Positions 1 to 64,000 of a stretch of DNA of 64,000 bases are shown here, one piece after another. Made by a program: the position numbers and the translations under genes. This DNA is from Granulicatella sp. WM01 (lineage in GTDB: Bacteria > Bacillota > Bacilli > Lactobacillales > Aerococcaceae). The stretch lies in contig NZ_SPPB01000001.1 of assembly GCF_004570605.1 (NCBI RefSeq), forward strand, positions 1 to 64,000, given 5' to 3'. Position 1 is the stretch's first letter. Each line of letters starts with the position of its first letter. The notes beneath the pieces are model-generated. The model was not told where the DNA came from, did not search any database, and saw only the letters and a list, made by a program, of their open reading frames with translations.

Positions 1-468
1 CAACAAAAGATGGGTAGACGAATGAAGAGATATGGACGATTATTGATGAAGTATGAAGAAGATTTGGATGATAAAAAGTACGTGTATCATTATCTGTTTA
101 AGACAGAGCTGACGGAAACGATGATTGTTAACGAGATATTATTATATGATGAAGAATTAAAAGAAGCGTATGAATATACAAGAGAGTTATTAACATATTA
201 CAGACAACGAAATTATACAGAATTTTATAATCTTATAAAAGAAGGCACTAAATCCACTAGAAAATTATTTAGACAAAAGTTTAATATTTTTATAAAGTAT
301 GCAAAGTCAATAAAAATAGCGTTTCAAGTTGAGTATTCTAACGGTGTTATTGAGGGGATAAATCGAAAAATAAAATTATTAAATCGCATGAGTTATGGGT
401 TTAAATATTTTACATATTTACGAACTCGAGTATTTTTAGTGCAAGAAAAATTATTTAAACAATCTTAA
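1..468 (+). mobile_element. ISL3-family transposase, C-terminal part
   Basis: The reading frame is open from the window edge; the first ATG is at 10. The last ~80 residues carry the pattern typical of the C-terminal end of the ISL3 DDE transposase domain: a long helix followed by SNGVIEGINRKIKLLNRMSY and a YLRTRVF-like tail. The N-terminal part lies outside the window, so I cannot say whether the element is complete. It sits immediately left of a decayed integrative element, and may have inserted into or cut its left end. Assignment is from remembered family motifs. Confidence 0.8.
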
Positions 469-483
469 TATGGGCTGAAAAGT

Positions 484-556
484 CTATCAAATCAGTATGC
501 TTATTGTCAAGGCACGCTCACGCTATAAACCTTGACAACTGCATACCGATTCGAAA
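484..556. repeat. long imperfect inverted repeat
   Basis: GTATGC at 495-500 and TTGTCAAGG at 504-512 pair with CCTTGACAA at 530-538 and GCATAC at 541-546. Pairing continues outward imperfectly to about 484 and 556. It lies between the transposase stop codon and the end of the reverse-strand regulator gene. There is no clear T-run, so it may be an IS terminal structure or a weak bidirectional terminator. Confidence 0.5.
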
Positions 557-611
557 AGAAACAATTAGCCCTATTAAGAAAAAACAACTTAATATTTGCT
601 GGAATTTTTAC

Positions 612-1181
612 TTACCAACATAATTTGACGAAGAGCCATTTTAAATCCGGCGGGACTTTGGCATTTATACCGCTTTTATAGAATTTTACATTGCTTTCCT
701 CAAAAGGAACATAATCTTTTTTCAGGCTTTCAGGATAGTTAGCTTTCCAATCCTGCAAAGCTTCTTTAGTAATTTCGTTATTTTCATACTTTTGTTTCAT
801 TTTCTGCCATTCTTCAAGCATATTACGGATTCTTAAGATAGCTTCACTGCCGAAATATATGCCTGTGGTAGTGTATCCGGGATCTTCGTCATTCATAATA
901 ACCTGTCTTATATTAACTTCAATACTGTCATCAAGCTTAAATAAGAATCGCATAAGGTCATGTTCCGTGTACGGATAGGCAGGTTCTTTCAGATAATCTT
1001 TATTTACATGAAGTGCAGCGGAAATATTTTCTAAGACATCATCTTTAGGAGTACGAATATCAAGTTCGTATTGTCTGATTCTGACATCATCTAAATGTGT
1101 TCTGTCTCCTAATGCTTTTTGAGTAATTCTCCGTAATTCACGGAACTTCTTAATTATTTTACCCAAACTCAATTTTAACAC
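612..1181 (-). CDS. XRE-family regulator of the integrative element
   Basis: This 189-residue protein has an N-terminal Cro/CI-type helix-turn-helix (about residues 5-65; GKIIKKFRELRRITQKALG followed by a second helix pair). Its C-terminal domain has no family I recognise. It is transcribed away from the excisionase and integrase genes at 1350 onward, the usual arrangement of a repressor that controls excision in ICE/IME elements. The start at 1181 is preceded on its strand by an AGGAGG-like site (cctcctt near 1186-1190). The 168-bp divergent intergenic region is very AT-rich and probably holds promoters for both directions. Its ligand or inducer is unknown. Confidence 0.75.
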   Translation of the reverse strand: MLKLSLGKIIKKFRELRRITQKALGDRTHLDDVRIRQYELDIRTPKDDVLENISAALHVNKDYLKEPAYPYTEHDLMRFLFKLDDSIEVNIRQVIMNDEDPGYTTTGIYFGSEAILRIRNMLEEWQKMKQKYENNEITKEALQDWKANYPESLKKDYVPFEESNVKFYKSGINAKVPPDLKWLFVKLCW

Positions 1182-1349
1182 CTCCTTAGGAGCAAATTTG
1201 TTTCTCTTTTAATAATATAATCGAAAATAGAAAAAATACAATAGAAAAATGAAATTTAGAAAAAATATTAACAGAAACAAAAAAGCTACTTATAATCTAA
1301 AATATAAACAGAAATAAATAAGTTTCTGAAAAGAAAGGAGGAAAGTACG

Positions 1350-1535
1350 ATGGAGAAATTATTTCTTACTTCAAATGAAGTTGCCGATTTACTAAATATA
1401 TCGCAGCAACAAGCTTACAAAATTATCCGAGATATGAATAAGCAGCTGGCTGAACACGGCTTTCTTATCCTAAGGGGAAGAATCAATAAGAAATATTTTA
1501 TGGAACAAATCTACAAATCAAAGGAGGGAGAATAA
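1350..1535 (+). CDS. excisionase-like small DNA-binding protein
   Basis: This 61-residue protein contains a single winged-helix/MerR-like DNA-binding motif (LTSNEVADLLNISQQQAYKI), as in excisionases of Gram-positive ICEs and of DUF3173-type partners. A strong AAAGGAGG site (about 1335-1342) precedes the start. Its stop codon overlaps the next start as TAATG at 1533-1537, so it is translationally coupled to the integrase. Its position directly upstream of a tyrosine integrase supports a recombination directionality factor. It appears intact, unlike the genes that follow. Confidence 0.7.
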   Translation: MEKLFLTSNEVADLLNISQQQAYKIIRDMNKQLAEHGFLILRGRINKKYFMEQIYKSKEGE

Positions 1536-2638
1536 TGCCTGCATATAAGGACGAAAAAAATGGAAAATGGTTCGTTTCGTTCTACTACAAGGATTGGGAG
1601 GGACAAAGTAGAAAGAAGCTAAAAAGAGGATTTGAAATAAAGAAAGAGGTGGTTGCCTATGAAAGAAATTTTACAGTTAAAATGTCCGGTTCACTCAATA
1701 TACTTTTTGAGGATTACTTTGAACTCTATAAAGCCGATGTTATAGGAACCATTCGCCTTAATACATGAATGACAAAAGAACACATGATAAGGACAAAGAT
1801 TTTACCGTTTTTCAGTGGCATGAAAATGAGTGAGATTAAGCCTGTTGTAGTAAAGAAGTGGCATAATGTACTCTTAAACATTGAAAATGCGGAAGGAGAA
1901 GCATATAAGCCGACTTATCTTAAGTCAATTCACGCACAACTAATCTGTATGTTCAACCATGCTGTTAAGTATTACGGACTAAGACAAAATCCTTGTAAGG
2001 TTACAGGTAGAATCAGAAAGCAAAAGAGTGATGAGGAAGTGGAATTCTGGACTAAAGATGAATATCTGCAATTTATTGAAGCTGTTAAAGATAAGGATAT
2101 TTCATTTTATGCTTTTGAAATTCTTTATTGGACAGGGATTCGTTTAGGAAAACTCAGAGCATTGACAAAAGGGGATTTTGACTTTGATAAAAAGACAATG
2201 CGAATCAGTAAATCAGCACAGAGAATTAACGGAGAAGAAGTTATAACAGACCCGAAAACCCCTAAAAGCAAGAGAACAATAATGCTTCCTGATTTTTTAA
2301 TCAGAGAGCTACAGGATTACTTCCTTAAAATCGGATACTTTTCAGAGGATGAGCAGATTTTCCCTAAATGTAAAACATATTTTAATAAGGAAATGGAAAG
2401 AGGAATAAAGAAGTTGGGAGTAAAGAAAATTAAGCTTCATGCACTAAGACACAGTCATATATCGCTGCTTATAGAAATGGGCTTTACACCGGTAGATATT
2501 GCAGCGAGAACAGGGCATGAAAGTATTAAGGTTTTGATGGATTACAGTCATATGTTCCCGAACAAACAGTTGGATATGGCAGATAAGCTTAATAAGGAGG
2601 GAGAGTACAGTGAAAGCACCGAAATTTCCAAGCTATGA
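1535..2638 (+). pseudogene. int: tyrosine integrase with in-frame TGA
   Basis: This is a site-specific recombinase of the tyrosine family. The frame runs from 1535 to 2638 but is broken by TGA at 1766-1768, between LNT and MTKEHMIRTK. In related integrases this position is usually Trp (NTWMTKEH-like), so a TGG-to-TGA change is the simplest explanation. Downstream the catalytic region is intact: the first Arg near 2145 (TGIRLGKLRALT), HALRHSH near 2438, GHESIKVLMDYS near 2515 with the Tyr nucleophile. Residues 1-70 form the AP2-like arm-binding domain, followed by a SAM-like core-binding domain. An ATG at 1769 immediately after the stop could allow re-initiation of a 289-residue protein lacking the arm-binding domain. 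Probably inactive or impaired. Confidence 0.85.
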
Positions 2639-2771
2639 TGAAGCTGTCAATCGTAAAAAGAAAAAGACTCAAAATTTGCTGAGTAAAGAAGAGTGGCAAG
2701 CGTTGGAAGAAGAGAGAAAGCAAAAGGAAAGGGATAAAGGCAAGCGATTTGCAGGTCACAGAAAGATGTAA
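2610..2771 (+). CDS. small basic protein of the element
   Basis: A 53-residue ORF starts with GTG at 2610, nine bases after a perfect AAGGAGG at 2594-2600. It overlaps the last 29 bases of the integrase frame. The protein is Lys/Glu-rich (VKAPKFPSYDEAVNRKKKK at the N-terminus, then a charged helix). I do not recognise the family. Small charged ORFs between integrase and mobilization genes are common in IMEs. The strong ribosome-binding site and the sensible frame are the main support. Confidence 0.5.
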   Translation: MKAPKFPSYDEAVNRKKKKTQNLLSKEEWQALEEERKQKERDKGKRFAGHRKM

Positions 2772-3055
2772 CTATAGCATTTAGAACAAATCAAAAAGAC
2801 AGAGAGCTTATTTTCAATAAGATTGCAATGTCCGGACTGAGCAGACAGGATTATATGACAAATGCAATTCTTAATGCTCCTATAAAGGTGTTTGCTACAA
2901 GAAATGTCATAGATAGTTGTAAAAGTGAGTTACAGGAAATTTTATCGGAACTGAAACGAGTGAAAGAATATGGAGAACTGGATGCTAATTATAGACATGA
3001 GCTTAGGATGATTGTTGAAATAATAGATGCAGCAATACAAGAAAAAAGCCTTTAG
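2747..3055 (+). CDS. MobC-like relaxosome accessory protein
   Basis: The open frame extends from 2738 to 3055. The text VTIAFRTNQKDRELIFNKI followed by MSGLSRQDYMTNAIL matches the ribbon-helix-helix N-terminus of MobC-type relaxosome proteins, which help the relaxase recognise oriT. The first ATG is internal (2828), while homologous sequence begins well upstream. The true start must be a non-ATG codon (ATT at 2747 or ATA at 2774) or has been lost by mutation. The downstream part is a helical domain of ~60 residues. The neighbouring relaxase is also broken. Confidence 0.55.
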   Translation: MCRSQKDVTIAFRTNQKDRELIFNKIAMSGLSRQDYMTNAILNAPIKVFATRNVIDSCKSELQEILSELKRVKEYGELDANYRHELRMIVEIIDAAIQEKSL

Positions 3056-3079
3056 CCATAAAGACCAAAGGCAAGATGA

Positions 3080-3132
3080 AAGTACAACTTGGTATTTCAT
3101 CATTGACAAGATCATTTTATCAGGTTGTACTT
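3080..3132. repeat. inverted repeat upstream of primase-like gene
   Basis: AAGTACAAC at 3080-3088 pairs with GTTGTACTT at 3124-3132, with further partial pairing inside. It sits between the MobC-like gene and the primase-like gene at 3163. It may be an attenuator, or a binding site for a replication or mobilization protein. Confidence 0.45.
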
Positions 3133-3162
3133 CTATCAGCAATAAAAAGATAGGAGGTTACG

Positions 3163-4095
3163 ATGATAAACAGTGAGAAATATATTGAAAATATTCCGCA
3201 AGACTTAAAAAACCATAGTCAATGGTTATGGTTTAAAAGAATAGTAAATGTTGACAAGCACGGAATGGAAAAAGTCATAAAGATACCAGTAAGCCCGATA
3301 ACATTGAAATCGAATTTTTGGAATCAAAAAGAAAATTGGGCAGATTTTGAAACGGCAGTTAATAATATGAAAAGTAGTGGCTGTGACGGATTGTCTTTTG
3401 TACTAAGCAAAGATGATCCGCTTGTGTGTATCGACTTGGACAATGTGGATAATAAAAAACTTGAGATATTTATAACGGACTTTAACGATACTTATATCGA
3501 AATATCACAATCCGGAAGAGGGTTACACATTTTTGTAAAGGGGAAAATAGAAAAGAACTTTAATAACCAGCTTGAGAAAGTTGAAATGTATCAAGAAAAC
3601 AGATGTATTGCCATGACAGGTAATGTCTACAAATTTAATGATTTTGTTGCAAACAAAGTTCTCTTGAAACAAAAGGAGTTGGATAAATACTACAAGCTAT
3701 TTTCCCCCAAAAAAAGTGTCAGAGAAGTTATTAGAAAATATCAGGAAGCTGCTGAATGTGTTCCTGATAGTGATACGGTTTTAGAAACTATGTGCAGATA
3801 TAACGCAAAGGCAAAGGCGTTATTTGAAGGCTCCTATACAAGCGGTGATGCAAGTAAAGACGATTTCGGGCTGATTTTTTTCTTGAACAGCTTTACACAT
3901 GGGAATGAGGAAATGATAAAAGAAATCTTTCTACAATCGGCTCTTAATAGAATTGATGATCGAAGCAAAAGAAGAACTGAAGAAGGTTATCTTAGATATT
4001 TAGATGAGAGTATCAACAAAGCGATAAAGAAAGGCTGTGGGCAGTATTGGGACCATAACTATTACAAAAATAAAGGAGGTTATGCTCTTGAATAA
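3163..4095 (+). CDS. primase-like protein (NrS-1 polymerase-like N-terminal domain)
   Basis: This 310-residue protein starts after AGGAGG (3152-3157). Residues ~10-170 carry the pattern of primase/polymerase-like proteins of phages and IMEs: SQWLWFKR near the start, LVCIDLDNV (metal-binding acidic pair), IEISQSGRGLHIFVKG (S-G-R-G-LH), and CIAMTGNVY. The C-terminal part (YLRYLDESINKAIKKG) resembles the linker found before the VirE/D5-type helicase. The next gene encodes that helicase and overlaps this gene by 14 bp, so the two likely form an element replication initiation module. The frame appears intact. Confidence 0.65.
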   Translation: MINSEKYIENIPQDLKNHSQWLWFKRIVNVDKHGMEKVIKIPVSPITLKSNFWNQKENWADFETAVNNMKSSGCDGLSFVLSKDDPLVCIDLDNVDNKKLEIFITDFNDTYIEISQSGRGLHIFVKGKIEKNFNNQLEKVEMYQENRCIAMTGNVYKFNDFVANKVLLKQKELDKYYKLFSPKKSVREVIRKYQEAAECVPDSDTVLETMCRYNAKAKALFEGSYTSGDASKDDFGLIFFLNSFTHGNEEMIKEIFLQSALNRIDDRSKRRTEEGYLRYLDESINKAIKKGCGQYWDHNYYKNKGGYALE

Positions 4096-5479
4096 TTGGC
4101 TTAAATTTGATGATGTGGAGCTTAACGATTATTTGAACCGTGAGCTTGAAATCATAGACAAAGGACAAGTCAAAAGTACAGCAACCAATCTAATTACTGT
4201 GTTAGTTAATCCCTCTTTCTGTAAAGAACAATCCATTATATCAGGAAATTTATTCTTTGATTCATGCAGCAAGACGATTCAGTTTTATGGGCGACTAAAA
4301 GGAGAAAATTATTCGGAATTTGAGATAAGAAAATGGAATGACCATATGACTAATGTGCTTGGGGCTGAAATTGAAAGAGAATTTGGAATCAAATACGCTA
4401 AGAATCGAATGGAAGATGCCATTACCTTTGTTGCACATAAGAAAACCGTTAATTTGCCGGCTATGTATATGAAATCATTAAGTTATGACGGAAAAGAATA
4501 TATTAAAAAGCTTCTACCAAAATATCTTGGAGCAGATGACACGGTATTAAATTCTTGGATTATGAAGCATGTTTTAGTCGGTATGGTAAAGAGAGTTTTT
4601 AATCCCGGTTGTAAATTTGATGAACTGATGGTTCTTACAGGAATTTAAGGTGTAGGCAAGACCTCTTTTATAGAAAAACTCGCATTACTTCCCGAATGGT
4701 ATTGTTCGCTAAACAATATAAAAGGGAAAGATGCCGTCAGCAATTTGGTAGGAAAGATTGTTGTTGAACTTGAAGAATTTGTTGCTCTTAGAAATGCGAA
4801 AAGTGCCGATGAAGCTAAGCTTTTTATATCTGCAAGAACAAGTACAGTAAGACTTCCCTATGAAAGGTTTTCAACGGATGTTAAACGAACTTGCATACTG
4901 ATTGCGACTACAAATGATGCAACATTTTTAAGTGATTTTTCCGGGGAAAGAAGATATTTACCTGTAAAGGTTAATGCTGAGAATATACAAATCCCGTTAA
5001 TGTATGATCCTGAAAAATATCCGATATTGGAAACTATCACAAGAAAAGAGCATGAGGAAATCATGAAACAGGATTTTGAAGGAGCGATCGCAGAAGCAGT
5101 ATATCTTTATGAAAACAAACTTCGCGATTTCTATTTACCGAAAGAGTTGCGTTCGGATTTGGATTTTGTTATCCAAACACACAAGAGCGATAACAGGCAT
5201 GTCCAAAACTTCTTTGACTTCATGGAATGGAAAACTACAAAATCCGATACACCGAACTTGTTATGTTCTGCCGAGTTTACGAGCAGGTATCCTGAAACAA
5301 ATGAAAAAGTTTTTTCGGAACTTATGGCAAATGAAATGTTGGGCGAGTAGAAATTGGAGCCGTCTGTCAAAAGTAAGAAGGTGAGAATTGACGGTGTGGT
5401 AAGGGTAAGTAAGAAATTCTATAAGAGAAATGAAAATACTGATTTTATTGAGGTTGATTCTATGGACATACCATTCTAA
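4082..5479 (+). pseudogene. VirE-type P-loop ATPase/helicase, two in-frame stops
   Basis: This is a virulence-associated E (VirE)-type ATPase, normally the replicative helicase of mobile elements. Starts are ATG 4082 or TTG 4088; the TTG has the better spacing to GGAGG at 4075-4079. Frame 2 is continuous apart from TAA at 4646-4648 and TAG at 5348-5350. The first stop falls exactly inside the Walker A motif: ...VLTGI-stop-GVGKTSF, where Gln (CAA) is the expected residue. After the second stop, 42 sense codons follow in frame to TAA at 5477-5479. Other motifs remain: VVELEEF (Walker B), CILIATTND (sensor 1). Both breaks look like single substitutions, so decay is recent. Confidence 0.8.
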
Positions 5480-5481
5480 GA

Positions 5482-5560
5482 GTTTTGAAAAAGTCCGCTA
5501 CCGCTACTTTGCTACTCGTATGACAAGGTAGTGCGGTAGTGGTAGCGACAACTTTCAAAC
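5482..5560. repeat. inverted repeat with CCGCTAC iterations
   Basis: GTTTTGAAAAAGT at about 5482-5494 with the following CGCTACCGCTAC-like units pairs with GGTAGTGCGGTAGTGGTAGC and ACTTTCAAAC up to 5560. The short unit (C)CGCTAC occurs three times on one arm and in inverted form on the other. It lies between the helicase and the relaxase. This is a plausible origin of replication or oriT region of the element. The rest of 5560-5778 shows no recognisable gene. Confidence 0.5.
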
Positions 5561-5778
5561 TTTCATAAAAAGCAGAGGAAATATTGAGAAGCTTTTCTAA
5601 AGACAGAACCCCACTATTTTTCTGTGATAGTTATAAGAGATTATTAGTAAAAGTATTATTTTCGGTGAGATAGCAAGCATATACTTTTTGACCACAGTCA
5701 TAAAAGTAGGCTTGTAAGCTGACAATTCAGCTTAAAGAGTTTAGGGAGAACCCTAAGACCCCGAAGAAGAAAGGAGTG

Positions 5779-5889
5779 ATGAAAAATGGCATTGAAAGTA
5801 TCAAAAAAGCCTTGCAAGGAGAACTACTTTTCCTATCAGAATTTAGAGAAAAAGTTTCCGACTATATCATCAATGAGGTGATTGGCTGA
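5779..5889 (+). CDS. 36-residue ORF coupled to the relaxase
   Basis: A short ORF (start MKNGIESIKKALQGELLFLS) ends with TGA at 5887-5889, overlapping the relaxase ATG at 5889 as TGATG. The overlap suggests translational coupling. The Shine-Dalgarno spacing to ATG 5779 is very short (AAGGAG at 5771-5776). An alternative ORF from ATG 5786 in another frame has better spacing but no coupling. The C-terminus (FREKVSDYIINEVIG) is reminiscent of the end of small relaxosome proteins, but I cannot name a family. It may be a truncated MobC-like remnant. Confidence 0.35.
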   Translation: MKNGIESIKKALQGELLFLSEFREKVSDYIINEVIG

Positions 5890-7349
5890 TGGCGGTTACG
5901 AAGATACATCCGATTAAAACAACACTGAAAAAGGCGATAGACTATATCTGTAACGGAGATAAAACAGATGATGAAATCTATGTTACAACACACCTTTGCA
6001 GTAGAGAAAATGCTCACAAAGAGTTTGAACTTACCAAGAAATAATTTGGCTCAAGAACTAAGACTTTAGCACATCATCTAATCCAATCCTTTGTTCCGGA
6101 AGAAGTCAGTTTTGAAGAAGCACATCAAGTTGGAATGGAGTTATGTGAAAAGATTTTAGGTGGGAACTATGATTATGTTTTAGCGACACATATCGATAAA
6201 GATCATATTCATAATCATATAATCTTTAATTCCATAGATGTTGATGAGGGTAAGGTGTACCACTCTTGTTACGGCTCCTATATGAATATTCGAAATCAGA
6301 GCGACAAGCTTTGCAAGGAGTATAATTTATCTGTCATCGACCAAGAAACAGAAAAAGAAATCAACGAAATTAAGCGAAGAAAATTTGTGAATTGGTACGA
6401 CTGGAATGAAGATAAAAAAGGCATCAGCTATAAATCAAGGCTTCAATTTGATATTGATAGGACTATAAAGCAGTCAATCAATTGGCAGGACTTTCTATCT
6501 AAAATGGAAAGCTGTGGTTATGAAATTAAGATTGGTAAACACATAGCTTTTAGAAGTAAAAATCAGCAGAGATTTACCAGAGCAAAGACCATAGGAGCTA
6601 ACTATATCGAAGAAAGAATTAAGGAACGAATCCTGAATAAAGATAGAGAGATTGGCAATATCGTAGATATTAAGAACAACGATAAAGCAAAGTCAAGTAG
6701 AGGATATGAGCGTTGGGCGACAAAGCATAATCTTCAAACAGCGGCTTCAACGCTGGTTGAGATTAGAAGCAAAGGCTTTAGGTCAATGGAAGAATTGGAG
6801 CGTGGCATTAGTCGAATATCCAATGAAAAGAATGAACTAAGACAGGAATTTGATAAGCTGTTATGGGAGCAAAAGAGGATAAAGGAAGTAGTAAAGCATA
6901 TTCAAATCTGTATAAGCAAAAGAGAACATTATGAGGGTCATCGCAGAAATCCGAACGATAAAATTTATATGATGATGAATCGAAAAAATGTAGAAGCCTA
7001 TCAGAAGTCTTATGAGGAAATAGATATTTTTCTTAAGCAATTTCCACACTTAAGACATACTGTAGTAGGAGAGTTAAAGACAAAATCAAGTGAAAATCTT
7101 TTTAGGAAATTAAATGAGCATTCTAAAGAATTACAAGTTAAACAAGAGGCGATTGCAAAGAAACATAATTCATTAGCAGCAGAGCATGATGAATTGAGAC
7201 ATTTGAAAGTTAATATGAATGATTATCTTGGTAGGGATAAAACGGAGGAGAAAAAGAAATCCATTATTGGAGCAATTAAAAGGCATCAGGCTGAAGATAA
7301 GGAAAAGCTAAAAGAAAAGAAAGAAGCAAGCAAAGAAGCTGAGAGATAA
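5889..7349 (+). pseudogene. MOBP-type relaxase with in-frame TAA
   Basis: This is a relaxase/mobilization nuclease. The N-terminus MAVTKIHPIKTTLKKAIDYI is typical of this family. The frame from ATG 5889 is interrupted by TAA at 6042-6044 (ELTKK-stop-FGSRTKT) and then continues unbroken to 7349. The metal-binding triple-His motif is present downstream (THIDKDHIHNHIIF near 6187). The last ~180 residues are a Lys/Glu-rich coiled coil. The nearest ATG after the stop (6135) would give a protein lacking the N-terminal catalytic segment. Together with the broken integrase and helicase, this indicates an element that can no longer transfer by itself. Confidence 0.85.
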
Positions 7350-7357
7350 ACTTATGG

Positions 7358-7385
7358 TCGGTGTGGTTTTATGACGACGCCGACT
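7358..7385 (+). terminator. hairpin after relaxase
   Basis: GTCGGTGT at 7358-7365 pairs with ACGCCGAC at 7378-7385, followed by a weak T-rich stretch. It lies 8 bp after the relaxase stop codon and separates the mobile-element operon from the restriction locus. Confidence 0.5.
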
Positions 7386-7478
7386 TCTTGTATTTTATGA
7401 GTTCGTATATTTACGTTGGAAAAATATAGAAATTTATAAAATCTAAAATTAAAACAGAGAGAACGCTATATTTAAGTG

Positions 7479-7514
7479 CCTAAATATGGTATAATATTCT
7501 AAATTAGATTTAGG
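7479..7514 (+). promoter_or_regulatory. promoter with overlapping dyad upstream of hsd regulator
   Basis: A TATAAT -10 at 7490-7495 (extended form, ATGGTATAAT) is flanked by CCTAAAT at 7479-7485 and ATTTAGG at 7508-7514, a perfect inverted repeat. This is a reasonable operator for the small XRE protein encoded 26 bp downstream, implying autoregulation of the restriction-modification operon. Inference from position only. Confidence 0.5.
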
Positions 7515-7539
7515 AACTCATAGAAAGTGAGGAAATTTA

Positions 7540-7749
7540 ATGAAAGCTAATTATAAAAGATTGTGGCATATTTTATTGGATAGAGATATGAAAAAGAAAG
7601 AGTTAGCTCACATAGCCGGAGTTAGTACATATACTATCAACAAACTTAATAAGAACGATAATGTAACGGTTGAAGTTTTAGGGAAGATTTGCAAAGCTTT
7701 GGATTGTACATTAGACGATATTATGGAATTTGAAGAGGATGGTGAATAA
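7540..7749 (+). CDS. small XRE regulator preceding hsdM
   Basis: A 69-residue protein consisting almost only of a helix-turn-helix of the YozG/Cro type (KKKELAHIAGVSTYTINKL; then VEVLGKICKALDCTLDDIMEF). It ends 3 bp before the hsdM start, so it is the first gene of the hsd operon. Small regulators of this type often precede type I hsdM genes in Firmicutes and probably act as control proteins. A likely operator overlaps its promoter at 7479-7514. The frame is intact. Confidence 0.8.
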   Translation: MKANYKRLWHILLDRDMKKKELAHIAGVSTYTINKLNKNDNVTVEVLGKICKALDCTLDDIMEFEEDGE

Positions 7750-7752
7750 AGA

Positions 7753-9285
7753 ATGGCTGGAAAAAACAATGCAAATATAGGTTTTGAAAAACAAATTTGG
7801 GACGCAGCTTGTGTTCTTTGGGGACATATTCCTGCTGCTGAATATAGAAAAGTAATTGTTGGACTTATTTTTCTTCGTTATATATCCAGTGCCTTTGAAA
7901 AACGCTATGAGGAACTTTTAAAAGAAGGCGATGGCTTTGAAAACGATAGGGATGCATATGCAGAAGAAAATATTTTCTTTGTGCCGGAAGAAGCTCGTTG
8001 GAGCAAGATTTCCTCCGCTGCGCACACACCTGAAATTGGCACAGTAATTGATGACGCCATGAGGGCAATTGAAAAAGAAAATACGAGCTTAAAGAATGTT
8101 TTGCCTAAGAACTATGCCAGCCCTGATTTGGATAAAAGAGTATTAGGGGAAGTCGTTGACTTATTTACTAACGAAGTAAAAATGGATGGAACAGAGGTAA
8201 GTAAAGATTTATTGGGTAGGACATATGAGTATTGTATTGCTCAGTTTGCTTCCTATGAAGGAACAAAGGGTGGAGAATTTTATACGCCTTCAAGTATTGT
8301 AAAAACAATCGTTGCAATACTAAAACCTTTCAATAATTGCCGAGTGTATGATCCTTGTTGCGGCAGTGGTGGTATGTTTGTACAAAGTGAAAAATTCGTA
8401 CAGGCTCATAGCGACAATCGAGGGAATATTTCTGTTTATGGACAGGAATCTAATGCAGACACATGGAAGATGGCGAAAATGAATATGGCAATAAGAGGAA
8501 TTGATGCCAATTTTGGTTCTTATCATGCCGATACATTTTTTAATGACATCCATAAAACATTAAAATCGGATTTCATTATGGCAAATCCACCGTTTAATCT
8601 TTCCAATTGGGGTGCAGACAAATTAAAGGATGATGTTCGGTGGAAATATGGAACTCCGCCATCGGGAAATGCGAACTATGCGTGGATACAACATATGATT
8701 CACCACTTGGCACCTAATGGGAAAATAGGTTTAGTACTTGCTAATGGAGCATTATCATCCCAATCTTCAGGCGAGGGAGAAATAAGGAAAAAGATTATAG
8801 AAGATGATCTAGTTGAAGGGATTGTAGCTTTGCCGACACAACTGTTTTATAGCGTTACTATTCCAGTGACATTATGGTTTATTACAAAAAATAAAAAACA
8901 GAAAGGAAAGACTCTATTTATTGATGCCAGAAAAATGGGATATATGGTTGATAGAAAACATAGAGATTTTACGGAAGGTATACAAGAAGACGGAAGTCTT
9001 GGAGATATTGACGTATTAGCGAAAACCTTTGAAGATTTTCAAAATGGAGAATTAGAGGAGAAAAAGGGATTTTCTGCCATAGCGTCAATAGAAGATATAG
9101 CAAAACAAGATTATATATTAACTCCCGGTCGATATGTAGGCATTGAAGAGCAAGAAGATGACGGCGAGCCTTTTGAGGAAAAGATGACAAGACTGACCTC
9201 AGAGCTTTCGGATATGTTTGAGAAATCTCATGAACTTGAAGAGGAAATCAGAAAGAAACTGGGGGAGATTGGTTATGAAATGTAA
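7753..9285 (+). CDS. hsdM: type I restriction-modification methyltransferase subunit HsdM
   Basis: This 510-residue subunit transfers a methyl group from S-adenosylmethionine to adenine in the target sequence set by HsdS. An N-terminal helical domain (IWDAACVLWG, ~1-140) is followed by the N6-adenine methyltransferase fold. Motif I is DPCCGSGGM (about residues 199-207), and the catalytic NPPF motif is at about 277 (MANPPFNLSNWG). GGEFYTP near 175 is the usual HsdM signature. Length is normal. It overlaps hsdS by 11 bp. No lesions were seen, so methylation is probably active even though the neighbouring mobile element is decayed. Confidence 0.95.
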   Translation: MAGKNNANIGFEKQIWDAACVLWGHIPAAEYRKVIVGLIFLRYISSAFEKRYEELLKEGDGFENDRDAYAEENIFFVPEEARWSKISSAAHTPEIGTVIDDAMRAIEKENTSLKNVLPKNYASPDLDKRVLGEVVDLFTNEVKMDGTEVSKDLLGRTYEYCIAQFASYEGTKGGEFYTPSSIVKTIVAILKPFNNCRVYDPCCGSGGMFVQSEKFVQAHSDNRGNISVYGQESNADTWKMAKMNMAIRGIDANFGSYHADTFFNDIHKTLKSDFIMANPPFNLSNWGADKLKDDVRWKYGTPPSGNANYAWIQHMIHHLAPNGKIGLVLANGALSSQSSGEGEIRKKIIEDDLVEGIVALPTQLFYSVTIPVTLWFITKNKKQKGKTLFIDARKMGYMVDRKHRDFTEGIQEDGSLGDIDVLAKTFEDFQNGELEEKKGFSAIASIEDIAKQDYILTPGRYVGIEEQEDDGEPFEEKMTRLTSELSDMFEKSHELEEEIRKKLGEIGYEM

Positions 9286-10504
9286 TTGGTGTATAAAAAA
9301 ACTATCCGAAATTGCTCATATCAATCCCAAAGAAAGTATTGGTAAAGGAATCATGGCAAAAAAAGTACCAATGGATAAATTGCAACCGTTTTGTAGGGAT
9401 ATTCCAGAATTCATTTTGGAAGAGTATAAGGGTGGAGCTAAATTTAGAAATGGTGACACGATAATGGCAAGAATAACACCTTGTTTGGAGAATGGAAAAA
9501 TTTCAAAGGTTTCTATTTTGGATGATGATGAAGTTGGTTTTGGATCAACTGAATACATTGTTTTTCGTGCTATTGAAGGTGTTAGTGATGCTGATTTTCT
9601 GTATTATTTGATTTGTAGCCCATTGGTTCGTAATCCAGCAATTAAATCTATGGTGGGATCATCGGATCGCCAAAGAGTACAAACTGATGTAGTTGTTAAT
9701 TTGGATATAGAGTTGCCTAATATCAAAGAGCAAAGGAAAATAGGAAGTATACTAAGGGCTCTTGATGACAAAATAGCGTTGAATAATGCGATAAACAATA
9801 ATTTAGAGCAGCAAGCTCAGGCAATATTCAAAGAATGGTTTATTGACAATCCCGAAAACAATAAATGGTCAACAGGAACATTCTCTGAACTTATTAACTC
9901 AACCTTAAATGGTGATTGGGGAAAAGAAACACCGACAGGCAATAACATTGAAAAGGTTTACTGTATTAGAGGTGCAGATATTCCCGAAGTTAAAGCAGGC
10001 AATAAAGGCAAAATGCCCACAAGATATATTCTTCCTAAAAACTTTGTCACAAAGCAACTTACAGCCGGGGACATTGTTGTTGAAATTTCAGGAGGTAGTC
10101 CTACTCAATCAACCGGAAGATGCACAGCCATAACTCAATCATTACTTGACCGTTATGATAGCGGTATGGTTTGCACAAATTTCTGTAAGGCAATAAAGCC
10201 TAAAGAAGGATACAGTCTGTTTATCTACTATTATTGGCAATACCTGTATAGCAAAGGTGTCTTTTTCTCTTATGAAAATGGCACAACGGGAATTAAAAAC
10301 CTTGACTTTTCAGGCTTTATTGAAACAGAAACTATTTTAATTCCACCAGCAGATCAAGTTATAGCATTTGACAATTATTGTAAATCCATTTTTAATCAAG
10401 TCTTTGCTAATGGTAAACAAAACGAACATCTTGCTGTGCTTCGAGATACCCTTTTGCCCAAACTTATGTCCGGCGAGCTTGATGTACCAGACACGGACCT
10501 CTAA
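9275..10504 (+). CDS. hsdS: type I specificity subunit HsdS (expressed copy)
   Basis: A 409-residue specificity subunit with two target-recognition domains. I chose ATG 9275 because GGGGGAG lies 8 bp upstream and it overlaps the hsdM stop; an in-frame ATG at 9218 is too far inside hsdM. The first half ends in the conserved central region (NNAINNNLEQQAQAIFKEWF, ~170-190). The second half ends with LLPKLMSGELDVPDTDL. DNA encoding INNNL (9791-9805) and sequence just after the stop (10510-10523) are inverted copies of the same repeat, so the whole C-terminal half is bounded by recombination sites. The closing sequence is also repeated, inverted, at 12166-12230. Confidence 0.93.
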   Translation: MKCNWCIKKLSEIAHINPKESIGKGIMAKKVPMDKLQPFCRDIPEFILEEYKGGAKFRNGDTIMARITPCLENGKISKVSILDDDEVGFGSTEYIVFRAIEGVSDADFLYYLICSPLVRNPAIKSMVGSSDRQRVQTDVVVNLDIELPNIKEQRKIGSILRALDDKIALNNAINNNLEQQAQAIFKEWFIDNPENNKWSTGTFSELINSTLNGDWGKETPTGNNIEKVYCIRGADIPEVKAGNKGKMPTRYILPKNFVTKQLTAGDIVVEISGGSPTQSTGRCTAITQSLLDRYDSGMVCTNFCKAIKPKEGYSLFIYYYWQYLYSKGVFFSYENGTTGIKNLDFSGFIETETILIPPADQVIAFDNYCKSIFNQVFANGKQNEHLAVLRDTLLPKLMSGELDVPDTDL

Positions 10505-10523
10505 GCCGCTAAATTATTGTTTA
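9791..10523. repeat. hsdS cassette A bounded by inverted 14-15 bp repeats
   Basis: ATAAACAATAATTTA at 9791-9805 and its reverse complement TAAATTATTGTTTA at 10510-10523 flank the C-terminal half of hsdS. If this segment were inverted, the N-terminal half would read INNNLAA-stop, exactly the ending seen in the truncated hsdS at 11621-12169. That agreement strongly suggests real inversion endpoints. Confidence 0.75.
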
Positions 10524-10622
10524 GCATATAATATATCCATAACTTCTGTGGGTGGCAGAAGTTAATATCAGGGGACTTCCGCCCCATAGTCGTTCTCTAA
10601 AAATAAATAAGGAGGATTGACT

Positions 10623-11606
10623 GTGAAACAAGATTTAATCAAAGATGTTGTCCAAGGAATGTTACCATACTTGAACAACGCACAAAATGAGAAGTTACGA
10701 GAAGTTTTGCAATATACCCTTGCAAATTATGATGTAACAGAAAACAAGCAACAAGAGAAAATTTCGGAGCAGAACTTTATAGAATTGTTCTTATCGGCAA
10801 AACGTATAGAAGGGTGTTCCGAGAAATCCCTCAAATACTACAAATCTACTATTGAAGCTATGCTTGATGAACTCAAAAAAGATGTCAAACGCATAGTTAC
10901 AGATGATATAAGAGGATATCTGACAGAGTATCAAGAAAAGAAAAAGTCAAGTAAAGTTACAATAGACAATATACGCCGTATTCTTTCAAGTTTCTTCTCG
11001 TGGTTGGAAGATGAGGACTATATACTGAAAAGTCCGGTACGACGTATACACAAAGTTAAAACTGGCACAAATATAAAGGAAACCTATTCTGATGAAGCGT
11101 TGGAGCTTATGAGGGATAACTGCACAGAACTGAGAGATTTGGCAATTATAGATATGCTCGCTTCTACCGGTATGCGTGTAGGAGAAATGGTGCTGCTTAA
11201 TCGTAATGATATTGATTTCAATGAGAGAGAATGTATTGTTTTCGGTAAGGGCAGTAAAGAACGGGTTGTTTACTTTGATGCAAGAACAAAGATACATTTG
11301 CAGAATTACTTGAAAAGCAGAACAGATGATAATCCGGCACTGTTCGTATCCTTGAAATTACCTCACAAAAGATTGAAAATCGGCGGGGTTGAAGTGAGAT
11401 TAAGGGAATACGGAAAGAAATTAGGTTTGCAAAAGGTACACCCACATAAATTCAGGCGTACGCTTGCAACTATGGCAATAGATAAAGGAATGCCTATTGA
11501 GCAATTGCAACAGCTCTTGGGGCATAGGAAAATAGATACGACCTTGCAGTACGCAATGGTCAAACAGAGTAATGTTAAGATTGCTCATCGAAAATATATT
11601 GGATAG
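10623..11606 (+). CDS. tyrosine recombinase of the hsdS inverton
   Basis: A 327-residue XerC/D-like tyrosine recombinase. GTG 10623 is chosen because GGAGG (10611-10615) is 7 bp upstream; TTG 10617 is possible. A core-binding domain at ~50-140 is followed by the catalytic domain with the first Arg in ASTGMRVGE (~178-186), HKFRRTLA (~274), LGHRKIDTTLQY (~297-308, with the Tyr nucleophile). It lies between hsdS gene copies. This is the arrangement of recombinases that shuffle hsdS target-recognition domains, for example in phase-variable type I systems of streptococci. Its substrate is very likely the repeats at 9791, 10510, 12146 and 12868. Confidence 0.88.
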   Translation: MKQDLIKDVVQGMLPYLNNAQNEKLREVLQYTLANYDVTENKQQEKISEQNFIELFLSAKRIEGCSEKSLKYYKSTIEAMLDELKKDVKRIVTDDIRGYLTEYQEKKKSSKVTIDNIRRILSSFFSWLEDEDYILKSPVRRIHKVKTGTNIKETYSDEALELMRDNCTELRDLAIIDMLASTGMRVGEMVLLNRNDIDFNERECIVFGKGSKERVVYFDARTKIHLQNYLKSRTDDNPALFVSLKLPHKRLKIGGVEVRLREYGKKLGLQKVHPHKFRRTLATMAIDKGMPIEQLQQLLGHRKIDTTLQYAMVKQSNVKIAHRKYIG

Positions 11607-11620
11607 AAAGGAGAACGGAT

Positions 11621-12169
11621 ATGGCTGTATGGGAGACAATTAGACTTGATAAGATAGTTTCAACAAATCAAAGCACTTATTCTCCAAAAGAAGATTGGCA
11701 ATTTGTAAACTATTTAGATACTGGAAATATTACGATGAATCGAGTTGATGAAATACAGTATATAAACACTTCAACGGACAAGTTGCCGAGCAGAGCAAGA
11801 AGAAAAGTAAAATTGAATAGTATCATTTACTCAACTGTAAGACCTAATCAGTTGCACTATGGAATTATTAAAGAACAGCCTGACAATTTTTTAGTATCAA
11901 CAGGATTTGCGGTAATTGATGTCGATTTTGAGAAAGCAGTTCCAGATTACATTTATTATGTTTTGACGCAAAAGAAAGTTACAGAACATCTACAAGCGAT
12001 TGCAGAACAGAGCGTGTCAGCTTATCCTTCTATTAAGCCTTCAGATATTGAAAATTTAGAGCTTCTTCTTCCTGATAGAAAAACACAGGAAAAGATTGTA
12101 GCTATTCTTAGTTCAATGGATAAGAAAATAAAACAAAATAATGAAATAAACAATAATTTAGCGGCTTAA
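11621..12169 (+). CDS. HsdS N-terminal half (silent, awaiting a C-terminal cassette)
   Basis: A 182-residue protein with only one target-recognition domain (AVWETIRLDKIVS... to LLLPDRKTQEKIVAILSSM) and the start of the central helix, ending INNNLAA at 12169. The stop arises because the DNA after repeat 12146-12160 continues into a cassette lying in the opposite direction. It begins 15 bp after the recombinase with a good AAAGGAG site. Inversion of 12146-12882 would fuse it to a C-terminal half, giving a full-size second HsdS. In the current orientation it might still act as a half-subunit dimer. Confidence 0.85.
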   Translation: MAVWETIRLDKIVSTNQSTYSPKEDWQFVNYLDTGNITMNRVDEIQYINTSTDKLPSRARRKVKLNSIIYSTVRPNQLHYGIIKEQPDNFLVSTGFAVIDVDFEKAVPDYIYYVLTQKKVTEHLQAIAEQSVSAYPSIKPSDIENLELLLPDRKTQEKIVAILSSMDKKIKQNNEINNNLAA

Positions 12170-12882
12170 AGGTTCGTGTCTGGTACATCAAGCTCGCCGG
12201 ACATCAGCTTAGGCAATAAGGACTCTCTCAATTCTTCAAGATATGTATTTTCGGAGATGTTAGATGAAATTTGTTTATATAATGCAGTTACAACCTCATC
12301 TAACGGTTTCAATGTTGAAAAGTCACTTGGTAGGAACAGCTTGTATTCAGGCAAAGCCTTTTTACTTAAATGTAGAACTGTTGTACCATTTACGTATCCC
12401 AAACAATGAGACTTGAATTTCTTGTCTTGAAGAATTGTGGCAATGAGGAATCTGGAAACACTGTCCTTTTTAGGAAGAACTTTTACCAAATCCATAGAGA
12501 AAATAATATCATCATACCCTGATTTGCTCATTATTAGTTCTGCATTACCGATAACTTCGGCATTTTGAGTTAAGTCTGTATGAGCAACTAAAGTATCAAA
12601 CAATTCAGCGTGTTGAGATTCTTTTAATTTTGACGATGGAATAATTTCTTTATAACCATCCAACTTGAATCCGCCTTTACGGTCAAAGTTCTTTATTGTT
12701 GCCATAGCTATTGAGGAATCGGTAAGTTCAGTTCCTTTGTATGAGTATCCACTAATGAACTCAGCTATGTCTGACAAAGGTGTTTCTACCCAATCGGAAG
12801 GCATAACACCATCAAAAGGTTTATAATCAGAAAGCCAAGCGGTGCATATTGTTTTGATTTGTTCAAATAAATTATTGTTTAT
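12146..12882. repeat. hsdS cassette B bounded by perfect 15-bp inverted repeats
   Basis: ATAAACAATAATTTA at 12146-12160 is perfectly inverted at 12868-12882. The enclosed DNA encodes, on the reverse strand, a C-terminal HsdS half including INNNL read through the repeat at 12868-12882. The inner part 12166-12230 is near-identical, inverted, to 10440-10504. The segment is currently in the OFF orientation relative to the half gene at 11621. Confidence 0.78.
12166..12804 (-). CDS. HsdS C-terminal half in reversed orientation
   Basis: The reverse frame encodes a single target-recognition domain (MPSDWVETPLSDIAEF onward) plus the tail LLPKLMSGELDVPDTNL, matching the end of the expressed HsdS. The frame is open beyond the ATG up to 12882, where it reads INNNLFEQIKTICTAWLSD, the HsdS central region. 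It is therefore a stored cassette, not a free-standing gene. Its TRD differs from the C-terminal TRD of the expressed copy, so inversion or exchange would change DNA specificity. No promoter or ribosome-binding site is evident for independent expression. Confidence 0.85.
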   Translation of the reverse strand: MPSDWVETPLSDIAEFISGYSYKGTELTDSSIAMATIKNFDRKGGFKLDGYKEIIPSSKLKESQHAELFDTLVAHTDLTQNAEVIGNAELIMSKSGYDDIIFSMDLVKVLPKKDSVSRFLIATILQDKKFKSHCLGYVNGTTVLHLSKKALPEYKLFLPSDFSTLKPLDEVVTALYKQISSNISENTYLEELRESLLPKLMSGELDVPDTNL

Positions 12883-12903
12883 ATTACAGAAGGAGTCGTA
12901 AAT

Positions 12904-14196
12904 ATGGAAGAAATAATATTTAATAAAGATGAAATGGAAAATTATGGAATAGAGATAACTTCTGTAAGCTCTTTCATTGATGAAGTAAATAGGTTAAAAG
13001 ATGCTTTGTATGGGAGCAATGAGGAATTATTTTTCAGAGGGCAAAAAACTGATTTCTGGGATGTTATTCCAAGCATTTTTAGAGGTGATTTTTTAAGTGT
13101 AGAACATACATTAATGCAGGTTCCTCTATTAAAAGCACCTTATGAATTTATTTCTATAAATAATGATTTTGAAATTATGACAAAATACCAACATTATGGA
13201 ATGTGCACAAGATTGTTAGATTTAACTACGAATCCGTTAGTGGCTCTATACTTTGCTTGTGAAGAATATGGTGATGTCTGTTATAAGGGAATTGAAAATG
13301 AAGAAGACACTAAAAGACAAGAAGCGAACGGTGTAATATTTTTTAATAAAAAATACTCTGTATCTACAAATGAGATAAATATAAAAGTTATATCCTCTTT
13401 ATCTCAGATAGATTTATCAAATGATAATACCCTTGAATCCATATTGAGAAAACTTACAGAACGGCAAGCTATCTCACAAGAGTTAGAAGAAAGATGGAAA
13501 TCAAGAGAACATTTCGAAGAATTTATAAATATTATTCAGAATAATTATATTGTTATACCTCCATACAATAATGAAAGATTATCAAGGCAATGCGGAATGT
13601 TTTTATTGGCAGGATGCTTTAATTTTGTTTATACCGAGTCAATCAGTGAGTCCAGTATAGAAAAAGGATATAAAGATTTACGAGATGAATTTGATAGAAA
13701 GTTTTTCTATATTCCTGGAGAGAAGAAGAAAGAAATATTAGAAGAATTAGATACTTATAATATAAATGAGGCAACTTTATTTCCTGAATTAGAGCATCAA
13801 TTGAGCTATATAAAAAATAAAAAGAATGTTAAAACAAAGGCTTCATCAGAATTTATAAAATTTGATTCTAATGATATAAACCAACAAATAATAAAAACAG
13901 ATATTGAAATAAGTGGAAACATAATAAAAGATGAGAGTTTCAAAGATACTGTCATTAAAGATTTAAGCGAAAAATATCATTTCGATATACAAGAAATATG
14001 GGAATTAGTGGAAGAATGGGTTTCAATAGTTGATTGGAATAGACAAGAGTCTATATTAAGTAGATTTAGGGTGAGCGTTCAAAAAGTCTTACTGAAAAAT
14101 GAATTTGATAAAGAACATGCAAAGAATGAATCTGAGTATATTAGTGATAAAATTATAAAGATAGCAACTGAATTATCGAAGAGGAGTGAAGAATAG
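12904..14196 (+). CDS. FRG-domain protein in type I RM operon
   Basis: A 430-residue protein with an N-terminal FRG domain (about residues 35-120): LFFRGQKTDFW, IPSIFRGDF, and the YQHYGMCTRLLDLTTNPLVA block with ALYFACEEYG. FRG domains are widespread, frequently linked to defense islands and phage-related loci, with unclear biochemistry. The C-terminal ~150 residues are charged and helical, and I do not recognise them. A GGAGTCG site precedes ATG 12904. Its stop overlaps the hsdR start (TAGTG at 14194-14198), so it is co-expressed with restriction. It may be an accessory defense factor or a regulator of restriction. Confidence 0.8.
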   Translation: MEEIIFNKDEMENYGIEITSVSSFIDEVNRLKDALYGSNEELFFRGQKTDFWDVIPSIFRGDFLSVEHTLMQVPLLKAPYEFISINNDFEIMTKYQHYGMCTRLLDLTTNPLVALYFACEEYGDVCYKGIENEEDTKRQEANGVIFFNKKYSVSTNEINIKVISSLSQIDLSNDNTLESILRKLTERQAISQELEERWKSREHFEEFINIIQNNYIVIPPYNNERLSRQCGMFLLAGCFNFVYTESISESSIEKGYKDLRDEFDRKFFYIPGEKKKEILEELDTYNINEATLFPELEHQLSYIKNKKNVKTKASSEFIKFDSNDINQQIIKTDIEISGNIIKDESFKDTVIKDLSEKYHFDIQEIWELVEEWVSIVDWNRQESILSRFRVSVQKVLLKNEFDKEHAKNESEYISDKIIKIATELSKRSEE

Positions 14197-17100
14197 TGTC
14201 GGAATTTTTTATAGAAGCAGATTATGAAAACTCAATAATTGAATTATTTCAGACTGATTTAGGATACGAGTATGTATACGGTCCGGATATTGAAAGAGAC
14301 TTTTATAGCCCATTATATGAAGACATTCTGATTGAATCTCTATATCGTTTGAATAGAGGAGTACCGGATGATGCTATTCAAGAAGCACTATATAAACTCA
14401 AAAATTTTGAAAATGGGGAGCTTGTGCAGAAAAACGCTATATTTATGGACTATCTGCAAAGTGGTATTTCTGTCAGATATTTTGTTGATGGTGAAGAGCG
14501 TTCTTCTATCATCTATCTTGTTGACTACAAAAATCCCGAAAACAACTCCTTTGTTGTTGCTAATCAATGGACATTTATTGAAAATAGTAATAAACGTCCT
14601 GATATAATTTTGTTCTTAAATGGTTTACCAGTTGTATTAGTGGAACTAAAGGCTCCTTCTCGTGAAGAAACTGATGCTTCAGAAGCTTACAGGCAGCTCC
14701 GTAACTATATGCAGGAAATTCCGTCCATGTTTATTTATAATGCTATTTGCGTTATGAGCGATCAATTGACATCTAAAGCTGGTACTATCACTTCCGGTGA
14801 AGACCGTTTTATGGAGTGGAAAACAAAGGATGGGAATTACGAAAATACACAGTATGCTCAGTTTGACACTTTCTTTGAGGGAATGTTTCAAAAAGAAAGA
14901 CTGCTTGATATTATCAAGAACTTTATTTGCTTTTCAAATGAGGGGATTGATACCTTTAAAATTCTTGCCGGGTATCATCAGTATTTTGCGGTAAGAAAAG
15001 CGATTGAATCTACAAAGCACGCCACTATTACTGACGGTAAAGGAGGTGTTTTCTGGCATACACAAGGAAGTGGTAAATCGCTTTCGATGGTGTTCTATGC
15101 TCATTTATTGCAGGAAGCATTGAATAGCCCTACTATCGTTGTACTTACAGATAGAAACGACCTTGACGACCAACTTTACGGACAGTTTGCAAAGTGTAAA
15201 GACTTTTTAAGGCAAGAGCCTATGCACGCTGAAAGTCGTGAAAACCTGAAAACTTTGCTTACTGGCAGACAAGCAAATGGTATTATCTTTACCACAATGC
15301 AGAAATTTGAGGAGTCCGATGAACCACTGTCCGAACGAAATAATATTGTTGTTATGGCGGACGAAGCACATAGAGGGCAGTATGGACTTGCCGAAAAGAT
15401 AAAGATTACAAAAAATGAAGATGGTGATGAAGTAGCAAAGCGTGTTATCGGCACAGCAAGAATCATTCGTAATACGCTTCCGAATGCCACATATATAGGA
15501 TTTACAGGAACACCTATTTCATCAAAAGATCGTAGCACTCGTGAAGTGTTTGGTGATTATATTGACATCTACGATATGACGCAAGCGGTTGAAGATGGTG
15601 CAACACGTCCGGTTTATTATGAGAGCCGTGTAATTAAGCTAAATCTTGATGAAACTACCTTGAAATTAATTGATGCAGAATATGATTTGATGGCTCTTAA
15701 TGCTGATGAGGAAGTTATCGCAAAGAGTAAGAGAGAGCTGGGTCAGATAGAAGCGGTTCTTGGTAATGATAACACTATAAATTCCCTTGTTTGTGATATT
15801 CTTGATCATTATGAAAATAATAGAGAGAATCTGCTTACAGGTAAGGCTATGATTGTTGCGTATTCTCGCCCTATTGCCATGAAAATTTACAAGCGAATAT
15901 TAGAACTTCGTCCGGATTGGACTGAAAAAGTAGGTGTTGTTATGACCTCCGGCAACAATGATCCAGAAGAATGGAGACAGATTATTGGTAATAAACACCA
16001 TAAGAATGAGATTGCAAAGAAATTCAAAGATAACGACAGTACTATGAAGATTGCGATTGTTGTTGATATGTGGTTAACAGGGTTTGATGTTCCTTCTCTT
16101 GCTACGATGTATGTATACAAGCCTATGTCCGGGCACAATCTCATGCAAGCAATTGCTCGTGTAAACCGTGTATTTCGTGATAAAGAAGGCGGGCTTGTTG
16201 TTGACTATGTTGGAATTGCGACTGCTTTGAAACAGGCGATGAACGACTATACATCTCGTGATAAAAAGAACTATGGTGATACTGATGTCGGAAAGGTTGC
16301 ATATCCGAAATTCTTGGAGAAATTATCAGTTTGCCGTGATAAGTTTCATGGATATGATTATACAAAGTTTATTAATGGTACAGATCTTGAGAGAGCAAAA
16401 ACTATCAGTGGTGCTGTAAATTTTATTATCAGCAGAGAAAAAGTTGATGATAAAGATTCTTTCGTAAAAGAAGCTCTTATGCTTCATCAGGCTCTTTCTC
16501 TTTGTTCTTCTTTGGTTGATGAAGATAGTAGATTTGAAGCAGCATTCTTTGAGGCTGTTCGAGTTCTTGTTCTCAGACTTACCAATACCGGTGTTGGTAA
16601 AAAGATTTCCTTACCGGAAATGAATGCAAGAATAAATGAACTTTTGAAACAGAGTATTAAAAGTGATGGGGTAATAAATTTATTTTCAGATATCAAAGAG
16701 GAGTTTTCTTTGTTTGACCCCAAATTTCTTCAAGATGTTGCAAATATGAAAGAGAAAAATCTTGCAGTTGAACTATTGAAAAAATTAATTGCAGAACAGG
16801 TTTCTGTTTATCGCAGAACAAATATTGTAAAATCTGAAAAGTTCAGCGAGATTATGCAGCGTTCTCTGAATGCTTATCTTAACGGTATGCTTACCAATGA
16901 AGAAATTATAGAAGAAATGTTAAAGTTGGCAAAACAGATTGCAGCAGCACATCAAGAGGGAGACAGATTAGGGTTGACTGCTGATGAACTTGCTTTTTAT
17001 GATGCCTTAACAAAACCACAGGCAATCAAGGACTTTTATGAAAACGACGAGCTGATTGCAATAACAAAAGAATTAGCCGATACTCTACGTAAGAATAAGA

Positions 17101-17342
17101 CTATTGATTGGCAGAAGCGTGAATCAGCGAGAGCTAAAATGCGTATGCTGATAAAGAAACTTTTGAAAAAACATAAATATCCGCCTGAAGGAATGGATGA
17201 TGCCGTTCAGACTGTTATGACACAGTGCGAACTTTGGACAGATAATTTCAACTTTGAAGAAGATTACAAGGTTTATTTTAATACTAATTTTACAAATGAA
17301 AATCTATCTTTGGTTGCAGAAGAAAAGGGCAAATATAATTAA
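14196..17342 (+). CDS. hsdR: type I restriction enzyme subunit HsdR
   Basis: A 1048-residue motor and nuclease subunit. The N-terminal PD-(D/E)XK nuclease is visible (RPDIILFLNGL then VVLVELKAPS, ~130-155). The SF2 translocase follows: Walker A TQGSGKSLS (~288), DEAH-type box MADEAHR (~387), SAT-like FTGTPI (~435), and motif VI ARVNRVFRD (~652). The C-terminal third is helical and would contact HsdM. The GTG start overlaps the FRG stop. Length is normal and no frame damage is seen, so the whole R-M-S complex appears functional. Confidence 0.95.
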   Translation: MSEFFIEADYENSIIELFQTDLGYEYVYGPDIERDFYSPLYEDILIESLYRLNRGVPDDAIQEALYKLKNFENGELVQKNAIFMDYLQSGISVRYFVDGEERSSIIYLVDYKNPENNSFVVANQWTFIENSNKRPDIILFLNGLPVVLVELKAPSREETDASEAYRQLRNYMQEIPSMFIYNAICVMSDQLTSKAGTITSGEDRFMEWKTKDGNYENTQYAQFDTFFEGMFQKERLLDIIKNFICFSNEGIDTFKILAGYHQYFAVRKAIESTKHATITDGKGGVFWHTQGSGKSLSMVFYAHLLQEALNSPTIVVLTDRNDLDDQLYGQFAKCKDFLRQEPMHAESRENLKTLLTGRQANGIIFTTMQKFEESDEPLSERNNIVVMADEAHRGQYGLAEKIKITKNEDGDEVAKRVIGTARIIRNTLPNATYIGFTGTPISSKDRSTREVFGDYIDIYDMTQAVEDGATRPVYYESRVIKLNLDETTLKLIDAEYDLMALNADEEVIAKSKRELGQIEAVLGNDNTINSLVCDILDHYENNRENLLTGKAMIVAYSRPIAMKIYKRILELRPDWTEKVGVVMTSGNNDPEEWRQIIGNKHHKNEIAKKFKDNDSTMKIAIVVDMWLTGFDVPSLATMYVYKPMSGHNLMQAIARVNRVFRDKEGGLVVDYVGIATALKQAMNDYTSRDKKNYGDTDVGKVAYPKFLEKLSVCRDKFHGYDYTKFINGTDLERAKTISGAVNFIISREKVDDKDSFVKEALMLHQALSLCSSLVDEDSRFEAAFFEAVRVLVLRLTNTGVGKKISLPEMNARINELLKQSIKSDGVINLFSDIKEEFSLFDPKFLQDVANMKEKNLAVELLKKLIAEQVSVYRRTNIVKSEKFSEIMQRSLNAYLNGMLTNEEIIEEMLKLAKQIAAAHQEGDRLGLTADELAFYDALTKPQAIKDFYENDELIAITKELADTLRKNKTIDWQKRESARAKMRMLIKKLLKKHKYPPEGMDDAVQTVMTQCELWTDNFNFEEDYKVYFNTNFTNENLSLVAEEKGKYN

Positions 17343-17387
17343 TTAGTTTTATTCTTTGTAAACCTGTATGGTGAAAGAGGACAAATT

Positions 17388-18065
17388 ATGGCAAAAGGAA
17401 TAATATATTTAATGACTACAGTTGTTTCTGGGCTTATCAAGATTGGCAAGACGGGAAATGAGCAATTTGAAAATAGAATGAGATTTTTAGAAAGCAATGG
17501 ATATGCGAATATTACAGGACTAAAAAGGGAGTTTGCTATAGAAGTAGATGGATATGATGAGAAAGAAAAACTTATTCATGACATCTTTAGCAAAAGTAGA
17601 ATTGTAGGTACTGAACTGTTTGCGTTAGATATAGAGGTGGCAAAATCATTATTATCTTCTTTAGATGGTAAACAAATTTATCCTAAAGATAAAAGTAAAA
17701 AAGAAGTATTCAAAGAATCCACAGAAGAAATAAAACTTAAAACTGAGGTTGGATTTGTTCCAGATGGAGAGTATGTATTAAATCGTAACATAAAAGGTTT
17801 TGGGAAAGTAAATGGGAAAGCCATAGTTAAAGATGGAGTATTCACGGTGTTAAAAGGAAGTTTTTGTGGCAATACCGGAAAAGGTTATATACCGTCTATT
17901 AGAAGAAATGCGAAAATAAAAGATAATATCTTACAAGAAGATATTGTATGTATGAATCCATCAAGTGCCGGTTGGATAGTTATTGGTAAATCTAATAATG
18001 GATGGGTAGAATGGAAAGACTTACAAGGGAACCTTATTGAAAAATATAGAGATAAAGAAGAGTAG
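17388..18065 (+). CDS. GIY-YIG family nuclease with DUF4357-like tail
   Basis: A 225-residue protein. The N-terminal ~90 residues match the T5orf172/GIY-YIG type fold: KGIIYLMTT, then GLIKIGKTGN, a conserved Arg (ENRMRFLE) and a Glu in GTELFAL. The C-terminal ~100 residues (KGFGKVNGKAIVKDGVFTVLKGS then SSAGWIVIGKSNNGWVEWKD) resemble a DUF4357 domain. Such proteins often accompany type I restriction systems and may cleave or sense DNA. Its start is 45 bp after hsdR, consistent with the same transcript. The exact substrate is unknown. Confidence 0.75.
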   Translation: MAKGIIYLMTTVVSGLIKIGKTGNEQFENRMRFLESNGYANITGLKREFAIEVDGYDEKEKLIHDIFSKSRIVGTELFALDIEVAKSLLSSLDGKQIYPKDKSKKEVFKESTEEIKLKTEVGFVPDGEYVLNRNIKGFGKVNGKAIVKDGVFTVLKGSFCGNTGKGYIPSIRRNAKIKDNILQEDIVCMNPSSAGWIVIGKSNNGWVEWKDLQGNLIEKYRDKEE

Positions 18066-18111
18066 TCGATATATAAGCTATCTATTATGGAAAATAACGA
18101 GAGGTATGTGT

Positions 18112-18972
18112 ATGCCAAATTTAAAAGCAAAAGAATATAAAAAATTTGAAGATATTAAGTATGTCAGAAAAGACGGAAGCGAGTATTGGAGTGCAAGAGA
18201 ACTTGCTGATGTACTTGATTATTCTCAGTGGAGAAATTTTCAAAAGGTAATTGATAGAGCGATGATTGCTTGTGAGAACAGCGGTCATGAGGTAGAATAC
18301 GATTTTGCTGAGGTCAGCAAAATCGTGGAAGCAGGTGCTACAAGCAAGTCTATTAAAGATTATGAACTTACAAGATATGCTTGCTATTTGATTGTGCAAA
18401 ACGGTGATCCGAGAAAAGAGGTTATTGCACTTGGACAAACCTATTTTGCCATACAGACATATCGTCAAGAAATAGCTGACCATTTTAATCAGCTTGATGA
18501 AGATAGAAGAAGGCTTGTTGTTCGTGGAGATATTAAACAATGGAATCAGCTTTTGGTAGAAACAGCACATGATGCAGGAGTCATTACAAATGAAGAGTTT
18601 GCTATATTTCAGAACGCAGGCTACATGGGATTGTATGGTGGGTTAGATGTAGAAGATATACACAACAGAAAAGGCTTAACCGCAAGACAAAAAATTCTGG
18701 ACTATATGGGAAGCACCGAATTGATTGCTAATTTATTTAGAATTTCACAGACCGAAGAAAAGCTAAGAAAAGACAAAGTTGAAGGTGCAGAAGCTGCAAC
18801 AAAGGTTCACTACTTAGTAGGAAAAGAAGTAAGAAGTGCTATTGAAAAAATTGGTGGCACTATGCCGGAAGACTTGCCTGTTCCGGAGAAAAGTATTCAA
18901 CAGATAGAAAAAGAACAGATGAAGCGTTTAAAAGATAAAGCTAAAAAAGGTAAGTTGATGTTGGATGAATAA
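18112..18972 (+). CDS. dinD: DinD-like DNA damage-inducible protein
   Basis: A 286-residue protein resembling DinD, which in E. coli is LexA-controlled and inhibits RecA strand exchange. The N-terminus has a BRO/KilA-N-like domain (YWSARELADVLDYSQWRNF; YELTRYACYLIVQNGDPRK), followed by the Gln-rich helical region typical of DinD (FAIQTYRQE) and a Lys-rich C-terminus. ATG 18112 has GAGG at 18101-18104. An upstream in-frame start at 18037 overlaps the preceding gene and lacks support. It is the last gene before a long non-coding gap, so it probably lies at the end of the accessory island. No LexA box was identified. Confidence 0.8.
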   Translation: MPNLKAKEYKKFEDIKYVRKDGSEYWSARELADVLDYSQWRNFQKVIDRAMIACENSGHEVEYDFAEVSKIVEAGATSKSIKDYELTRYACYLIVQNGDPRKEVIALGQTYFAIQTYRQEIADHFNQLDEDRRRLVVRGDIKQWNQLLVETAHDAGVITNEEFAIFQNAGYMGLYGGLDVEDIHNRKGLTARQKILDYMGSTELIANLFRISQTEEKLRKDKVEGAEAATKVHYLVGKEVRSAIEKIGGTMPEDLPVPEKSIQQIEKEQMKRLKDKAKKGKLMLDE

Positions 18973-19796
18973 TGTTTACCAATAGAAATCGCTCTTACTG
19001 TAGTATCACTCTTGATACTGTTTTGATACTAAAAAACTCTAAAACCACATATAATAGGAATAAAAATAGCCAAAAACGGAAACTAAAAAGATACTGATAT
19101 AGAATTGAAGAAACAAATATGATATGGTAATTATCGAGTGGGAATAGAGTAAACAGGTTTAGACATGGATTAAAGTAATTTTTTATCTTGATTAGAGTAA
19201 GCAACTGGAACAAAATTGGGTAAAGATTTAAAAAAGACTGAAAGGTTCGATAAATAGGGGCGATGCGTAAAACAAGCGTCGCCCCTATTTATCGTAAGCC
19301 CACAACATGCTATAAGAATTAGAAAGGATTTTGAATGGTTGTTTACAAAGTATAAAGAAATAATAATGTTTTTTAGTGTTATAATGTGGTATAAAGCGAT
19401 ACAATTTGTCATTTGTTTTGTTCCAAAAAACTTTATAGTTAGATTTTTACATATTTTATTGGGAATAATATATTTTTCATAAAGAATGTTCGGATAAATG
19501 TGCTAAATATGGATATTTCTAATGTTTTTAAATAGTCTAACTAAATAAAAAGCGTAGTTTTTTGCGATTATAATAGAATAGTTATGAATTTTCATGACTA
19601 AAAGTGCAAATTTATGCTTTTTATGTCCTGCTTTTATAAAAAAATTATTTGAAATGTTTAGAGATAATGATTAATTTTATGAAAAGGGTAAAAAAATATT
19701 AATTTTTTGCAAAATATGAGCGATAGGGGTTTATTGATAAGTCAATTAATGATATACTAAACAATATAGATAAAATATAGATAAGGAGAGGTGAAC
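18973..19796. other. non-coding right boundary of accessory island
   Basis: This 820-bp AT-rich stretch has no credible gene. It holds the short repeats CTTGATACTGTTTTGATACT near 19011-19030 (two TGATACT units), a strong dyad at 19248-19294 and a long AT-rich tract up to the rex promoter (candidate -10 TATACT near 19754). I could not find a matching direct repeat near 480-610 to define attL/attR. Confidence 0.4.
19248..19294. repeat. perfect 16-bp GC-rich inverted repeat
   Basis: CGATAAATAGGGGCGA at 19248-19263 pairs with TCGCCCCTATTTATCG at 19279-19294. No T-run follows on either strand. This is unusually GC-rich for its surroundings. It could be a terminator, an element end or an attachment-related dyad. 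Confidence 0.6.
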
Positions 19797-20438
19797 ATGA
19801 AAGAGCAAGTAAACAAAATTCCAAGAGCAACTGCTAGACGTTTACCATTATACCACAGATATTTACGTTTATTATTTGATGCTGGGAAGTATCGTATTTC
19901 CTCAGCAGAATTAAGTGAAGCAACAAAAGTAGATAGTGCTACAATTCGCCGTGATTTCTCTCATTTTGGGGAATTAGGTAAACGAGGATATGGTTATGAT
20001 GTGGAAGCATTATTAACATTTTTTAGTAAAATTTTAAATCAAGATAAATTAACAAATGTAGCATTAATTGGAGTTGGACATTTAGGACAAGCCCTTTTGA
20101 ATTATCGTTTCCAACAAAATAATAGTGTTAGAATTAGTGCAGCGTTTGATATTGAACCGTCTATTATTGGTACCATTCAATCAGGAGTACCTGTATACTC
20201 TGTTGAGGAAATGGTTGAGCAATTACGCTTACAACATATTGATGTTGCTATTTTAACAGTTCCTCAGGAAGTGGCTCAAGAAACTGTTGAACAAGCAGTT
20301 GAAGCCGGTGTTAAAGCTATTTTGAACTTTACACCATTACGTTTATCAGTACCGGAAGATATTCGTGTTCAAAATGTTGACTTAACAAATGAATTACAAA
20401 CATTAGTATATTTCTTAAATACTAATGCTAAAAATTAA
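19797..20438 (+). CDS. rex: redox-sensing transcriptional repressor Rex
   Basis: Rex binds NADH/NAD+ and represses fermentation and respiration genes when the NADH ratio is low. The 213-residue protein has an N-terminal winged helix ([42 protein letters not shown], ~1-75) and a Rossmann domain with [12 protein letters not shown] (~90-101). ATG 19797 is preferred over GTG 19791 because AAGGAG lies at 19783-19788. Its family-specific C-terminal swapped helix is present ([10 protein letters not shown]). It is monocistronic, marking the return to core chromosome. Confidence 0.95.
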
Positions 20439-20454
20439 TGACTATTGCTATATA

Positions 20455-20665
20455 TGATAGTATACACCCGATAGACTAGTACTTGTGATTATGGCTTAAG
20501 AGAGCAGATGATTTGCTGGAACATTTGCCCCACTGACATAAGGAACCTACTATTGTGGAAAGATAATCGGAGAAGTCTTCGTTAGCAACGTATGAGTATA
20601 AAATAAGGTGGTACCACGGCACAGTCGTCCTTTGGGTGATTTTGTGTTGTGGTCTTTTTTATAGT
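20455..20665 (+). promoter_or_regulatory. T-box leader, tRNA-Pro type
   Basis: The highly conserved T-box sequence AAGGTGGTACCACGG is at about 20605-20619. It is followed by a terminator whose stem pairs ACCACGGCACAG with TTGTGTTGTGGT, then TTTTTT (about 20614-20660). Stem I signatures precede it (AGTA in GACTAGTAC near 20473; GAGAGCAGATG). A candidate specifier CCT (Pro) lies at 20546-20548 in GGAACCTAC. The downstream gene is prolyl-tRNA synthetase, so uncharged tRNA-Pro would promote read-through. Confidence 0.88.
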
Positions 20666-20795
20666 AAGTACAAGAACATGAAAAGTGTTTTTGGTGATAG
20701 AGGCAACATATAGTATCGTATGATAAAACAACAGCACATAGAAAGTGAGTATCTAGTGTAGTGTGATTAAACAGTATAAATAAAGGAGAATACAG

Positions 20796-22235
20796 ATGAG
20801 TGAATTACAAAAACAAGATTTTTCTAAATGGTATATTCAAACCATTCAACAAGCAGATTTAATGGATTACTCTCCAGTTAGAGGGTGTATGATTTTTAAA
20901 CCAGATGGATACGAATTATGGGAACATATCCAAGCAGAAATGAACCGTCGTTTTCAAGAAGAAGGGATAAGAAATGCTTATTTCCCAATGCTTATTCCAG
21001 AATCATTTTTTGCTAAAGAAAAAGATCATATCGAAGGGTTCAGTCCAGAATTGCCGTTTGTTACAGAGGCAGCTGGAGAAATATTAGAAGAAAAACTAGC
21101 CTTACGCCCAACTTCAGAAACGATGATAGGATATGCATTTAGCCAATGGATTAACTCATATCGTGATTTGCCATTAGAAATTAACCAATGGGCAAATGTA
21201 TTCCGTTGGGAAAAGAAAACTTTACCATTTTTACGTACATCAGAATTTTTATGGCAAGAAGGTCATACTGCACATGTTGATGAGGAAGATGCACGTAGAC
21301 GAACTATGCGTAGTTTAGTTATTTATAAGGAAGTTGTTGAAAGTTTATTGGCAATTCCTGTGTATGACGGAGAAAAAACACCTTCAGAGCGTTTTGCAGG
21401 TGCTGTGTCAACGTATTCCATTGAAGCAATGATGAAAGACGGAAAAGCAGTACAAGCGGGAACAAGTCATTATATGGGAACAAAATTTGCCGAGGCTTTT
21501 GACATTAAATATTTAGATAAAAACAATCAACATGTATATGCACATACTACGTCATTTGGTGTATCAACTCGACTAATTGGTGCAACAATTATGACGCATG
21601 GCGATGAACAAGGATTAGTGCTGCCACCTCGTATTGCTCCAACGCAAGTCGTGCTTATTCCGGTAGGACCTTGGAAGAAAAATCCGGCAATCATCGAGAA
21701 GTTGGACGATATTTTTGCACAATTAAAAGCTAAAGGCATTCGTGTTAAATTAGACGATAGCGATAACTCTCCGGGATTTAAGTTCAATGAGTGGGAGTTG
21801 AAAGGTGTACCAATGCGAGTGGAGTGTGGGCCACGTGATTTAGAAAACAACCAAGTGATGACAAAAATGCGTGATGCACAAGACAAAGTAGCCGTATCTT
21901 TAGATGATTTGGTGCCGTTTATTTTACAAGAGCTAGACACTATGCAAACTCGTCTATTGGAAAGTGCTAAAGCGAATCGTGCTACACATGAATACACGCA
22001 CATCAACACATTAGATGAATTAAAAACGCATATTGACACTAAAAAAGCGAATGGAGAAGTTCCAGGCTGGGTCTTAATCGGTTGGGATGGAACAGAAGAA
22101 ACGGAAGCTAAAATTAAAGAAGAAACAGGCTTTACAACACGAAACATACCTTTTGCTCCACCAATGCAAAAAGATGTGTGCTTAGTGAGTGGAAAACCTG
22201 CTAAACATACTGTTTGGATTGCTAGAGCGTATTAA
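20796..22235 (+). CDS. proS: prolyl-tRNA synthetase, short archaeal/eukaryote-type (ProS type 3)
   Basis: This class II synthetase charges tRNA-Pro. At 479 residues it lacks the ~180-residue editing insertion of the usual bacterial ProS (~570 residues). The sequence MSELQKQDFSKWYIQTIQQADL, LRPTSETMIG (motif 2 region), VFRWEKKTLPFLRTSEFLWQ and a C-terminal ARAY end are features of the archaeal/eukaryotic type. TSHYMGTKFAEAFDIKY is the proline-binding region. AAAGGAG at 20783-20789 supports the start. It is regulated by the T-box leader upstream. A terminator follows at 22246. Confidence 0.93.
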   Translation: MSELQKQDFSKWYIQTIQQADLMDYSPVRGCMIFKPDGYELWEHIQAEMNRRFQEEGIRNAYFPMLIPESFFAKEKDHIEGFSPELPFVTEAAGEILEEKLALRPTSETMIGYAFSQWINSYRDLPLEINQWANVFRWEKKTLPFLRTSEFLWQEGHTAHVDEEDARRRTMRSLVIYKEVVESLLAIPVYDGEKTPSERFAGAVSTYSIEAMMKDGKAVQAGTSHYMGTKFAEAFDIKYLDKNNQHVYAHTTSFGVSTRLIGATIMTHGDEQGLVLPPRIAPTQVVLIPVGPWKKNPAIIEKLDDIFAQLKAKGIRVKLDDSDNSPGFKFNEWELKGVPMRVECGPRDLENNQVMTKMRDAQDKVAVSLDDLVPFILQELDTMQTRLLESAKANRATHEYTHINTLDELKTHIDTKKANGEVPGWVLIGWDGTEETEAKIKEETGFTTRNIPFAPPMQKDVCLVSGKPAKHTVWIARAY

Positions 22236-22245
22236 CCTAAGGAAG

Positions 22246-22279
22246 ATTGACAAGCAAAATCAAGTGCTTGTCAATTTTT
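22246..22279 (+). terminator. proS terminator
   Basis: ATTGACAAGCA at 22246-22256 pairs with TGCTTGTCAAT at 22265-22275, followed by T5. It begins 11 bp after the proS stop codon. Confidence 0.9.
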
Positions 22280-22645
22280 CTTTAGGGCAAAGAGGATACA
22301 CAGTTTGAAAACGATAGTGTATTAAATTAGAGCAAATGTAATTATTTTTCAAATGATTAGTGCATGACGTACGGTACTAGAACATAAGAATTTTGCCGTA
22401 TTATGTATAGAATTTATAAAAATAATCGTGATGGTTAACGTCTGTTCGCCATCACGATTTATTGTGTACATTGTAAAGGGGAATGAATAAAAACTAGCTA
22501 TTAATATGCCGTTTGAACGCTAAATGGTGTTGTGGTATGAGGCAAGGGTGGAATAGTGTAGGTGTTCTTTCTATCAATAAAGCTATTTTGTTATGTTGTT
22601 TAATCGTTTAAGGCATGATGTCAGATTTTTGAGAGTGTATATTTT
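22280..22645. other. non-coding region between proS and the Cas12a-like gene
   Basis: No gene is seen on either strand. It contains one hairpin (22424-22459). I translated the reverse strand beyond the Cas12a-like stop in search of the missing remainder of a cas12a gene and saw nothing recognisable. Confidence 0.5.
22424..22459. terminator. hairpin, possible terminator
   Basis: AATCGTGATGG at 22424-22434 pairs perfectly with CCATCACGATT at 22449-22459; only a weak TTTATT follows. No gene ends nearby, so its origin transcript is unclear. Confidence 0.5.
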
Positions 22646-22704
22646 GGTTCTATAATAAATAGGGTTGATGAAAAAAATTCATTAACCCTATTTGACATAG
22701 AACC
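22646..22704. repeat. 59-bp palindrome overlapping the 3' end of the Cas12a-like gene
   Basis: GGTTCTAT at 22646-22653 and AATAGGGTT with its extension pair with AACCCTATT and ATAGAACC ending at 22704. The seven-A/T run lies in the loop, and no T-run follows either outer arm, so it is not a textbook terminator. The reverse arm supplies the last codons and the stop of the gene at 22688. Ends of the form GGTTCTAT...TTGATG recall IS terminal repeats (ISL3-like, from memory), so a tiny MITE or solo inverted ends are possible. Confidence 0.6.
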
Positions 22705-23332
22705 TGTATTTCACAATGTTATATGATGTTAGATAAGATGAGTAAAGATGTAGTGCGTTTATTTTATGTCCCCCTATTGATAGGAGTTGCTGTTTTAATT
22801 CATCTGGAAGCATATTAAATTTGTCGATATTTTTCTTGAATATGACTAAATTTTCATCTATTAGACGATAAGCAATTGTTCCATGAGTAATTTCTGAAAA
22901 TATACGTTTTCTAGTGTCAAAAAATTTCTTGAAATATGTTGAGAATCCCTTAAAAAGACGAATCGTATCATCTGTTGGATAGGATTGTTCGAGTAGTTTC
23001 AAGTGTTTATCAGGTGAAAATAGTGGTGATGACGTGTCAAAAAAAGATTTGATATAATTTTTTAATTGTTCACTTGCACGCTCTTTTATAGAGGTATCTT
23101 CTGAAAAAACTTCTGTCAATAAATCTTGGTCTAATGATATAAGAGCTAATGTTTCATCAATAAGTTTTTTAAAATCGTCATCAAATAGTGATTGCATATA
23201 TTCTCTTTTGTCAAATTTTAATGTATCATCAGTTAAAATGTTGTTTCGTTCTAAATGATGTAATGTTTTCTCATAAGGTTTTAATTCAAAACGTAATGTT
23301 TTGCTGATTTCAAAAATATTTTCGTATAACAT
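22688..23332 (-). CDS. orphan Cas12a N-terminal (WED-I/REC1)-like protein
   Basis: A 214-residue protein clearly similar to the first ~280 residues of Cas12a (Cpf1). The start FEISKTLRFELKPYEKTL (residues ~6-23) corresponds to the Cas12a WED-I strand (SKTLRFEL-type). FKGFSTYFKKFFDTRKRIFS and TIAYRLIDENLVIFKKNI match the REC1 core (YF.GF..NRK, I.YR...ENL). Near the C-terminus SIGGHKIN and YNIVKY echo the YN.IIGG region. The RuvC and Nuc domains, cas1/cas2/cas4 and a CRISPR array are all absent. ATG 23332 has GGGGAG six bases upstream; TTG 23338 is less likely. The gene has its own promoter (23502-23531). The last residues RFYVK are encoded within a palindrome. It is either a truncated relic kept in frame or a repurposed domain. 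Confidence 0.85.
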   Translation of the reverse strand: MLYENIFEISKTLRFELKPYEKTLHHLERNNILTDDTLKFDKREYMQSLFDDDFKKLIDETLALISLDQDLLTEVFSEDTSIKERASEQLKNYIKSFFDTSSPLFSPDKHLKLLEQSYPTDDTIRLFKGFSTYFKKFFDTRKRIFSEITHGTIAYRLIDENLVIFKKNIDKFNMLPDELKQQLLSIGGHKINALHLYSSYLTSYNIVKYRFYVK

Positions 23333-23501
23333 AAGCAACTCCCCTTATTTGTAGTATGAGATAATGGACGCATTTTATATGTGTTATAGCTAGATTTTTC
23401 ACAAAAAATATTTAAACTGTATGTCTTTTATCAACATAAAAATGACGCCATTTTTCGTCTGAAATAGTATTTAGCATTCTTGTATTTCCTACTTTATTTA
23501 G

Positions 23502-23531
23502 ATTTTATCAAACTTAAATTATATATGTCAA
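23502..23531 (-). promoter_or_regulatory. promoter of the Cas12a-like gene
   Basis: On the reverse strand TTGACA (23531-23526) and TAAAAT (23507-23502) are separated by 18 bp, with an extended TGA just before the -10. Initiation near 23495 would give a ~160-nt 5' leader before ATG 23332, long enough to carry structure. This argues that the orphan gene is transcribed on its own. Confidence 0.65.
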
Positions 23532-23788
23532 TATATAGCTTTATTATATTGAGATTAACAGAAGTTTGAACATGTTTGTAAAAGTAGATACAATATAAAA
23601 CATAGGTTCAGTATGAAAATTTTACATAGGCATTAATCACTAATAAGAGACAGTGAGTTAAGGTTGGATATTGGAATTAGAGTTGCGTAGTAAAGTGATG
23701 TATACATAAGAAAATAGACTGGTAAAAATTGCTATGAATAGGCAACAAGATTGAGTCTTTTAAAAATATTAAATAAACATTAAAAAAT

Positions 23789-23831
23789 GACTTTAAATCA
23801 CATTTTGTAAAGGCTTAAATTAAAGTCTTTT
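23789..23831. terminator. hairpin upstream of flavoprotein gene
   Basis: GACTTTAA at 23789-23796 pairs with TTAAAGTC at 23820-23827, followed by TTTT. The remainder of 23540-24040 is AT-rich and holds no recognisable gene; a weak Shine-Dalgarno (GGAG at 24026-24029) precedes the next gene. Confidence 0.4.
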
Positions 23832-24040
23832 ACCCTCTTTTTCTGTGTGGTATTGTTAAGTCTTTAAAATAAAATAAGAAAAAATGCAATTTTGAGCAAA
23901 TGTATTGAGAAAAAGAGTTTAATTGTATTAAGCTAATGCTATTAAGATGATGTATTGTTAGGACGATAAACGTAAGGTGTTTAAAAATGTAACCGTTTTG
24001 AACAATGCTGATTGTTTTTATGAATGGAGTGGATTATAAA

Positions 24041-25354
24041 ATGAAAAACTATGATGTTATTGTCATTGGATTTGGTAAGGCAGGAAAAACATTAGCTGCC
24101 AAATTGGCTAATCAAGGTAAAAAAGTTGCTTTGATTGAAGAAAACACAAAAATGTATGGTGGAACGTGTATTAATATTGGTTGTATTCCGACTAAGACAC
24201 TTATTCACGCTGCTGAAAAAGGGCTATCTTTTGATGAGGCTATGCAAGATAAAACGGCAGTTGTAGAGCGTCTAAGAGCTAAAAATTTTGCAATGTTAGA
24301 CGCACATGTTGATATTTTTGTGGCACATGCGTCTTTTGTGGATAATAAAGTGATTGCTATTCAAGTAGGAGATGAGATTGAGCATTTACATGCAGAGATT
24401 ATTATCATTAATACAGGTGCAGTGTCTAATGTGTTGCCAATTGATGGGCTAACAAGTGCGAAGTTTGTATATGATAGTACCGGTATACAACACTTAGATA
24501 AGTTACCACAACGTCTAGGAATTATTGGTGGTGGAAATATTGGATTAGAATTTGCCAGTCTGTACGCTAGTATGGGTGTTGATGTGAGTGTGTTTGAGGC
24601 AGGTAGTACAATACTTGGTCGCTATGAAGAAGTTGCTAGAACATTGGCAAAAGAGTACATGGAACAATCAGGAATTACATTCTATTTAAATGCATCTATT
24701 ACACGTGTGGATAATGAGGACGACACTGTTGTTGTTCATGCGAATAACAACGCATATTCTTTTGATGCGTTGTTGTATGCAACAGGAAGAAAGCCAAATA
24801 CACAAGGATTAGGCTTAGAAAACACGTCTATTGAATTAACAGAACGTGGAGCTATTAAAGTGGATGAACATTGTCAAACGACTGTTAAAAATGTTTTTGC
24901 AGTAGGGGACGTTAATGGTGGGTTACAGTTCACATATATTTCTCTAGATGATTTTAGAGTGGTGTTTAACTACTTAAATGGCAACGGACAATATACATTA
25001 TCTCAACGTAAAAACGTGCCGAATACAGTATTCATTCAACCACCTTTGTCTATGGTAGGCTTGAGTGAAGAACAAGCAAAAGCGCAACAATTACCTTATG
25101 CTACTAAAGAATTATTGGTAGCAAATATGCCTAGAGCACATGTTAATGGGGACTTAAGAGGAGTATTTAAAGTTGTTGTAAATAAAGATACTAAAGAGAT
25201 TTTAGGTGCAACATTATTGGGTAGTCAATCTCATGAATTGATTAACTTAATTACTATGGCTATGGATAATCATATTCCATATACGTATTTAGCAACACAA
25301 TTATTTACGCATCCAACGATGTCAGAAAATTTTAATGATGTATTTTCTTTTTAA
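24041..25354 (+). CDS. RclA/Har-like pyridine nucleotide-disulfide oxidoreductase
   Basis: A 437-residue FAD enzyme of the class I disulfide reductase family. FAD-binding sequence VIVIGFGKAGKTLAA (~5-19) and redox pair GGTCINIGCIPTKTL (~38-52, CxxxxC) closely resemble RclA of E. coli and the hypothiocyanous acid reductase Har of streptococci, which protect against HOSCN. A second NAD(P)H-binding GGGNIGLEFAS is at ~164-174, and the C-terminal dimer domain has HPTMSE. I start at ATG 24041 rather than the in-frame 24005, because residues matching the family begin there. Lipoamide dehydrogenase is unlikely, since no pdh genes are nearby. Confidence 0.82.
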   Translation: MKNYDVIVIGFGKAGKTLAAKLANQGKKVALIEENTKMYGGTCINIGCIPTKTLIHAAEKGLSFDEAMQDKTAVVERLRAKNFAMLDAHVDIFVAHASFVDNKVIAIQVGDEIEHLHAEIIIINTGAVSNVLPIDGLTSAKFVYDSTGIQHLDKLPQRLGIIGGGNIGLEFASLYASMGVDVSVFEAGSTILGRYEEVARTLAKEYMEQSGITFYLNASITRVDNEDDTVVVHANNNAYSFDALLYATGRKPNTQGLGLENTSIELTERGAIKVDEHCQTTVKNVFAVGDVNGGLQFTYISLDDFRVVFNYLNGNGQYTLSQRKNVPNTVFIQPPLSMVGLSEEQAKAQQLPYATKELLVANMPRAHVNGDLRGVFKVVVNKDTKEILGATLLGSQSHELINLITMAMDNHIPYTYLATQLFTHPTMSENFNDVFSF

Positions 25355-25382
25355 AGTAATGTAAATAGTTTATTGGAATAGG

Positions 25383-25497
25383 AAGGCTAGAGCAAAAAGT
25401 CTGAATGTGCAAAGATGATGGGTACACTGTGAAACCATGTGTTCAACATCATTTGGACATGGTGTAAAACACATAGATTTTTTGCCTAGCCTTTTTT
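25383..25497 (+). terminator. large structured terminator-like element
   Basis: AAGGCTAG (25383-25390) pairs with CTAGCCTT (25486-25493). Inside, AGCAAAAAGTCT pairs with AGATTTTTTGC, and CCATGT with ACATGG. A T6 run follows (25492-25497). At ~115 nt it is much larger than a simple terminator and may be the 3' structured end of a small RNA. Confidence 0.55.
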
Positions 25498-25584
25498 GGT
25501 ATGGAAAGAACATAAAAAATAGTTGAGAGTGCTATGTAAATAATGTGTAATTTGGTATAATATATTATAGGAAAGGAGCAGGAT

Positions 25585-26391
25585 ATGAAACAGAGATATA
25601 AAGTGACACTTGCTTATGACGGCACAAATTATGTTGGATTTCAACGGCAAATTAATGGAAATAGTATTCAAGCTGAGATTGAAAAAGCGTTGAAGAAAAT
25701 GACAAAAGGTTTATCTATTGCTATAGTTGCTTCTGGGAGAACAGATTCCGGAGTGCATGCCAAAGGGCAAGTCATTCACTTTGATTACCCTTGCCAACTT
25801 GAAGAACACTCTCTAAAACAGGCATTAAACAGTTTACTACCTAGTGATATTAGAATATGTCTAGTGGAAAAAGTAAGTCAATTATTCCATGCACGTTATC
25901 ATACGTGTCAAAAAATGTATCATTACCGTGTTAGTCTGGGAGATGTTCAGTCACCTTTCTTGAGTCGATATGCTTTACATCATCGCTATAGTGTAGATAT
26001 TTCAAAAATGAATGAGGCTTTAGGAGATATTATTGGAGAGCATGACTTTACAAGTTTTTGTTCAACAAAATCAGATAAAGATAATAAAGTCCGGTGTATC
26101 AAACACGCTAGTGTTGAGTATGATGAGGAGCATAATGAATTGGTATTTGTGTTTATAGGAGATGGTTTTCTTTATAATATGGTACGTATTTTGGTCGGGA
26201 CAACGTTACAAATTGGAGATGGATTAAAGCCAGTCCATGAATTAAGACGTTTACTCGAGGCTAAAGATAGACGTCAAGCCGGGCCAACGGCACTAGCACA
26301 CGGATTATATTTGATGCGTGTTGATTATAAAGCCCCAGAGTATTGGTTTCAGACGTACGAGGAGAATAAACGGATAGGATACAATGATTAA
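25585..26391 (+). CDS. truA: tRNA pseudouridine synthase A
   Basis: TruA forms pseudouridine at positions 38-40 of the tRNA anticodon arm. At 268 residues it has near-normal length for a Lactobacillales TruA. The N-terminus KVTLAYDGTNYVGFQRQ and the catalytic block SGRTDSGVHAKGQV (~51-64, Asp nucleophile in RTD) are clear. YHYRV, FTSF and YNMVRILVGT lie in the expected order. AAAGGAGCAGG precedes ATG 25585. It is not coupled to the following gene (165-bp gap). Confidence 0.95.
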   Translation: MKQRYKVTLAYDGTNYVGFQRQINGNSIQAEIEKALKKMTKGLSIAIVASGRTDSGVHAKGQVIHFDYPCQLEEHSLKQALNSLLPSDIRICLVEKVSQLFHARYHTCQKMYHYRVSLGDVQSPFLSRYALHHRYSVDISKMNEALGDIIGEHDFTSFCSTKSDKDNKVRCIKHASVEYDEEHNELVFVFIGDGFLYNMVRILVGTTLQIGDGLKPVHELRRLLEAKDRRQAGPTALAHGLYLMRVDYKAPEYWFQTYEENKRIGYND

Positions 26392-26556
26392 GCCTGTAGG
26401 TTATGACATACGGTTGTAATGGTAAAATCTTGTTTGCAGCTCATCAAGTCATAGAATGAAGAATTCTGGAAATTTATGTTTTCTTGTGAAAGATACAGAG
26501 CTATTTAGAATAAAAAATTATGGAAAAGAAAGTGTAAAGCTGAAAAGGAAGATAAT

Positions 26557-27297
26557 ATGATTGTAGAAGTATGTGCGGGGAGTTTACAAGACTGTTTAAT
26601 TGCACAAGAGTGTAATGCGCATCGTATTGAATTGAATACGGCTATTGCTTTAGGTGGATTAAGTGCCAGTGTAGCACTCCTAGATGAAGTAAAGCAACGT
26701 GTGAGTATTCCAGTTGTGTGTATGGTACGACCTAGAGGAGCAGGATTTTGTTACAATAACAATGAAAAGGCGTTAATGCTAAAAGAAGCAGAATGGCTAT
26801 TGAAATACGGTGCGGACGGTATTGTTTTTGGGTGTTTAACATCAGAAAGAAAGATTGATATTCCCTTTTCAAGAGAAATGATTCGTCTAGTGCATGCATA
26901 CAAAAAAGATGTTGTGTTCCATAGAGCTTTTGATTGTTTATATGATGCACATGAAGGTATGGAAACGTTAATTGATTTAGGTGTTAATCGTCTCTTAACG
27001 AGTGGACTGCACGAAAGTGCATGGGAAGGCAGAACCATGTTGAAAAGATTACACCAACAGTATGGACAACATATAGAAATGTGTATGGGGGCAGGCATTA
27101 ATCAAGACAATATCATTACACTAATGCAAGAAACAGGCATTAAACAGTGTCATGGTTCATTTAAAGGGTGGTTTGAAGATAAGACAACAACAGGTCATCA
27201 AGTTCATTACAGGTATGGTAAAGGAGATTGTTATGACGGTGTTGATGCTAATGTATTGAAATTATTTATGAATACACTTAAAGGAGTAAATGTATGA
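26557..27297 (+). CDS. cutC: CutC family protein
   Basis: A 246-residue TIM-barrel protein of the CutC family, linked to copper tolerance in E. coli, although the direct biochemical role is disputed. Conserved segments are EVCAGSLQDCL (start), RIELNTAIALGG, MVRPRGAGFCY, KYGADGIVFGCL, FHRAFDC and LLTSG. AAGGAAG precedes the start at 26557. The stop TGA overlaps the next ATG by ATGA (27294-27297), so the two genes are translationally coupled. Confidence 0.9.
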   Translation: MIVEVCAGSLQDCLIAQECNAHRIELNTAIALGGLSASVALLDEVKQRVSIPVVCMVRPRGAGFCYNNNEKALMLKEAEWLLKYGADGIVFGCLTSERKIDIPFSREMIRLVHAYKKDVVFHRAFDCLYDAHEGMETLIDLGVNRLLTSGLHESAWEGRTMLKRLHQQYGQHIEMCMGAGINQDNIITLMQETGIKQCHGSFKGWFEDKTTTGHQVHYRYGKGDCYDGVDANVLKLFMNTLKGVNV

Positions 27298-28187
27298 AGA
27301 GAATTTTAGATTGCCATACAAAAGATTTTGAACAATATACGGCTGAACAGCTTAAACAAGCAATTTTGGCTGGAGAGGGACGGACAGTATGCTCTGAAAT
27401 GGTTGTGTCACGTTGGGCGATTGATGCAGGATTAACGCATGCAGAAATTGCACGTGCTTTTGGAGCAGATTTAATGCTGATGAATGGGTTTGATTGCTTT
27501 AATCCGTCAGTGCATGGATTATCCAGTCAAGAAGACGCTATTCGTCAAGTTAAACGTTTGGTAGGTAGACCGGTAGGCATTAATTTAGAACCAGTTGACG
27601 TACAGGCGGATATGCTTGAAGAACGTCTTGTTATCTCAAAAGGGCGTATGAGTTCGGCGGAAACGTTTAGAAAAGCAGAGGAACTTGGAGCAGATTTTGT
27701 TTGTTTAACAGGCAATCCTGCAACAGGTGTGACTAATCAAGAGATTATTAAAGCTATTCAAGTTGGAAAAGCAAATTTTTCTGGTTTGATTATTGCTGGT
27801 AAAATGCATGGCTCAGGAGCTAAGGAGCCGGTATGTACAGTGGATGTGGCAAAATCATTTATTGATGCAGGGGCTGATATTATTTTGGTGCCAGCTGTTG
27901 GAACAGTTCCAGGGTTTACAGATGAGGAATTAATCCAAATTGTAAAAATGGCACATCAAAATGACACGCTTGTATTATCCGCTATTGGAACAAGCCAAGA
28001 AACGTCTAGTAGAGAAGTGATTGAACAGATTGCGCTACGTAACAAAATTGCTGGTGTAGATATTCAACATATTGGAGATGCTGGTTATGGAAGTTTGGCA
28101 ACGGTTGAAAATATTTTTGCGTTGTCTGTGGCAATTAGAGGAATGCGACACACAATTAATCGTGTAGCCACATCTGTTACACGATAA
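27294..28187 (+). CDS. TIM-barrel protein of unknown function (DUF7916-like)
   Basis: A 297-residue protein, sometimes annotated as a haloacid dehalogenase-like protein without support. Sequence blocks: VCSEMVVSRWAIDAGLTHAE, LMLMNGFDCFNPSVHGL, LVGRPVGINLEPVD, AGKMHGSGAKEP, ADIILVPAVGTVPGFT and LVLSAIGTSQETSS. The alternation of GAD/hydrophobic strands fits a (beta/alpha)8 barrel, perhaps sugar- or phosphate-binding. Overlap with cutC implies shared expression and perhaps a related pathway. I do not know the reaction. The DUF assignment is from memory and uncertain. Confidence 0.6.
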   Translation: MKRILDCHTKDFEQYTAEQLKQAILAGEGRTVCSEMVVSRWAIDAGLTHAEIARAFGADLMLMNGFDCFNPSVHGLSSQEDAIRQVKRLVGRPVGINLEPVDVQADMLEERLVISKGRMSSAETFRKAEELGADFVCLTGNPATGVTNQEIIKAIQVGKANFSGLIIAGKMHGSGAKEPVCTVDVAKSFIDAGADIILVPAVGTVPGFTDEELIQIVKMAHQNDTLVLSAIGTSQETSSREVIEQIALRNKIAGVDIQHIGDAGYGSLATVENIFALSVAIRGMRHTINRVATSVTR

Positions 28188-28211
28188 TGATATAGTGAGG
28201 AGAGGTTGATT

Positions 28212-28628
28212 ATGTTAAAAAATTGGGAATTATGGAGTATGTTAGGGTGTGTACTCATGATATTATGTGCCTGTCAGTTTCAAAGTGATAAGCGTGCAGA
28301 GTCTACAGTAAACCATACATTAACAACGAGGGATTCACAACAAGAGAGTGCATCACGTTCTCTTAATCAATCACATACGAAAAATGGATTGACGTCTACT
28401 ACTCGTAAAAAGACATTAAGTGAGGAAGAGTATAGACAACTGATTATGCAAGCTATCGAACAACAACAAGCGTATATTGTCACTATGCAAGCGGATGATG
28501 ATCATTATTTTGGACAATCGGCAACATCTGCTGCATATAATAAGGCAACAGAGCTGATGTTAACTTATCCAGAGGATAGACAAAAAATTGAACGTATTTT
28601 AAGTGAAATAGTGACGAAAAATCCATAA
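28212..28628 (+). CDS. putative lipoprotein
   Basis: A 138-residue protein beginning MLKNWELW, then a hydrophobic stretch with the lipobox-like VLMILCAC (Cys near residue 22). A Ser/Thr/Gln-rich low-complexity linker (~25-65) follows, then a helical C-terminal domain (SEEEYRQLIMQAIEQQQAYI). ATG 28212 is favoured over TTG 28206 by a GAGGAGAGG site at 28197-28205. It lies 24 bp after the preceding gene and is followed by a strong terminator, so it ends the cutC operon. I know no family for it. Confidence 0.65.
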   Translation: MLKNWELWSMLGCVLMILCACQFQSDKRAESTVNHTLTTRDSQQESASRSLNQSHTKNGLTSTTRKKTLSEEEYRQLIMQAIEQQQAYIVTMQADDDHYFGQSATSAAYNKATELMLTYPEDRQKIERILSEIVTKNP

Positions 28629-28652
28629 TTGAGCAGAGTAATTAAAGGAAGT

Positions 28653-28702
28653 AAATAGTAACTGATAGCTAGACCATACGTCTAGCTATCAGTTACTATT
28701 TT
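28653..28702 (+). terminator. terminator with perfect 22-bp stem
   Basis: The sequence AAATAGTAACTGATAGCTAG starting at 28653 (arm to 28674) is inverted at 28680-28701 with a five-base loop (28675-28679). A T run overlaps the arm end. It terminates the cutC-lipoprotein operon. Confidence 0.9.
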
Positions 28703-28715
28703 GCAAAGATAATAA

Positions 28716-28757
28716 AATAGCGTGTTGGTAAATTTGAGAGTTTACCAGCACGCTATT
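28716..28757 (-). terminator. thrC terminator
   Basis: A 17-bp stem, 28716-28732 with 28741-28757 (one wobble pair), lies just beyond the thrC stop codon. It is followed on the reverse strand by TTTTATT. Confidence 0.85.
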
Positions 28758-28761
28758 AAGA

Positions 28762-30237
28762 TTATAGGCAATTCAAGACACTTTTTTCCATATCTTCAAC
28801 AGATATAACGCTTTGATGGCGTATAGGTGCATCTTTGATAGCTAAAACAGCTTGAGGTTGAGAGATATGTGAGTATGCTTCAAGTTTATCCACTAATATT
28901 AGGTCATCAGTTGTGTCATTTTCTCCAAGTGCGTCCATAACACTTCTAGGAAACTTATATGGACTAGCTGTTGAGGCAATGATAATTGGTGTTGCATCTT
29001 GCGTTTTTTGTATGTAGCGGTCGGTTACGATGTCAGCAACTGCTGTGTGTGGATCAATAACATAGTGATGTGTATCAAAGGAATGTTTTATAGATGATAA
29101 AATATCAGATTCATCTGCATAGTCGGCAAAAATATTTGAGAAATGATGGGCGATTTGTTCATCTATAGTATAACAGCCATGATGTGCTAATTCATTCATC
29201 AGTTCAGCCGTTTTTTCAGCATCATTCCCAGTAGCATGGAATACTAGACGCTCTAAATTGCTAGAAAGCACAATATCCATTGACGGAGAATTTGTAACGT
29301 AAAACGGTCTGTTTTTATCGTATCTTCTCGTTTGGAAAAATTCTGTTAATACATTATTTTTATTAGATGCACAGATTAATGTGCTAATCGGTAATCCCAT
29401 TTCTTTAGCATAGTATGCGGCTAAAATATTTCCAAAGTTTCCAGTTGGTACTGCAATATTGATAGGATCGCCTGCTTGAATTTTTCCGCTTTTAATAAGT
29501 TGTGCGTAAGCATAAACATAATAAGCGATTTGAGGTGTTAAACGCCCTATATTAATAGAGTTGGCACTTGAAAATTGATAGCCTTTTTCAGAGATAGTTT
29601 CAGCAAGTTGAGTATCTGTAAACATACGTTTAACGGCACTTTGTGCATCATCAAAGTTCCCTGTAATGCCAATAACATGAGTATTTTCACCTGTTTGTGT
29701 GACCATTTGTTTTTCTTGTATAGGGCTAACGCCACCTTTTGGATAGAATACAATAATTTTTGTGTTTGGAACATCAGCAAATCCTGCCATGGCAGCTTTT
29801 CCTGTATCTCCAGATGTTGCAGTTAAGATAAGGATTTTTTTATTAGAGTTGTTTTTTCGTGCTGCAACGGTCATTAAATACGGTAAAATGGATAGTGCCA
29901 TATCTTTAAAAGCAATCGTTTGTCCGTGGAAAAGTTCCAAATAGTGTTTATTGCCAATAGAGTGGATTGGTGTAATATCTGGTGTATCAAAATTATGTTG
30001 TGAATACGCTTGTGTGATACACTCTTTAAGTTCATCGTCTGTAAAATCGGTTAAAAACGCACGTAACACAATAAAAGCGACCTCTTGATAGCTCATTGTT
30101 GCTAATTCGTGTAGAGGAACATTTAGGCTTGGAATAGATGTTGGTGTGTATAACCCACCATCAGGAGCAATTCCTCTTAAAATAGCTTGGCTAGCTGTAG
30201 CTGTTTCATGGTTATGTCGTGTGCTTTGATAAATCAT
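28762..30237 (-). CDS. thrC: threonine synthase
   Basis: ThrC converts O-phosphohomoserine to threonine using PLP. From ATG 30237 it is 491 residues, matching the family. A longer frame to 30468 adds unrelated Phe/His/Leu-rich residues and is not supported. The N-terminal block MIYQSTRHNHETA and LRGIAPDGGLY are typical. The PLP Lys is in HGQTIAFKDMALS (~112), with TATSGDTGKAA (~151), GITGNFDDAQ and PTGNFGNILAAYYAKEMG (~263-280) following. It is monocistronic and convergent with the cutC operon. Confidence 0.93.
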   Translation of the reverse strand: MIYQSTRHNHETATASQAILRGIAPDGGLYTPTSIPSLNVPLHELATMSYQEVAFIVLRAFLTDFTDDELKECITQAYSQHNFDTPDITPIHSIGNKHYLELFHGQTIAFKDMALSILPYLMTVAARKNNSNKKILILTATSGDTGKAAMAGFADVPNTKIIVFYPKGGVSPIQEKQMVTQTGENTHVIGITGNFDDAQSAVKRMFTDTQLAETISEKGYQFSSANSINIGRLTPQIAYYVYAYAQLIKSGKIQAGDPINIAVPTGNFGNILAAYYAKEMGLPISTLICASNKNNVLTEFFQTRRYDKNRPFYVTNSPSMDIVLSSNLERLVFHATGNDAEKTAELMNELAHHGCYTIDEQIAHHFSNIFADYADESDILSSIKHSFDTHHYVIDPHTAVADIVTDRYIQKTQDATPIIIASTASPYKFPRSVMDALGENDTTDDLILVDKLEAYSHISQPQAVLAIKDAPIRHQSVISVEDMEKSVLNCL

Positions 30238-30806
30238 TAGGACGTACCTGCTTTCTGTAAAGATAATAGCATTATAGCAATTTTTTGACGAGATGACTAT
30301 ATAAATAAATGTATTTCTGTCAGTTTTAAGCGAAAAGTGGTATAATTGCCGTAGCCGTTGAGCTATGAAACAGGCAAAGGTGTTATAAGATAAAAATAGA
30401 GTGACTAGTGTAACATGAATAACAAACTGTTTCATGGAATGTTTTTTATGGTAGTGGTTAGGATACATGTTCGTGGGGAACGATTAAGGAATATGTTTAA
30501 AGAGATGATTGGAAATTATGGAAAATCTATTAATAGGCATGTTTAGGGATAGAATTAAATGTAAAGTATACAATAATAAAAGTGAATGACTATATTAGTG
30601 GTATTGTTGAGTGAGTCTGTTTTTAGCACATATTGTTGGTGACGAAGCAATAATATGTCGTGTGTATAGAAACTATAAATGAATTGAATAAGGGATAGCC
30701 TAAAAATAAGTTAGGACAAGTATGTGAGAGTATAGCGTTCTAACTATTGATTAGTAAAAGATATTTTTTGCAAGAATAGCAGAATATGATTGGGAGTAAG
30801 CATGAA
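30238..30806. other. non-coding region between thrC and the prmA operon
   Basis: No gene is supported. An extended -10 (TGGTATAAT, about 30338-30346) on the + strand could initiate a transcript toward the prmA operon. TGAAACAG near 30366 and CTGTTTCA near 30428 could pair within such a leader. There is also an AT-rich stretch from 30540 to 30800. Confidence 0.35.
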
Positions 30807-31241
30807 ATGAATAAACATAAGGCAAGTTTGTATGATAAAACAATTTTAGAGTATATTATTTCCTATTTGACAACGTATTGTACATTCGAGTGGGCAATTC
30901 ATGATATTGTAGAACAGGCAAGAATAGACATTATTATTCAAAGCGCTAAAGAAGCTCCACTAGTGAATGTATTAATACATGATCCAAAGTATAGTCGATT
31001 AGATGCAAATCAGTTTGCATGTGAGCTGTCTTTTCATAAGGATTATGGTGTAACAGAGGGACATCTTGAAGTGTGGCTAGGATACATTAGACAGTGTGCT
31101 CAACAGATGATTTCTGATTATAGACAAGAGGGAATTTGGCAGTGGCGAAGTGATGCCACGCTTTTTCAAACATATTTAGACACTTATAAACAGTTGGGAA
31201 AATATAAGGAAAATATTATCCCGTATATCATAAGAAAGTAG
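30807..31241 (+). CDS. conserved-position hypothetical protein upstream of prmA
   Basis: A 144-residue protein starting MNKHKASLYDKTILEYII. ATG 30807 has GGGAG ten bases upstream; ATG 30786 in the same frame lacks a site. It is mixed alpha/beta by eye: a helix, strands FEWAIHDI and RIDIIIQS, and a Trp-rich C-terminal helical part (GIWQWRSDATLFQTYL). Many Lactobacillales have a DUF3013-type gene at this position before prmA. This may be a divergent member, but I could not confirm it. It ends 10 bp before prmA, so it is co-transcribed. Confidence 0.65.
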   Translation: MNKHKASLYDKTILEYIISYLTTYCTFEWAIHDIVEQARIDIIIQSAKEAPLVNVLIHDPKYSRLDANQFACELSFHKDYGVTEGHLEVWLGYIRQCAQQMISDYRQEGIWQWRSDATLFQTYLDTYKQLGKYKENIIPYIIRK

Positions 31242-31251
31242 AGAGAACATT

Positions 31252-32193
31252 ATGCAGTGGAATGAATTGAAAATATCAACAACACATCAAGCAAGCGAAA
31301 TGATTGCTGCAATTTTAATTGAAGCGGGGTCTAATGGCGTAGCTATTGAAGATCCGTTTGATTTTGATACATTAGATGATGGATTTGGTCAGTTAAAACC
31401 AGAAAAATCGGAATTATATCAAAGTGAAGAAGTGTTTGTATCTGGTTATTTTCCTAATACAAAAAACATTGTTGAAATTCAGATGTCTATTCAAGAAAAA
31501 TTACATGAAGCAGAGCATTATGGGTTGGATTTAGGAAAAAATGAAGTCATTTTGACAAGTGTATCCGAAGAGGATTGGGCAAATGCGTGGAAAACATATT
31601 ATCATCCAGTTCGTATTTCTCGTTATTTAACAGTAGTGCCAAGTTGGGAAAATTATCAGGCTATTGAAGGCGAGAATATTATTGAGTTAGATCCTGGCAT
31701 GGCATTTGGGACAGGCACTCACCCAACAACACGTTTATCTTTACAAGCCTTAGAAATGGTCTTACGTGGAGGAGAGTATGTGTTAGATGTTGGGACTGGA
31801 TCAGGTGTATTGAGTATTGCAGCTAAAGTTTTGGGTGCCGCTCGTGTAGAAGCGTTTGACTTGGATGAAAAAGCAACGCAGATTGCACGTGAAAATATTG
31901 CATTAAATCCTTTTGCACAAGATATTGTGGTACGTGAAAATGATTTGTTGTCAGGTATTAAGACACAAGCAGATGTGATTGTAGCCAATATTTTGGCTGA
32001 AATATTAGAACGTTTGATTGATGATGCGTGGGCAAATTTGAAAGATGGAGGATACTTTATTTTGGCGGGGATTATTCAATCTAAGCGAGATAGCTTAGTA
32101 GATAAATTGCGTGCTAAAGGATTTGAGATTGAACAAGAAAATAAAATCAAGGATTGGGTATCACTTATTTGCCTTAAACCAATAATAGAGTAA
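31252..32193 (+). CDS. prmA: ribosomal protein L11 methyltransferase
   Basis: PrmA trimethylates ribosomal protein L11 with S-adenosylmethionine. Length is 313 residues, normal for the family. The N-terminal substrate-binding domain begins MQWNELKISTTHQASE. Family signature GMAFGTGTHPTTRLSL (~150-165) is followed by SAM motif I VLDVGTGSGVLSIAA (~176-190) and VANILAEIL (~244). It is followed 13 bp later by rsmE, the usual prmA-rsmE pairing in Firmicutes. Confidence 0.95.
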   Translation: MQWNELKISTTHQASEMIAAILIEAGSNGVAIEDPFDFDTLDDGFGQLKPEKSELYQSEEVFVSGYFPNTKNIVEIQMSIQEKLHEAEHYGLDLGKNEVILTSVSEEDWANAWKTYYHPVRISRYLTVVPSWENYQAIEGENIIELDPGMAFGTGTHPTTRLSLQALEMVLRGGEYVLDVGTGSGVLSIAAKVLGAARVEAFDLDEKATQIARENIALNPFAQDIVVRENDLLSGIKTQADVIVANILAEILERLIDDAWANLKDGGYFILAGIIQSKRDSLVDKLRAKGFEIEQENKIKDWVSLICLKPIIE

Positions 32194-32206
32194 GAGGAGA
32201 ATAGGT

Positions 32207-32953
32207 ATGCAACGTTATTTTTTACAGGATATGCTAGATAAACAGTGTATTGTGTTTGAAGATGAACATTATCATCATATTGTTCGTGTTATGCGTATGA
32301 AAGTTGGCGATCGTGTCTATGTGGTATTGCCTGATGAAAGCACTGTTGTTGTTGAATTATCAGAAATAACAGAGAGTTGTGTTCGGACAAAGTGGATTGA
32401 AGATGTCTTAATATCATCTGAAATGCCTATTCAGGTAACAGTTGCCTTAGGTATTCCTAAGGGAGATAAGTTAGACTGGGTTGTACAAAAAACAACTGAA
32501 TTAGGTGCATTTGCTATACAACCATTTGAAAGTGACTGGTCTGTTGTGAAGTGGGATTTTAAAAAGAAAGAAAAGAAAAAGGAAAGATTACAGAAAATTG
32601 CACGAGAAGCTGCCGAACAAAGTCATCGCTCACATGTGCCAATTGTACATGATGTGCTGTCTTTTCAAAAACTTTTACACACTTTTTCTCAATACACACA
32701 TGTATTAGTTGCTTATGAAGAATCAGCTAAAACACAAGAAAAACAGCAATTTAGACAAATTATATCAACACTTAATCCTAAAGATAAAGTATTAATAATT
32801 TTTGGTTCTGAGGGAGGTCTGTCTGATTCAGAAATTAAACAATTGGTTGATAAGCAAGCGATATTGTGTGGATTAGGCCCCCGCATTATGCGAGCAGAAA
32901 CTGCCCCCATGTATGTATTGGCGGCATGCTCGTATGAATTGGAGCTTCGTTAA
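32207..32953 (+). CDS. rsmE: 16S rRNA m3U1498 methyltransferase
   Basis: RsmE methylates N3 of U1498 in 16S rRNA. The 248-residue SPOUT-fold protein has an N-terminal PUA-like domain (HYHHIVRVMRMKVGDRVYV) and a C-terminal knotted domain with the SAM-binding loop IFGSEGGLSDSEI (~197) and GPRIMRAETAP (~224). IPKGDKLDWVVQKTTELG is the characteristic middle block. AGAGGAG at 32193-32199 precedes the start. Confidence 0.95.
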   Translation: MQRYFLQDMLDKQCIVFEDEHYHHIVRVMRMKVGDRVYVVLPDESTVVVELSEITESCVRTKWIEDVLISSEMPIQVTVALGIPKGDKLDWVVQKTTELGAFAIQPFESDWSVVKWDFKKKEKKKERLQKIAREAAEQSHRSHVPIVHDVLSFQKLLHTFSQYTHVLVAYEESAKTQEKQQFRQIISTLNPKDKVLIIFGSEGGLSDSEIKQLVDKQAILCGLGPRIMRAETAPMYVLAACSYELELR

Positions 32954-33097
32954 AATACTATGATAAATCTATTCTTTTTATAAGAATTTTACTATAGACA
33001 GTCGTTTTCTTATTTTTGTGCTATAATAAGAGATAAATTTTAAGTCAATTTGGGTAATGTTAACCTGTTAAAAACTAATGACATAAGGAGTTTTATT

Positions 33098-33766
33098 ATG
33101 AAATTAAATCGTTATATTGATCATACAAATTTGAAACCAGATGCTACACAAGAGAATATTGCTACATTGTGCCAAGAAGCAAAACAATATGAATTTATGT
33201 CTGTATGTGTACAACCTACTTGGGTAAGTTATGCCACAGAACAATTAAAAGATTCAATTGTTAAAGTTTGTACGGTTATTGGGTTTCCACATGGAGCAAA
33301 TGACCCACGTGTTAAATCGTTTGAAACACAACAGGCTATTGAAAACGGAGCAGACGAAGTAGATATGGTTATCAACATTGGAGCTGTTAAGTCTGGAAAT
33401 TGGGCATTGGTTAAAGAAGATATTCAAGGTGTTGTTGATGTTGCAAAAGAACATCATGTAGTGAGTAAAGTTATTTTAGAAACATGTTTGTTGACTGATG
33501 AAGAAAAAATAAAAGTCTGCCAAATTTGTAAAGAAGTTGGAGCAGATTTTGTTAAAACATCTACAGGTTTTTCAACAGGAGGAGCAAACGTTCATGATAT
33601 TGCTTTGATGAGAGAGAGCGTAGGTCAAGATTTAGGTGTCAAAGCTAGTGGTGGTGTGCGTTCTAAAGAAGATGCATTAGCAATGATTGAGGCAGGTGCA
33701 AACCGTTTAGGTGCTTCAAGTGGTGTAGCGATTTGTCAAGGATTGGTTTCTCAAGAAGAATATTAA
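33098..33766 (+). CDS. deoC: deoxyribose-phosphate aldolase
   Basis: DeoC splits 2-deoxyribose 5-phosphate into glyceraldehyde 3-phosphate and acetaldehyde. The start at 33098 gives 222 residues ([17 protein letters not shown]), with ATAAGGAG ten bases upstream. The in-frame GTG-like extension to 33050 is not needed. The Schiff-base Lys is in [10 protein letters not shown] (~150), with the second Lys and Asp in [13 protein letters not shown] (~179) and [15 protein letters not shown] (~88). A 20-bp gap separates it from the LCP gene. Confidence 0.95.
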
Positions 33767-33787
33767 TAACGGTTAAAGGAGATTGTT

Positions 33788-35275
33788 ATGGAAAGTAGAA
33801 GAACAAGAGCGCAGCGTTTTAAGCAACAAAAACAAAAAAACACGGGATTTATTTATGTGTTAACGTGCTTACTTGCACTAATGGCAATACTATCTTCAGC
33901 TTATGTTGTATATGCCATGGTACGTTATAATATATTAAATTTTAGGTCACTAAATTATATTGTATACGGTGTTATTGCATTCGTTATTTTCCTGTTGCTG
34001 ATTTTCATTTTTACAAAACGTGCAAAAAAAACAGCTTTGACGTTATCTTTGGTATTTGCTCTAATCTTTGGCTATACAGCATATTCTATTTTTAATGGAT
34101 TAGGTGCATTTTCTAATTTATCAAAATCTACAAAGACAAAGACTGAAACGATGAGTGTTGTTGTACTAGCTAATAGTCCAATTAATGATGTTCATGATTT
34201 ATCTGGACAAACTGTTCCAGCACCGACTAATATGGATAATGATAATATTCAATCTTTGCTGACTCATATCAAGGAAAAAACGAAAACAGAGTTATCTTTG
34301 GGACAAGTAGATTCTTATGCAAAAGCATATCAACAGTTGATTTCTGGCGAGGTAAAAGCTATGATTTTAAATAGTTCGTATGAAACGCTGCTTGAAAATG
34401 CAGATAAGGAATATGCTTCAAAGATCAAGAAAATTTATGAATATACTGTGACTAAGGAAGTTGTTCAAGACGAGAATAAAGTGAAAACAAGTTCAGACGG
34501 ACGTGTGTTTAATGTGTATGTCAGTGGGATTGATACTTATGGAAGTATTTCAACGGTTTCACGTTCAGATGTGAATATTATTATGACGGTGAATACAAAT
34601 ACGAAGAAAGTATTGTTAACAACAACGCCACGTGATAGTTATGTGCGTATTGCAGACGGAGGAAACAACCAATACGATAAACTTACGCATGCAGGAATTT
34701 ATGGTGTTGAAGCATCTGTGCATACATTAGAAAATCTATATGATATTAATTTAGATTATTATGCACGTATAAACTTTACATCATTTTTAAAATTAATTGA
34801 TTTAGTTGGTGGAGTAGATGTTTATAATCCAGCAGACTTTACATCATCTGAGGGTGTGTATTTTGAGAGTGGAACAATCCATTTAGATTCAGATAGAGCC
34901 TTAGCATTTGTACGTGAACGCTATAACTTACCAAATGGCGATGCTGACAGGGCAGCAAATCAGCAAAAAGTCATTGCAGCCATTATTGGAAAACTTACAC
35001 AACCAGGTAATTTGGTTAATATGAATTCTATTTTACAACAATTATCATCTTCTCTACAAACAAACATGCCATTTGAAACGATTATGTTATTAGCCAATGG
35101 ACAATTAGATTCTGGTGGACAGTATAAAGTTGACAGTCAAGCACTGTTAACACATGGAACAATGGGCTTACCGTCTTATGCAATGCCAGGCTACGATTTA
35201 TATATGGGTGTTGTTGATGATGATAGTTTAGCGAATGTTAAAGCGGCTGTTCAAAGTGTCATTAATGGAGAGTAA
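33788..35275 (+). CDS. LytR-CpsA-Psr (LCP) family wall polymer ligase
   Basis: A 495-residue membrane protein that likely attaches anionic polymers or capsule to peptidoglycan. A basic cytoplasmic tail (ESRRTRAQRFKQQKQK) leads to three predicted membrane segments (~20-43, 55-75, 83-103). An accessory extracellular domain (~120-230) precedes the LCP domain (~240-405): TTPRDSYVRI with catalytic Asp/Arg, KLTHAGIYGV, DLVGGVDVYNP, and FVRERYNLPNGDADR. The three-helix N-terminus is like the LytR/BrpA group of streptococci and enterococci. AAGGAG precedes the start. A terminator follows at 35375. Confidence 0.9.
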   Translation: MESRRTRAQRFKQQKQKNTGFIYVLTCLLALMAILSSAYVVYAMVRYNILNFRSLNYIVYGVIAFVIFLLLIFIFTKRAKKTALTLSLVFALIFGYTAYSIFNGLGAFSNLSKSTKTKTETMSVVVLANSPINDVHDLSGQTVPAPTNMDNDNIQSLLTHIKEKTKTELSLGQVDSYAKAYQQLISGEVKAMILNSSYETLLENADKEYASKIKKIYEYTVTKEVVQDENKVKTSSDGRVFNVYVSGIDTYGSISTVSRSDVNIIMTVNTNTKKVLLTTTPRDSYVRIADGGNNQYDKLTHAGIYGVEASVHTLENLYDINLDYYARINFTSFLKLIDLVGGVDVYNPADFTSSEGVYFESGTIHLDSDRALAFVRERYNLPNGDADRAANQQKVIAAIIGKLTQPGNLVNMNSILQQLSSSLQTNMPFETIMLLANGQLDSGGQYKVDSQALLTHGTMGLPSYAMPGYDLYMGVVDDDSLANVKAAVQSVINGE

Positions 35276-35374
35276 TTTTAGTATATTGAAAATTAGTGAG
35301 AAGTGAGATGTAATCACGAGGTACTCTCGTGGATAAATAGTTGTTATTAAGATATAGGACTATTGACGCTGACA

Positions 35375-35424
35375 AAAACTGTATGGTATCAACACTTTCT
35401 TATGTGAGGGTATCATACAGTTTT
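35375..35424 (+). terminator. LCP gene terminator
   Basis: AAAACTGTATG at 35375-35385 pairs with CATACAGTTTT at 35414-35424, ending in a T-run. Confidence 0.8.
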
Positions 35425-35637
35425 AACGTTTTGTAAATATAAGCATGTATAAAATAATTGGTCATGTTGGCAGCCAGTACAATCAAACTGTTGACAAAGT
35501 AACAACGATGTTAGCAGTTTTTTTAATCGTTTTATATGTTAAGGTATAGGGATTATTGCAGTATGAGGCATTGTTCGTTTTCTATTGTTTGCTAGAATGC
35601 GTACAATAATGTATAAAATAATTTACATTAAAAATGG

Positions 35638-35770
35638 TATAATCAAGATAATAGTTTAGTAGATGGTGGTAAAAGATTAAATCGCAGAGGTAAATTGTGG
35701 TGTGCCAGTGCTTTAATGTAAACTCCATTTATAAATTTTTACCTGTTTTTATTTGTCCTAGGTGCTAAAC
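35638..35770 (+). ncRNA. candidate structured small RNA with own promoter
   Basis: An extended -10 TGGTATAAT (35635-35643) would start RNA near 35650. GTTTAG at 35654-35659 pairs with CTAAAC at 35765-35770, and AGGTAAA (about 35698) pairs with TTTACCT (about 35738). No ORF follows in this direction; the next gene is on the opposite strand. A six-base outer helix enclosing ~110 nt with internal helices suggests a small RNA (6S-like size or smaller). I cannot match a known family. The remainder of 35425-35940 has no recognisable gene. Confidence 0.4.
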
Positions 35771-35947
35771 AATTCATTTTCTTTTTATATCCAAATAATT
35801 GTACTGAAAAAATTAAACATCGTCTGAAGTGGTCTATCTAAAGTTGCGATAAATCAATGTTTATAGACGAAGATTTCCCAAAGTTTTTGTTATTTAGATA
35901 CTTTTTCAGCCTTATTATAGTTGAATATGGTATATTTTAAACTGGAT

Positions 35948-35996
35948 ATTAATAGAATAAAGGGCTGGCTTTTTGCCAGCCCTTTATTCTATTAAT
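35948..35996 (-). terminator. guaC terminator, perfect 22-bp stem
   Basis: The arms 35948-35969 and 35975-35996 are exact inverted repeats around a five-T loop. The stem includes the guaC stop codon (35992-35994). The internal GGGCTGGC/GCCAGCCC portion makes it very stable. Confidence 0.85.
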
Positions 35997-36978
35997 GTGC
36001 ATCGCCATTAAAAATAGAGTTTTTAACGATAACATAATCTACACGGCGTATAGCTTCTAAATCTTTACCTCCTGCATAAGAGATAGAAGATTGTAGGTCT
36101 TGTTGCATTTCAACTAATGTATCAATAATACTACCTTTGTAATGGACTAACATTTTTTTGCCCTCAACGTTTTTCTTTTCACCTTTTTGAAATTCTGAAG
36201 CACTACCGAAATATTCTTTCATTTGTTTGCCATCAATGGTTACTGTATGTCCTGGAGATTCCTCATGCCCAGCAAATAGGGAGCCTATCATGACCATGGT
36301 TGCTCCAAAGCGAATAGATTTTGCAATATCTCCATTTGTGCGAATACCACCGTCAGCAATTAAAGGCTTACGTGCAGCTTTTGCACACCAGCGCAATGCA
36401 GCTAGTTGCCAGCCACCAGTACCAAAACCTGTTTTAAGTTTTGTGATACATACTTTCCCAGGACCTATACCAACTTTAGTGGCATCAGCTCCTGCATTTT
36501 CTAGCTCACGAACAGCTTCGGGTGTGCCAACGTTTCCTGCAATCACAAATGTTGTTGGCAAATGTTTTTTAATATGTTGAATCATCTGAATAACAGCATT
36601 GGAATGTCCATGAGCAATATCAATTGTAATATAGTCCGGAATAGCCTGCTCTGCTTCTAATTGGCAAATAAACTCATATTCTTGAGGTTTAACGCCAACA
36701 CTAATAGATGAGATAAGTTGTTTGTTTGCCATATATTTAATGAAAGGCAGTCGTGAGTCTTCATCAAAACGATGCATCACATAAAAATACCCTTCACGTG
36801 CTAAGGTTTCAGCTAATGTTTCATCAATAATGGTCTGCATATTTGCAGGGACAACGGGTAACTTAAATTGATGATTTCCTAACGTTACAGTTGTATCGCA
36901 TTCTGATCGACTATTCACAATGCATTTGTTAGGAATTAACTGAATATCCTCGTAATCAAAAACAGTAACTTGTTCCAT
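35992..36978 (-). CDS. guaC: GMP reductase
   Basis: GuaC reduces GMP to IMP with NADPH, in purine salvage. From ATG 36978 it is 328 residues, with AGGAG seven bases upstream. The start [12 protein letters not shown] and the IMPDH/GMPR barrel motifs are present: [29 protein letters not shown] (Cys nucleophile, ~185), [20 protein letters not shown] (~213) and [16 protein letters not shown]. The C-terminal flap [18 protein letters not shown] belongs to the GMPR type. No purine riboswitch was seen upstream. Confidence 0.95.
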
Positions 36979-37070
36979 ATTATCACTCCTCATTTCATGA
37001 CTAGGGAAAAAGTATCCTCAGCTATCATACCATGTTTTAATGGGAATACAAAATAATTCAGTTTGAAAAC

Positions 37071-37105
37071 AAAAAAAAGTAAGATAGTTTATCGTCTATC
37101 TTACT
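37071..37105 (-). terminator. terminator of FNR-like gene
   Basis: AGTAAGATAG at 37078-37087 pairs with CTATCTTACT at 37096-37105, followed on the reverse strand by a T8 run (37071-37078). Confidence 0.85.
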
Positions 37106-37111
37106 AAATGA

Positions 37112-38083
37112 TTATAAACTTGTGCTATGCATAGGTTGTATGCGTGATTTAGGATTAATGAAGTGCAATGCATTACTTACAGCTGTCGGTGCTTCTCCAA
37201 GTCCAGTTGCGATTAAATCAATTTTGCCATCGTATGTACAACAATCGCCAATAGCATAAATCCCTGGAATAGATGTTTCTTGTTTTGTATTCACACAAAT
37301 TTTATGACGGTTTAATGTGAGTCCCCAGTCTTTTAAATTGCCTATTGAGGAATGAAATCCATAATTGACAAACAAGCTATCTACAGGGATAGTGAGGGTG
37401 TCTGTTGTTCTTACTTTAGTTAATTCTAGATGTGTGAGAGTGTCACCTTTCCCAATTAGACGTGTTGGTAAATAAGGGGTGTAAACAGATACGCTAGAGT
37501 TATGTAGAGTTTGCACGCTATGCTCTAAGGCTCTAAATTCCTCACGGCGATGAATAAGAGTTATTGAACGAGTCGTTTTTTCAAAAGAAAGCGCCCAATC
37601 CACTGCTGAATCTCCACCGCCTAGTACAACAACATGTTGATTGGCAAATTGTTGTTGGTTTTGCACATGGTAATAAATGTTTTTAAAGGTGTGGATACCG
37701 TCCAAGTCTAATGTACGTGGTTTAAAGGCACCCAAACCCATGGCGATGATGACGGTTTTGCTGACATGAGAGGACGTTGATGTTTGTATGTTGAAAAAAT
37801 TTTCTGATTGATGAATAGCTTCTACCGTTTCATTTAGACATACAGTTGTGTCAAATGGAGATAATTGCTGTTTTAGATACTCAATTAACTCTTGTCCACT
37901 AACATGCATGAAAGCAGGGACGTCCAAAATCGTCTTTTCAGGGTATAACATAGCCGGTTGCCCACCTAATTGATGTAAAGAATCAATAATCTTTACTTTG
38001 GCTTGTCTTAAATGTGCGTAAAACGCAGCAAATAGCCCGACAGGACCACCGCCTATAATTGTAATATCATATAAATCTGTCAT
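37112..38083 (-). CDS. ferredoxin/flavodoxin-NADP+ reductase (TrxR-like, YumC type)
   Basis: A 323-residue flavoprotein with the fold of thioredoxin reductase but without its CxxC pair. This identifies the type 2 ferredoxin-NADP+ reductases of Firmicutes (YumC). It shows an FAD motif IIGGGPVGLFAAFYA (~8-22), GGQPAMLYPEK (~43), NADPH motif VVLGGGDSAVDWAL (~157) and IYAIGDCCTY (~276). ATG 38083 has AAAGGAG eight bases upstream; a longer frame to 38119 is unnecessary. It supplies electrons for flavodoxin- or ferredoxin-dependent enzymes. Confidence 0.88.
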   Translation of the reverse strand: MTDLYDITIIGGGPVGLFAAFYAHLRQAKVKIIDSLHQLGGQPAMLYPEKTILDVPAFMHVSGQELIEYLKQQLSPFDTTVCLNETVEAIHQSENFFNIQTSTSSHVSKTVIIAMGLGAFKPRTLDLDGIHTFKNIYYHVQNQQQFANQHVVVLGGGDSAVDWALSFEKTTRSITLIHRREEFRALEHSVQTLHNSSVSVYTPYLPTRLIGKGDTLTHLELTKVRTTDTLTIPVDSLFVNYGFHSSIGNLKDWGLTLNRHKICVNTKQETSIPGIYAIGDCCTYDGKIDLIATGLGEAPTAVSNALHFINPKSRIQPMHSTSL

Positions 38084-38235
38084 ATAGTAACTCCTTTTGA
38101 TGAATAAGACTGCTGGCAAAACGGCACAACAGTCTTACTGAACATGTTTAATCTGTAAAATAAGCAAGAATGAGGGGTGAAATGTGTAGTCATTGAATAC
38201 CACCCAAATAGGTACTGACGAATTAAAAATTGACA

Positions 38236-38733
38236 CTAAATACGGAATAATAAAATATCTAAAATAATTGTGGAAATAATACCTGTAAATAATCCAGCAA
38301 ACACTTCAGTAGGTTTATGCCCTAAATATTTTTTAATAATCATTTCTTTTAATTGTAAATCATCATTATCATCAGGGTCTTTGAAGTGTAGAGGAGAAAT
38401 AACATGTGTTTTTTCTAATTCATGAATAAGGTGTTCAAGGACAATACCTTGTTCACCACTTTGTCTACGTACCCCCATGGCATCAAACATAATAATCACA
38501 CCAAATGTAATAGCAATCGCTGCATAAGGAGATTCAATACCGTAGCGAATAGACACAGCAGTAATTAACGCACTAACAGCAGCCGAATGAGAGCTAGGCA
38601 TTCCGCCAGTAGAAACGGCTAATTTTATAGACGCTCGATGACTTTTTGAAAAATAAGCAATAGGAATTTTAATAAGTTGAGCAACCAAAATAGCACTCAA
38701 AGAGGCAATTAGAGGGAAATTATGTATTATCAA
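38236..38733 (-). CDS. divergent PAP2 family membrane protein (DUF212/YuiD)
   Basis: A 165-residue integral membrane protein of the divergent PAP2 (acid phosphatase/vanadium-dependent haloperoxidase-related) family. FPLIASLSAILVAQLIKIP and STGGMPSSHSAAVSAL (the conserved GGMPSSHSA) and FDAMGVRRQSGEQ identify it. Conserved His and Arg suggest lipid phosphatase-like chemistry, not demonstrated. I prefer TTG 38733, which is eight bases after GGAG (38742-38745). ATG 38751 or 38754 overlap that site. Confidence 0.88.
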   Translation of the reverse strand: MIIHNFPLIASLSAILVAQLIKIPIAYFSKSHRASIKLAVSTGGMPSSHSAAVSALITAVSIRYGIESPYAAIAITFGVIIMFDAMGVRRQSGEQGIVLEHLIHELEKTHVISPLHFKDPDDNDDLQLKEMIIKKYLGHKPTEVFAGLFTGIISTIILDILLFRI

Positions 38734-39143
38734 AAGATAGACTCCTTTCATCATGTCATCACGCTAACATTATACCATGATGTTGTCAGTATTGCGATAA
38801 ATAGCTTTGTGTATGTGAAAATATTAAATGGAAATGATAGAGAGTTGACAAGATAAGATGAAATGCAAGTGTGTGAAATTCATAAAAATAAGACTTAGGC
38901 ACAGAAAAAACTAAAGAAAATAAAATTTTTGGCATGGTAAAGTCGTGGTAATGTATTGTCAGTGAAAAAAAGGATATAACCTCACATAAATAGACATAGC
39001 ATGAGTTTATATTTTTGCAAGGTGCAATTTTTTTGAGTAGATATACAAGCAATATGTAAAAATGCATTTTTTAACAATACGCTTTTTTTTGTATGTGTTT
39101 TTTTGTATAATAGAAAAAGACAAGTCCGATGTAGGAGGCTTCT
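38734..39143. other. non-coding intergenic region
   Basis: About 400 bp between divergent genes. A TATAAT -10 near 39107 (TTTGTATAATAG) serves the metallophosphatase gene; homopolymer T tracts lie just upstream. No other feature was recognised. Confidence 0.4.
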
Positions 39144-39869
39144 ATGAAAAGTAAATTATTTATTGTTGGCGATGTGCATGGTGAGTATGATTTACTCAAA
39201 AAATTGTTGACATTATGGAATAAGGAAGAAGAACAACTGGTTTTTCTAGGCGATTTAGCGGATAGAGGACCAAAAAGTAAACAATGTTTTTTGTTGGTTA
39301 AACAACTGGTTGAAAATGAGCAAGCTATTTGTTTAAGTGGGAATCATGAAGATATTTTACTGAAATGGCTAGCAGAACCGCAAGACAATTTCGATTGGTA
39401 CTTACGAAATGGTGGGCAGGCAACCCTTGAAAGTTTGTTATACCCAGGAGTAATGGAGGAGGAAAGCCCTCTTGATATGGCAAAACTTATTCAAGGAAGA
39501 TTTGCTGAATTAATTGAATTTATTGAAGAATTACCACTGTATTATGAAACGGAGTACTGTATTTGCGTTCATGCAGGTGTTAATTTGGCTTTAGAGAATT
39601 GGAAAGATACATCACGTAGAGATTTTATTTGGATACGTGACCCATTTCATCAAGCAAAAAATACTTTAGATAAATACATTGTGTTTGGACACACACCAGT
39701 ACAAAGTTTACACAGTAAACTAACGGATACACATCTATGGTATTCAGATAAAAAGATTGGCATAGATGGCGGTGCGGTATATCATGGTGCATTACACGGT
39801 GTAGTATTATCGGAAAATGGGATTGAAGCAGATTATCAAGTGATGCACCCACAACACCGTTGGGAATAA
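39144..39869 (+). CDS. metallophosphatase (Ser/Thr phosphatase or Ap4A hydrolase-like)
   Basis: A 241-residue calcineurin-like phosphoesterase. Metal-binding motifs are complete: FIVGDVHGEYD (~6-16), LVFLGDLADRGPKS (~32-45), CLSGNHEDI (~61-69), CVHAGV (~138) and VFGHTPV (~171). Overall similarity is to PrpA/PrpE or ApaH-like enzymes, so the substrate may be a phosphoprotein or a diadenosine polyphosphate. GGAGGC precedes the start. It lies 25 bp upstream of tex and may be co-transcribed. Confidence 0.88.
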   Translation: MKSKLFIVGDVHGEYDLLKKLLTLWNKEEEQLVFLGDLADRGPKSKQCFLLVKQLVENEQAICLSGNHEDILLKWLAEPQDNFDWYLRNGGQATLESLLYPGVMEEESPLDMAKLIQGRFAELIEFIEELPLYYETEYCICVHAGVNLALENWKDTSRRDFIWIRDPFHQAKNTLDKYIVFGHTPVQSLHSKLTDTHLWYSDKKIGIDGGAVYHGALHGVVLSENGIEADYQVMHPQHRWE

Positions 39870-39894
39870 TGTGAAGAATAAATGAAAGAGAGTA

Positions 39895-42114
39895 ATGAAA
39901 ATGAATACAGTTGAAGAATTTGAACAACAAGAAGTAGACACGCATGCCAAAGAGGCGTTGCGTTTAACACTCAAACAGTTGCCACAATATAAAGAAAAGC
40001 AAGTAGGTAGTGTCCTAGATTTATTGTCTAGTGGGAATACAATCCCGTTTATTGCACGCTACCGTAAGGAAATGACAGGTTCTTTAGATGAGGTGCAAAT
40101 TCGTGAGATTTCTGAAACATTTGCTTATTTGGAGAATTTAACTAAACGTAAAGAAGAAGTTATTCGTTTGATTGATGAACAAGGAAAGTTAACTCCGGAT
40201 TTACACAAAGCTATTTTGGAAGCTGACAAGATGCAACAAGTGGAAGATTTATATCGTCCGTTTAAACAAAAAAGACGAACAAAAGCAACAATTGCCAAAG
40301 AAAAAGGACTAGAACCTCTGGCACTTTGGTTGTTTGAAGGGCAAGAGCAAGCAGATGTTTTACAAGAAGCATCAAAATATGTATCAGAAGAACATCAGAT
40401 TTTAACGGAAACGGATGCTTTGCAAGGAGCGCATGAAATTTTAGCAGAAATGATTGGAGATGTTGCACAATACCGTGAATGGATTCGCCAGTATACTCGA
40501 AAAAATGGGCAGTTGGTTGTTCAAGAAAAAGATGTGCAAAAAGATGAAAAACATGTTTACGAAATGTATTATGATTTTTCAGAGGCAGTTGAGCATATTA
40601 AACCTCATAGAATACTAGCCATTAATCGTGGAGAAAATGAAGGAGTATTGAAAGTTGCTATTCAAATAGATGAGCAAGCGATATTTCAGTACTTGGCTAA
40701 ACAATTACATGTAAATTCTACATTTTCTAGTGCAATGTACGTGAGTGCAGCTTATGAGGATAGTTATAAACGGTTTATTGCACCAAGTATTGAGCGAGAA
40801 CTTAGACGTGAATTAACGGAAAAAGCTGATGAACAAGCCATTGCAGTATTTGGAGATAATTTAAAACATTTATTATTGCAACCACCAATGAAAGACAGTA
40901 TTGTGTTAGGTTTGGATCCGGCTTATCGTACAGGGTGTAAACTAGCCGTTGTAGATGAAACGGGACGTGTTTTAGATAAAGGTGTGATTTATCCACATAA
41001 ACCAGCTCCTGAACATAAAAGAAAGAGTGCCGGCGACTTATTAAAACAACTCATAGAAAAATATCAAGTCAATATTGTTGCCATTGGAAATGGAACGGCA
41101 AGTCGAGAATCTGAACAATTTGTGGCAGAACAATTAAAAAATTTGGAGCGTACAGTATATTATGTGATTGTTAATGAAGCCGGTGCGTCCGTTTATTCTG
41201 CTAGTGATATTGCTCGTCAAGAATTTCCAGACTTTCAAGTTGAGGAACGGAGTGCAGTCAGCATTGCACGCCGTTTACAAGATCCTTTAGCAGAACTTGT
41301 TAAAATAGATCCTAAATCGGTTGGTGTTGGGCAATACCAGCATGATGTGTCACAAAAAGCATTGACAAGTCAGCTAGATTTTGTAGTTGAAACAGTTGTT
41401 AACCAAGTGGGCGTTAACTTAAATACAGCCAGTGCAACCCTTTTACAACATGTTTCTGGAATGAACAAGACGATTGCAAATAATATTGTGACGTACCGCA
41501 ATGAACATGGCATGTTTACAAACCGTATGGAATTAAAAAAAGTGCCTCGTTTAGGACCGAAAGCATTTGAACAAGCTATAGGCTTTTTAAGAATTATTAA
41601 TGGGACTAACGTGTTGGATAATACGGCTATTCACCCAGAAAGTTATGCTGAAACGCTCCAATTATTGCAAGTGGCAAATATAACCGTAGATGAGTTGGGA
41701 AGTGAGGAGGCAAACCAAAAATTAAGCGGATTAACGCTTGAAAAGGCAAAGGCTTTGACCCACTTAGGTGAGCAAACCATTCAAGATATATTGGAAGCCT
41801 TGGAAAAACCGGGGAGAGATGTTCGAGAAAGCATATCTTCACCGTTATTACGCCAAGATGTTTTAAGTATGGAAGATTTAAAAGTAGGCATGGAATTACA
41901 AGGAACGGTGCGAAATGTAGTCGATTTTGGTGCATTTGTTGATATTGGTGTTAAGCAAGATGGCTTAGTTCATTTATCAAAAATGAGTAAAAAATTTGTC
42001 CGTCTGGCAAGTGACATCGTTTCTGTTGGCGATATTGTGACCGTTTGGATTGAACAAGTTGATTTAGAGAAGAAAAGAATTGCATTAACTATGGTTGGTC
42101 CTCATGAACGATGA
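39895..42114 (+). CDS. tex: Tex family RNA-binding transcription accessory protein
   Basis: A 739-residue protein homologous to Tex/Spt6, an essential or near-essential nucleic-acid-binding factor in Gram-positives. N-terminal helical region with IPFIARYRKEMTGSLDE (~46), YqgF-like nuclease fold around VLGLDPAYRTGCKLAVV (~335), tandem helix-hairpin-helix (~500-560, NIVTYRNEHGMFTNR) and a C-terminal S1 domain (GTVRNVVDFGAFVDIGVKQ, ~665-735). ATG 39895 with AAAGAGAG upstream. Its end overlaps sprT by 11 bp. Confidence 0.95.
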   Translation: MKMNTVEEFEQQEVDTHAKEALRLTLKQLPQYKEKQVGSVLDLLSSGNTIPFIARYRKEMTGSLDEVQIREISETFAYLENLTKRKEEVIRLIDEQGKLTPDLHKAILEADKMQQVEDLYRPFKQKRRTKATIAKEKGLEPLALWLFEGQEQADVLQEASKYVSEEHQILTETDALQGAHEILAEMIGDVAQYREWIRQYTRKNGQLVVQEKDVQKDEKHVYEMYYDFSEAVEHIKPHRILAINRGENEGVLKVAIQIDEQAIFQYLAKQLHVNSTFSSAMYVSAAYEDSYKRFIAPSIERELRRELTEKADEQAIAVFGDNLKHLLLQPPMKDSIVLGLDPAYRTGCKLAVVDETGRVLDKGVIYPHKPAPEHKRKSAGDLLKQLIEKYQVNIVAIGNGTASRESEQFVAEQLKNLERTVYYVIVNEAGASVYSASDIARQEFPDFQVEERSAVSIARRLQDPLAELVKIDPKSVGVGQYQHDVSQKALTSQLDFVVETVVNQVGVNLNTASATLLQHVSGMNKTIANNIVTYRNEHGMFTNRMELKKVPRLGPKAFEQAIGFLRIINGTNVLDNTAIHPESYAETLQLLQVANITVDELGSEEANQKLSGLTLEKAKALTHLGEQTIQDILEALEKPGRDVRESISSPLLRQDVLSMEDLKVGMELQGTVRNVVDFGAFVDIGVKQDGLVHLSKMSKKFVRLASDIVSVGDIVTVWIEQVDLEKKRIALTMVGPHER

Positions 42115-42568
42115 ACAACTTCAGCAACTTGTTGAACAGATTTCTCTGGAATGGTTTAAACGTCCTTTTTTACATCGAGCTTTTTTCAATCGGCGTTTAA
42201 AAACAACAGGAGGACGTTACCATATAAAGACGCATCATATTGATGTTAATAAAAAAGTTTTGGATAGATTTGGCATAGACGAACTAGTTGGGGTTATCAA
42301 ACATGAATTGTGCCATTATCATTTACATCTTCAACATAAAGGGTATCGTCATCAAGATAAGGACTTTAAAGTATTACTAAAGCAAGTGGGTGGCAGTCGA
42401 TACGTCAAAAACGTTGATGATAATGTATTGTTTCACGTCTATCAATGCACCTGTTGTGAATGTTTAGTATTTAGAAAACGAAAAATAGAGATAAAATATT
42501 ATAGATGTGCAAACTGTTTATCAGCATTAGTATATGTTGGTAGGCACAAGCGAGAAGATTTTGCATAG
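42104..42568 (+). CDS. sprT: SprT-like zinc metalloprotease family protein
   Basis: A 154-residue protein with the zincin motif VIKHELCHYHL (~62-72) and a C-terminal zinc ribbon (CTCCECL and CANCL). This is the Firmicute SprT-like group (YdcK), which follows tex in several genomes. ATG 42104 overlaps the tex stop. The earlier start at 42095 adds three residues and lacks a site. It may process DNA-protein crosslinks like eukaryotic Spartan, an inference from family fold only. Confidence 0.93.
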   Translation: MNDEQLQQLVEQISLEWFKRPFLHRAFFNRRLKTTGGRYHIKTHHIDVNKKVLDRFGIDELVGVIKHELCHYHLHLQHKGYRHQDKDFKVLLKQVGGSRYVKNVDDNVLFHVYQCTCCECLVFRKRKIEIKYYRCANCLSALVYVGRHKREDFA

Positions 42569-42728
42569 TTGATAACTAATGGAATGCATCAGAGAAATAG
42601 TGAGATGTTGAATTACTGTTTTAGGGAAACGAACAGAGCAAGATAAGACAAAACTTTGAAAAAAATTAAAATAGATAATATTAGGTGCATATTAAATGGG
42701 CTAGACAAAATCTATCAATAAATTTAAA

Positions 42729-42775
42729 CGACTTTAAATCAAGGAATGACGCACCTTGACTTAAAGCCGTTTTTT
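42729..42775 (+). terminator. terminator downstream of sprT
   Basis: CGACTTTAAATCAAGG at 42729-42744 pairs with CCTTGACTTAAAGCCG at 42754-42769 (one mismatch), followed by a T6 run. An outer AATAAAT/ATTTATT pair around 42717-42787 extends it. Confidence 0.75.
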
Positions 42776-42863
42776 GAAATATTTATTGTACACCCGATAT
42801 TTTAAGACAGGGAAAAAACAAGCGTTGTCTGAAGTGGTATGTTTAAAACGGTTGAGAGTGAGC

Positions 42864-42972
42864 AAAAACTAAAATTTTAGTCTTTTGATGAACATTTAAA
42901 AAATTGAAAACAGCTTAGAACTAACGTTTCTGATGACGTCATGATAAGCTGTTTTTTTATTTTTAAGACTTC
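42864..42972 (-). repeat. dispersed ~110-bp repeat, copy 1
   Basis: In reverse complement it matches copies at 45197-45297 and 49574-49702. The shared core contains AAAACAGCTTA, the palindrome TGACGTCA, CAGAAACGTT, TAAGCTGTTTTCAATT and a later A-rich arm. AAAACAGCTTA/TAAGCTGTTTT forms a stem. Confidence 0.75.
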
Positions 42973-43182
42973 TTTATCAGTTCCGTTGTGTTATTCGGAA
43001 AGTGTTTTTCTAAATAACTTCTTTATTTAAATCTGAAATTATAGACATTTATAGGGTATTTACTATACGTATGGTTTATAGATTTACACCATCAGACTAA
43101 TAATACCTATTATCAGTTTGTACACTGATAAATAACACCGTTAAAGTGATTGTTTTGGAACTCTAGTTTGTTTAAAAACGTG

Positions 43183-43532
43183 TCAATCCACCAAGAACAC
43201 CCGTATCTCCATTTGTGTTAATGTTGGAAAGAGAAGCGATATGTTTTTTTGTGCAGTTAACGTCATTAAATGATCATATTCATGGCGGTTGATACGCGTT
43301 AATAATCGTTTAACATTGAGGCGACTAGCCATTTCAAGATTTTTATCACGTCTTAAATCAGAAATAATTTCTGCTACTGTTGTAAGTTAGTTTGTAGCAG
43401 GCTAGTGTTTGTTGTAAACGATTGTTCTAAAGCGATTAGATGTGTTAAAACTTCTTGTTTCCACATCGCTTCCACATCTTTTTGAGTGGTATGGTCTTTT
43501 TTGGAGAAAAGTTTTTTAAGAAATTTTATCAT
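43183..43532 (-). pseudogene. frameshifted hypothetical gene remnant
   Basis: From ATG 43532 the reverse strand reads MIKFLKKLFSKKDHTTQKDV and a helical segment to a stop near 43386. Shifting frame there restores a clean continuation (TVAEIISDLRRDKNLEMASR, then LNVKRLLTRINRHEYDHLMT) to TGA at 43183-43185. The two parts form one ~115-residue charged helical protein broken by a single frameshift. I do not recognise the family. The rest of 42973-44126 is AT-rich with no other credible gene. Confidence 0.55.
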
Positions 43533-44126
43533 GGTTGACCACGTCCTAGATGAGTATTATCAACAGGCTCTAAAGTAGGATAAGAATTACTGTTAAGGTT
43601 GTTTTTTGATGTGAAGATGTATCTGAAAAGACAGAAAGGTTTTTAAACATTGGTACTAATCGGCATAGAGTATACAGTACACAAACAACTGTTTTTTTAA
43701 AATATTCCTCCTTGTTATTATATTAACAAGTGTATATTGGTTACATCGTGACGTCAACACCATTTTAAAGCATGATAACTATTTTTTATTGTACAATTCT
43801 GTCGACATTGAAAATATGGTTGTTTACTATATTTCATTCGCTAATAAACTAGAAAAGTAGCTTTTAGAACGAGATAAAAAATAGCTTTTCCATACTAATC
43901 AAATAGATACAAAAAAGATGTCAAAACGATTAAATATGTAACAAATATGTAACAAAGCCCTTTTTATGTAACAAAGTGGTTAAGAAAAGATGAAAGAAAG
44001 CGATTTACTATTTGTAAAGTGGAGACGGAGTGCTAGTATATGCCCAGGGTTTTGCTAGATGTTGCTATAGCATGCCTAGGGAAGAAAAAGGGAAAGGTGC
44101 AACGATACAAGGATGGAGAACATTTT

Positions 44127-44966
44127 ATGAATAAAAAACAATTAACAAAAATAATGGGGATAGCCCTATTTATGACACTTATTAGCAACACGTTATTAAC
44201 GACTGCAGTATCTGCTCGGGAAACGTGGATACCAAGAAGTGTTGCTCAAATTAAATCAGATTTAATAAGTGATGAATCAGGTTTAAATGCATACACAATA
44301 CAATGGGGAGATACGTTATATGCGATTTCATTAGCTACAGATATGTCAATAGAACATCTTGCAAAAGTAAATAATATTGAAAATATTCGCCTAATTCATA
44401 CGGGGAATACCATTTATTTCAATGAGGATAAAACAGTCATTACAGTGGCTAGCCAAGAGGAAAAAGGTGTATTGGTACAAAGTTTCAATGTCGTAGATGG
44501 ACATGAAGTGCCTACACCAAAGCAAACTATTGAAAAAATTGAGCAAGAAAAGCAACCTCAACATGTGCAGGTACTTCAGGAGGAAACACGTGAAGAAATA
44601 AAAGACGTAACTTCTCAAGAGGAAACACAACAATCTGTTGAAGAAATTACGGCGGTTGTGTCCTTGCCAGCTATAAGTTCGACTAGCCCTCATTTGTATG
44701 CATTAAGTGAATTTATGTATAGTGGAATCATTTATTGGAGCCAGTATAAATTCACATATTATTCACAATCTGTCTTGCCTGGAGGAGGATTAGTTATTCC
44801 AGGTAGACATGTTAACGAAAATGGCTATGTTGTAGACGGAGATGGTTATATCGTACTGGCTAATAGTGCACCTCTAGGAACCGTTATAGATACACCATTT
44901 GGTGCTAAAGGAAAAGTGTACGATAGAGGAACATCAGGAAATCATTTTGATGTGTATATTCGTTAA
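44127..44966 (+). CDS. secreted LysM protein with 3D-like C-terminal domain
   Basis: A 279-residue exoprotein. A Sec signal peptide is at ~1-29 (NKKQLTKIMGIALFMTLISN, cleavage near VSA-RE). One LysM domain (~50-97; YTIQWGDTLYAISLATDMS) binds peptidoglycan. A Gln/Glu-rich linker (~115-180) leads to a C-terminal block ending DGYIVLANSAPLGTVIDTPF, then VYDRGTSGNHFDVYIR, resembling the 3D/double-psi barrel lytic domain. GATGGAG at 44112-44118 supports ATG 44127; the frame upstream to 44040 is not supported. Probable autolysin or wall-remodelling protein. Confidence 0.8.
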   Translation: MNKKQLTKIMGIALFMTLISNTLLTTAVSARETWIPRSVAQIKSDLISDESGLNAYTIQWGDTLYAISLATDMSIEHLAKVNNIENIRLIHTGNTIYFNEDKTVITVASQEEKGVLVQSFNVVDGHEVPTPKQTIEKIEQEKQPQHVQVLQEETREEIKDVTSQEETQQSVEEITAVVSLPAISSTSPHLYALSEFMYSGIIYWSQYKFTYYSQSVLPGGGLVIPGRHVNENGYVVDGDGYIVLANSAPLGTVIDTPFGAKGKVYDRGTSGNHFDVYIR

Positions 44967-45595
44967 TATTTCAAAATAATCAAAGAACCAGTAAATGTCT
45001 TAACAGCCTAAGACAGTTTACTGGTTTTTAAGTATGCACAGAAAATAAGCAATGACATGATAAAAATGGCTATCTTTAAATAAAAGGATTGCCGTTTTTT
45101 ATTTTTAACATGTTTTATATGAGTGAACGTGAGTAGGAGTAGATGCTGTTGACTCTTTCAAGTGCCGTTAAATAGGAATAGTGGGTCTTGGAGAACAGTC
45201 TTAAAAATAGCTTATAATGACGTCATCAGAAACGTTGATTCTAAGCTGTTTTCAATTGTTCACATGTTAATCGAAAGGCTAAAACTTTAGTTTTTTATTG
45301 GTTCGTTTATACGATAATTAGAGTATATACACTAATATACTCTATGTTCATTTTTTATAAGAAAAAAAGTATGATATAAACATGGAAATCGGTTGCAAAG
45401 TTGTGTACGTTAAGAATAAAAAGGCGTATAATCAGGATATAACGTTAGGGGAAACGTAGATTTAGATGACAAAAAAAGGAGGTTCTAGCAATGAGGATAT
45501 GGCGAGTATGCATTGGGTTAACTGGATATACATGAGTATATGATGGAATAGCTGTATTTTACATAATATATAAGTAATAGTTAGGAGAAATATGT
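44967..45595. other. intergenic region with repeat copy 2
   Basis: About 630 bp with no gene. It contains a terminator-like pair after the 3D gene (CAGTAAA near 44990 with TTTACTG near 45015) and repeat copy 2 at 45197-45297. AGGAGAA at 45583-45589 is the ribosome-binding site of the next gene. Confidence 0.45.
45197..45297 (+). repeat. dispersed ~110-bp repeat, copy 2
   Basis: Direct-orientation match to 49574-49702 and inverted match to 42864-42972; it retains AGCTTATAATGACGTCATCAG and TAAGCTGTTTTCAATTGTT. It lies 300 bp upstream of the LysM-barnase gene. Confidence 0.75.
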
Positions 45596-47965
45596 ATGGG
45601 ATATAAAACACTGAAAAAATGGTTAAGCATTAGCTTAATATGGGTAGGCTTTTTATTGCCTAGCTTTTCTGGTCAAACAGTTGTACAAGCATTTGATAGA
45701 ATCTCAGGCACAAAACAAGAGATTGCTCGTGAACTGATTCATGCCTTGAAAAAAGAAACTAAAGTAGAAGACGATATCACAATCACAACGAAACTGTCTG
45801 CTGCTACAGAACAGGGGATTTTAAGTAGCCACCTAGTACTGTATAAGGCAACTGGACAAATGATAATGGGCATTGCCTTGGAAACGGACCAAGGGCATGA
45901 TTCAGAACTATATCAAGTTTATGTCCATCAAAGTGATGACAATCAAGAGAAAGTACATGTCACACTAGTCAATATTAGTACACAAGACACATATGCTACA
46001 GAATATACTAAACCTCGTCAGTCTGCAACTGCATTTAGACGTGTTGGCATATTAAGTGAACAAGATCAAATTGGTTTTGGAGGTGGCGGAGGTGGTGGCG
46101 GAATAGCCTTTGATTTGCTAGGGTGGTTAGTGAGTATCATCAAATGGACTCCTGAGTATAGTATGCCTAGTATGTCGTCTAAAACCTCATCAGGAATAAA
46201 CTCAGTGACACGTGCACAAGTGAGTTATGTAGAAGATGCTTTAGATGCGGATATGGAAATTTTAAGACTCCAGAAAAGTAAATCGACTCCAGTAGTGAGT
46301 CCACAGGAGTACCGTCCAAGCTACATTAGCTCAATTGGAGCAACAGCACCTGTTGTGTCAATACCAATAGCTGAACACATTACAGTAACTAAAGGTATGA
46401 CACTGTTTAGTATCGCTAGAGCTAATCAAACGAGTGTTTCAGAATTAAAACGGATTAATGGATTGACGTCTGATTTAATCGTGATTGGGCAAATCATTCG
46501 GACACGTGATACCACATCTCATGTGACTAGATATGAACAAACCATTACTGTCCAAGCTGGGCAAACATTATGGCGGATAGCCACTCAACATGGACTAAGT
46601 GTTGAAGCGTTAAAACAGGCAAATGGGTTAACGAGTGATACTATTTATGTTGGGCAACAGCTGCGTATACCGACAAAAGTAACTCCGAGTGTTTCAAGTT
46701 CGAGTCAAGTTGTGCCAACGCCAAGTGAGACTAAACCCGTTAGCACACCAAAAAGTGTGACAGTTCAGCCGGGCGACACATTATGGGGAATCTCACATCG
46801 CAATGGTGTCACAGTAGATGAACTAAAACAAGCAAATGGGTTAACGAGTGATACTATTTATATTGGACAACAGCTCCGTATACCAACAAAAGTAGCTCCG
46901 AGTGTGTCAAGTTCGAGTCAAGTTGTGCCAACGCCAAGTGAGGCTAAACCCGTTAGCACACCAAAAAGTGTAACAGTTCAACCGGGTGACACATTATGGG
47001 GAATCTCACATCGCAATGGTGTCACAGTAGATGAGCTAAAACAAGTAAATGGGTTAACAAGTGATACTATCTATGTTGGGCAACAGCTGCGTATACCGAC
47101 AAAAGTAACTCCGAGTGTGTCAAGTCCGAGTCAAGTTGTGCCAACGCCAAGTGAGGCTAAACCCGTTAGCACACCAAAAAGTGTGACAGTTCAACCGGGT
47201 GACACATTATGGAGAATCTCACATCGCAATGGTATAACAGTAGATGAGCTAAAACAAGCAAATGGGTTAACGAGTGATACTATCTATGTTGGACAACAGC
47301 TCCGTATACCGACAAAAGTAACTCCGAGTGTGTCAAGTCCGAGTCAAGTTGTGCCAACGCCAAGTGAGGCTAAACCCGTTAGCACACCAAAAAGTGTGAC
47401 AGTTCAACCGAGTGACACATTATGGAGAATCTCACATCGCAATGGTGTAACAGTAGATGAGCTAAAACAAGCAAATGGGTTAACAAGTGATACTATCTAT
47501 GTTGGACAAACATTAGTGATTCCACAATCTGTTCCATCGTCTATTTCGGCAGCAAATGCTCAAGATAAAGAGGACGCTAAGGATAATGTCAAAACAGATA
47601 CTCAAGTTGTTAGTCAAACAGGAGAATGTCAGCCTAAGCCAGAAGATTTAGGACCTCATGTCACTTTAGGTTATTTAGACGATTTACCCGAAAATGTACA
47701 AAAAGCGTTTAGAGGATATGAGTCTGTCAAGTGGAGAGGGAATTTTAAAGGACAGAAAAATACTAAAGCAGGGGGAAATTATGAAAATAATGATAAAGAA
47801 CTACCGACTATAGATGCTTGTGGAAAGCACATTGAATATAAGAAATTTGATATCAATGAGAAAATAGAAGGTCAAGGAAGAGATGCGGAAAGATTTATTG
47901 TTGGAAGTGATGGAAGTGTTTATTACACCAAAGACCATTATAAAAATTTTATAAAAATTAAGTAA
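45596..47965 (+). CDS. secreted six-LysM protein with barnase-like RNase toxin domain
   Basis: A 789-residue exoprotein. Signal peptide ~1-32 (LKKWLSISLIWVGFLLP). An unknown domain (~33-250) has a run of eight Gly (~162-170) before a hydrophobic segment IAFDLLGWLVSIIKW. Six LysM repeats span ~260-645, the last four almost identical (VTVQPGDTLWGISHRNG type). The C-terminal ~110 residues resemble barnase/RNase N1: LPTIDACGKHIEYKKFDIN, then RDAERFIVGSDGSVYYTKDH with His, ending HYKNFIKI. The position of barnase Glu73 appears to be Lys. Three barstar-like genes follow directly, confirming a toxin-immunity arrangement. LysM would anchor the protein to the wall; delivery is unknown. Confidence 0.88.
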   Translation: MGYKTLKKWLSISLIWVGFLLPSFSGQTVVQAFDRISGTKQEIARELIHALKKETKVEDDITITTKLSAATEQGILSSHLVLYKATGQMIMGIALETDQGHDSELYQVYVHQSDDNQEKVHVTLVNISTQDTYATEYTKPRQSATAFRRVGILSEQDQIGFGGGGGGGGIAFDLLGWLVSIIKWTPEYSMPSMSSKTSSGINSVTRAQVSYVEDALDADMEILRLQKSKSTPVVSPQEYRPSYISSIGATAPVVSIPIAEHITVTKGMTLFSIARANQTSVSELKRINGLTSDLIVIGQIIRTRDTTSHVTRYEQTITVQAGQTLWRIATQHGLSVEALKQANGLTSDTIYVGQQLRIPTKVTPSVSSSSQVVPTPSETKPVSTPKSVTVQPGDTLWGISHRNGVTVDELKQANGLTSDTIYIGQQLRIPTKVAPSVSSSSQVVPTPSEAKPVSTPKSVTVQPGDTLWGISHRNGVTVDELKQVNGLTSDTIYVGQQLRIPTKVTPSVSSPSQVVPTPSEAKPVSTPKSVTVQPGDTLWRISHRNGITVDELKQANGLTSDTIYVGQQLRIPTKVTPSVSSPSQVVPTPSEAKPVSTPKSVTVQPSDTLWRISHRNGVTVDELKQANGLTSDTIYVGQTLVIPQSVPSSISAANAQDKEDAKDNVKTDTQVVSQTGECQPKPEDLGPHVTLGYLDDLPENVQKAFRGYESVKWRGNFKGQKNTKAGGNYENNDKELPTIDACGKHIEYKKFDINEKIEGQGRDAERFIVGSDGSVYYTKDHYKNFIKIK
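46551..47520 (+). repeat. 213-bp tandem coding repeats (LysM units)
   Basis: The LysM plus linker unit (71 codons) is repeated with very high DNA identity, for example AGCACACCAAAAAGTGTGAC recurring every 213 bp from about 46742. Differences are few (WGIS/WRIS, QPGD/QPSD, SSSS/SSPS). Such units can change number by recombination or slippage. Confidence 0.9.
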
Positions 47966-47979
47966 GGCAGGTTTTAGAA

Positions 47980-48420
47980 ATGAGTAGCGTAAAAAATGAA
48001 GTTATACAAATAAATGAAAATGAGTTAAAGGAAAAACTGTTAAATGTTAACAAAGAAAATACGACTATTGTTGAATTAGACGGCAGAAATATTCAAGATA
48101 AATTTATCTTTATTGATGAAATGCGTGAGAAATTTAAACTGCAAGATAGTCATAGATATCGTCGTATGTCAAGAGAGGGGGTTGAAACAATAAGTTGGGA
48201 TGCCTTCGATGATAGGATGACAGAATTAAGTGGCTTTCCAGATGAGATGAATTTTGTACTAATTATTTATCATTTTAGTGAGTTTTTGAAAAAGGATATT
48301 GAAAGCAGAGAAACAGCATTATATTTTTTGAGAAAAACGGCACATTACTGGGAAGAGGAAGTGTTAAAAGTAGCTATTGGTTGGGACACTAAAGCATTTA
48401 ATGTTTACTTAGTTGATTAA
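47980..48420 (+). CDS. barstar-like immunity protein 1
   Basis: A 146-residue protein starting 14 bp after the toxin gene. The core TTIVELDGRNIQDKF, then ISWDAFDDRMTELSGFP and VLIIYHFSEF match the barstar fold (strand-helix with W-DAFDD-type core; acidic helix facing the RNase active site). It is longer than barstar (~90 residues), mainly at the N-terminus (VIQINENELKEKLL) and C-terminus (HYWEEEV). It probably blocks the RNase domain of the preceding exoprotein in the cytoplasm. Confidence 0.85.
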   Translation: MSSVKNEVIQINENELKEKLLNVNKENTTIVELDGRNIQDKFIFIDEMREKFKLQDSHRYRRMSREGVETISWDAFDDRMTELSGFPDEMNFVLIIYHFSEFLKKDIESRETALYFLRKTAHYWEEEVLKVAIGWDTKAFNVYLVD

Positions 48421-48424
48421 ATTT

Positions 48425-48461
48425 GTTTATAAGAGAGTGACTAGGTCACTCTCTTATAAAC
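48425..48461 (+). promoter_or_regulatory. perfect 17-bp intergenic hairpin between immunity genes 1 and 2
   Basis: GTTTATAAGAGAGTGAC at 48425-48441 pairs perfectly with GTCACTCTCTTATAAAC at 48445-48461, with a TAG loop. It starts 4 bp after the stop codon and is followed by AAAGGAG of the next gene. No T-run. Confidence 0.85.
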
Positions 48462-48480
48462 ATAAACTAAAGGAGAATAT

Positions 48481-48918
48481 ATGAGCAGCATAAAAAATGA
48501 AGTTATACAAATAAATGAAAATGAGTTAAAGGAAAAATTGTTAAATGTTAATAAAGAAAATACGACTATTGTTGAATTAGATGGCAGAAATATTCAAGAT
48601 AAATTTATCTACATTGATGAAATGCGTGAGAAGTTTAAACTTCCAGATAGACATAGATATCGTATGTCAAGAGAGGGGGGAGAAACAATAAATTGGAATG
48701 CTTTTGATGATAGAATGACGGAATTAAGTTGGTTTCCAGATGATATGAATTTTGTACTAATCATTTATCATTTTCATGAATTTTTAAAAAATGATTTAGC
48801 AAGTAAAAATATAGTCTTGGATGTGTTTAAAGATATTGCATACTTTTGGGAAGAGGAAGTGTTAACAATAACTGTTGGTGGGAAAACTAGAGGATTTAGT
48901 GTTTATTTAGTTGACTAA
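48481..48918 (+). CDS. barstar-like immunity protein 2
   Basis: A 145-residue paralogue of the preceding gene. The N-terminal ~65 residues are nearly identical (IKNEVIQINENELKEKLLNV), with differences concentrated in the exposed middle and C-terminal region (LPDRHRYRMSREGGE; WFPDDMNFVLII; DLASKNIVLDVFKDI). One residue is deleted relative to copies 1 and 3. AAAGGAG is 6-8 bp before ATG. It may neutralise a related RNase from competing strains or an older version of the local toxin. Confidence 0.85.
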   Translation: MSSIKNEVIQINENELKEKLLNVNKENTTIVELDGRNIQDKFIYIDEMREKFKLPDRHRYRMSREGGETINWNAFDDRMTELSWFPDDMNFVLIIYHFHEFLKNDLASKNIVLDVFKDIAYFWEEEVLTITVGGKTRGFSVYLVD

Positions 48919-48922
48919 ATCT

Positions 48923-48959
48923 GTTTATACAAGAGTGACTAGGTCACTCTTGTATAAAC
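48923..48959 (+). promoter_or_regulatory. perfect 17-bp intergenic hairpin between immunity genes 2 and 3
   Basis: GTTTATACAAGAGTGAC at 48923-48939 pairs with GTCACTCTTGTATAAAC at 48943-48959, TAG loop. Compared with the hairpin at 48425-48461, two base pairs have changed on both arms together (A-T to C-G and G-C to A-T), which preserves the stem. Confidence 0.85.
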
Positions 48960-48978
48960 ATAAGCTAAAGGAGAAAAT

Positions 48979-49419
48979 ATGAGCAGCATAAAAAACGAAA
49001 TGATACATATAACAAAAAATGAATTAAAAGAAAAATTAATACATATTAACAAAGAAAATACGACTATTGTTGAATTAGACGGCAGAAATATCCAAGATAA
49101 GTTTAGCTACATTGATGAAATGCGTGAGAAATTTAAACTGCAAGATAGTCATAGATATCGTGATATGTCAATTGAAGGAGTTGAAACGATAAATTGGGAT
49201 GCCTTCGATGATAGGATGACGGAATTAAGTGGTTTTCCAGATGATATGGGTTTTGTATTAATTATTTATCATTTTTATGAATTTCTAAAAGATGATTTAG
49301 AGAATAAACAGAGAATATTGAGAATATTCAATAATACTTTATATTTTTGGGAAGAGGAAGTGTTAACAGTAGCTGTTGAATGGAAAACTAAAGCATTTAA
49401 CATTTATTTAGTTGATTAA
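48979..49419 (+). CDS. barstar-like immunity protein 3
   Basis: A 146-residue third paralogue (IKNEMIHITKNELKEKLIHI). It shares the core VELDGRNIQDKFSYIDEMRE and INWDAFDDRMTELSGFP. The C-terminal half (DDLENKQRILRIFNNTLYFW) has diverged most. It has its own AAAGGAG but no hairpin after it, so the hairpin plus gene unit looks like the duplicated block. All three copies are intact, suggesting selection for immunity breadth. Confidence 0.85.
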   Translation: MSSIKNEMIHITKNELKEKLIHINKENTTIVELDGRNIQDKFSYIDEMREKFKLQDSHRYRDMSIEGVETINWDAFDDRMTELSGFPDDMGFVLIIYHFYEFLKDDLENKQRILRIFNNTLYFWEEEVLTVAVEWKTKAFNIYLVD

Positions 49420-49573
49420 ATATTTCAACCTAAATATATCTATTTTACAATAATATGTGGTAGGTGAAAATATAAAATATAAATGTACTTTGCTATACTG
49501 ATTAACATTGAATATTTTTACTATTTACAATAAGTAATGACATATTGTGAAAAGGAATGTGTTGAATAGAATG

Positions 49574-49702
49574 AGGGACTGAAAAAAATCTTAACAATAA
49601 AAAACAGCTTATAATGACGTCAGCAGAAATGTTGATTCTAAGCTGTTTTCAATTTTTTAAATGTTAATCGAAAGGCTAAAATTTTATTTTTTCCCAGTCC
49701 CT
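49574..49702 (+). repeat. dispersed repeat, copy 3, with terminal inverted repeats
   Basis: The most complete copy: AGGGACTG at 49574-49581 is inverted as CAGTCCCT at 49695-49702, enclosing the shared core with AAAAACAGCTTATAATGACG. This 129-bp unit has the look of a MITE or structured repeat. It lies in the gap between the immunity genes and the cbi operon. Confidence 0.7.
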
Positions 49703-49964
49703 TTGTATACCGTTTCCCCAGTATTAAATCGAGGGGAAGGTGTGTAAATTCGGACTAGTTGGACATGTAAGCAGTGGAATGGGATAGAGTAGACATTTAG
49801 AGAGGAATATTCTGTGTTTATGTTAAAAGGTAGTATATTTTTTTGACATAGTAGAGATTAAGGAGAGCATATCAAAAAAACTTAGTGAAATGTTTTGAAA
49901 ATATAAGGTATGAATAAGGGGTATCTAGGACAATTCGTGAAAAAAATAATAAAAAGCCGTCCCA

Positions 49965-50003
49965 TTGACCGTATGCCTATAGCGTGTTATCATGTGAGCA
50001 TAC
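49965..50003 (+). promoter_or_regulatory. cbi operon promoter with overlapping dyad
   Basis: TTGACC (49965-49970) and TATCAT (49988-49993) are 17 bp apart, placing initiation near 50000 and a ~60-nt leader before cbiA. GTATGC at 49971-49976 and GCATAC at 49998-50003 form an inverted repeat around the -10, a candidate operator. The region 49703-49960 shows only a poor resemblance to a cobalamin riboswitch. Confidence 0.6.
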
Positions 50004-50063
50004 CGAAAAAATTGAGTAATTGAAAATTGAATATTCAGCATAGAATATGAATGAGGTGTCATA

Positions 50064-51428
50064 ATGAAGCGATTTATGTTAGCTGGTGTTAGTAGTGGTG
50101 TTGGAAAAACAACTTTAACGTTAGGTGTTTTGAAAGCACTTGTTAAACGAGGATTGTCTGTGCAAGCGTATAAGGTAGGACCTGATTATATTGATACGGC
50201 GTACCATACACGAGTTGTTGGCAGAGCCTCGCGCAACATTGATACATTTATGATTCCTGATGATAAACATTTACGATGGTCTTTTGAACAAGCTGTTCAA
50301 GGTGTAGATGTGGCAGTTGTTGAGGGTGTTATGGGATTATATGACGGATTAGGAACGGATAAAGATTGTGCAAGTTCCTCATCTGTTGCTAAAAAGTTAA
50401 ATATTCCTGTGGTACTTATTGTTGATGGCAAGGCAACGTCTACATCAGCTGCGGCTATTGTAAAAGGGTTTGTAGAATTTGACAACGAGGTTGAATTTGC
50501 AGGCGTAATTATAAACCGTGTAGCTTCTAAAAATCACTATGAACTGATAAAAGGAGCGATTGAGAGATATACAGATGTTCCTGTTTTGGGGTATTTGCCT
50601 AAAAATATATCCGTTGAAATGCCTTCTCGTCATTTAGGGTTGGTTCCAGATGTAGAAATGGACGGATTAGCTGAGAAGTTTGATACATTAGGTGAATTAG
50701 CTGAACAGTACATTGATTTAGATAAATTGTTATCTCTTTGTGAGGCTACAGAAAATCTTATAGAAAGTCCTTTAATTGTAAAAGATTACAGTGACTTGAC
50801 GATTGCTTACGCATTGGATGATGCTTTCCATTTTTATTATAAAGACAACTTAGATTATTTAGAGCAACTAGGTGTAACATTAGTTCCATTTAGTCCTTTA
50901 AAGGATGCCAGTTTACCTAAAGCAGATGGTTACTACATTGGTGGAGGGTTTCCAGAAATTTATGCAAAAGAGCTTGAAGAGAATGTGTGTATGCGTCAAG
51001 CAATAAAGAATGCTCATGATATAAATAAACCAATTTATGCAGAGTGTGGTGGATTGATGTATTTAGGCGATACACTAGAGGTGTCTGATAACGTGTATCA
51101 CATGACAGGCGTGTTATCTGGAAAAAGTGTGATGACGGAAAGGCTAAAGAACTTTGGCTATTGTTATGCGACAAGTGTTGATCATACATTATTTGGTGTG
51201 CCAGGGACAGTGATTAGAGGACATGAGTTTCATCACTCTGTTTTTGATACAGAATTGCCTACAACGTTTCAATTAGAAAAGAAAAGAGATAATCAAGTCG
51301 TTTCTACGTGGACAGGTGGCTATCAAGTAGGAAACACACTAGCAAGTTATTTGCATATTCATTTCTACCAAAATGAAGAGCTTGTGTTTGCATGGTTAAA
51401 TCGTTTGAGAGAGGCGAAACAATCATGA
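50064..51428 (+). CDS. cbiA: cobyrinate a,c-diamide synthase
   Basis: CbiA amidates the a and c carboxylates of cobyrinate using glutamine and ATP. The 454-residue protein has an N-terminal dethiobiotin-synthetase-like ATPase (MLAGVSSGVGKTTLTLG, ~4-20; YKVGPDYIDTAYH) and a C-terminal class I glutamine amidotransferase (YYIGGGFPEIYAKELEEN, PIYAECGGLMYLGDTL with Cys nucleophile ~329, HEFHHS). GAGGTG precedes ATG. First gene of the operon; its stop overlaps cbiB (ATGA). Confidence 0.96.
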   Translation: MKRFMLAGVSSGVGKTTLTLGVLKALVKRGLSVQAYKVGPDYIDTAYHTRVVGRASRNIDTFMIPDDKHLRWSFEQAVQGVDVAVVEGVMGLYDGLGTDKDCASSSSVAKKLNIPVVLIVDGKATSTSAAAIVKGFVEFDNEVEFAGVIINRVASKNHYELIKGAIERYTDVPVLGYLPKNISVEMPSRHLGLVPDVEMDGLAEKFDTLGELAEQYIDLDKLLSLCEATENLIESPLIVKDYSDLTIAYALDDAFHFYYKDNLDYLEQLGVTLVPFSPLKDASLPKADGYYIGGGFPEIYAKELEENVCMRQAIKNAHDINKPIYAECGGLMYLGDTLEVSDNVYHMTGVLSGKSVMTERLKNFGYCYATSVDHTLFGVPGTVIRGHEFHHSVFDTELPTTFQLEKKRDNQVVSTWTGGYQVGNTLASYLHIHFYQNEELVFAWLNRLREAKQS

Positions 51429-52378
51429 TAGGTATTATTGCTATTTTAATCGCTTTTGTTTTGGATTTATGTATAGGGGATCCATATAGTTGGCCGCATC
51501 CTGTTAAGGCAATAGGGCATTATATTACGTTGTTTTTAAAACTGAAAGAAAAATGGAAAATCAATCCGTATATCATCGGAATTATATTATGGTTAACAAC
51601 TGTAGGATTAACAGTTGGAATAAGTGCATTAGTATTACATATTGGTGCAACAGTTCATCCAATTTTATATTGGATATTATGGGTATATATGGCTTATACG
51701 AGTTTAGCAACACGTAGTTTAGCGTATGAAGCCAAAAAGGTTTATCAAAAATTGACGCAAGGCACGCTTGATGAGGCAAGGACACAAGTTGGCATGATTG
51801 TCGGAAGAGAAACAGCACAGTTGAGCAAAGAGGAGATTTGCAAAGCAACTATCGAAACGGTTGCTGAAAATGCAAGTGACGGAGTGATTGGGCCGTTGAT
51901 GTGTTTGTTTATTGGAGGCCCTATTTTAGCAATGGGATACAAAGCGATTAATACGCTTGATTCAATGGTTGGCTACAAACATGAAAGATATTATAAAATT
52001 GGATTTACATCTGCCAAAATAGACGATATTGTCAATTTAGTACCAGCAAGAGTAACGTTTGTGATGCTACTCCTAGCAACACATGTTTTGCAGTATGACG
52101 TTAAACAGGTTGCACGTTTAGCTTGGCGAGATAGATATAATCATGCTAGTCCTAATAGTGCCTTTCCTGAATCTGTAGTTGCTGCAGCACTACGTATACA
52201 ATTAGGTGGAGTACACGTGTATCATGGTGAGTTAGTTGAAAAACAAACCATTGGAGACAATTCTAGACAAGTTGATACAATTGATATTATGCATACTGTG
52301 ACCATGTTATATATAGCTACGTGTTTAAGCGTCATATTAGGCTCAATAGTGAGTTTAGTCATACATACTATACAATAG
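51425..52378 (+). CDS. cbiB: adenosylcobinamide-phosphate synthase
   Basis: CbiB attaches the aminopropanol (phosphate) arm to adenosylcobyric acid in the membrane. ATG 51425 overlaps the cbiA stop and gives 317 residues. Multiple hydrophobic segments are present. Family blocks: LCIGDPYSWPHPVKAIGHYI (~14-33), IETVAENASDGVIGPLMC (~143-160), GYKAINTLDSMVGYK (~177) and the C-terminal ASPNSAFPESVVAAALRIQL. The short overlap suggests tight coupling with cbiA. Confidence 0.95.
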   Translation: MIGIIAILIAFVLDLCIGDPYSWPHPVKAIGHYITLFLKLKEKWKINPYIIGIILWLTTVGLTVGISALVLHIGATVHPILYWILWVYMAYTSLATRSLAYEAKKVYQKLTQGTLDEARTQVGMIVGRETAQLSKEEICKATIETVAENASDGVIGPLMCLFIGGPILAMGYKAINTLDSMVGYKHERYYKIGFTSAKIDDIVNLVPARVTFVMLLLATHVLQYDVKQVARLAWRDRYNHASPNSAFPESVVAAALRIQLGGVHVYHGELVEKQTIGDNSRQVDTIDIMHTVTMLYIATCLSVILGSIVSLVIHTIQ

Positions 52379-52389
52379 GAGAAAAGAAG

Positions 52390-53073
52390 ATGTCATATAT
52401 TAAAAATCCTTCTTCAATCGAAGAAAAAAGTTTTAAAATTATTCAATCTGTAATTGATGAGGAGCATGCAGGATATACATTTAATACAGAAATGGAAGAA
52501 TCCATTATTAAACGTGCTATTCATACATCAGGTGATTTCGATTATTTGTATAATTTAAGATTTACACACGATGTTGTCAATAAAATTGTTGATGTTTTAG
52601 TACAAGGTGGAACAATTTTCACAGACTCTACAATTACATTGAATGGAATCAATAAACGTGTATTGGACCAAATGGGTGTGAAGTACAAATGCTTAATTGA
52701 TGATGAAGATGTCATCAAATTAGCTGAGGAAAAAGGGATTACGCGTTCAATGGCAGCTGTTGAATACGCTGTAAAAGAAGAAGGCCCAAAAATCTTCGCT
52801 TTTGGTGGAGCACCAAGTGCTTTATTAAGATTATTAGAAATGATTGAGCATAAAGAAGCTGAAGTTGATGCGATTATTGGTGTACCAGTAGGGTTTATTG
52901 GTATTGAAGAATGTAAACAAGTTTTATTTGAAAGTGATGTTCCTGCGATTGTAACATTGGGACGTAAAGGTGGAAGTACAATTGTTGTAGGCATTATTAA
53001 TGCAATTATTTATCAATTGAAGCATGTTGCAACAGATGATTATATTCGTTATTCAACGCCTACTCAAAAATAA
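52390..53073 (+). CDS. cbiC: precorrin-8X methylmutase (active copy)
   Basis: CbiC moves the C11 methyl group to C12, giving (hydrogeno)cobyrinate. This 227-residue copy keeps the catalytic His in KRAIHTSGDFDYLYNL (~41). Other conserved segments: TIFTDSTITLNGINKR, GITRSMAAVEYA, FAFGGAPSALLRLLEM, DAIIGVPVGFIGIEECKQ and GRKGGSTIVVGI. ATG 52390 with TAGGAG upstream is preferred over the in-frame start at 52321 inside cbiB. Followed by a second paralogue. Confidence 0.94.
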   Translation: MSYIKNPSSIEEKSFKIIQSVIDEEHAGYTFNTEMEESIIKRAIHTSGDFDYLYNLRFTHDVVNKIVDVLVQGGTIFTDSTITLNGINKRVLDQMGVKYKCLIDDEDVIKLAEEKGITRSMAAVEYAVKEEGPKIFAFGGAPSALLRLLEMIEHKEAEVDAIIGVPVGFIGIEECKQVLFESDVPAIVTLGRKGGSTIVVGIINAIIYQLKHVATDDYIRYSTPTQK

Positions 53074-53102
53074 CAACCTAGTTAGAAAGAAGTGATATTG
53101 GT

Positions 53103-53786
53103 ATGACATACATGAAAAATGCTGGAGATATAGAAACAGCGAGTTTTGAAAAAATTCAAGAAATTATTGATGCAGAGCATCCAGATATTGTGTTTAATAA
53201 CTCAATTGAAGAAGCTGTTTTAAAACGTGTTGTGTTTGCGATTGCTGATTTTGATTATTTATACAATATTAAATTTTCACATGATGTGATTGATAAAATT
53301 GTGCATGTAATCAAAAATAAAGGCACGATTTTTACAGATACAACAATGGTTATTGGTGGATTTAACAAACGCCTTTTAGACGATATGGGTGTCAAATATA
53401 GATGTTTAGTTAATGAACCTGAAATATTCAAAGAAGCCAAAGAAAAAGGGATTACACGTTCAATGGCAGCCGTTGAATATTCAGCTAAAGTGGAAGGCCC
53501 TAAAGTGTTTGTATTTGGGAATGCTCCAACATCTATTTTTAAAGTATTAGAAATGGTAGAAGAGGGGCAATTACAACCTGATGCAGTTATTGGTGTACCA
53601 GTAGGGTTTGTTGGGGCTGCTGAATCAAAATTGGCATTGCATGAAAGCAATATTCCGTCAATTTCAGCTTTAGGACGTAAAGGGGGCAGTACAGTTGCTG
53701 CTGCGATTGTGAATGCTATTTTATATCAATTATGTCCGCAAACAGATGATTATTCTCGCTATATTATTCCAGAAAGTCAAGCCTAA
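53103..53786 (+). CDS. second CbiC paralogue lacking the catalytic His
   Basis: A 227-residue paralogue of the preceding protein, about half identical by eye, with the same length and block order (TIFTDTTMVIGGFNKR, GITRSMAAVEYSAKVEGPK, DAVIGVPVGFVGAAESKLA, ALGRKGGSTVAAAI). The catalytic position reads KRVVFAIADFDYLYNI, with Phe where the active copy has His. In CobH/CbiC this His protonates the substrate during the methyl shift, so this copy is probably not a methylmutase. Candidate roles are product binding, heterodimer with CbiC or a different corrin step. A good AGAAAG-type site precedes the start. Confidence 0.9.
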   Translation: MTYMKNAGDIETASFEKIQEIIDAEHPDIVFNNSIEEAVLKRVVFAIADFDYLYNIKFSHDVIDKIVHVIKNKGTIFTDTTMVIGGFNKRLLDDMGVKYRCLVNEPEIFKEAKEKGITRSMAAVEYSAKVEGPKVFVFGNAPTSIFKVLEMVEEGQLQPDAVIGVPVGFVGAAESKLALHESNIPSISALGRKGGSTVAAAIVNAILYQLCPQTDDYSRYIIPESQA

Positions 53787-53800
53787 TTAAGACAGGGGGC

Positions 53801-54928
53801 ATGACATTGGAAGAATATACTTATGTAAACGGCAAGAAGATGCGTCGTGGATACACGACAGGAACTTGTGCAACTGCAGCAGCAGTTGCAGCCGTTAGAA
53901 TGATTTTAAATCAAGAGGAAGAAGAAAAGGTTACTGTTAAAACTGCCTCTGGTGTAGAATTAACTCTTGATGTTCAAGAAGCGTCTTTTTCTGAATTAGA
54001 AGCCACTGCAGCTATTATTAAAGATGGTGGGGATGATGCCGATGCAACACATGGCATGTTGATTTATACAACCGTTACCTTGTTACCAGAACAGACGGAA
54101 ATTAGTATTGATGGTGGACGTGGAATAGGACGTGTGACACAAAAAGGACTAGCAAATCCTATCGGCATGGCAGCTATTAATCCAACACCTAGACGTATGA
54201 TTGAACAATCTGTTAGAGAGTTGATTGGAGATAATTGTGGTGCTAAGGTAATTGTGTGGGCACCAGAAGGAGAAGATAGAGCGTTACTCACGTATAATCC
54301 TCGTTTGGGTATTGTTGGAGGAATTTCTATTTTAGGCACAACAGGCATTGTTAATCCAATGTCAGAGGATAGCTGGAAAGCAGCCATTACGATTGAATTA
54401 TCTATGCGTTATGATCAAGGATACCGTTCAGTCGTGTTAGCACCGGGCAATATTGGTGAAGATTTTGCAACAAATACAATTGGGATTGCCAAACACCGTA
54501 TTGTCAATATGAGTAATTTTATTGGGCATGTTTTAAAAGAAGTTCAACGTATAGGATTTACAAAAGTGCTTATCGTAGGTCATTTAGGAAAGCTAGTTAA
54601 AGTGGCGGGAGGTATTTTTTCAACACACAGTAAAGATGCCGATGCACGTATGGAAATTTTAGTGGCTAATTTAGCGTTAATGGGAGCACCGTTGGAATTG
54701 TTACAACAAGTTAATGGGTGTTTAACGACTGAATCGGCAGGAGAGTTAATTGAACAAAATGGCTATGACGAACTGTATACCATTATTGCCAATAAAATTA
54801 AATTACGTAGTGAAAAATTATTAAAATATAGACAACCTCAAGTTGAAGTGGATGTGGCATTGTTTTCATCTGAAAAATATTTAGCCTCTACCAAAACCCT
54901 CGAGGAAATTAAGGAGGAATGGGCATGA
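53801..54928 (+). CDS. cbiD: cobalt-precorrin-5B C1-methyltransferase
   Basis: CbiD methylates C1 in the anaerobic pathway. The 375-residue protein starts MTLEEYTYVNGKKMRRGYTT and has GTCATAAAVAAVRMI (~21-35), DADATHGMLIYTTV, NPTPRRMIEQSVREL, GGISILGTTGIVNPMSE and VGHLGKLVKVAGGIFSTHSK (~262-281). Start ATG 53801 follows GACAGGGGG, a weak site. Its TGA overlaps the start region of cbiE. Confidence 0.95.
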   Translation: MTLEEYTYVNGKKMRRGYTTGTCATAAAVAAVRMILNQEEEEKVTVKTASGVELTLDVQEASFSELEATAAIIKDGGDDADATHGMLIYTTVTLLPEQTEISIDGGRGIGRVTQKGLANPIGMAAINPTPRRMIEQSVRELIGDNCGAKVIVWAPEGEDRALLTYNPRLGIVGGISILGTTGIVNPMSEDSWKAAITIELSMRYDQGYRSVVLAPGNIGEDFATNTIGIAKHRIVNMSNFIGHVLKEVQRIGFTKVLIVGHLGKLVKVAGGIFSTHSKDADARMEILVANLALMGAPLELLQQVNGCLTTESAGELIEQNGYDELYTIIANKIKLRSEKLLKYRQPQVEVDVALFSSEKYLASTKTLEEIKEEWA

Positions 54929-55536
54929 TATATGTCATTGGCATTGGGCCAGGAGATGTTAAATATGGGTTACGTGGGAATGATGATGTTATGGAAAAGG
55001 CATGTGCAATTATTGGTGCACAACGTCAAATTGAAAGTGTTCCAGAAAAATTTCATCATAAAGGTGTGATTGCACCAAAAAAACTTGGAGATTTGGAAAC
55101 ATTAATTCGTTCGTATGATGTAAACCAAGATGAATTGGTGCTGTTAGCTTCAGGCGATCCGTTTATTTATGGGTTAGGAAAATGGTTGAGTCAAAAATTT
55201 GCCGGTTGTGTCCAAGTAATGCCGGGCATTAGTTCTATGCAATATATGGCAAGTAAAATTGCTTTACCGATGAATGATGCATTTTTGACAAGTAGTCATG
55301 CTAAAACCCCAAACTTTGATTTAATTATGTCATTAGATAAAGTGTTTATGGTTACTGATGAGCAAATTGGACCATATCAAATTGCTCAAGAAATTATACG
55401 TCGAGGCTTGAAACGCACAGTGTATATTGGCGAGAATTTAAGCTATCCTGATGAGCGAATTAGTCAATTAGAGGCAAGTGAAGTAGAGAATAGACAATAT
55501 GAAATGAATGTGGTGGTGATTGTAAATGAAGGATAA
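54925..55536 (+). CDS. cbiE: cobalt-precorrin-7 C5-methyltransferase
   Basis: CbiE methylates C5 and works with CbiT. ATG 54925 is seven bases after AAGGAGG (54911-54917); ATG 54919 is too close. The 203-residue tetrapyrrole methylase has the SAM loop YVIGIGPGDVKYGL (~3-16), LVLLASGDPFIYG (~72) and VMPGISSMQYMASKI (~97). It is shorter than fused CobL; CbiT is a separate gene here, overlapping by 11 bp. Confidence 0.94.
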   Translation: MIYVIGIGPGDVKYGLRGNDDVMEKACAIIGAQRQIESVPEKFHHKGVIAPKKLGDLETLIRSYDVNQDELVLLASGDPFIYGLGKWLSQKFAGCVQVMPGISSMQYMASKIALPMNDAFLTSSHAKTPNFDLIMSLDKVFMVTDEQIGPYQIAQEIIRRGLKRTVYIGENLSYPDERISQLEASEVENRQYEMNVVVIVNEG

Positions 55537-56086
55537 TGAGTTTATTAGAGTAGAAAAAGTTCCAATGACTAAAGAAGAAGTCCGTGCTATTAGTTTAGAC
55601 AAACTAGGTTTGCATCAAGCAAAAAATATGTTAGATGTTGGTTCAGGTACAGGTAGTGTAAGTTTACAAGCAGCGATTACGTATCCTAATTTAAAGATAA
55701 CAGCAATTGAACGGAGTGAAGATGCTGTAGGTGCTATGCAACAAAATATCGAGCATTTCAACTTATCGAATATCGAGTTAATTAAAGGGTATGCACCGAT
55801 TGAGTTGAACGAAACCTTTGATGCCATTTTTGTTGGTGGAACAGGAGGTAATTTAGAAGATATTGTCAATTGGTGTGATGAACATTTATTACCTGGTGGA
55901 CGCATGGTATTTAACTTTATCTTACTAGAAAATGCTTTAGAGGCAGCTCCTTTATTGGAAAATCTAGGCTGGGGTGAGTTAGATATGATTACTGTTCAAG
56001 CTGGTCGTTGGACAAAATTAGGAAAAGGACATTACTTTAAACCACAAAATCCAACAATTATTATAACGTGTGAGAAACCATTATAA
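55526..56086 (+). CDS. cbiT: cobalt-precorrin-6B C15-methyltransferase, decarboxylating
   Basis: CbiT methylates C15 and removes the C12 acetate carboxyl group. This is a class I Rossmann methyltransferase of 186 residues with MLDVGSGTGSVSLQAA (~36-51), ITAIERSEDAVGAMQQN (~58) and FVGGTGGNLEDIV (~102). The overlap with cbiE is typical, since the two activities are fused as CobL in other bacteria. Confidence 0.94.
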   Translation: MKDNEFIRVEKVPMTKEEVRAISLDKLGLHQAKNMLDVGSGTGSVSLQAAITYPNLKITAIERSEDAVGAMQQNIEHFNLSNIELIKGYAPIELNETFDAIFVGGTGGNLEDIVNWCDEHLLPGGRMVFNFILLENALEAAPLLENLGWGELDMITVQAGRWTKLGKGHYFKPQNPTIIITCEKPL

Positions 56087-56107
56087 AGTGATAAGGAGAG
56101 GAAAATC

Positions 56108-56878
56108 ATGACTAAAGTGCATTTTGTAGGTGCTGGACCGGGAGATGTTGAATTAATCACATTGAAAGGCTATAAACTGTTGGCTGATGCTGATATTGTC
56201 ATTTATGCAGGTTCATTAATTAATACAGATTTATTGCAATATTGTAAAGAGGGAGTTGAATTACACAATAGTGCAAGCATGCATTTAACTGAAATTGTAG
56301 ATGTTATGGAACGTGGTGTCAAAGAGAATAAAGAAGTTGTACGTTTGCAAACAGGGGATTTTTCAATTTATGGTTCAATTCGTGAGCAAATTGAAGAAAT
56401 GACAAAGCGACATATCGAGTTTGATTGTACACCAGGAGTTAGTTCATTTTTAGGTGCTGCATCAAGTTTAGGTGTTGAATACACTGTACCAGAAGTATCT
56501 CAAAGTGTGATTGTTACACGTATGGCAGGGCGTACTCCAGTTCCAGATCGTGAATCATTACGTAGTTATGCACAACATCAAACCTCTATGGCCATCTTCT
56601 TGTCAGTACATGGTATTGAGGCAGTTGTAGAGGAATTAATCGCAGGTGGATACCCTGCAACAACGCCAGCAGCAGTCATTTATAAGGCAACTTGGCCAGA
56701 AGAGAAAAAAGTATTTGGAACATTAGAAACTATTGCTGAACGTGTGAGAGAAGCACAAATTACAAAGACAGCACTTATTTTAGTTGGTGACTTTTTAGGC
56801 GAGGAATTCCATTATTCTAAATTATATCATGCAGGTTTCTCTCATGAATATAGAACACAGGTGGAGTCAAATGACTAA
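56108..56878 (+). CDS. cbiF: cobalt-precorrin-4 C11-methyltransferase
   Basis: CbiF methylates C11. The 256-residue protein has the tetrapyrrole methylase signature [16 protein letters not shown] (~5-20), [23 protein letters not shown] (~80-90), [20 protein letters not shown] (~104-123) and [18 protein letters not shown] precedes ATG 56108. It is followed with an 8-bp overlap by cbiG. Confidence 0.95.
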
Positions 56879-57929
56879 TAGTCCTAATATTGCTATTGTA
56901 GCATTAACAGAGTATGGAAAGCAGACTGCTTTAACGCTGAAAAGCAGATTGAACGAAGCAAGATGTACAGTTTATACGACAGCTAAAATTGCAGATAATC
57001 AAGTCACTGCTTTACAGGGGAAAACGATTGAAGCCATAAGAGAGTTATTTCAAAGTGTGGATGTGCTTATTTGTATTATGGCAACGGGGATAGTCATTCG
57101 TTCTATAGCCCCTGCCGTACACGATAAATTGGCTGATCCAGCAGTTATTGTTATGGACGAACGTGCAAAAAATGTGATTAGTTTATTAAGTGGACACATG
57201 GGTGGAGCAAATCAAATCACACAAAACATTGCCACACTGATGGACGCTAATCCAGTTATCACGACTGCTACAGATGTACATGATGTGCAAGCCTTAGATA
57301 TGATTGCTAAGTCTGTTAACGGGTGGAGAGATGAACTTAGACCGTTACTTTTGGCTTTCAATGGCTACTTAGCAGGGAAACAAACTGTTTATTTTTACCA
57401 AGAAAAGCCATGGGTTAATGATTTTAGAGGATTGAGCATTATTCAAGAGGAAGATATTCCTAACATTATCCAAAGCAGAGCACCGTTTATTATGTTGACT
57501 ACGCAATCAGAGCATGCGCATCGTGAAAACATGGTGGTGATATACCCGCGTCCGTATGTTTTAGGCGTGGGAGCACGCAAACAGGTTGACAGTCAAGTGT
57601 TCAAAGCAAACTTTGAGCTGTTTTGTGAACAACAAAAAATTAGTCCCCGAGAAATTGGCTTAATTGCCAGCATTGATGTGAAAAAAGAAGAACAAGCGAT
57701 TTTAGATTTAGCAAAAGAGTTAGACTGTGATTTTGTTACATTTACAAAAGATGAATTAGCTACAGTAGACGGTAAATACCCACAATCTGAATTTGTAAAG
57801 AAAACCGTTGGTGTGGGGAGCGTGGCATTAGCATCAGCAGATTATGCCAGCAATGCACAAGTTATAAGTGAGCGATTTGCAAAGGATGGCTGCACGTATG
57901 CTCTAGCTAAATATACAAATAAACGATAA
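56871..57929 (+). CDS. cbiG: cobalt-precorrin-5A hydrolase
   Basis: CbiG opens the delta-lactone of cobalt-precorrin-5A and releases acetaldehyde. ATG 56871 follows GGTGGAG by five bases and overlaps the cbiF stop; the upstream frame to 56829 is inside cbiF. The 352-residue protein has the N-terminal and central regions ([47 protein letters not shown]) and the CobE-like C-terminal domain ([28 protein letters not shown]). Confidence 0.94.
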
Positions 57930-57941
57930 GGAGATTGTTAT

Positions 57942-58664
57942 ATGCTATATATTATTGGATTAGGTCCAGGAAAAAAAGATTTGATGTCACTTGAAGCGAT
58001 TGAAACACTTGAAAAATGTGATGTTATTGTAGGTTATTCAACGTATATGCGTTTAGTAAGAGAATTTACTAAAGGTAAAGAAATTGTGACAAATGGTATG
58101 CGTGGAGAAGTTGAACGTTGTCAACAAGCTATTGATATTGCAAAAACTGGTAAAACTGTAGGTGTTATTTCTAGTGGAGATGCTGGTGTTTATGCAATGG
58201 CAGGTTTAATTTTAGAATTAATGGAGGACGGTAGTGATATCGATATTAAAGTAATTCCTGGAATTACAGCAAGTATTGGAGCAGCTGCTATGATGGGAGC
58301 ACCATTAATGAATGATTTCTGTCATATTAGTTTAAGCGATTTGATGACACCGTGGGAAGTTATTGAAAGACGTTTACATGCTGCTGCACAAGGTGATTTT
58401 GTTATTTGTCTATACAATCCAAGAAGTAAAGGCAGACCTGAACATTTAAGAACAGCTTTAGATATTGTTAGCCAATATAAATCTGTTGAGACTATTGTAG
58501 GGATTGGAAAAGATATTGGTCGTAAAGATGAAGAGATTATTTTAACGACAATTAAAGATTTAGATGAAACATTGGTAGATATGACAACTGTTGTTATTAT
58601 TGGAAACAAAGAAACATATATTAAAAATGGCTATATGTTAACGCCTAGAGGGTATTCACTATAA
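57942..58664 (+). CDS. cbiH: cobalt-precorrin-3B C17-methyltransferase
   Basis: CbiH methylates C17 and drives ring contraction. It has 240 residues with IIGLGPGKKDLMSLEAIETL (~3-22), VGYSTYMRLV, VGVISSGDAGVYAMAGLILE (~70-89), PGITASIGAAAMMGAPLMND (~104-123), ISLSDLMTPWEVI and CLYNPRSKGRPEH. Its TAA overlaps the cbiJ ATG (TAATG at 58662-58666). Confidence 0.95.
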   Translation: MLYIIGLGPGKKDLMSLEAIETLEKCDVIVGYSTYMRLVREFTKGKEIVTNGMRGEVERCQQAIDIAKTGKTVGVISSGDAGVYAMAGLILELMEDGSDIDIKVIPGITASIGAAAMMGAPLMNDFCHISLSDLMTPWEVIERRLHAAAQGDFVICLYNPRSKGRPEHLRTALDIVSQYKSVETIVGIGKDIGRKDEEIILTTIKDLDETLVDMTTVVIIGNKETYIKNGYMLTPRGYSL

Positions 58665-59413
58665 TGAGATTATTATTTAGCGGAACATCAGATGGAACAG
58701 AAGTAGCAAAATTATTATTTGATTTAGATCTTGATGTGACCATATCTGTGGTGACTGATTATGGACGTCTTTTAGCCTCAAAATTTGGGCAGCCTGTTAT
58801 ACAAGGACGAATGACTCAAGATGATATGGTGCAGTATATTCAAGACAATCACATTACAGAAGTGATTGATGCCTCACATCCTTTTGCAGACATTGTGTCA
58901 AAAGAAGCTATTCAAGCAGCAAAACGAGCAGGTGTACCGTATGTGCGATATGAGAGAGCATCAACACTTGATTTAAGTGGAGCTATTGTGGTGCATTCGA
59001 CACAAGAGGCTATAGAAAAAATAAAACCGTTAGGTGAGGTTGTTTACTTAGGAACAGGCAGCAAAACATTACCTTTATTTGTTGAAGGATTGCCAGATAA
59101 ACATATTGTCGTTAGAGTATTACCAGTTTCTGATGTGGTTAAGCAGTGTGAAGATTTAGGTTTAGTAGCCAATCAAATACATGCTATTCAAGCACCGTTT
59201 ACAAAAGAGATGAATAACGCATTAATGCAAAAAGCTAAAGCAAATGTATTTGTGTCAAAAGAAGGTGGCGATGTAAGTGGCATCCGTGAAAAAATTGACG
59301 GCTGCTTAGAACTAGGAATTGATTGCGTCATTATTACACGCCCTAAAGTCGAATACCCTATCATGTTTTCTACCATAGAAGACTTGAGAAACTATTTATT
59401 GCAAACAAACTAA
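58664..59413 (+). CDS. cbiJ: cobalt-precorrin-6A reductase
   Basis: CbiJ reduces the ring using NADH. The 249-residue protein has LLFSGTSDGTEVAKLLFDLD (~3-22), a GR motif in VIQGRMTQDDMV, VIDASHPFADIVSKEAIQAA (~68-87) and VYLGTGSKTLPLFV. The C-terminal VFVSKEGGDVSGIREKIDG is typical. It ends the tightly overlapped block; a 190-bp gap follows. Confidence 0.94.
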   Translation: MRLLFSGTSDGTEVAKLLFDLDLDVTISVVTDYGRLLASKFGQPVIQGRMTQDDMVQYIQDNHITEVIDASHPFADIVSKEAIQAAKRAGVPYVRYERASTLDLSGAIVVHSTQEAIEKIKPLGEVVYLGTGSKTLPLFVEGLPDKHIVVRVLPVSDVVKQCEDLGLVANQIHAIQAPFTKEMNNALMQKAKANVFVSKEGGDVSGIREKIDGCLELGIDCVIITRPKVEYPIMFSTIEDLRNYLLQTN

Positions 59414-59601
59414 ATGTGCATACTTTGATAAAATAAACATAGATAATATGTTACATCATTCATATAATGTATGATAAAAAAAGATGTGTTGGGACTGTAT
59501 TTTCATAATGGAATCAAACAGATGAATATTAAAAATAATGAGTCATGTCAATCCATGGGGAAATTAGTCCTATTCACATGACGTTCAAAAAGGAGAGCTT
59601 A

Positions 59602-61059
59602 ATGATGACAGGATTTGTGACTTTACTAGGAGCTGGTCCAGGTGATGAGGAATTATTAACACTTAAAGGACTGGAAAGAATAAAAGAAGCAGATGTTATT
59701 GTATACGATCGCTTAGTCAATCAAGCATTATTGCGTTTTGCTAAAGTAGAGTGCGAATTAATCAATGTTGGCAAAATCCCAGGACAAGCATGTGTATCAC
59801 AAAATGATATTGAAACCATTTTAATTGATAAGGCAAAAGAGGGAAAACGAGTCGTTCGTCTAAAGAGTGGAGATCCTTATATCTTTGGTCGTGGAGGCGA
59901 AGAAGGCGTTGCCTTGCATGCACAACATATCCCTTTTGAAGTTGTTCCAGGCGTAACGTCTGCGATTGCAGGATTGACTTATGCAGGGATACCAGCAACT
60001 TATCGAGATATTGCAACAAGTGTTCATGTGATTACAGGGCATTTACAAGATGCTAGTGAGGAATTAAATTGGCAAGCAATTTCTCAATTAAAAGGTACAC
60101 TCATTTTCCTTATGGGCATGAAAAATTTACCAACTATTGTAAAAGAACTTATGGCACATGGACATGAAGCATCTGAGCCTATTGCACTTGTTGAGTGGGG
60201 AACTCACGATAAACAACGCTCTATTGCTGGTCGTTTAGATAATATTGTTGAGTTGGTGCAGGAGCACCGATTTAGTTCGCCAAGTATTATTGTAGTGGGC
60301 AAAGTTGTAGAATTTAAAGAAGTTCTGAATTTTCATGAGCATGCTCATCTGTTTGGGAAACGGATATGTGTGCAAGATTCTTCTACAGGGAAATTACCAC
60401 GACTATTAAAAGAAAACGGGGCGCATTTAGTTACTTTCCCAGCTAGAGATAAGTGTGTTGAAAAACCATGGGCATTACCTGATTTCACACAATTAGAGGG
60501 CATCGTTGTAACAGATAGTCATGCATGGCAATTTTTAATGGAGAAATTGGTTGATGCAGGAAAAGATATTCGTGATTTGGCACATCTTAAATGTGTGGTA
60601 GTTGGACATCATACAGTAAAAGCATTGCGTCAAAATGGAATTAAGCCATTTGAAACTTTAGCGCAATGGGAAGTAGGACGCTTAAATGAGGTGATGAACC
60701 ACTCTAATAAGTGGGTTATCCTCTGTGAAGAAACAAGATTAGCTCATTATAGTGAGCATTTTTCAAAAGAGTTATTCATTGAAACACATAAATTAATAAT
60801 GAGCAAGCGAATTGACGTGGAAAATTTACAGTGTGGAGTAGATGTGGTGTGTCTGCCAAATTCACTAGCAGCAGAAACGTTTGTTGGAGTTTATCAAGAA
60901 TATAAAATGGAGCACCTTAAACATGTTCCGATAGTGATTATGGGTCAGAGCACACAAGATGTTCTACAAAGAGCGGGATTTAACAATATGGTTATAACAG
61001 AGCACGCAACAATCAAGAGCATGGTAGATGCGACAATAGCATTGATTAAAGGAGAGTAA
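59602..61059 (+). CDS. cobA-hemD: uroporphyrinogen-III C-methyltransferase / synthase fusion
   Basis: A 485-residue fusion. The first ~250 residues are SUMT, making precorrin-2: LLGAGPGDEELLTLKGL (~8-24), VVRLKSGDPYIFGRGGEEG (~86-104), VPGVTSAIAGLTYAGIPATY (~116-135) and VHVITGHLQD. The C-terminal ~230 residues (GKRICVQDSSTGKLPRLLKE onward) resemble uroporphyrinogen-III synthase HemD, but weakly. AAGGAGAG at 59590-59597 supports ATG 59602 or 59605; the in-frame ATG 59545 is unsupported. An AT-rich 190-bp gap before it may hold a second promoter. Confidence 0.9.
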   Translation: MMTGFVTLLGAGPGDEELLTLKGLERIKEADVIVYDRLVNQALLRFAKVECELINVGKIPGQACVSQNDIETILIDKAKEGKRVVRLKSGDPYIFGRGGEEGVALHAQHIPFEVVPGVTSAIAGLTYAGIPATYRDIATSVHVITGHLQDASEELNWQAISQLKGTLIFLMGMKNLPTIVKELMAHGHEASEPIALVEWGTHDKQRSIAGRLDNIVELVQEHRFSSPSIIVVGKVVEFKEVLNFHEHAHLFGKRICVQDSSTGKLPRLLKENGAHLVTFPARDKCVEKPWALPDFTQLEGIVVTDSHAWQFLMEKLVDAGKDIRDLAHLKCVVVGHHTVKALRQNGIKPFETLAQWEVGRLNEVMNHSNKWVILCEETRLAHYSEHFSKELFIETHKLIMSKRIDVENLQCGVDVVCLPNSLAAETFVGVYQEYKMEHLKHVPIVIMGQSTQDVLQRAGFNNMVITEHATIKSMVDATIALIKGE

Positions 61060-61061
61060 TC

Positions 61062-61829
61062 ATGACAAAAGGAATTTTAGTAGTTAGTTTTGGAACAAGT
61101 TATCCAGAAACAAGGCGTAAAACGATTGAGGCTTGTGAACGTGCTATTCAAGAACGCTTTCCAGAATACGTTGTTTATCGTGCATTTACATCAAACATGG
61201 TCATTAAAAGTGTTGCTAAAAAAGAGGGAATACACATTCCAACAGTTGCTCAGGCCTTGGAACAAATGAAGCAAGACGGTATAAAAGAAGTGTATATCCA
61301 ACCTCTACATGTTATTTTGGGTGGAGAGTATCAAAAAATTGTGACACAAGCACAAGAGTATCAGCAAGTATTTGAGCATTTGAGTATTGGTACACCTTTA
61401 TTGCATACTTTTGAAGATTATCAAGCTGTGAAAGAATTTTTAGTTGATATATATGCTAAAAATGATGACACATGTGCAACGATTTTAATGGGGCATGGAA
61501 GTGAGCATTATGCTTTCACGGCTTATGCTGCTTTGGATCACATGTTAGACGGGACAAATATTCATATTGCTGCGGTAGAAAGTTATCCAAGTGTTGAAAG
61601 TATTGAGGAAAAACTAGCTAAAAAAGGCATTAAACGTGTTCATTTAGCACCGTTTATGTTGGTGGCAGGAGATCATGCGACAAATGATATGGCATCTGAT
61701 GATGAAGATTCATGGTACACCTATTTAACGCAAAAAGGGTATACAGTGACGACACAATTAGTTGGTTTAGGTGAATATACTGCCATTCAAAAAATGTATA
61801 TCAATCACTTAATGAACATTATTATGTAG
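61062..61829 (+). CDS. cbiK: sirohydrochlorin cobaltochelatase
   Basis: CbiK inserts Co2+ into sirohydrochlorin, the early-cobalt entry step of the anaerobic pathway. The 255-residue class II chelatase has ILVVSFGTSYPETRRKTIEA (~5-24), YIQPLHVILGGEYQKI, catalytic His in LMGHGSEHYAF (~145) and APFMLVAGDHATNDMASDD (~202-220, second His). It starts 2 bp after the CobA-HemD stop. No signal peptide, so it is cytoplasmic. Confidence 0.95.
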   Translation: MTKGILVVSFGTSYPETRRKTIEACERAIQERFPEYVVYRAFTSNMVIKSVAKKEGIHIPTVAQALEQMKQDGIKEVYIQPLHVILGGEYQKIVTQAQEYQQVFEHLSIGTPLLHTFEDYQAVKEFLVDIYAKNDDTCATILMGHGSEHYAFTAYAALDHMLDGTNIHIAAVESYPSVESIEEKLAKKGIKRVHLAPFMLVAGDHATNDMASDDEDSWYTYLTQKGYTVTTQLVGLGEYTAIQKMYINHLMNIIM

Positions 61830-61873
61830 AGCAGACAAAAATCTATAAGAGTAAAGTAGATAAGGAGTAACTT

Positions 61874-62569
61874 ATGGCTAAATTTTATGGTATTGGAATT
61901 GGACCTGGCGATAGTGAGTTGGTAACGGTAAAAGCAAGTCGACTGTTATCCGAATTAGATATTTTATATACTCCTGAAGCAAAAATGGGCGGAAAGAGTT
62001 TGGCGTTAAAAATAGCAGATCCATACATTAAAGAAGACTTAGAAATTAAACAACGGCATTTTCCAATGGTTAGAGATCGCTCATTAAAAGAGGGACAGTG
62101 GAAAGAGATTGCAGATGAAATTGTTCAAGATGTAAAATCTGGGAAAAATGTTGGGTTTATCACTTTAGGTGATCCAATGGTGTATAGTACATATAGCTAC
62201 TTATTGGAAATTATTGGTGATAGTATTGAGACACAAACTATTCCGGGAATAACATCATTTAATAGTATTGCTTCACAAGTTAATATTCCCTTAGTAATGG
62301 ACGAAGAATCTTTTGCAATAGTTCCAGCAACATCAGGTGCTGAAAAATTAGAAGAAGCATTGAAACTTCATGAAACAGTAGTTATTATGAAAGTTGCAAA
62401 CCATTTAGCAATGGTATTGCCTTTATTAGAAAAATACAACTTATTACACTCAACCGTATTAGTAAGTCATGCTAGTATGGATAAACAGACAATCAGACGT
62501 GATATTTCGGATTTAAGCGTTGATGAAAAACTCACTTACTTCACCACTATGATTGTCAAAAAAGGATGA
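61874..62569 (+). CDS. cbiL: cobalt-precorrin-2 C20-methyltransferase
   Basis: CbiL methylates C20. The 231-residue protein has YGIGIGPGDSELVTVKASRL (~5-24), ILYTPEAKMGGKSLALKI, VGFITLGDPMVYSTYSYLLE (~96-115), IPGITSFNSIASQVNIPLVM and ETVVIMKVANHL. AAGGAG ten bases upstream. The last structural enzyme gene before two tandem RNA-like repeats. Confidence 0.95.
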   Translation: MAKFYGIGIGPGDSELVTVKASRLLSELDILYTPEAKMGGKSLALKIADPYIKEDLEIKQRHFPMVRDRSLKEGQWKEIADEIVQDVKSGKNVGFITLGDPMVYSTYSYLLEIIGDSIETQTIPGITSFNSIASQVNIPLVMDEESFAIVPATSGAEKLEEALKLHETVVIMKVANHLAMVLPLLEKYNLLHSTVLVSHASMDKQTIRRDISDLSVDEKLTYFTTMIVKKG

Positions 62570-62694
62570 GAGTTTTTACAAGCTACGAGCGATGAAAAAG
62601 TGCTGGAGCGACGGTAAAATGAGAGGTGTGGGAAACACCTAGCATTAAGGAGCGAACACATCTTTTTCAAGAGAGAGTAAAAACGAACTCGACT
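62559..62694 (+). ncRNA. tandem structured RNA element, copy 1
   Basis: Outer helix: GTTTTTAC (62572-62579) with GTAAAAAC (62677-62684). Middle helix: GAAAAAG (62594-62600) with CTTTTTC (62662-62668). Apical hairpin: AGGTGT with ACACCT (about 62624-62640). Conserved with copy 2: AAAAAGGATGAGAG, GAGCGAYGAAAAAGTGC and CATCTTTTTC. The 5' end overlaps the last codons of cbiL. Family unknown to me. Confidence 0.6.
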
Positions 62695-62830
62695 AAAAAG
62701 GATGAGAGAAATCTCAAGAATATGAGCGACGAAAAAGTGCACGAACAAACCAATTGCGATAAACGAAACAAAGTTTCGTCAGCAATTGGGAGAAAGTCAT
62801 CTTTTTCGAGCGAATGAGATTTCGACTATC
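62695..62830 (+). ncRNA. tandem structured RNA element, copy 2
   Basis: Same architecture as copy 1: outer helix GAAATCTCA (62708-62716) with TGAGATTTC (62815-62823), middle helix GAAAAAG (62731-62737) with CTTTTTC (62801-62807), apical hairpin CCAATTGC with GCAATTGG enclosing ACGAAAC/GTTTCGT. Outer and apical helices have different sequence from copy 1 but keep pairing. A 63-codon ORF across it is a chance frame. Confidence 0.6.
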
Positions 62831-63139
62831 AATACAAACTGGAAAATTGTATATGAAAAGCGATAAAAATAGGGATTGGGAAAAAAACTATAGAATATAT
62901 ATCCTTTATAGCGAACGGATTAACATGAGCGACATTTGGACGTATAGTGTCAAAAAATGATTTTGATGCAATATATTTTCAATCCATATATGTATGCTGA
63001 TTTTTGCAATGAAAAGAGCAGTGTATAGAAATCATTACAATAAAAAACAGTTGTGGTTTGAATAGATGATGTGCCATACTGGCAGTAGCTAGTATGGTGC
63101 AGAACATTAGAAAATTATGATTTTAATTTAGGAGGAATA
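62831..63139. other. leader region upstream of cbiM
   Basis: About 310 bp with no gene. It includes a dyad CCATACT (63074-63080) with AGTATGG (63091-63097), and AGGAGG (63131-63136) as the cbiM ribosome-binding site. No known riboswitch consensus was recognised. Confidence 0.4.
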
Positions 63140-63862
63140 ATGATGAAAAAAGTTAGTCAACTTATTGGTTTAATTGTTTTATTAGTCATGTTGTCATCAA
63201 AATCAGTATTTGCCATGCATATCATGGAGGGGTATTTATCTCCAGAATTGTCTGGATTGTGGTTTGTGATTTTTTTACCGTTCTTTGTGATAGGATTATT
63301 ACGTATGAAAAAAGTGGTGCAAGAAAATAAGCAGAATAAAGTATTTTTGGCTTTGTCAGGTGCGTTTGTGTTTATTTTATCCGCATTAAAACTCCCTTCT
63401 GTAACAGGATCTACTTCACATCCAACAGGAGTTGGTTTGGGAACAACTATGTTTGGACCAAGTGTTATGAGTGTTTTAGGGACAATATGTTTGCTTTTCC
63501 AAGCGTTATTTTTAGCACATGGGGGCTTAACGACTTTGGGAGCAAATGCCTTTTCAATGGCAGTTGTAGGACCATTTGTAGGGTACTTTGTATATAAAGT
63601 AGCTAGAAAATTAGGTGTAAATATGCAAGTGTCTATTTTCCTATGTGCATGTATTGCAGATATTGCAACTTATTTTACAACGTCACTTCAATTAGCTATG
63701 GCTTATCCAGACGTTGAAAATGGGATTATGGGTGCAGCTATTAAATTTCTAGGTGTATTTATGGCAACACAAATTCCTATTGCAATTATTGAGGGATTAT
63801 TATCAGTTGTTTTATATAATTTAATTGCAAATAATAAAGAGGTAGAAGGGGTGTTTAAGTAA
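63140..63862 (+). CDS. cbiM: cobalt ECF transporter S component CbiM
   Basis: CbiM is the substrate-binding membrane subunit of the cobalt ECF transporter. The 240-residue protein has an N-terminal signal-like helix ending at VFA, after which the mature N-terminus [14 protein letters not shown] would bind Co2+ (Met, His and downstream His). [40 protein letters not shown] and several membrane helices are typical. ATG 63140 or 63143. Its TAA overlaps the cbiN start (TAATG). Confidence 0.95.
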
Positions 63863-64000
63863 TGAAAAAACAGAATATTCTATTAATTTTATTGAGTATA
63901 TGTATTGCTATAGGGGCGTTTTTTATGGCACCTAAAGATGCTGAATATGGTGGGGCTGATGGCAGAGCGGAGGAAATTATTAAAGAAGCTAGCCCAGATT
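63862..64000 (+). CDS. cbiN: cobalt transporter small subunit CbiN (cut by window end)
   Basis: Only the first 46 codons are in the window: one N-terminal membrane helix (NILLILLSICIAIGAFFMA), then the conserved EYGGADGRAEEII segment near residue 28. CbiN is a small two-helix accessory protein required for CbiM cobalt uptake. Coupling to cbiM by TAATG is as expected; cbiQ and cbiO would be expected next. Confidence 0.93.
   Translation, partial: MKKQNILLILLSICIAIGAFFMAPKDAEYGGADGRAEEIIKEASPD

Follow-up and report, generated by a model that had tools for sequence, protein, structure and literature searches.

Cas12a (Cpf1), the effector of type V-A CRISPR-Cas systems, is a protein of about 1,200–1,400 aa that carries, beyond WED-I and REC1, the REC2, WED-II/III, PI and RuvC/Nuc parts, and its gene is usually laid out together with cas4, cas1, cas2 and a repeat array. 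The crRNA repeat is processed and held at a site in the later WED segments (H759 in LbCas12a; PMC6711708). In type V-A systems, a crRNA-like RNA, CreR, serves autorepression together with Cas12a (PMC12737573). Degraded CRISPR-Cas systems have been surveyed for Cas9 in the Mollicutes, in which at least 8 of 21 systems are inactivated or degraded, leaving partial or inactive systems and orphan array remnants after loss of function (PMC6882279). Our search of the literature for truncated cas12a relics returned nothing specific.

The 64,000-bp stretch of the Granulicatella sp. WM01 genome analysed here (the window) contains a minus-strand reading frame of 214 aa (22688..23332), which the original prediction took for a stand-alone Cas12a N-terminal domain. 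Residues 1–209 are collinear with WED-I and REC1 of As-, Lb- and FnCas12a, and the frame covers WED-I and most of REC1; that part of the prediction stands, but the frame takes its final four codons and its stop from a miniature inverted-repeat element (MITE), and RuvC/Nuc, REC2, WED-II/III and PI are absent. The fragment is very probably a pseudogene: only the 5' sixth remains of the cas12a gene of a lost type V-A system, broken at an ISL3-type element. It resembles the Mollicutes relics in combining a partial system with an orphan array remnant, but here the effector is Cas12a rather than Cas9 and the break lies at an identifiable ISL3-type MITE.

The truncated cas12a reading frame and its 3' end

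The frame runs on the minus strand from an ATG at 23330–23332 to a TAG at 22688–22690, and direct reading of the sequence places the ribosome-binding site of the former cas12a, AAGGGGA (23340..23346, minus strand), seven bases 5' of the ATG; the frame is intact and has a ribosome-binding site, as originally described. The promoter described with it does not stand out, since the region has 11 such sigma-70-like matches against 12.0 ± 4.1 in shuffled sequences. The identity of the product was established with PADLOC, Pfam and a whole-genome model match. The PADLOC Cas12a profile matched residues 3–209 (3.3e-34), Pfam REC1 was detected at 1.4e-14, phmmer against AsCas12a gave 9e-14, and the motif order is collinear with Cas12a. 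These comparisons lie far above chance and leave no doubt that the product is homologous to the N-terminus of Cas12a; the proposed kinship was thus borne out by profile search. Identity to the 41 Cas12a relatives in our alignment is 24–34%, the nearest homologues reaching about 34%.

The GC contents at codon positions 1, 2 and 3 (38, 25 and 21%) are coding-like. An AlphaFold2 model of the 214-aa product, built with the alignment of 41 Cas12a N-termini, had a mean pLDDT of 90, and all its Foldseek hits at E ≤ 0.001 were Cas12a structures or the Cas12a-like ReChb, so that the predicted fold also agrees with Cas12a. Since the supplied alignment largely determines the model, it shows compatibility and not function; a coding-like composition and a confident fold are also to be expected of a recently cut gene.

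The gene-derived part of the frame comprises codons 1–209 (22706..23332, minus strand), homology being detectable up to Tyr209 in the IDxYN motif of Cas12a. The sequence is Cas12a-like without a gap up to this residue: ALHLYSSYLTSYNIVKY aligns with LDYYSSVLTQIQIDAYN of L072 and with the conserved F/Y...LTQ..I..YN segment of Cas12a. The tail score of this segment was equalled by only 12 of 49,918 17-residue windows in the six-frame translation of the whole window, and its site is the best-scoring one in the protein and lies at the expected place. Beyond it begins the 59-bp MITE (22646..22704, no strand assigned). Codon 210 (AGG, 22703–22705) straddles the edge, with one base from the gene and two from the MITE, and the final FYVK and the stop are MITE sequence, so the protein ends where the element starts.

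The element was recognised from near-identical solo copies on contigs C55, C137 and C175 of the same genome, which match it at 57–58 of 59 bases. Both of its ends also occur at full insertion sequences of the genome, many of them at contig ends, and the transposase beside one such end matches DDE_Tnp_ISL3 (1.1e-37); the shared ends identify the element as an ISL3-type MITE. Members of this family (C175:17351, C137:22777 and C55:27356) consist of little beyond two joined IS ends. Perfect 8-bp target duplications flank the copies at C137 and C175; the flanks agree at 6 of 8 bases in the window copy and at 4 of 8 at C55. The 6/8 agreement, for which the random expectation is about 1.2%, hints at a simple insertion of the MITE, although the sequence on its far side is not Cas12a; the MITE may have inserted first and the rest of the gene have been deleted afterwards.

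By profile alignment, the end of the frame maps to about residue 238 of LbCas12a and 258 of AsCas12a. REC1 reaches past these residues in Cas12a structures, so the break falls inside REC1 and does not follow a domain boundary. In the sequence between proS and the MITE (22236..22645, no strand assigned), hmmsearch --max with the full Cas12a profile and inspection of the translations revealed no Cas12a remnant in any frame, nor does a frameshifted continuation of the gene extend past the MITE up to proS. No cas genes or array lie beside the fragment.

The site had been regarded as core chromosome. In the two other genomes of the genus, proS is followed at its 3' side by polC (G074) or by an oppositely oriented thioredoxin-reductase-like gene (G075), and neither genome contains a relative of the fragment. 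The differing neighbours mark a site of rearrangement rather than a stable core context.

Three other regions of the window are worth noting: 1) The region 6135–18972 is mobile-element-like, with a relaxase fragment, type I restriction-modification genes, an FRG-domain protein and a Bro-N protein, and includes oppositely oriented specificity genes beside an integrase-like gene, possibly phase-variable. 2) The region 47980–49419 encodes three paralogues of about 146 aa in tandem, which follow a LysM-repeat surface protein and by eye resemble duplicated barstar-type immunity genes. 3) The region 50064–63862 is occupied by a long cluster of genes apparently for cobalamin (B12) biosynthesis.

Remnants of type V-A CRISPR-Cas in the genome

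The assembly searched comprises 2.03 Mb in 219 contigs and is rated 99.6% complete. A model built from 17 full-length Cas12a proteins gave a single match (E limit 10), the window fragment itself, at model positions 7–207 of 1,238. RuvC_1 had no match in the whole assembly and neither did the Cas1 family, which was detected in control genomes; the reported lack of RuvC and, as regards cas1, of adaptation genes in the window therefore extends to the assembly. Missing from Cas12a are about 1,000 residues, i.e. the rest of REC1, REC2, WED-II/III, PI, RuvC, the bridge helix and Nuc.

The absence could be only apparent if the strain had an intact cas12a and the contig were falsely joined at the 59-bp repeat, as several of the 219 contigs end in copies of the IS and a repeat could confuse an assembler. 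However, ordinary short reads span 59 bp, and the remaining 85% of cas12a as well as cas1 are on no other contig of this nearly complete assembly. We consider such an artefact very improbable.

No type V-A repeat was detected in the window with up to 3 mismatches, and no Rfam family was found there. The original statement that there are no CRISPR repeats thus holds for the window but not for the genome, which contains exactly one complete type V-A repeat of 36 nt, GTCTAAAAGACCTTATTAATTTCTACTATTGTAGAT, outside the window (C22:28796-28831). It is followed by a 26-nt spacer and by a second repeat recognisable only in its first 13 bases, and the resulting orphan mini-array (G000:C22:28796-28897, i.e. 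L071:4797-4898) is located between an HU gene and one resembling low-molecular-weight phosphatase genes, with no cas genes. The complete repeat folds with the expected 3' hairpin and is absent from both congeneric genomes, and the viral contigs contain no exact match to the spacer. The genome thus has no cas1 and no array beyond this unit, which presumably stems from the same system as the cas12a fragment.

In having a single type V-A repeat, one spacer and a degenerate repeat copy, the C22 unit is reminiscent of CreR (PMC12737573), but it has neither an adjacent Cas12a nor a cas promoter, and the genome has no Cas12a to guide. The likeness bears on the proposal that the N-terminal domain was exapted, the truncated protein being expressed as a regulator that binds DNA or a crRNA-like RNA, perhaps that of the C22 repeat. 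The autorepression by CreR and Cas12a, the persistence of a complete repeat with its hairpin, and the open frame with start and ribosome-binding site can all be counted for it. However, the fragment consists of only the first WED segment and part of REC1, and the later WED segments with the crRNA-repeat site are absent from it; furthermore, its C-terminus is encoded by the MITE.

Relatives of the fragment and constraint on its sequence

Queries of the genome contigs and viral contigs with the protein alone yielded no close homologue; homologues in the genome contigs were recovered with a degenerate profile (A1). Complete ORFs among the 80 best relatives encode about 1,050–1,500 aa; the exceptions are two interrupted ORFs of 508 and 798 aa, and the remaining short ORFs are cut off by a contig end. 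A length close to 214 aa does not occur among them, so that no conserved short length can be recognised. Of the 76 genomes of the family, G045 alone contains a clear homologue, namely a full Cas12a of 1,284 aa, and a credible Cas12a match was found in 2 of 395 genomes of the order, the window fragment being one of them. As the frame ends in a MITE in the middle of REC1 and no homologue of the same length occurs among the 80 best relatives, the 395 genomes of the order, plasmids, phages or viral contigs, its description as a stand-alone domain is not supported.

The Cas12a of G045 has an unusually divergent N-terminus and belongs to an apparently complete type V-A locus (G045:C20:117292-125642, i.e. 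L047:5293-13643) with cas4-, cas1- and cas2-like genes and about 40 repeats. A match in G025 (E 2.9e-4, in a 385-aa frame) was rejected as due to chance, the ORF reading as a GlgD-type sugar-nucleotide enzyme, and RuvC_1 matches in G018 and G019 were weak and below the family cut-off.

Relatives were also absent from 50,697 phage records, 72,556 plasmid records and, by pattern scan, the viral contigs. These results bear on the suggestion that the product is a decoy or inhibitor, which would interfere with Cas12a or shield it from anti-Cas12a factors. The product does resemble part of Cas12a, a protein bound by some anti-CRISPR proteins, but the fragment is chromosomal, has no relative among these mobile sequences, and is found in a genome with no Cas12a left to act on, so that such a role is hardly credible.

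Five of 18 columns that are invariant in other Cas12a proteins are broken in the fragment (K47Q, R91K, N143R, Q203S and N210R), or 4 of 17 if the MITE codon N210R is left out, whereas the next worst sequence, that of G045, breaks 2 of 20 and the median is 0. This excess suggests relaxed constraint, but divergence of the lineage could account for part of it (mean identity to the set 0.298, compared with 0.295 for G045). The intactness of the frame had been read as a sign of some selection or of recent truncation. In simulations with random substitutions, however, 48% of the copies were without a stop at 3% substitution and 21% at 7%; with nearly half of the copies still open at 3%, a run of 211 open codons says little for selection.

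With the C-terminus in the MITE, invariant residues lost and none of the 80 best relatives similarly short, we regard an expressed regulator derived from the N-terminal domain as very unlikely. Equally slight is the chance of the stump being translated and retained as a small REC1-like factor binding nucleic acid or protein, possibly paired with the C22 repeat RNA as a regulatory remnant. Some residual expression or exaptation is conceivable, but neither received positive support.

Probable loss of a type V-A system

Of the origins originally considered, that from a type V-A locus since lost is the one favoured by the homology cut at the MITE, the missing rest of the gene and the orphan repeat. 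The lineage would once have had a type V-A CRISPR-Cas system and later lost it. An element of the ISL3 family, now a 59-bp MITE situated exactly at the break, presumably caused the deletion, and the 3' rest of the operon, comprising about 1,000 codons of cas12a and, in the usual layout, cas4, cas1, cas2 and the array, would have disappeared from the locus. The stump, which retains its start codon and ribosome-binding site and has not yet gained a stop, is presumably without function, and the C22 repeat with its one spacer would be the other leftover.

Since CRISPR-Cas relics are common, the fragment is in itself of low interest. It shows that a short ORF may be intact and give a good domain match without being a new protein; the question that settled its nature was the source of its C-terminus. 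As a relic, it provides a clear snapshot of type V-A loss, in which the effector gene breaks off at the very base where an ISL3-type element begins, while elsewhere an orphan repeat persists, and it records the former presence in this lineage of Cas12a, an effector that is rare in the order.
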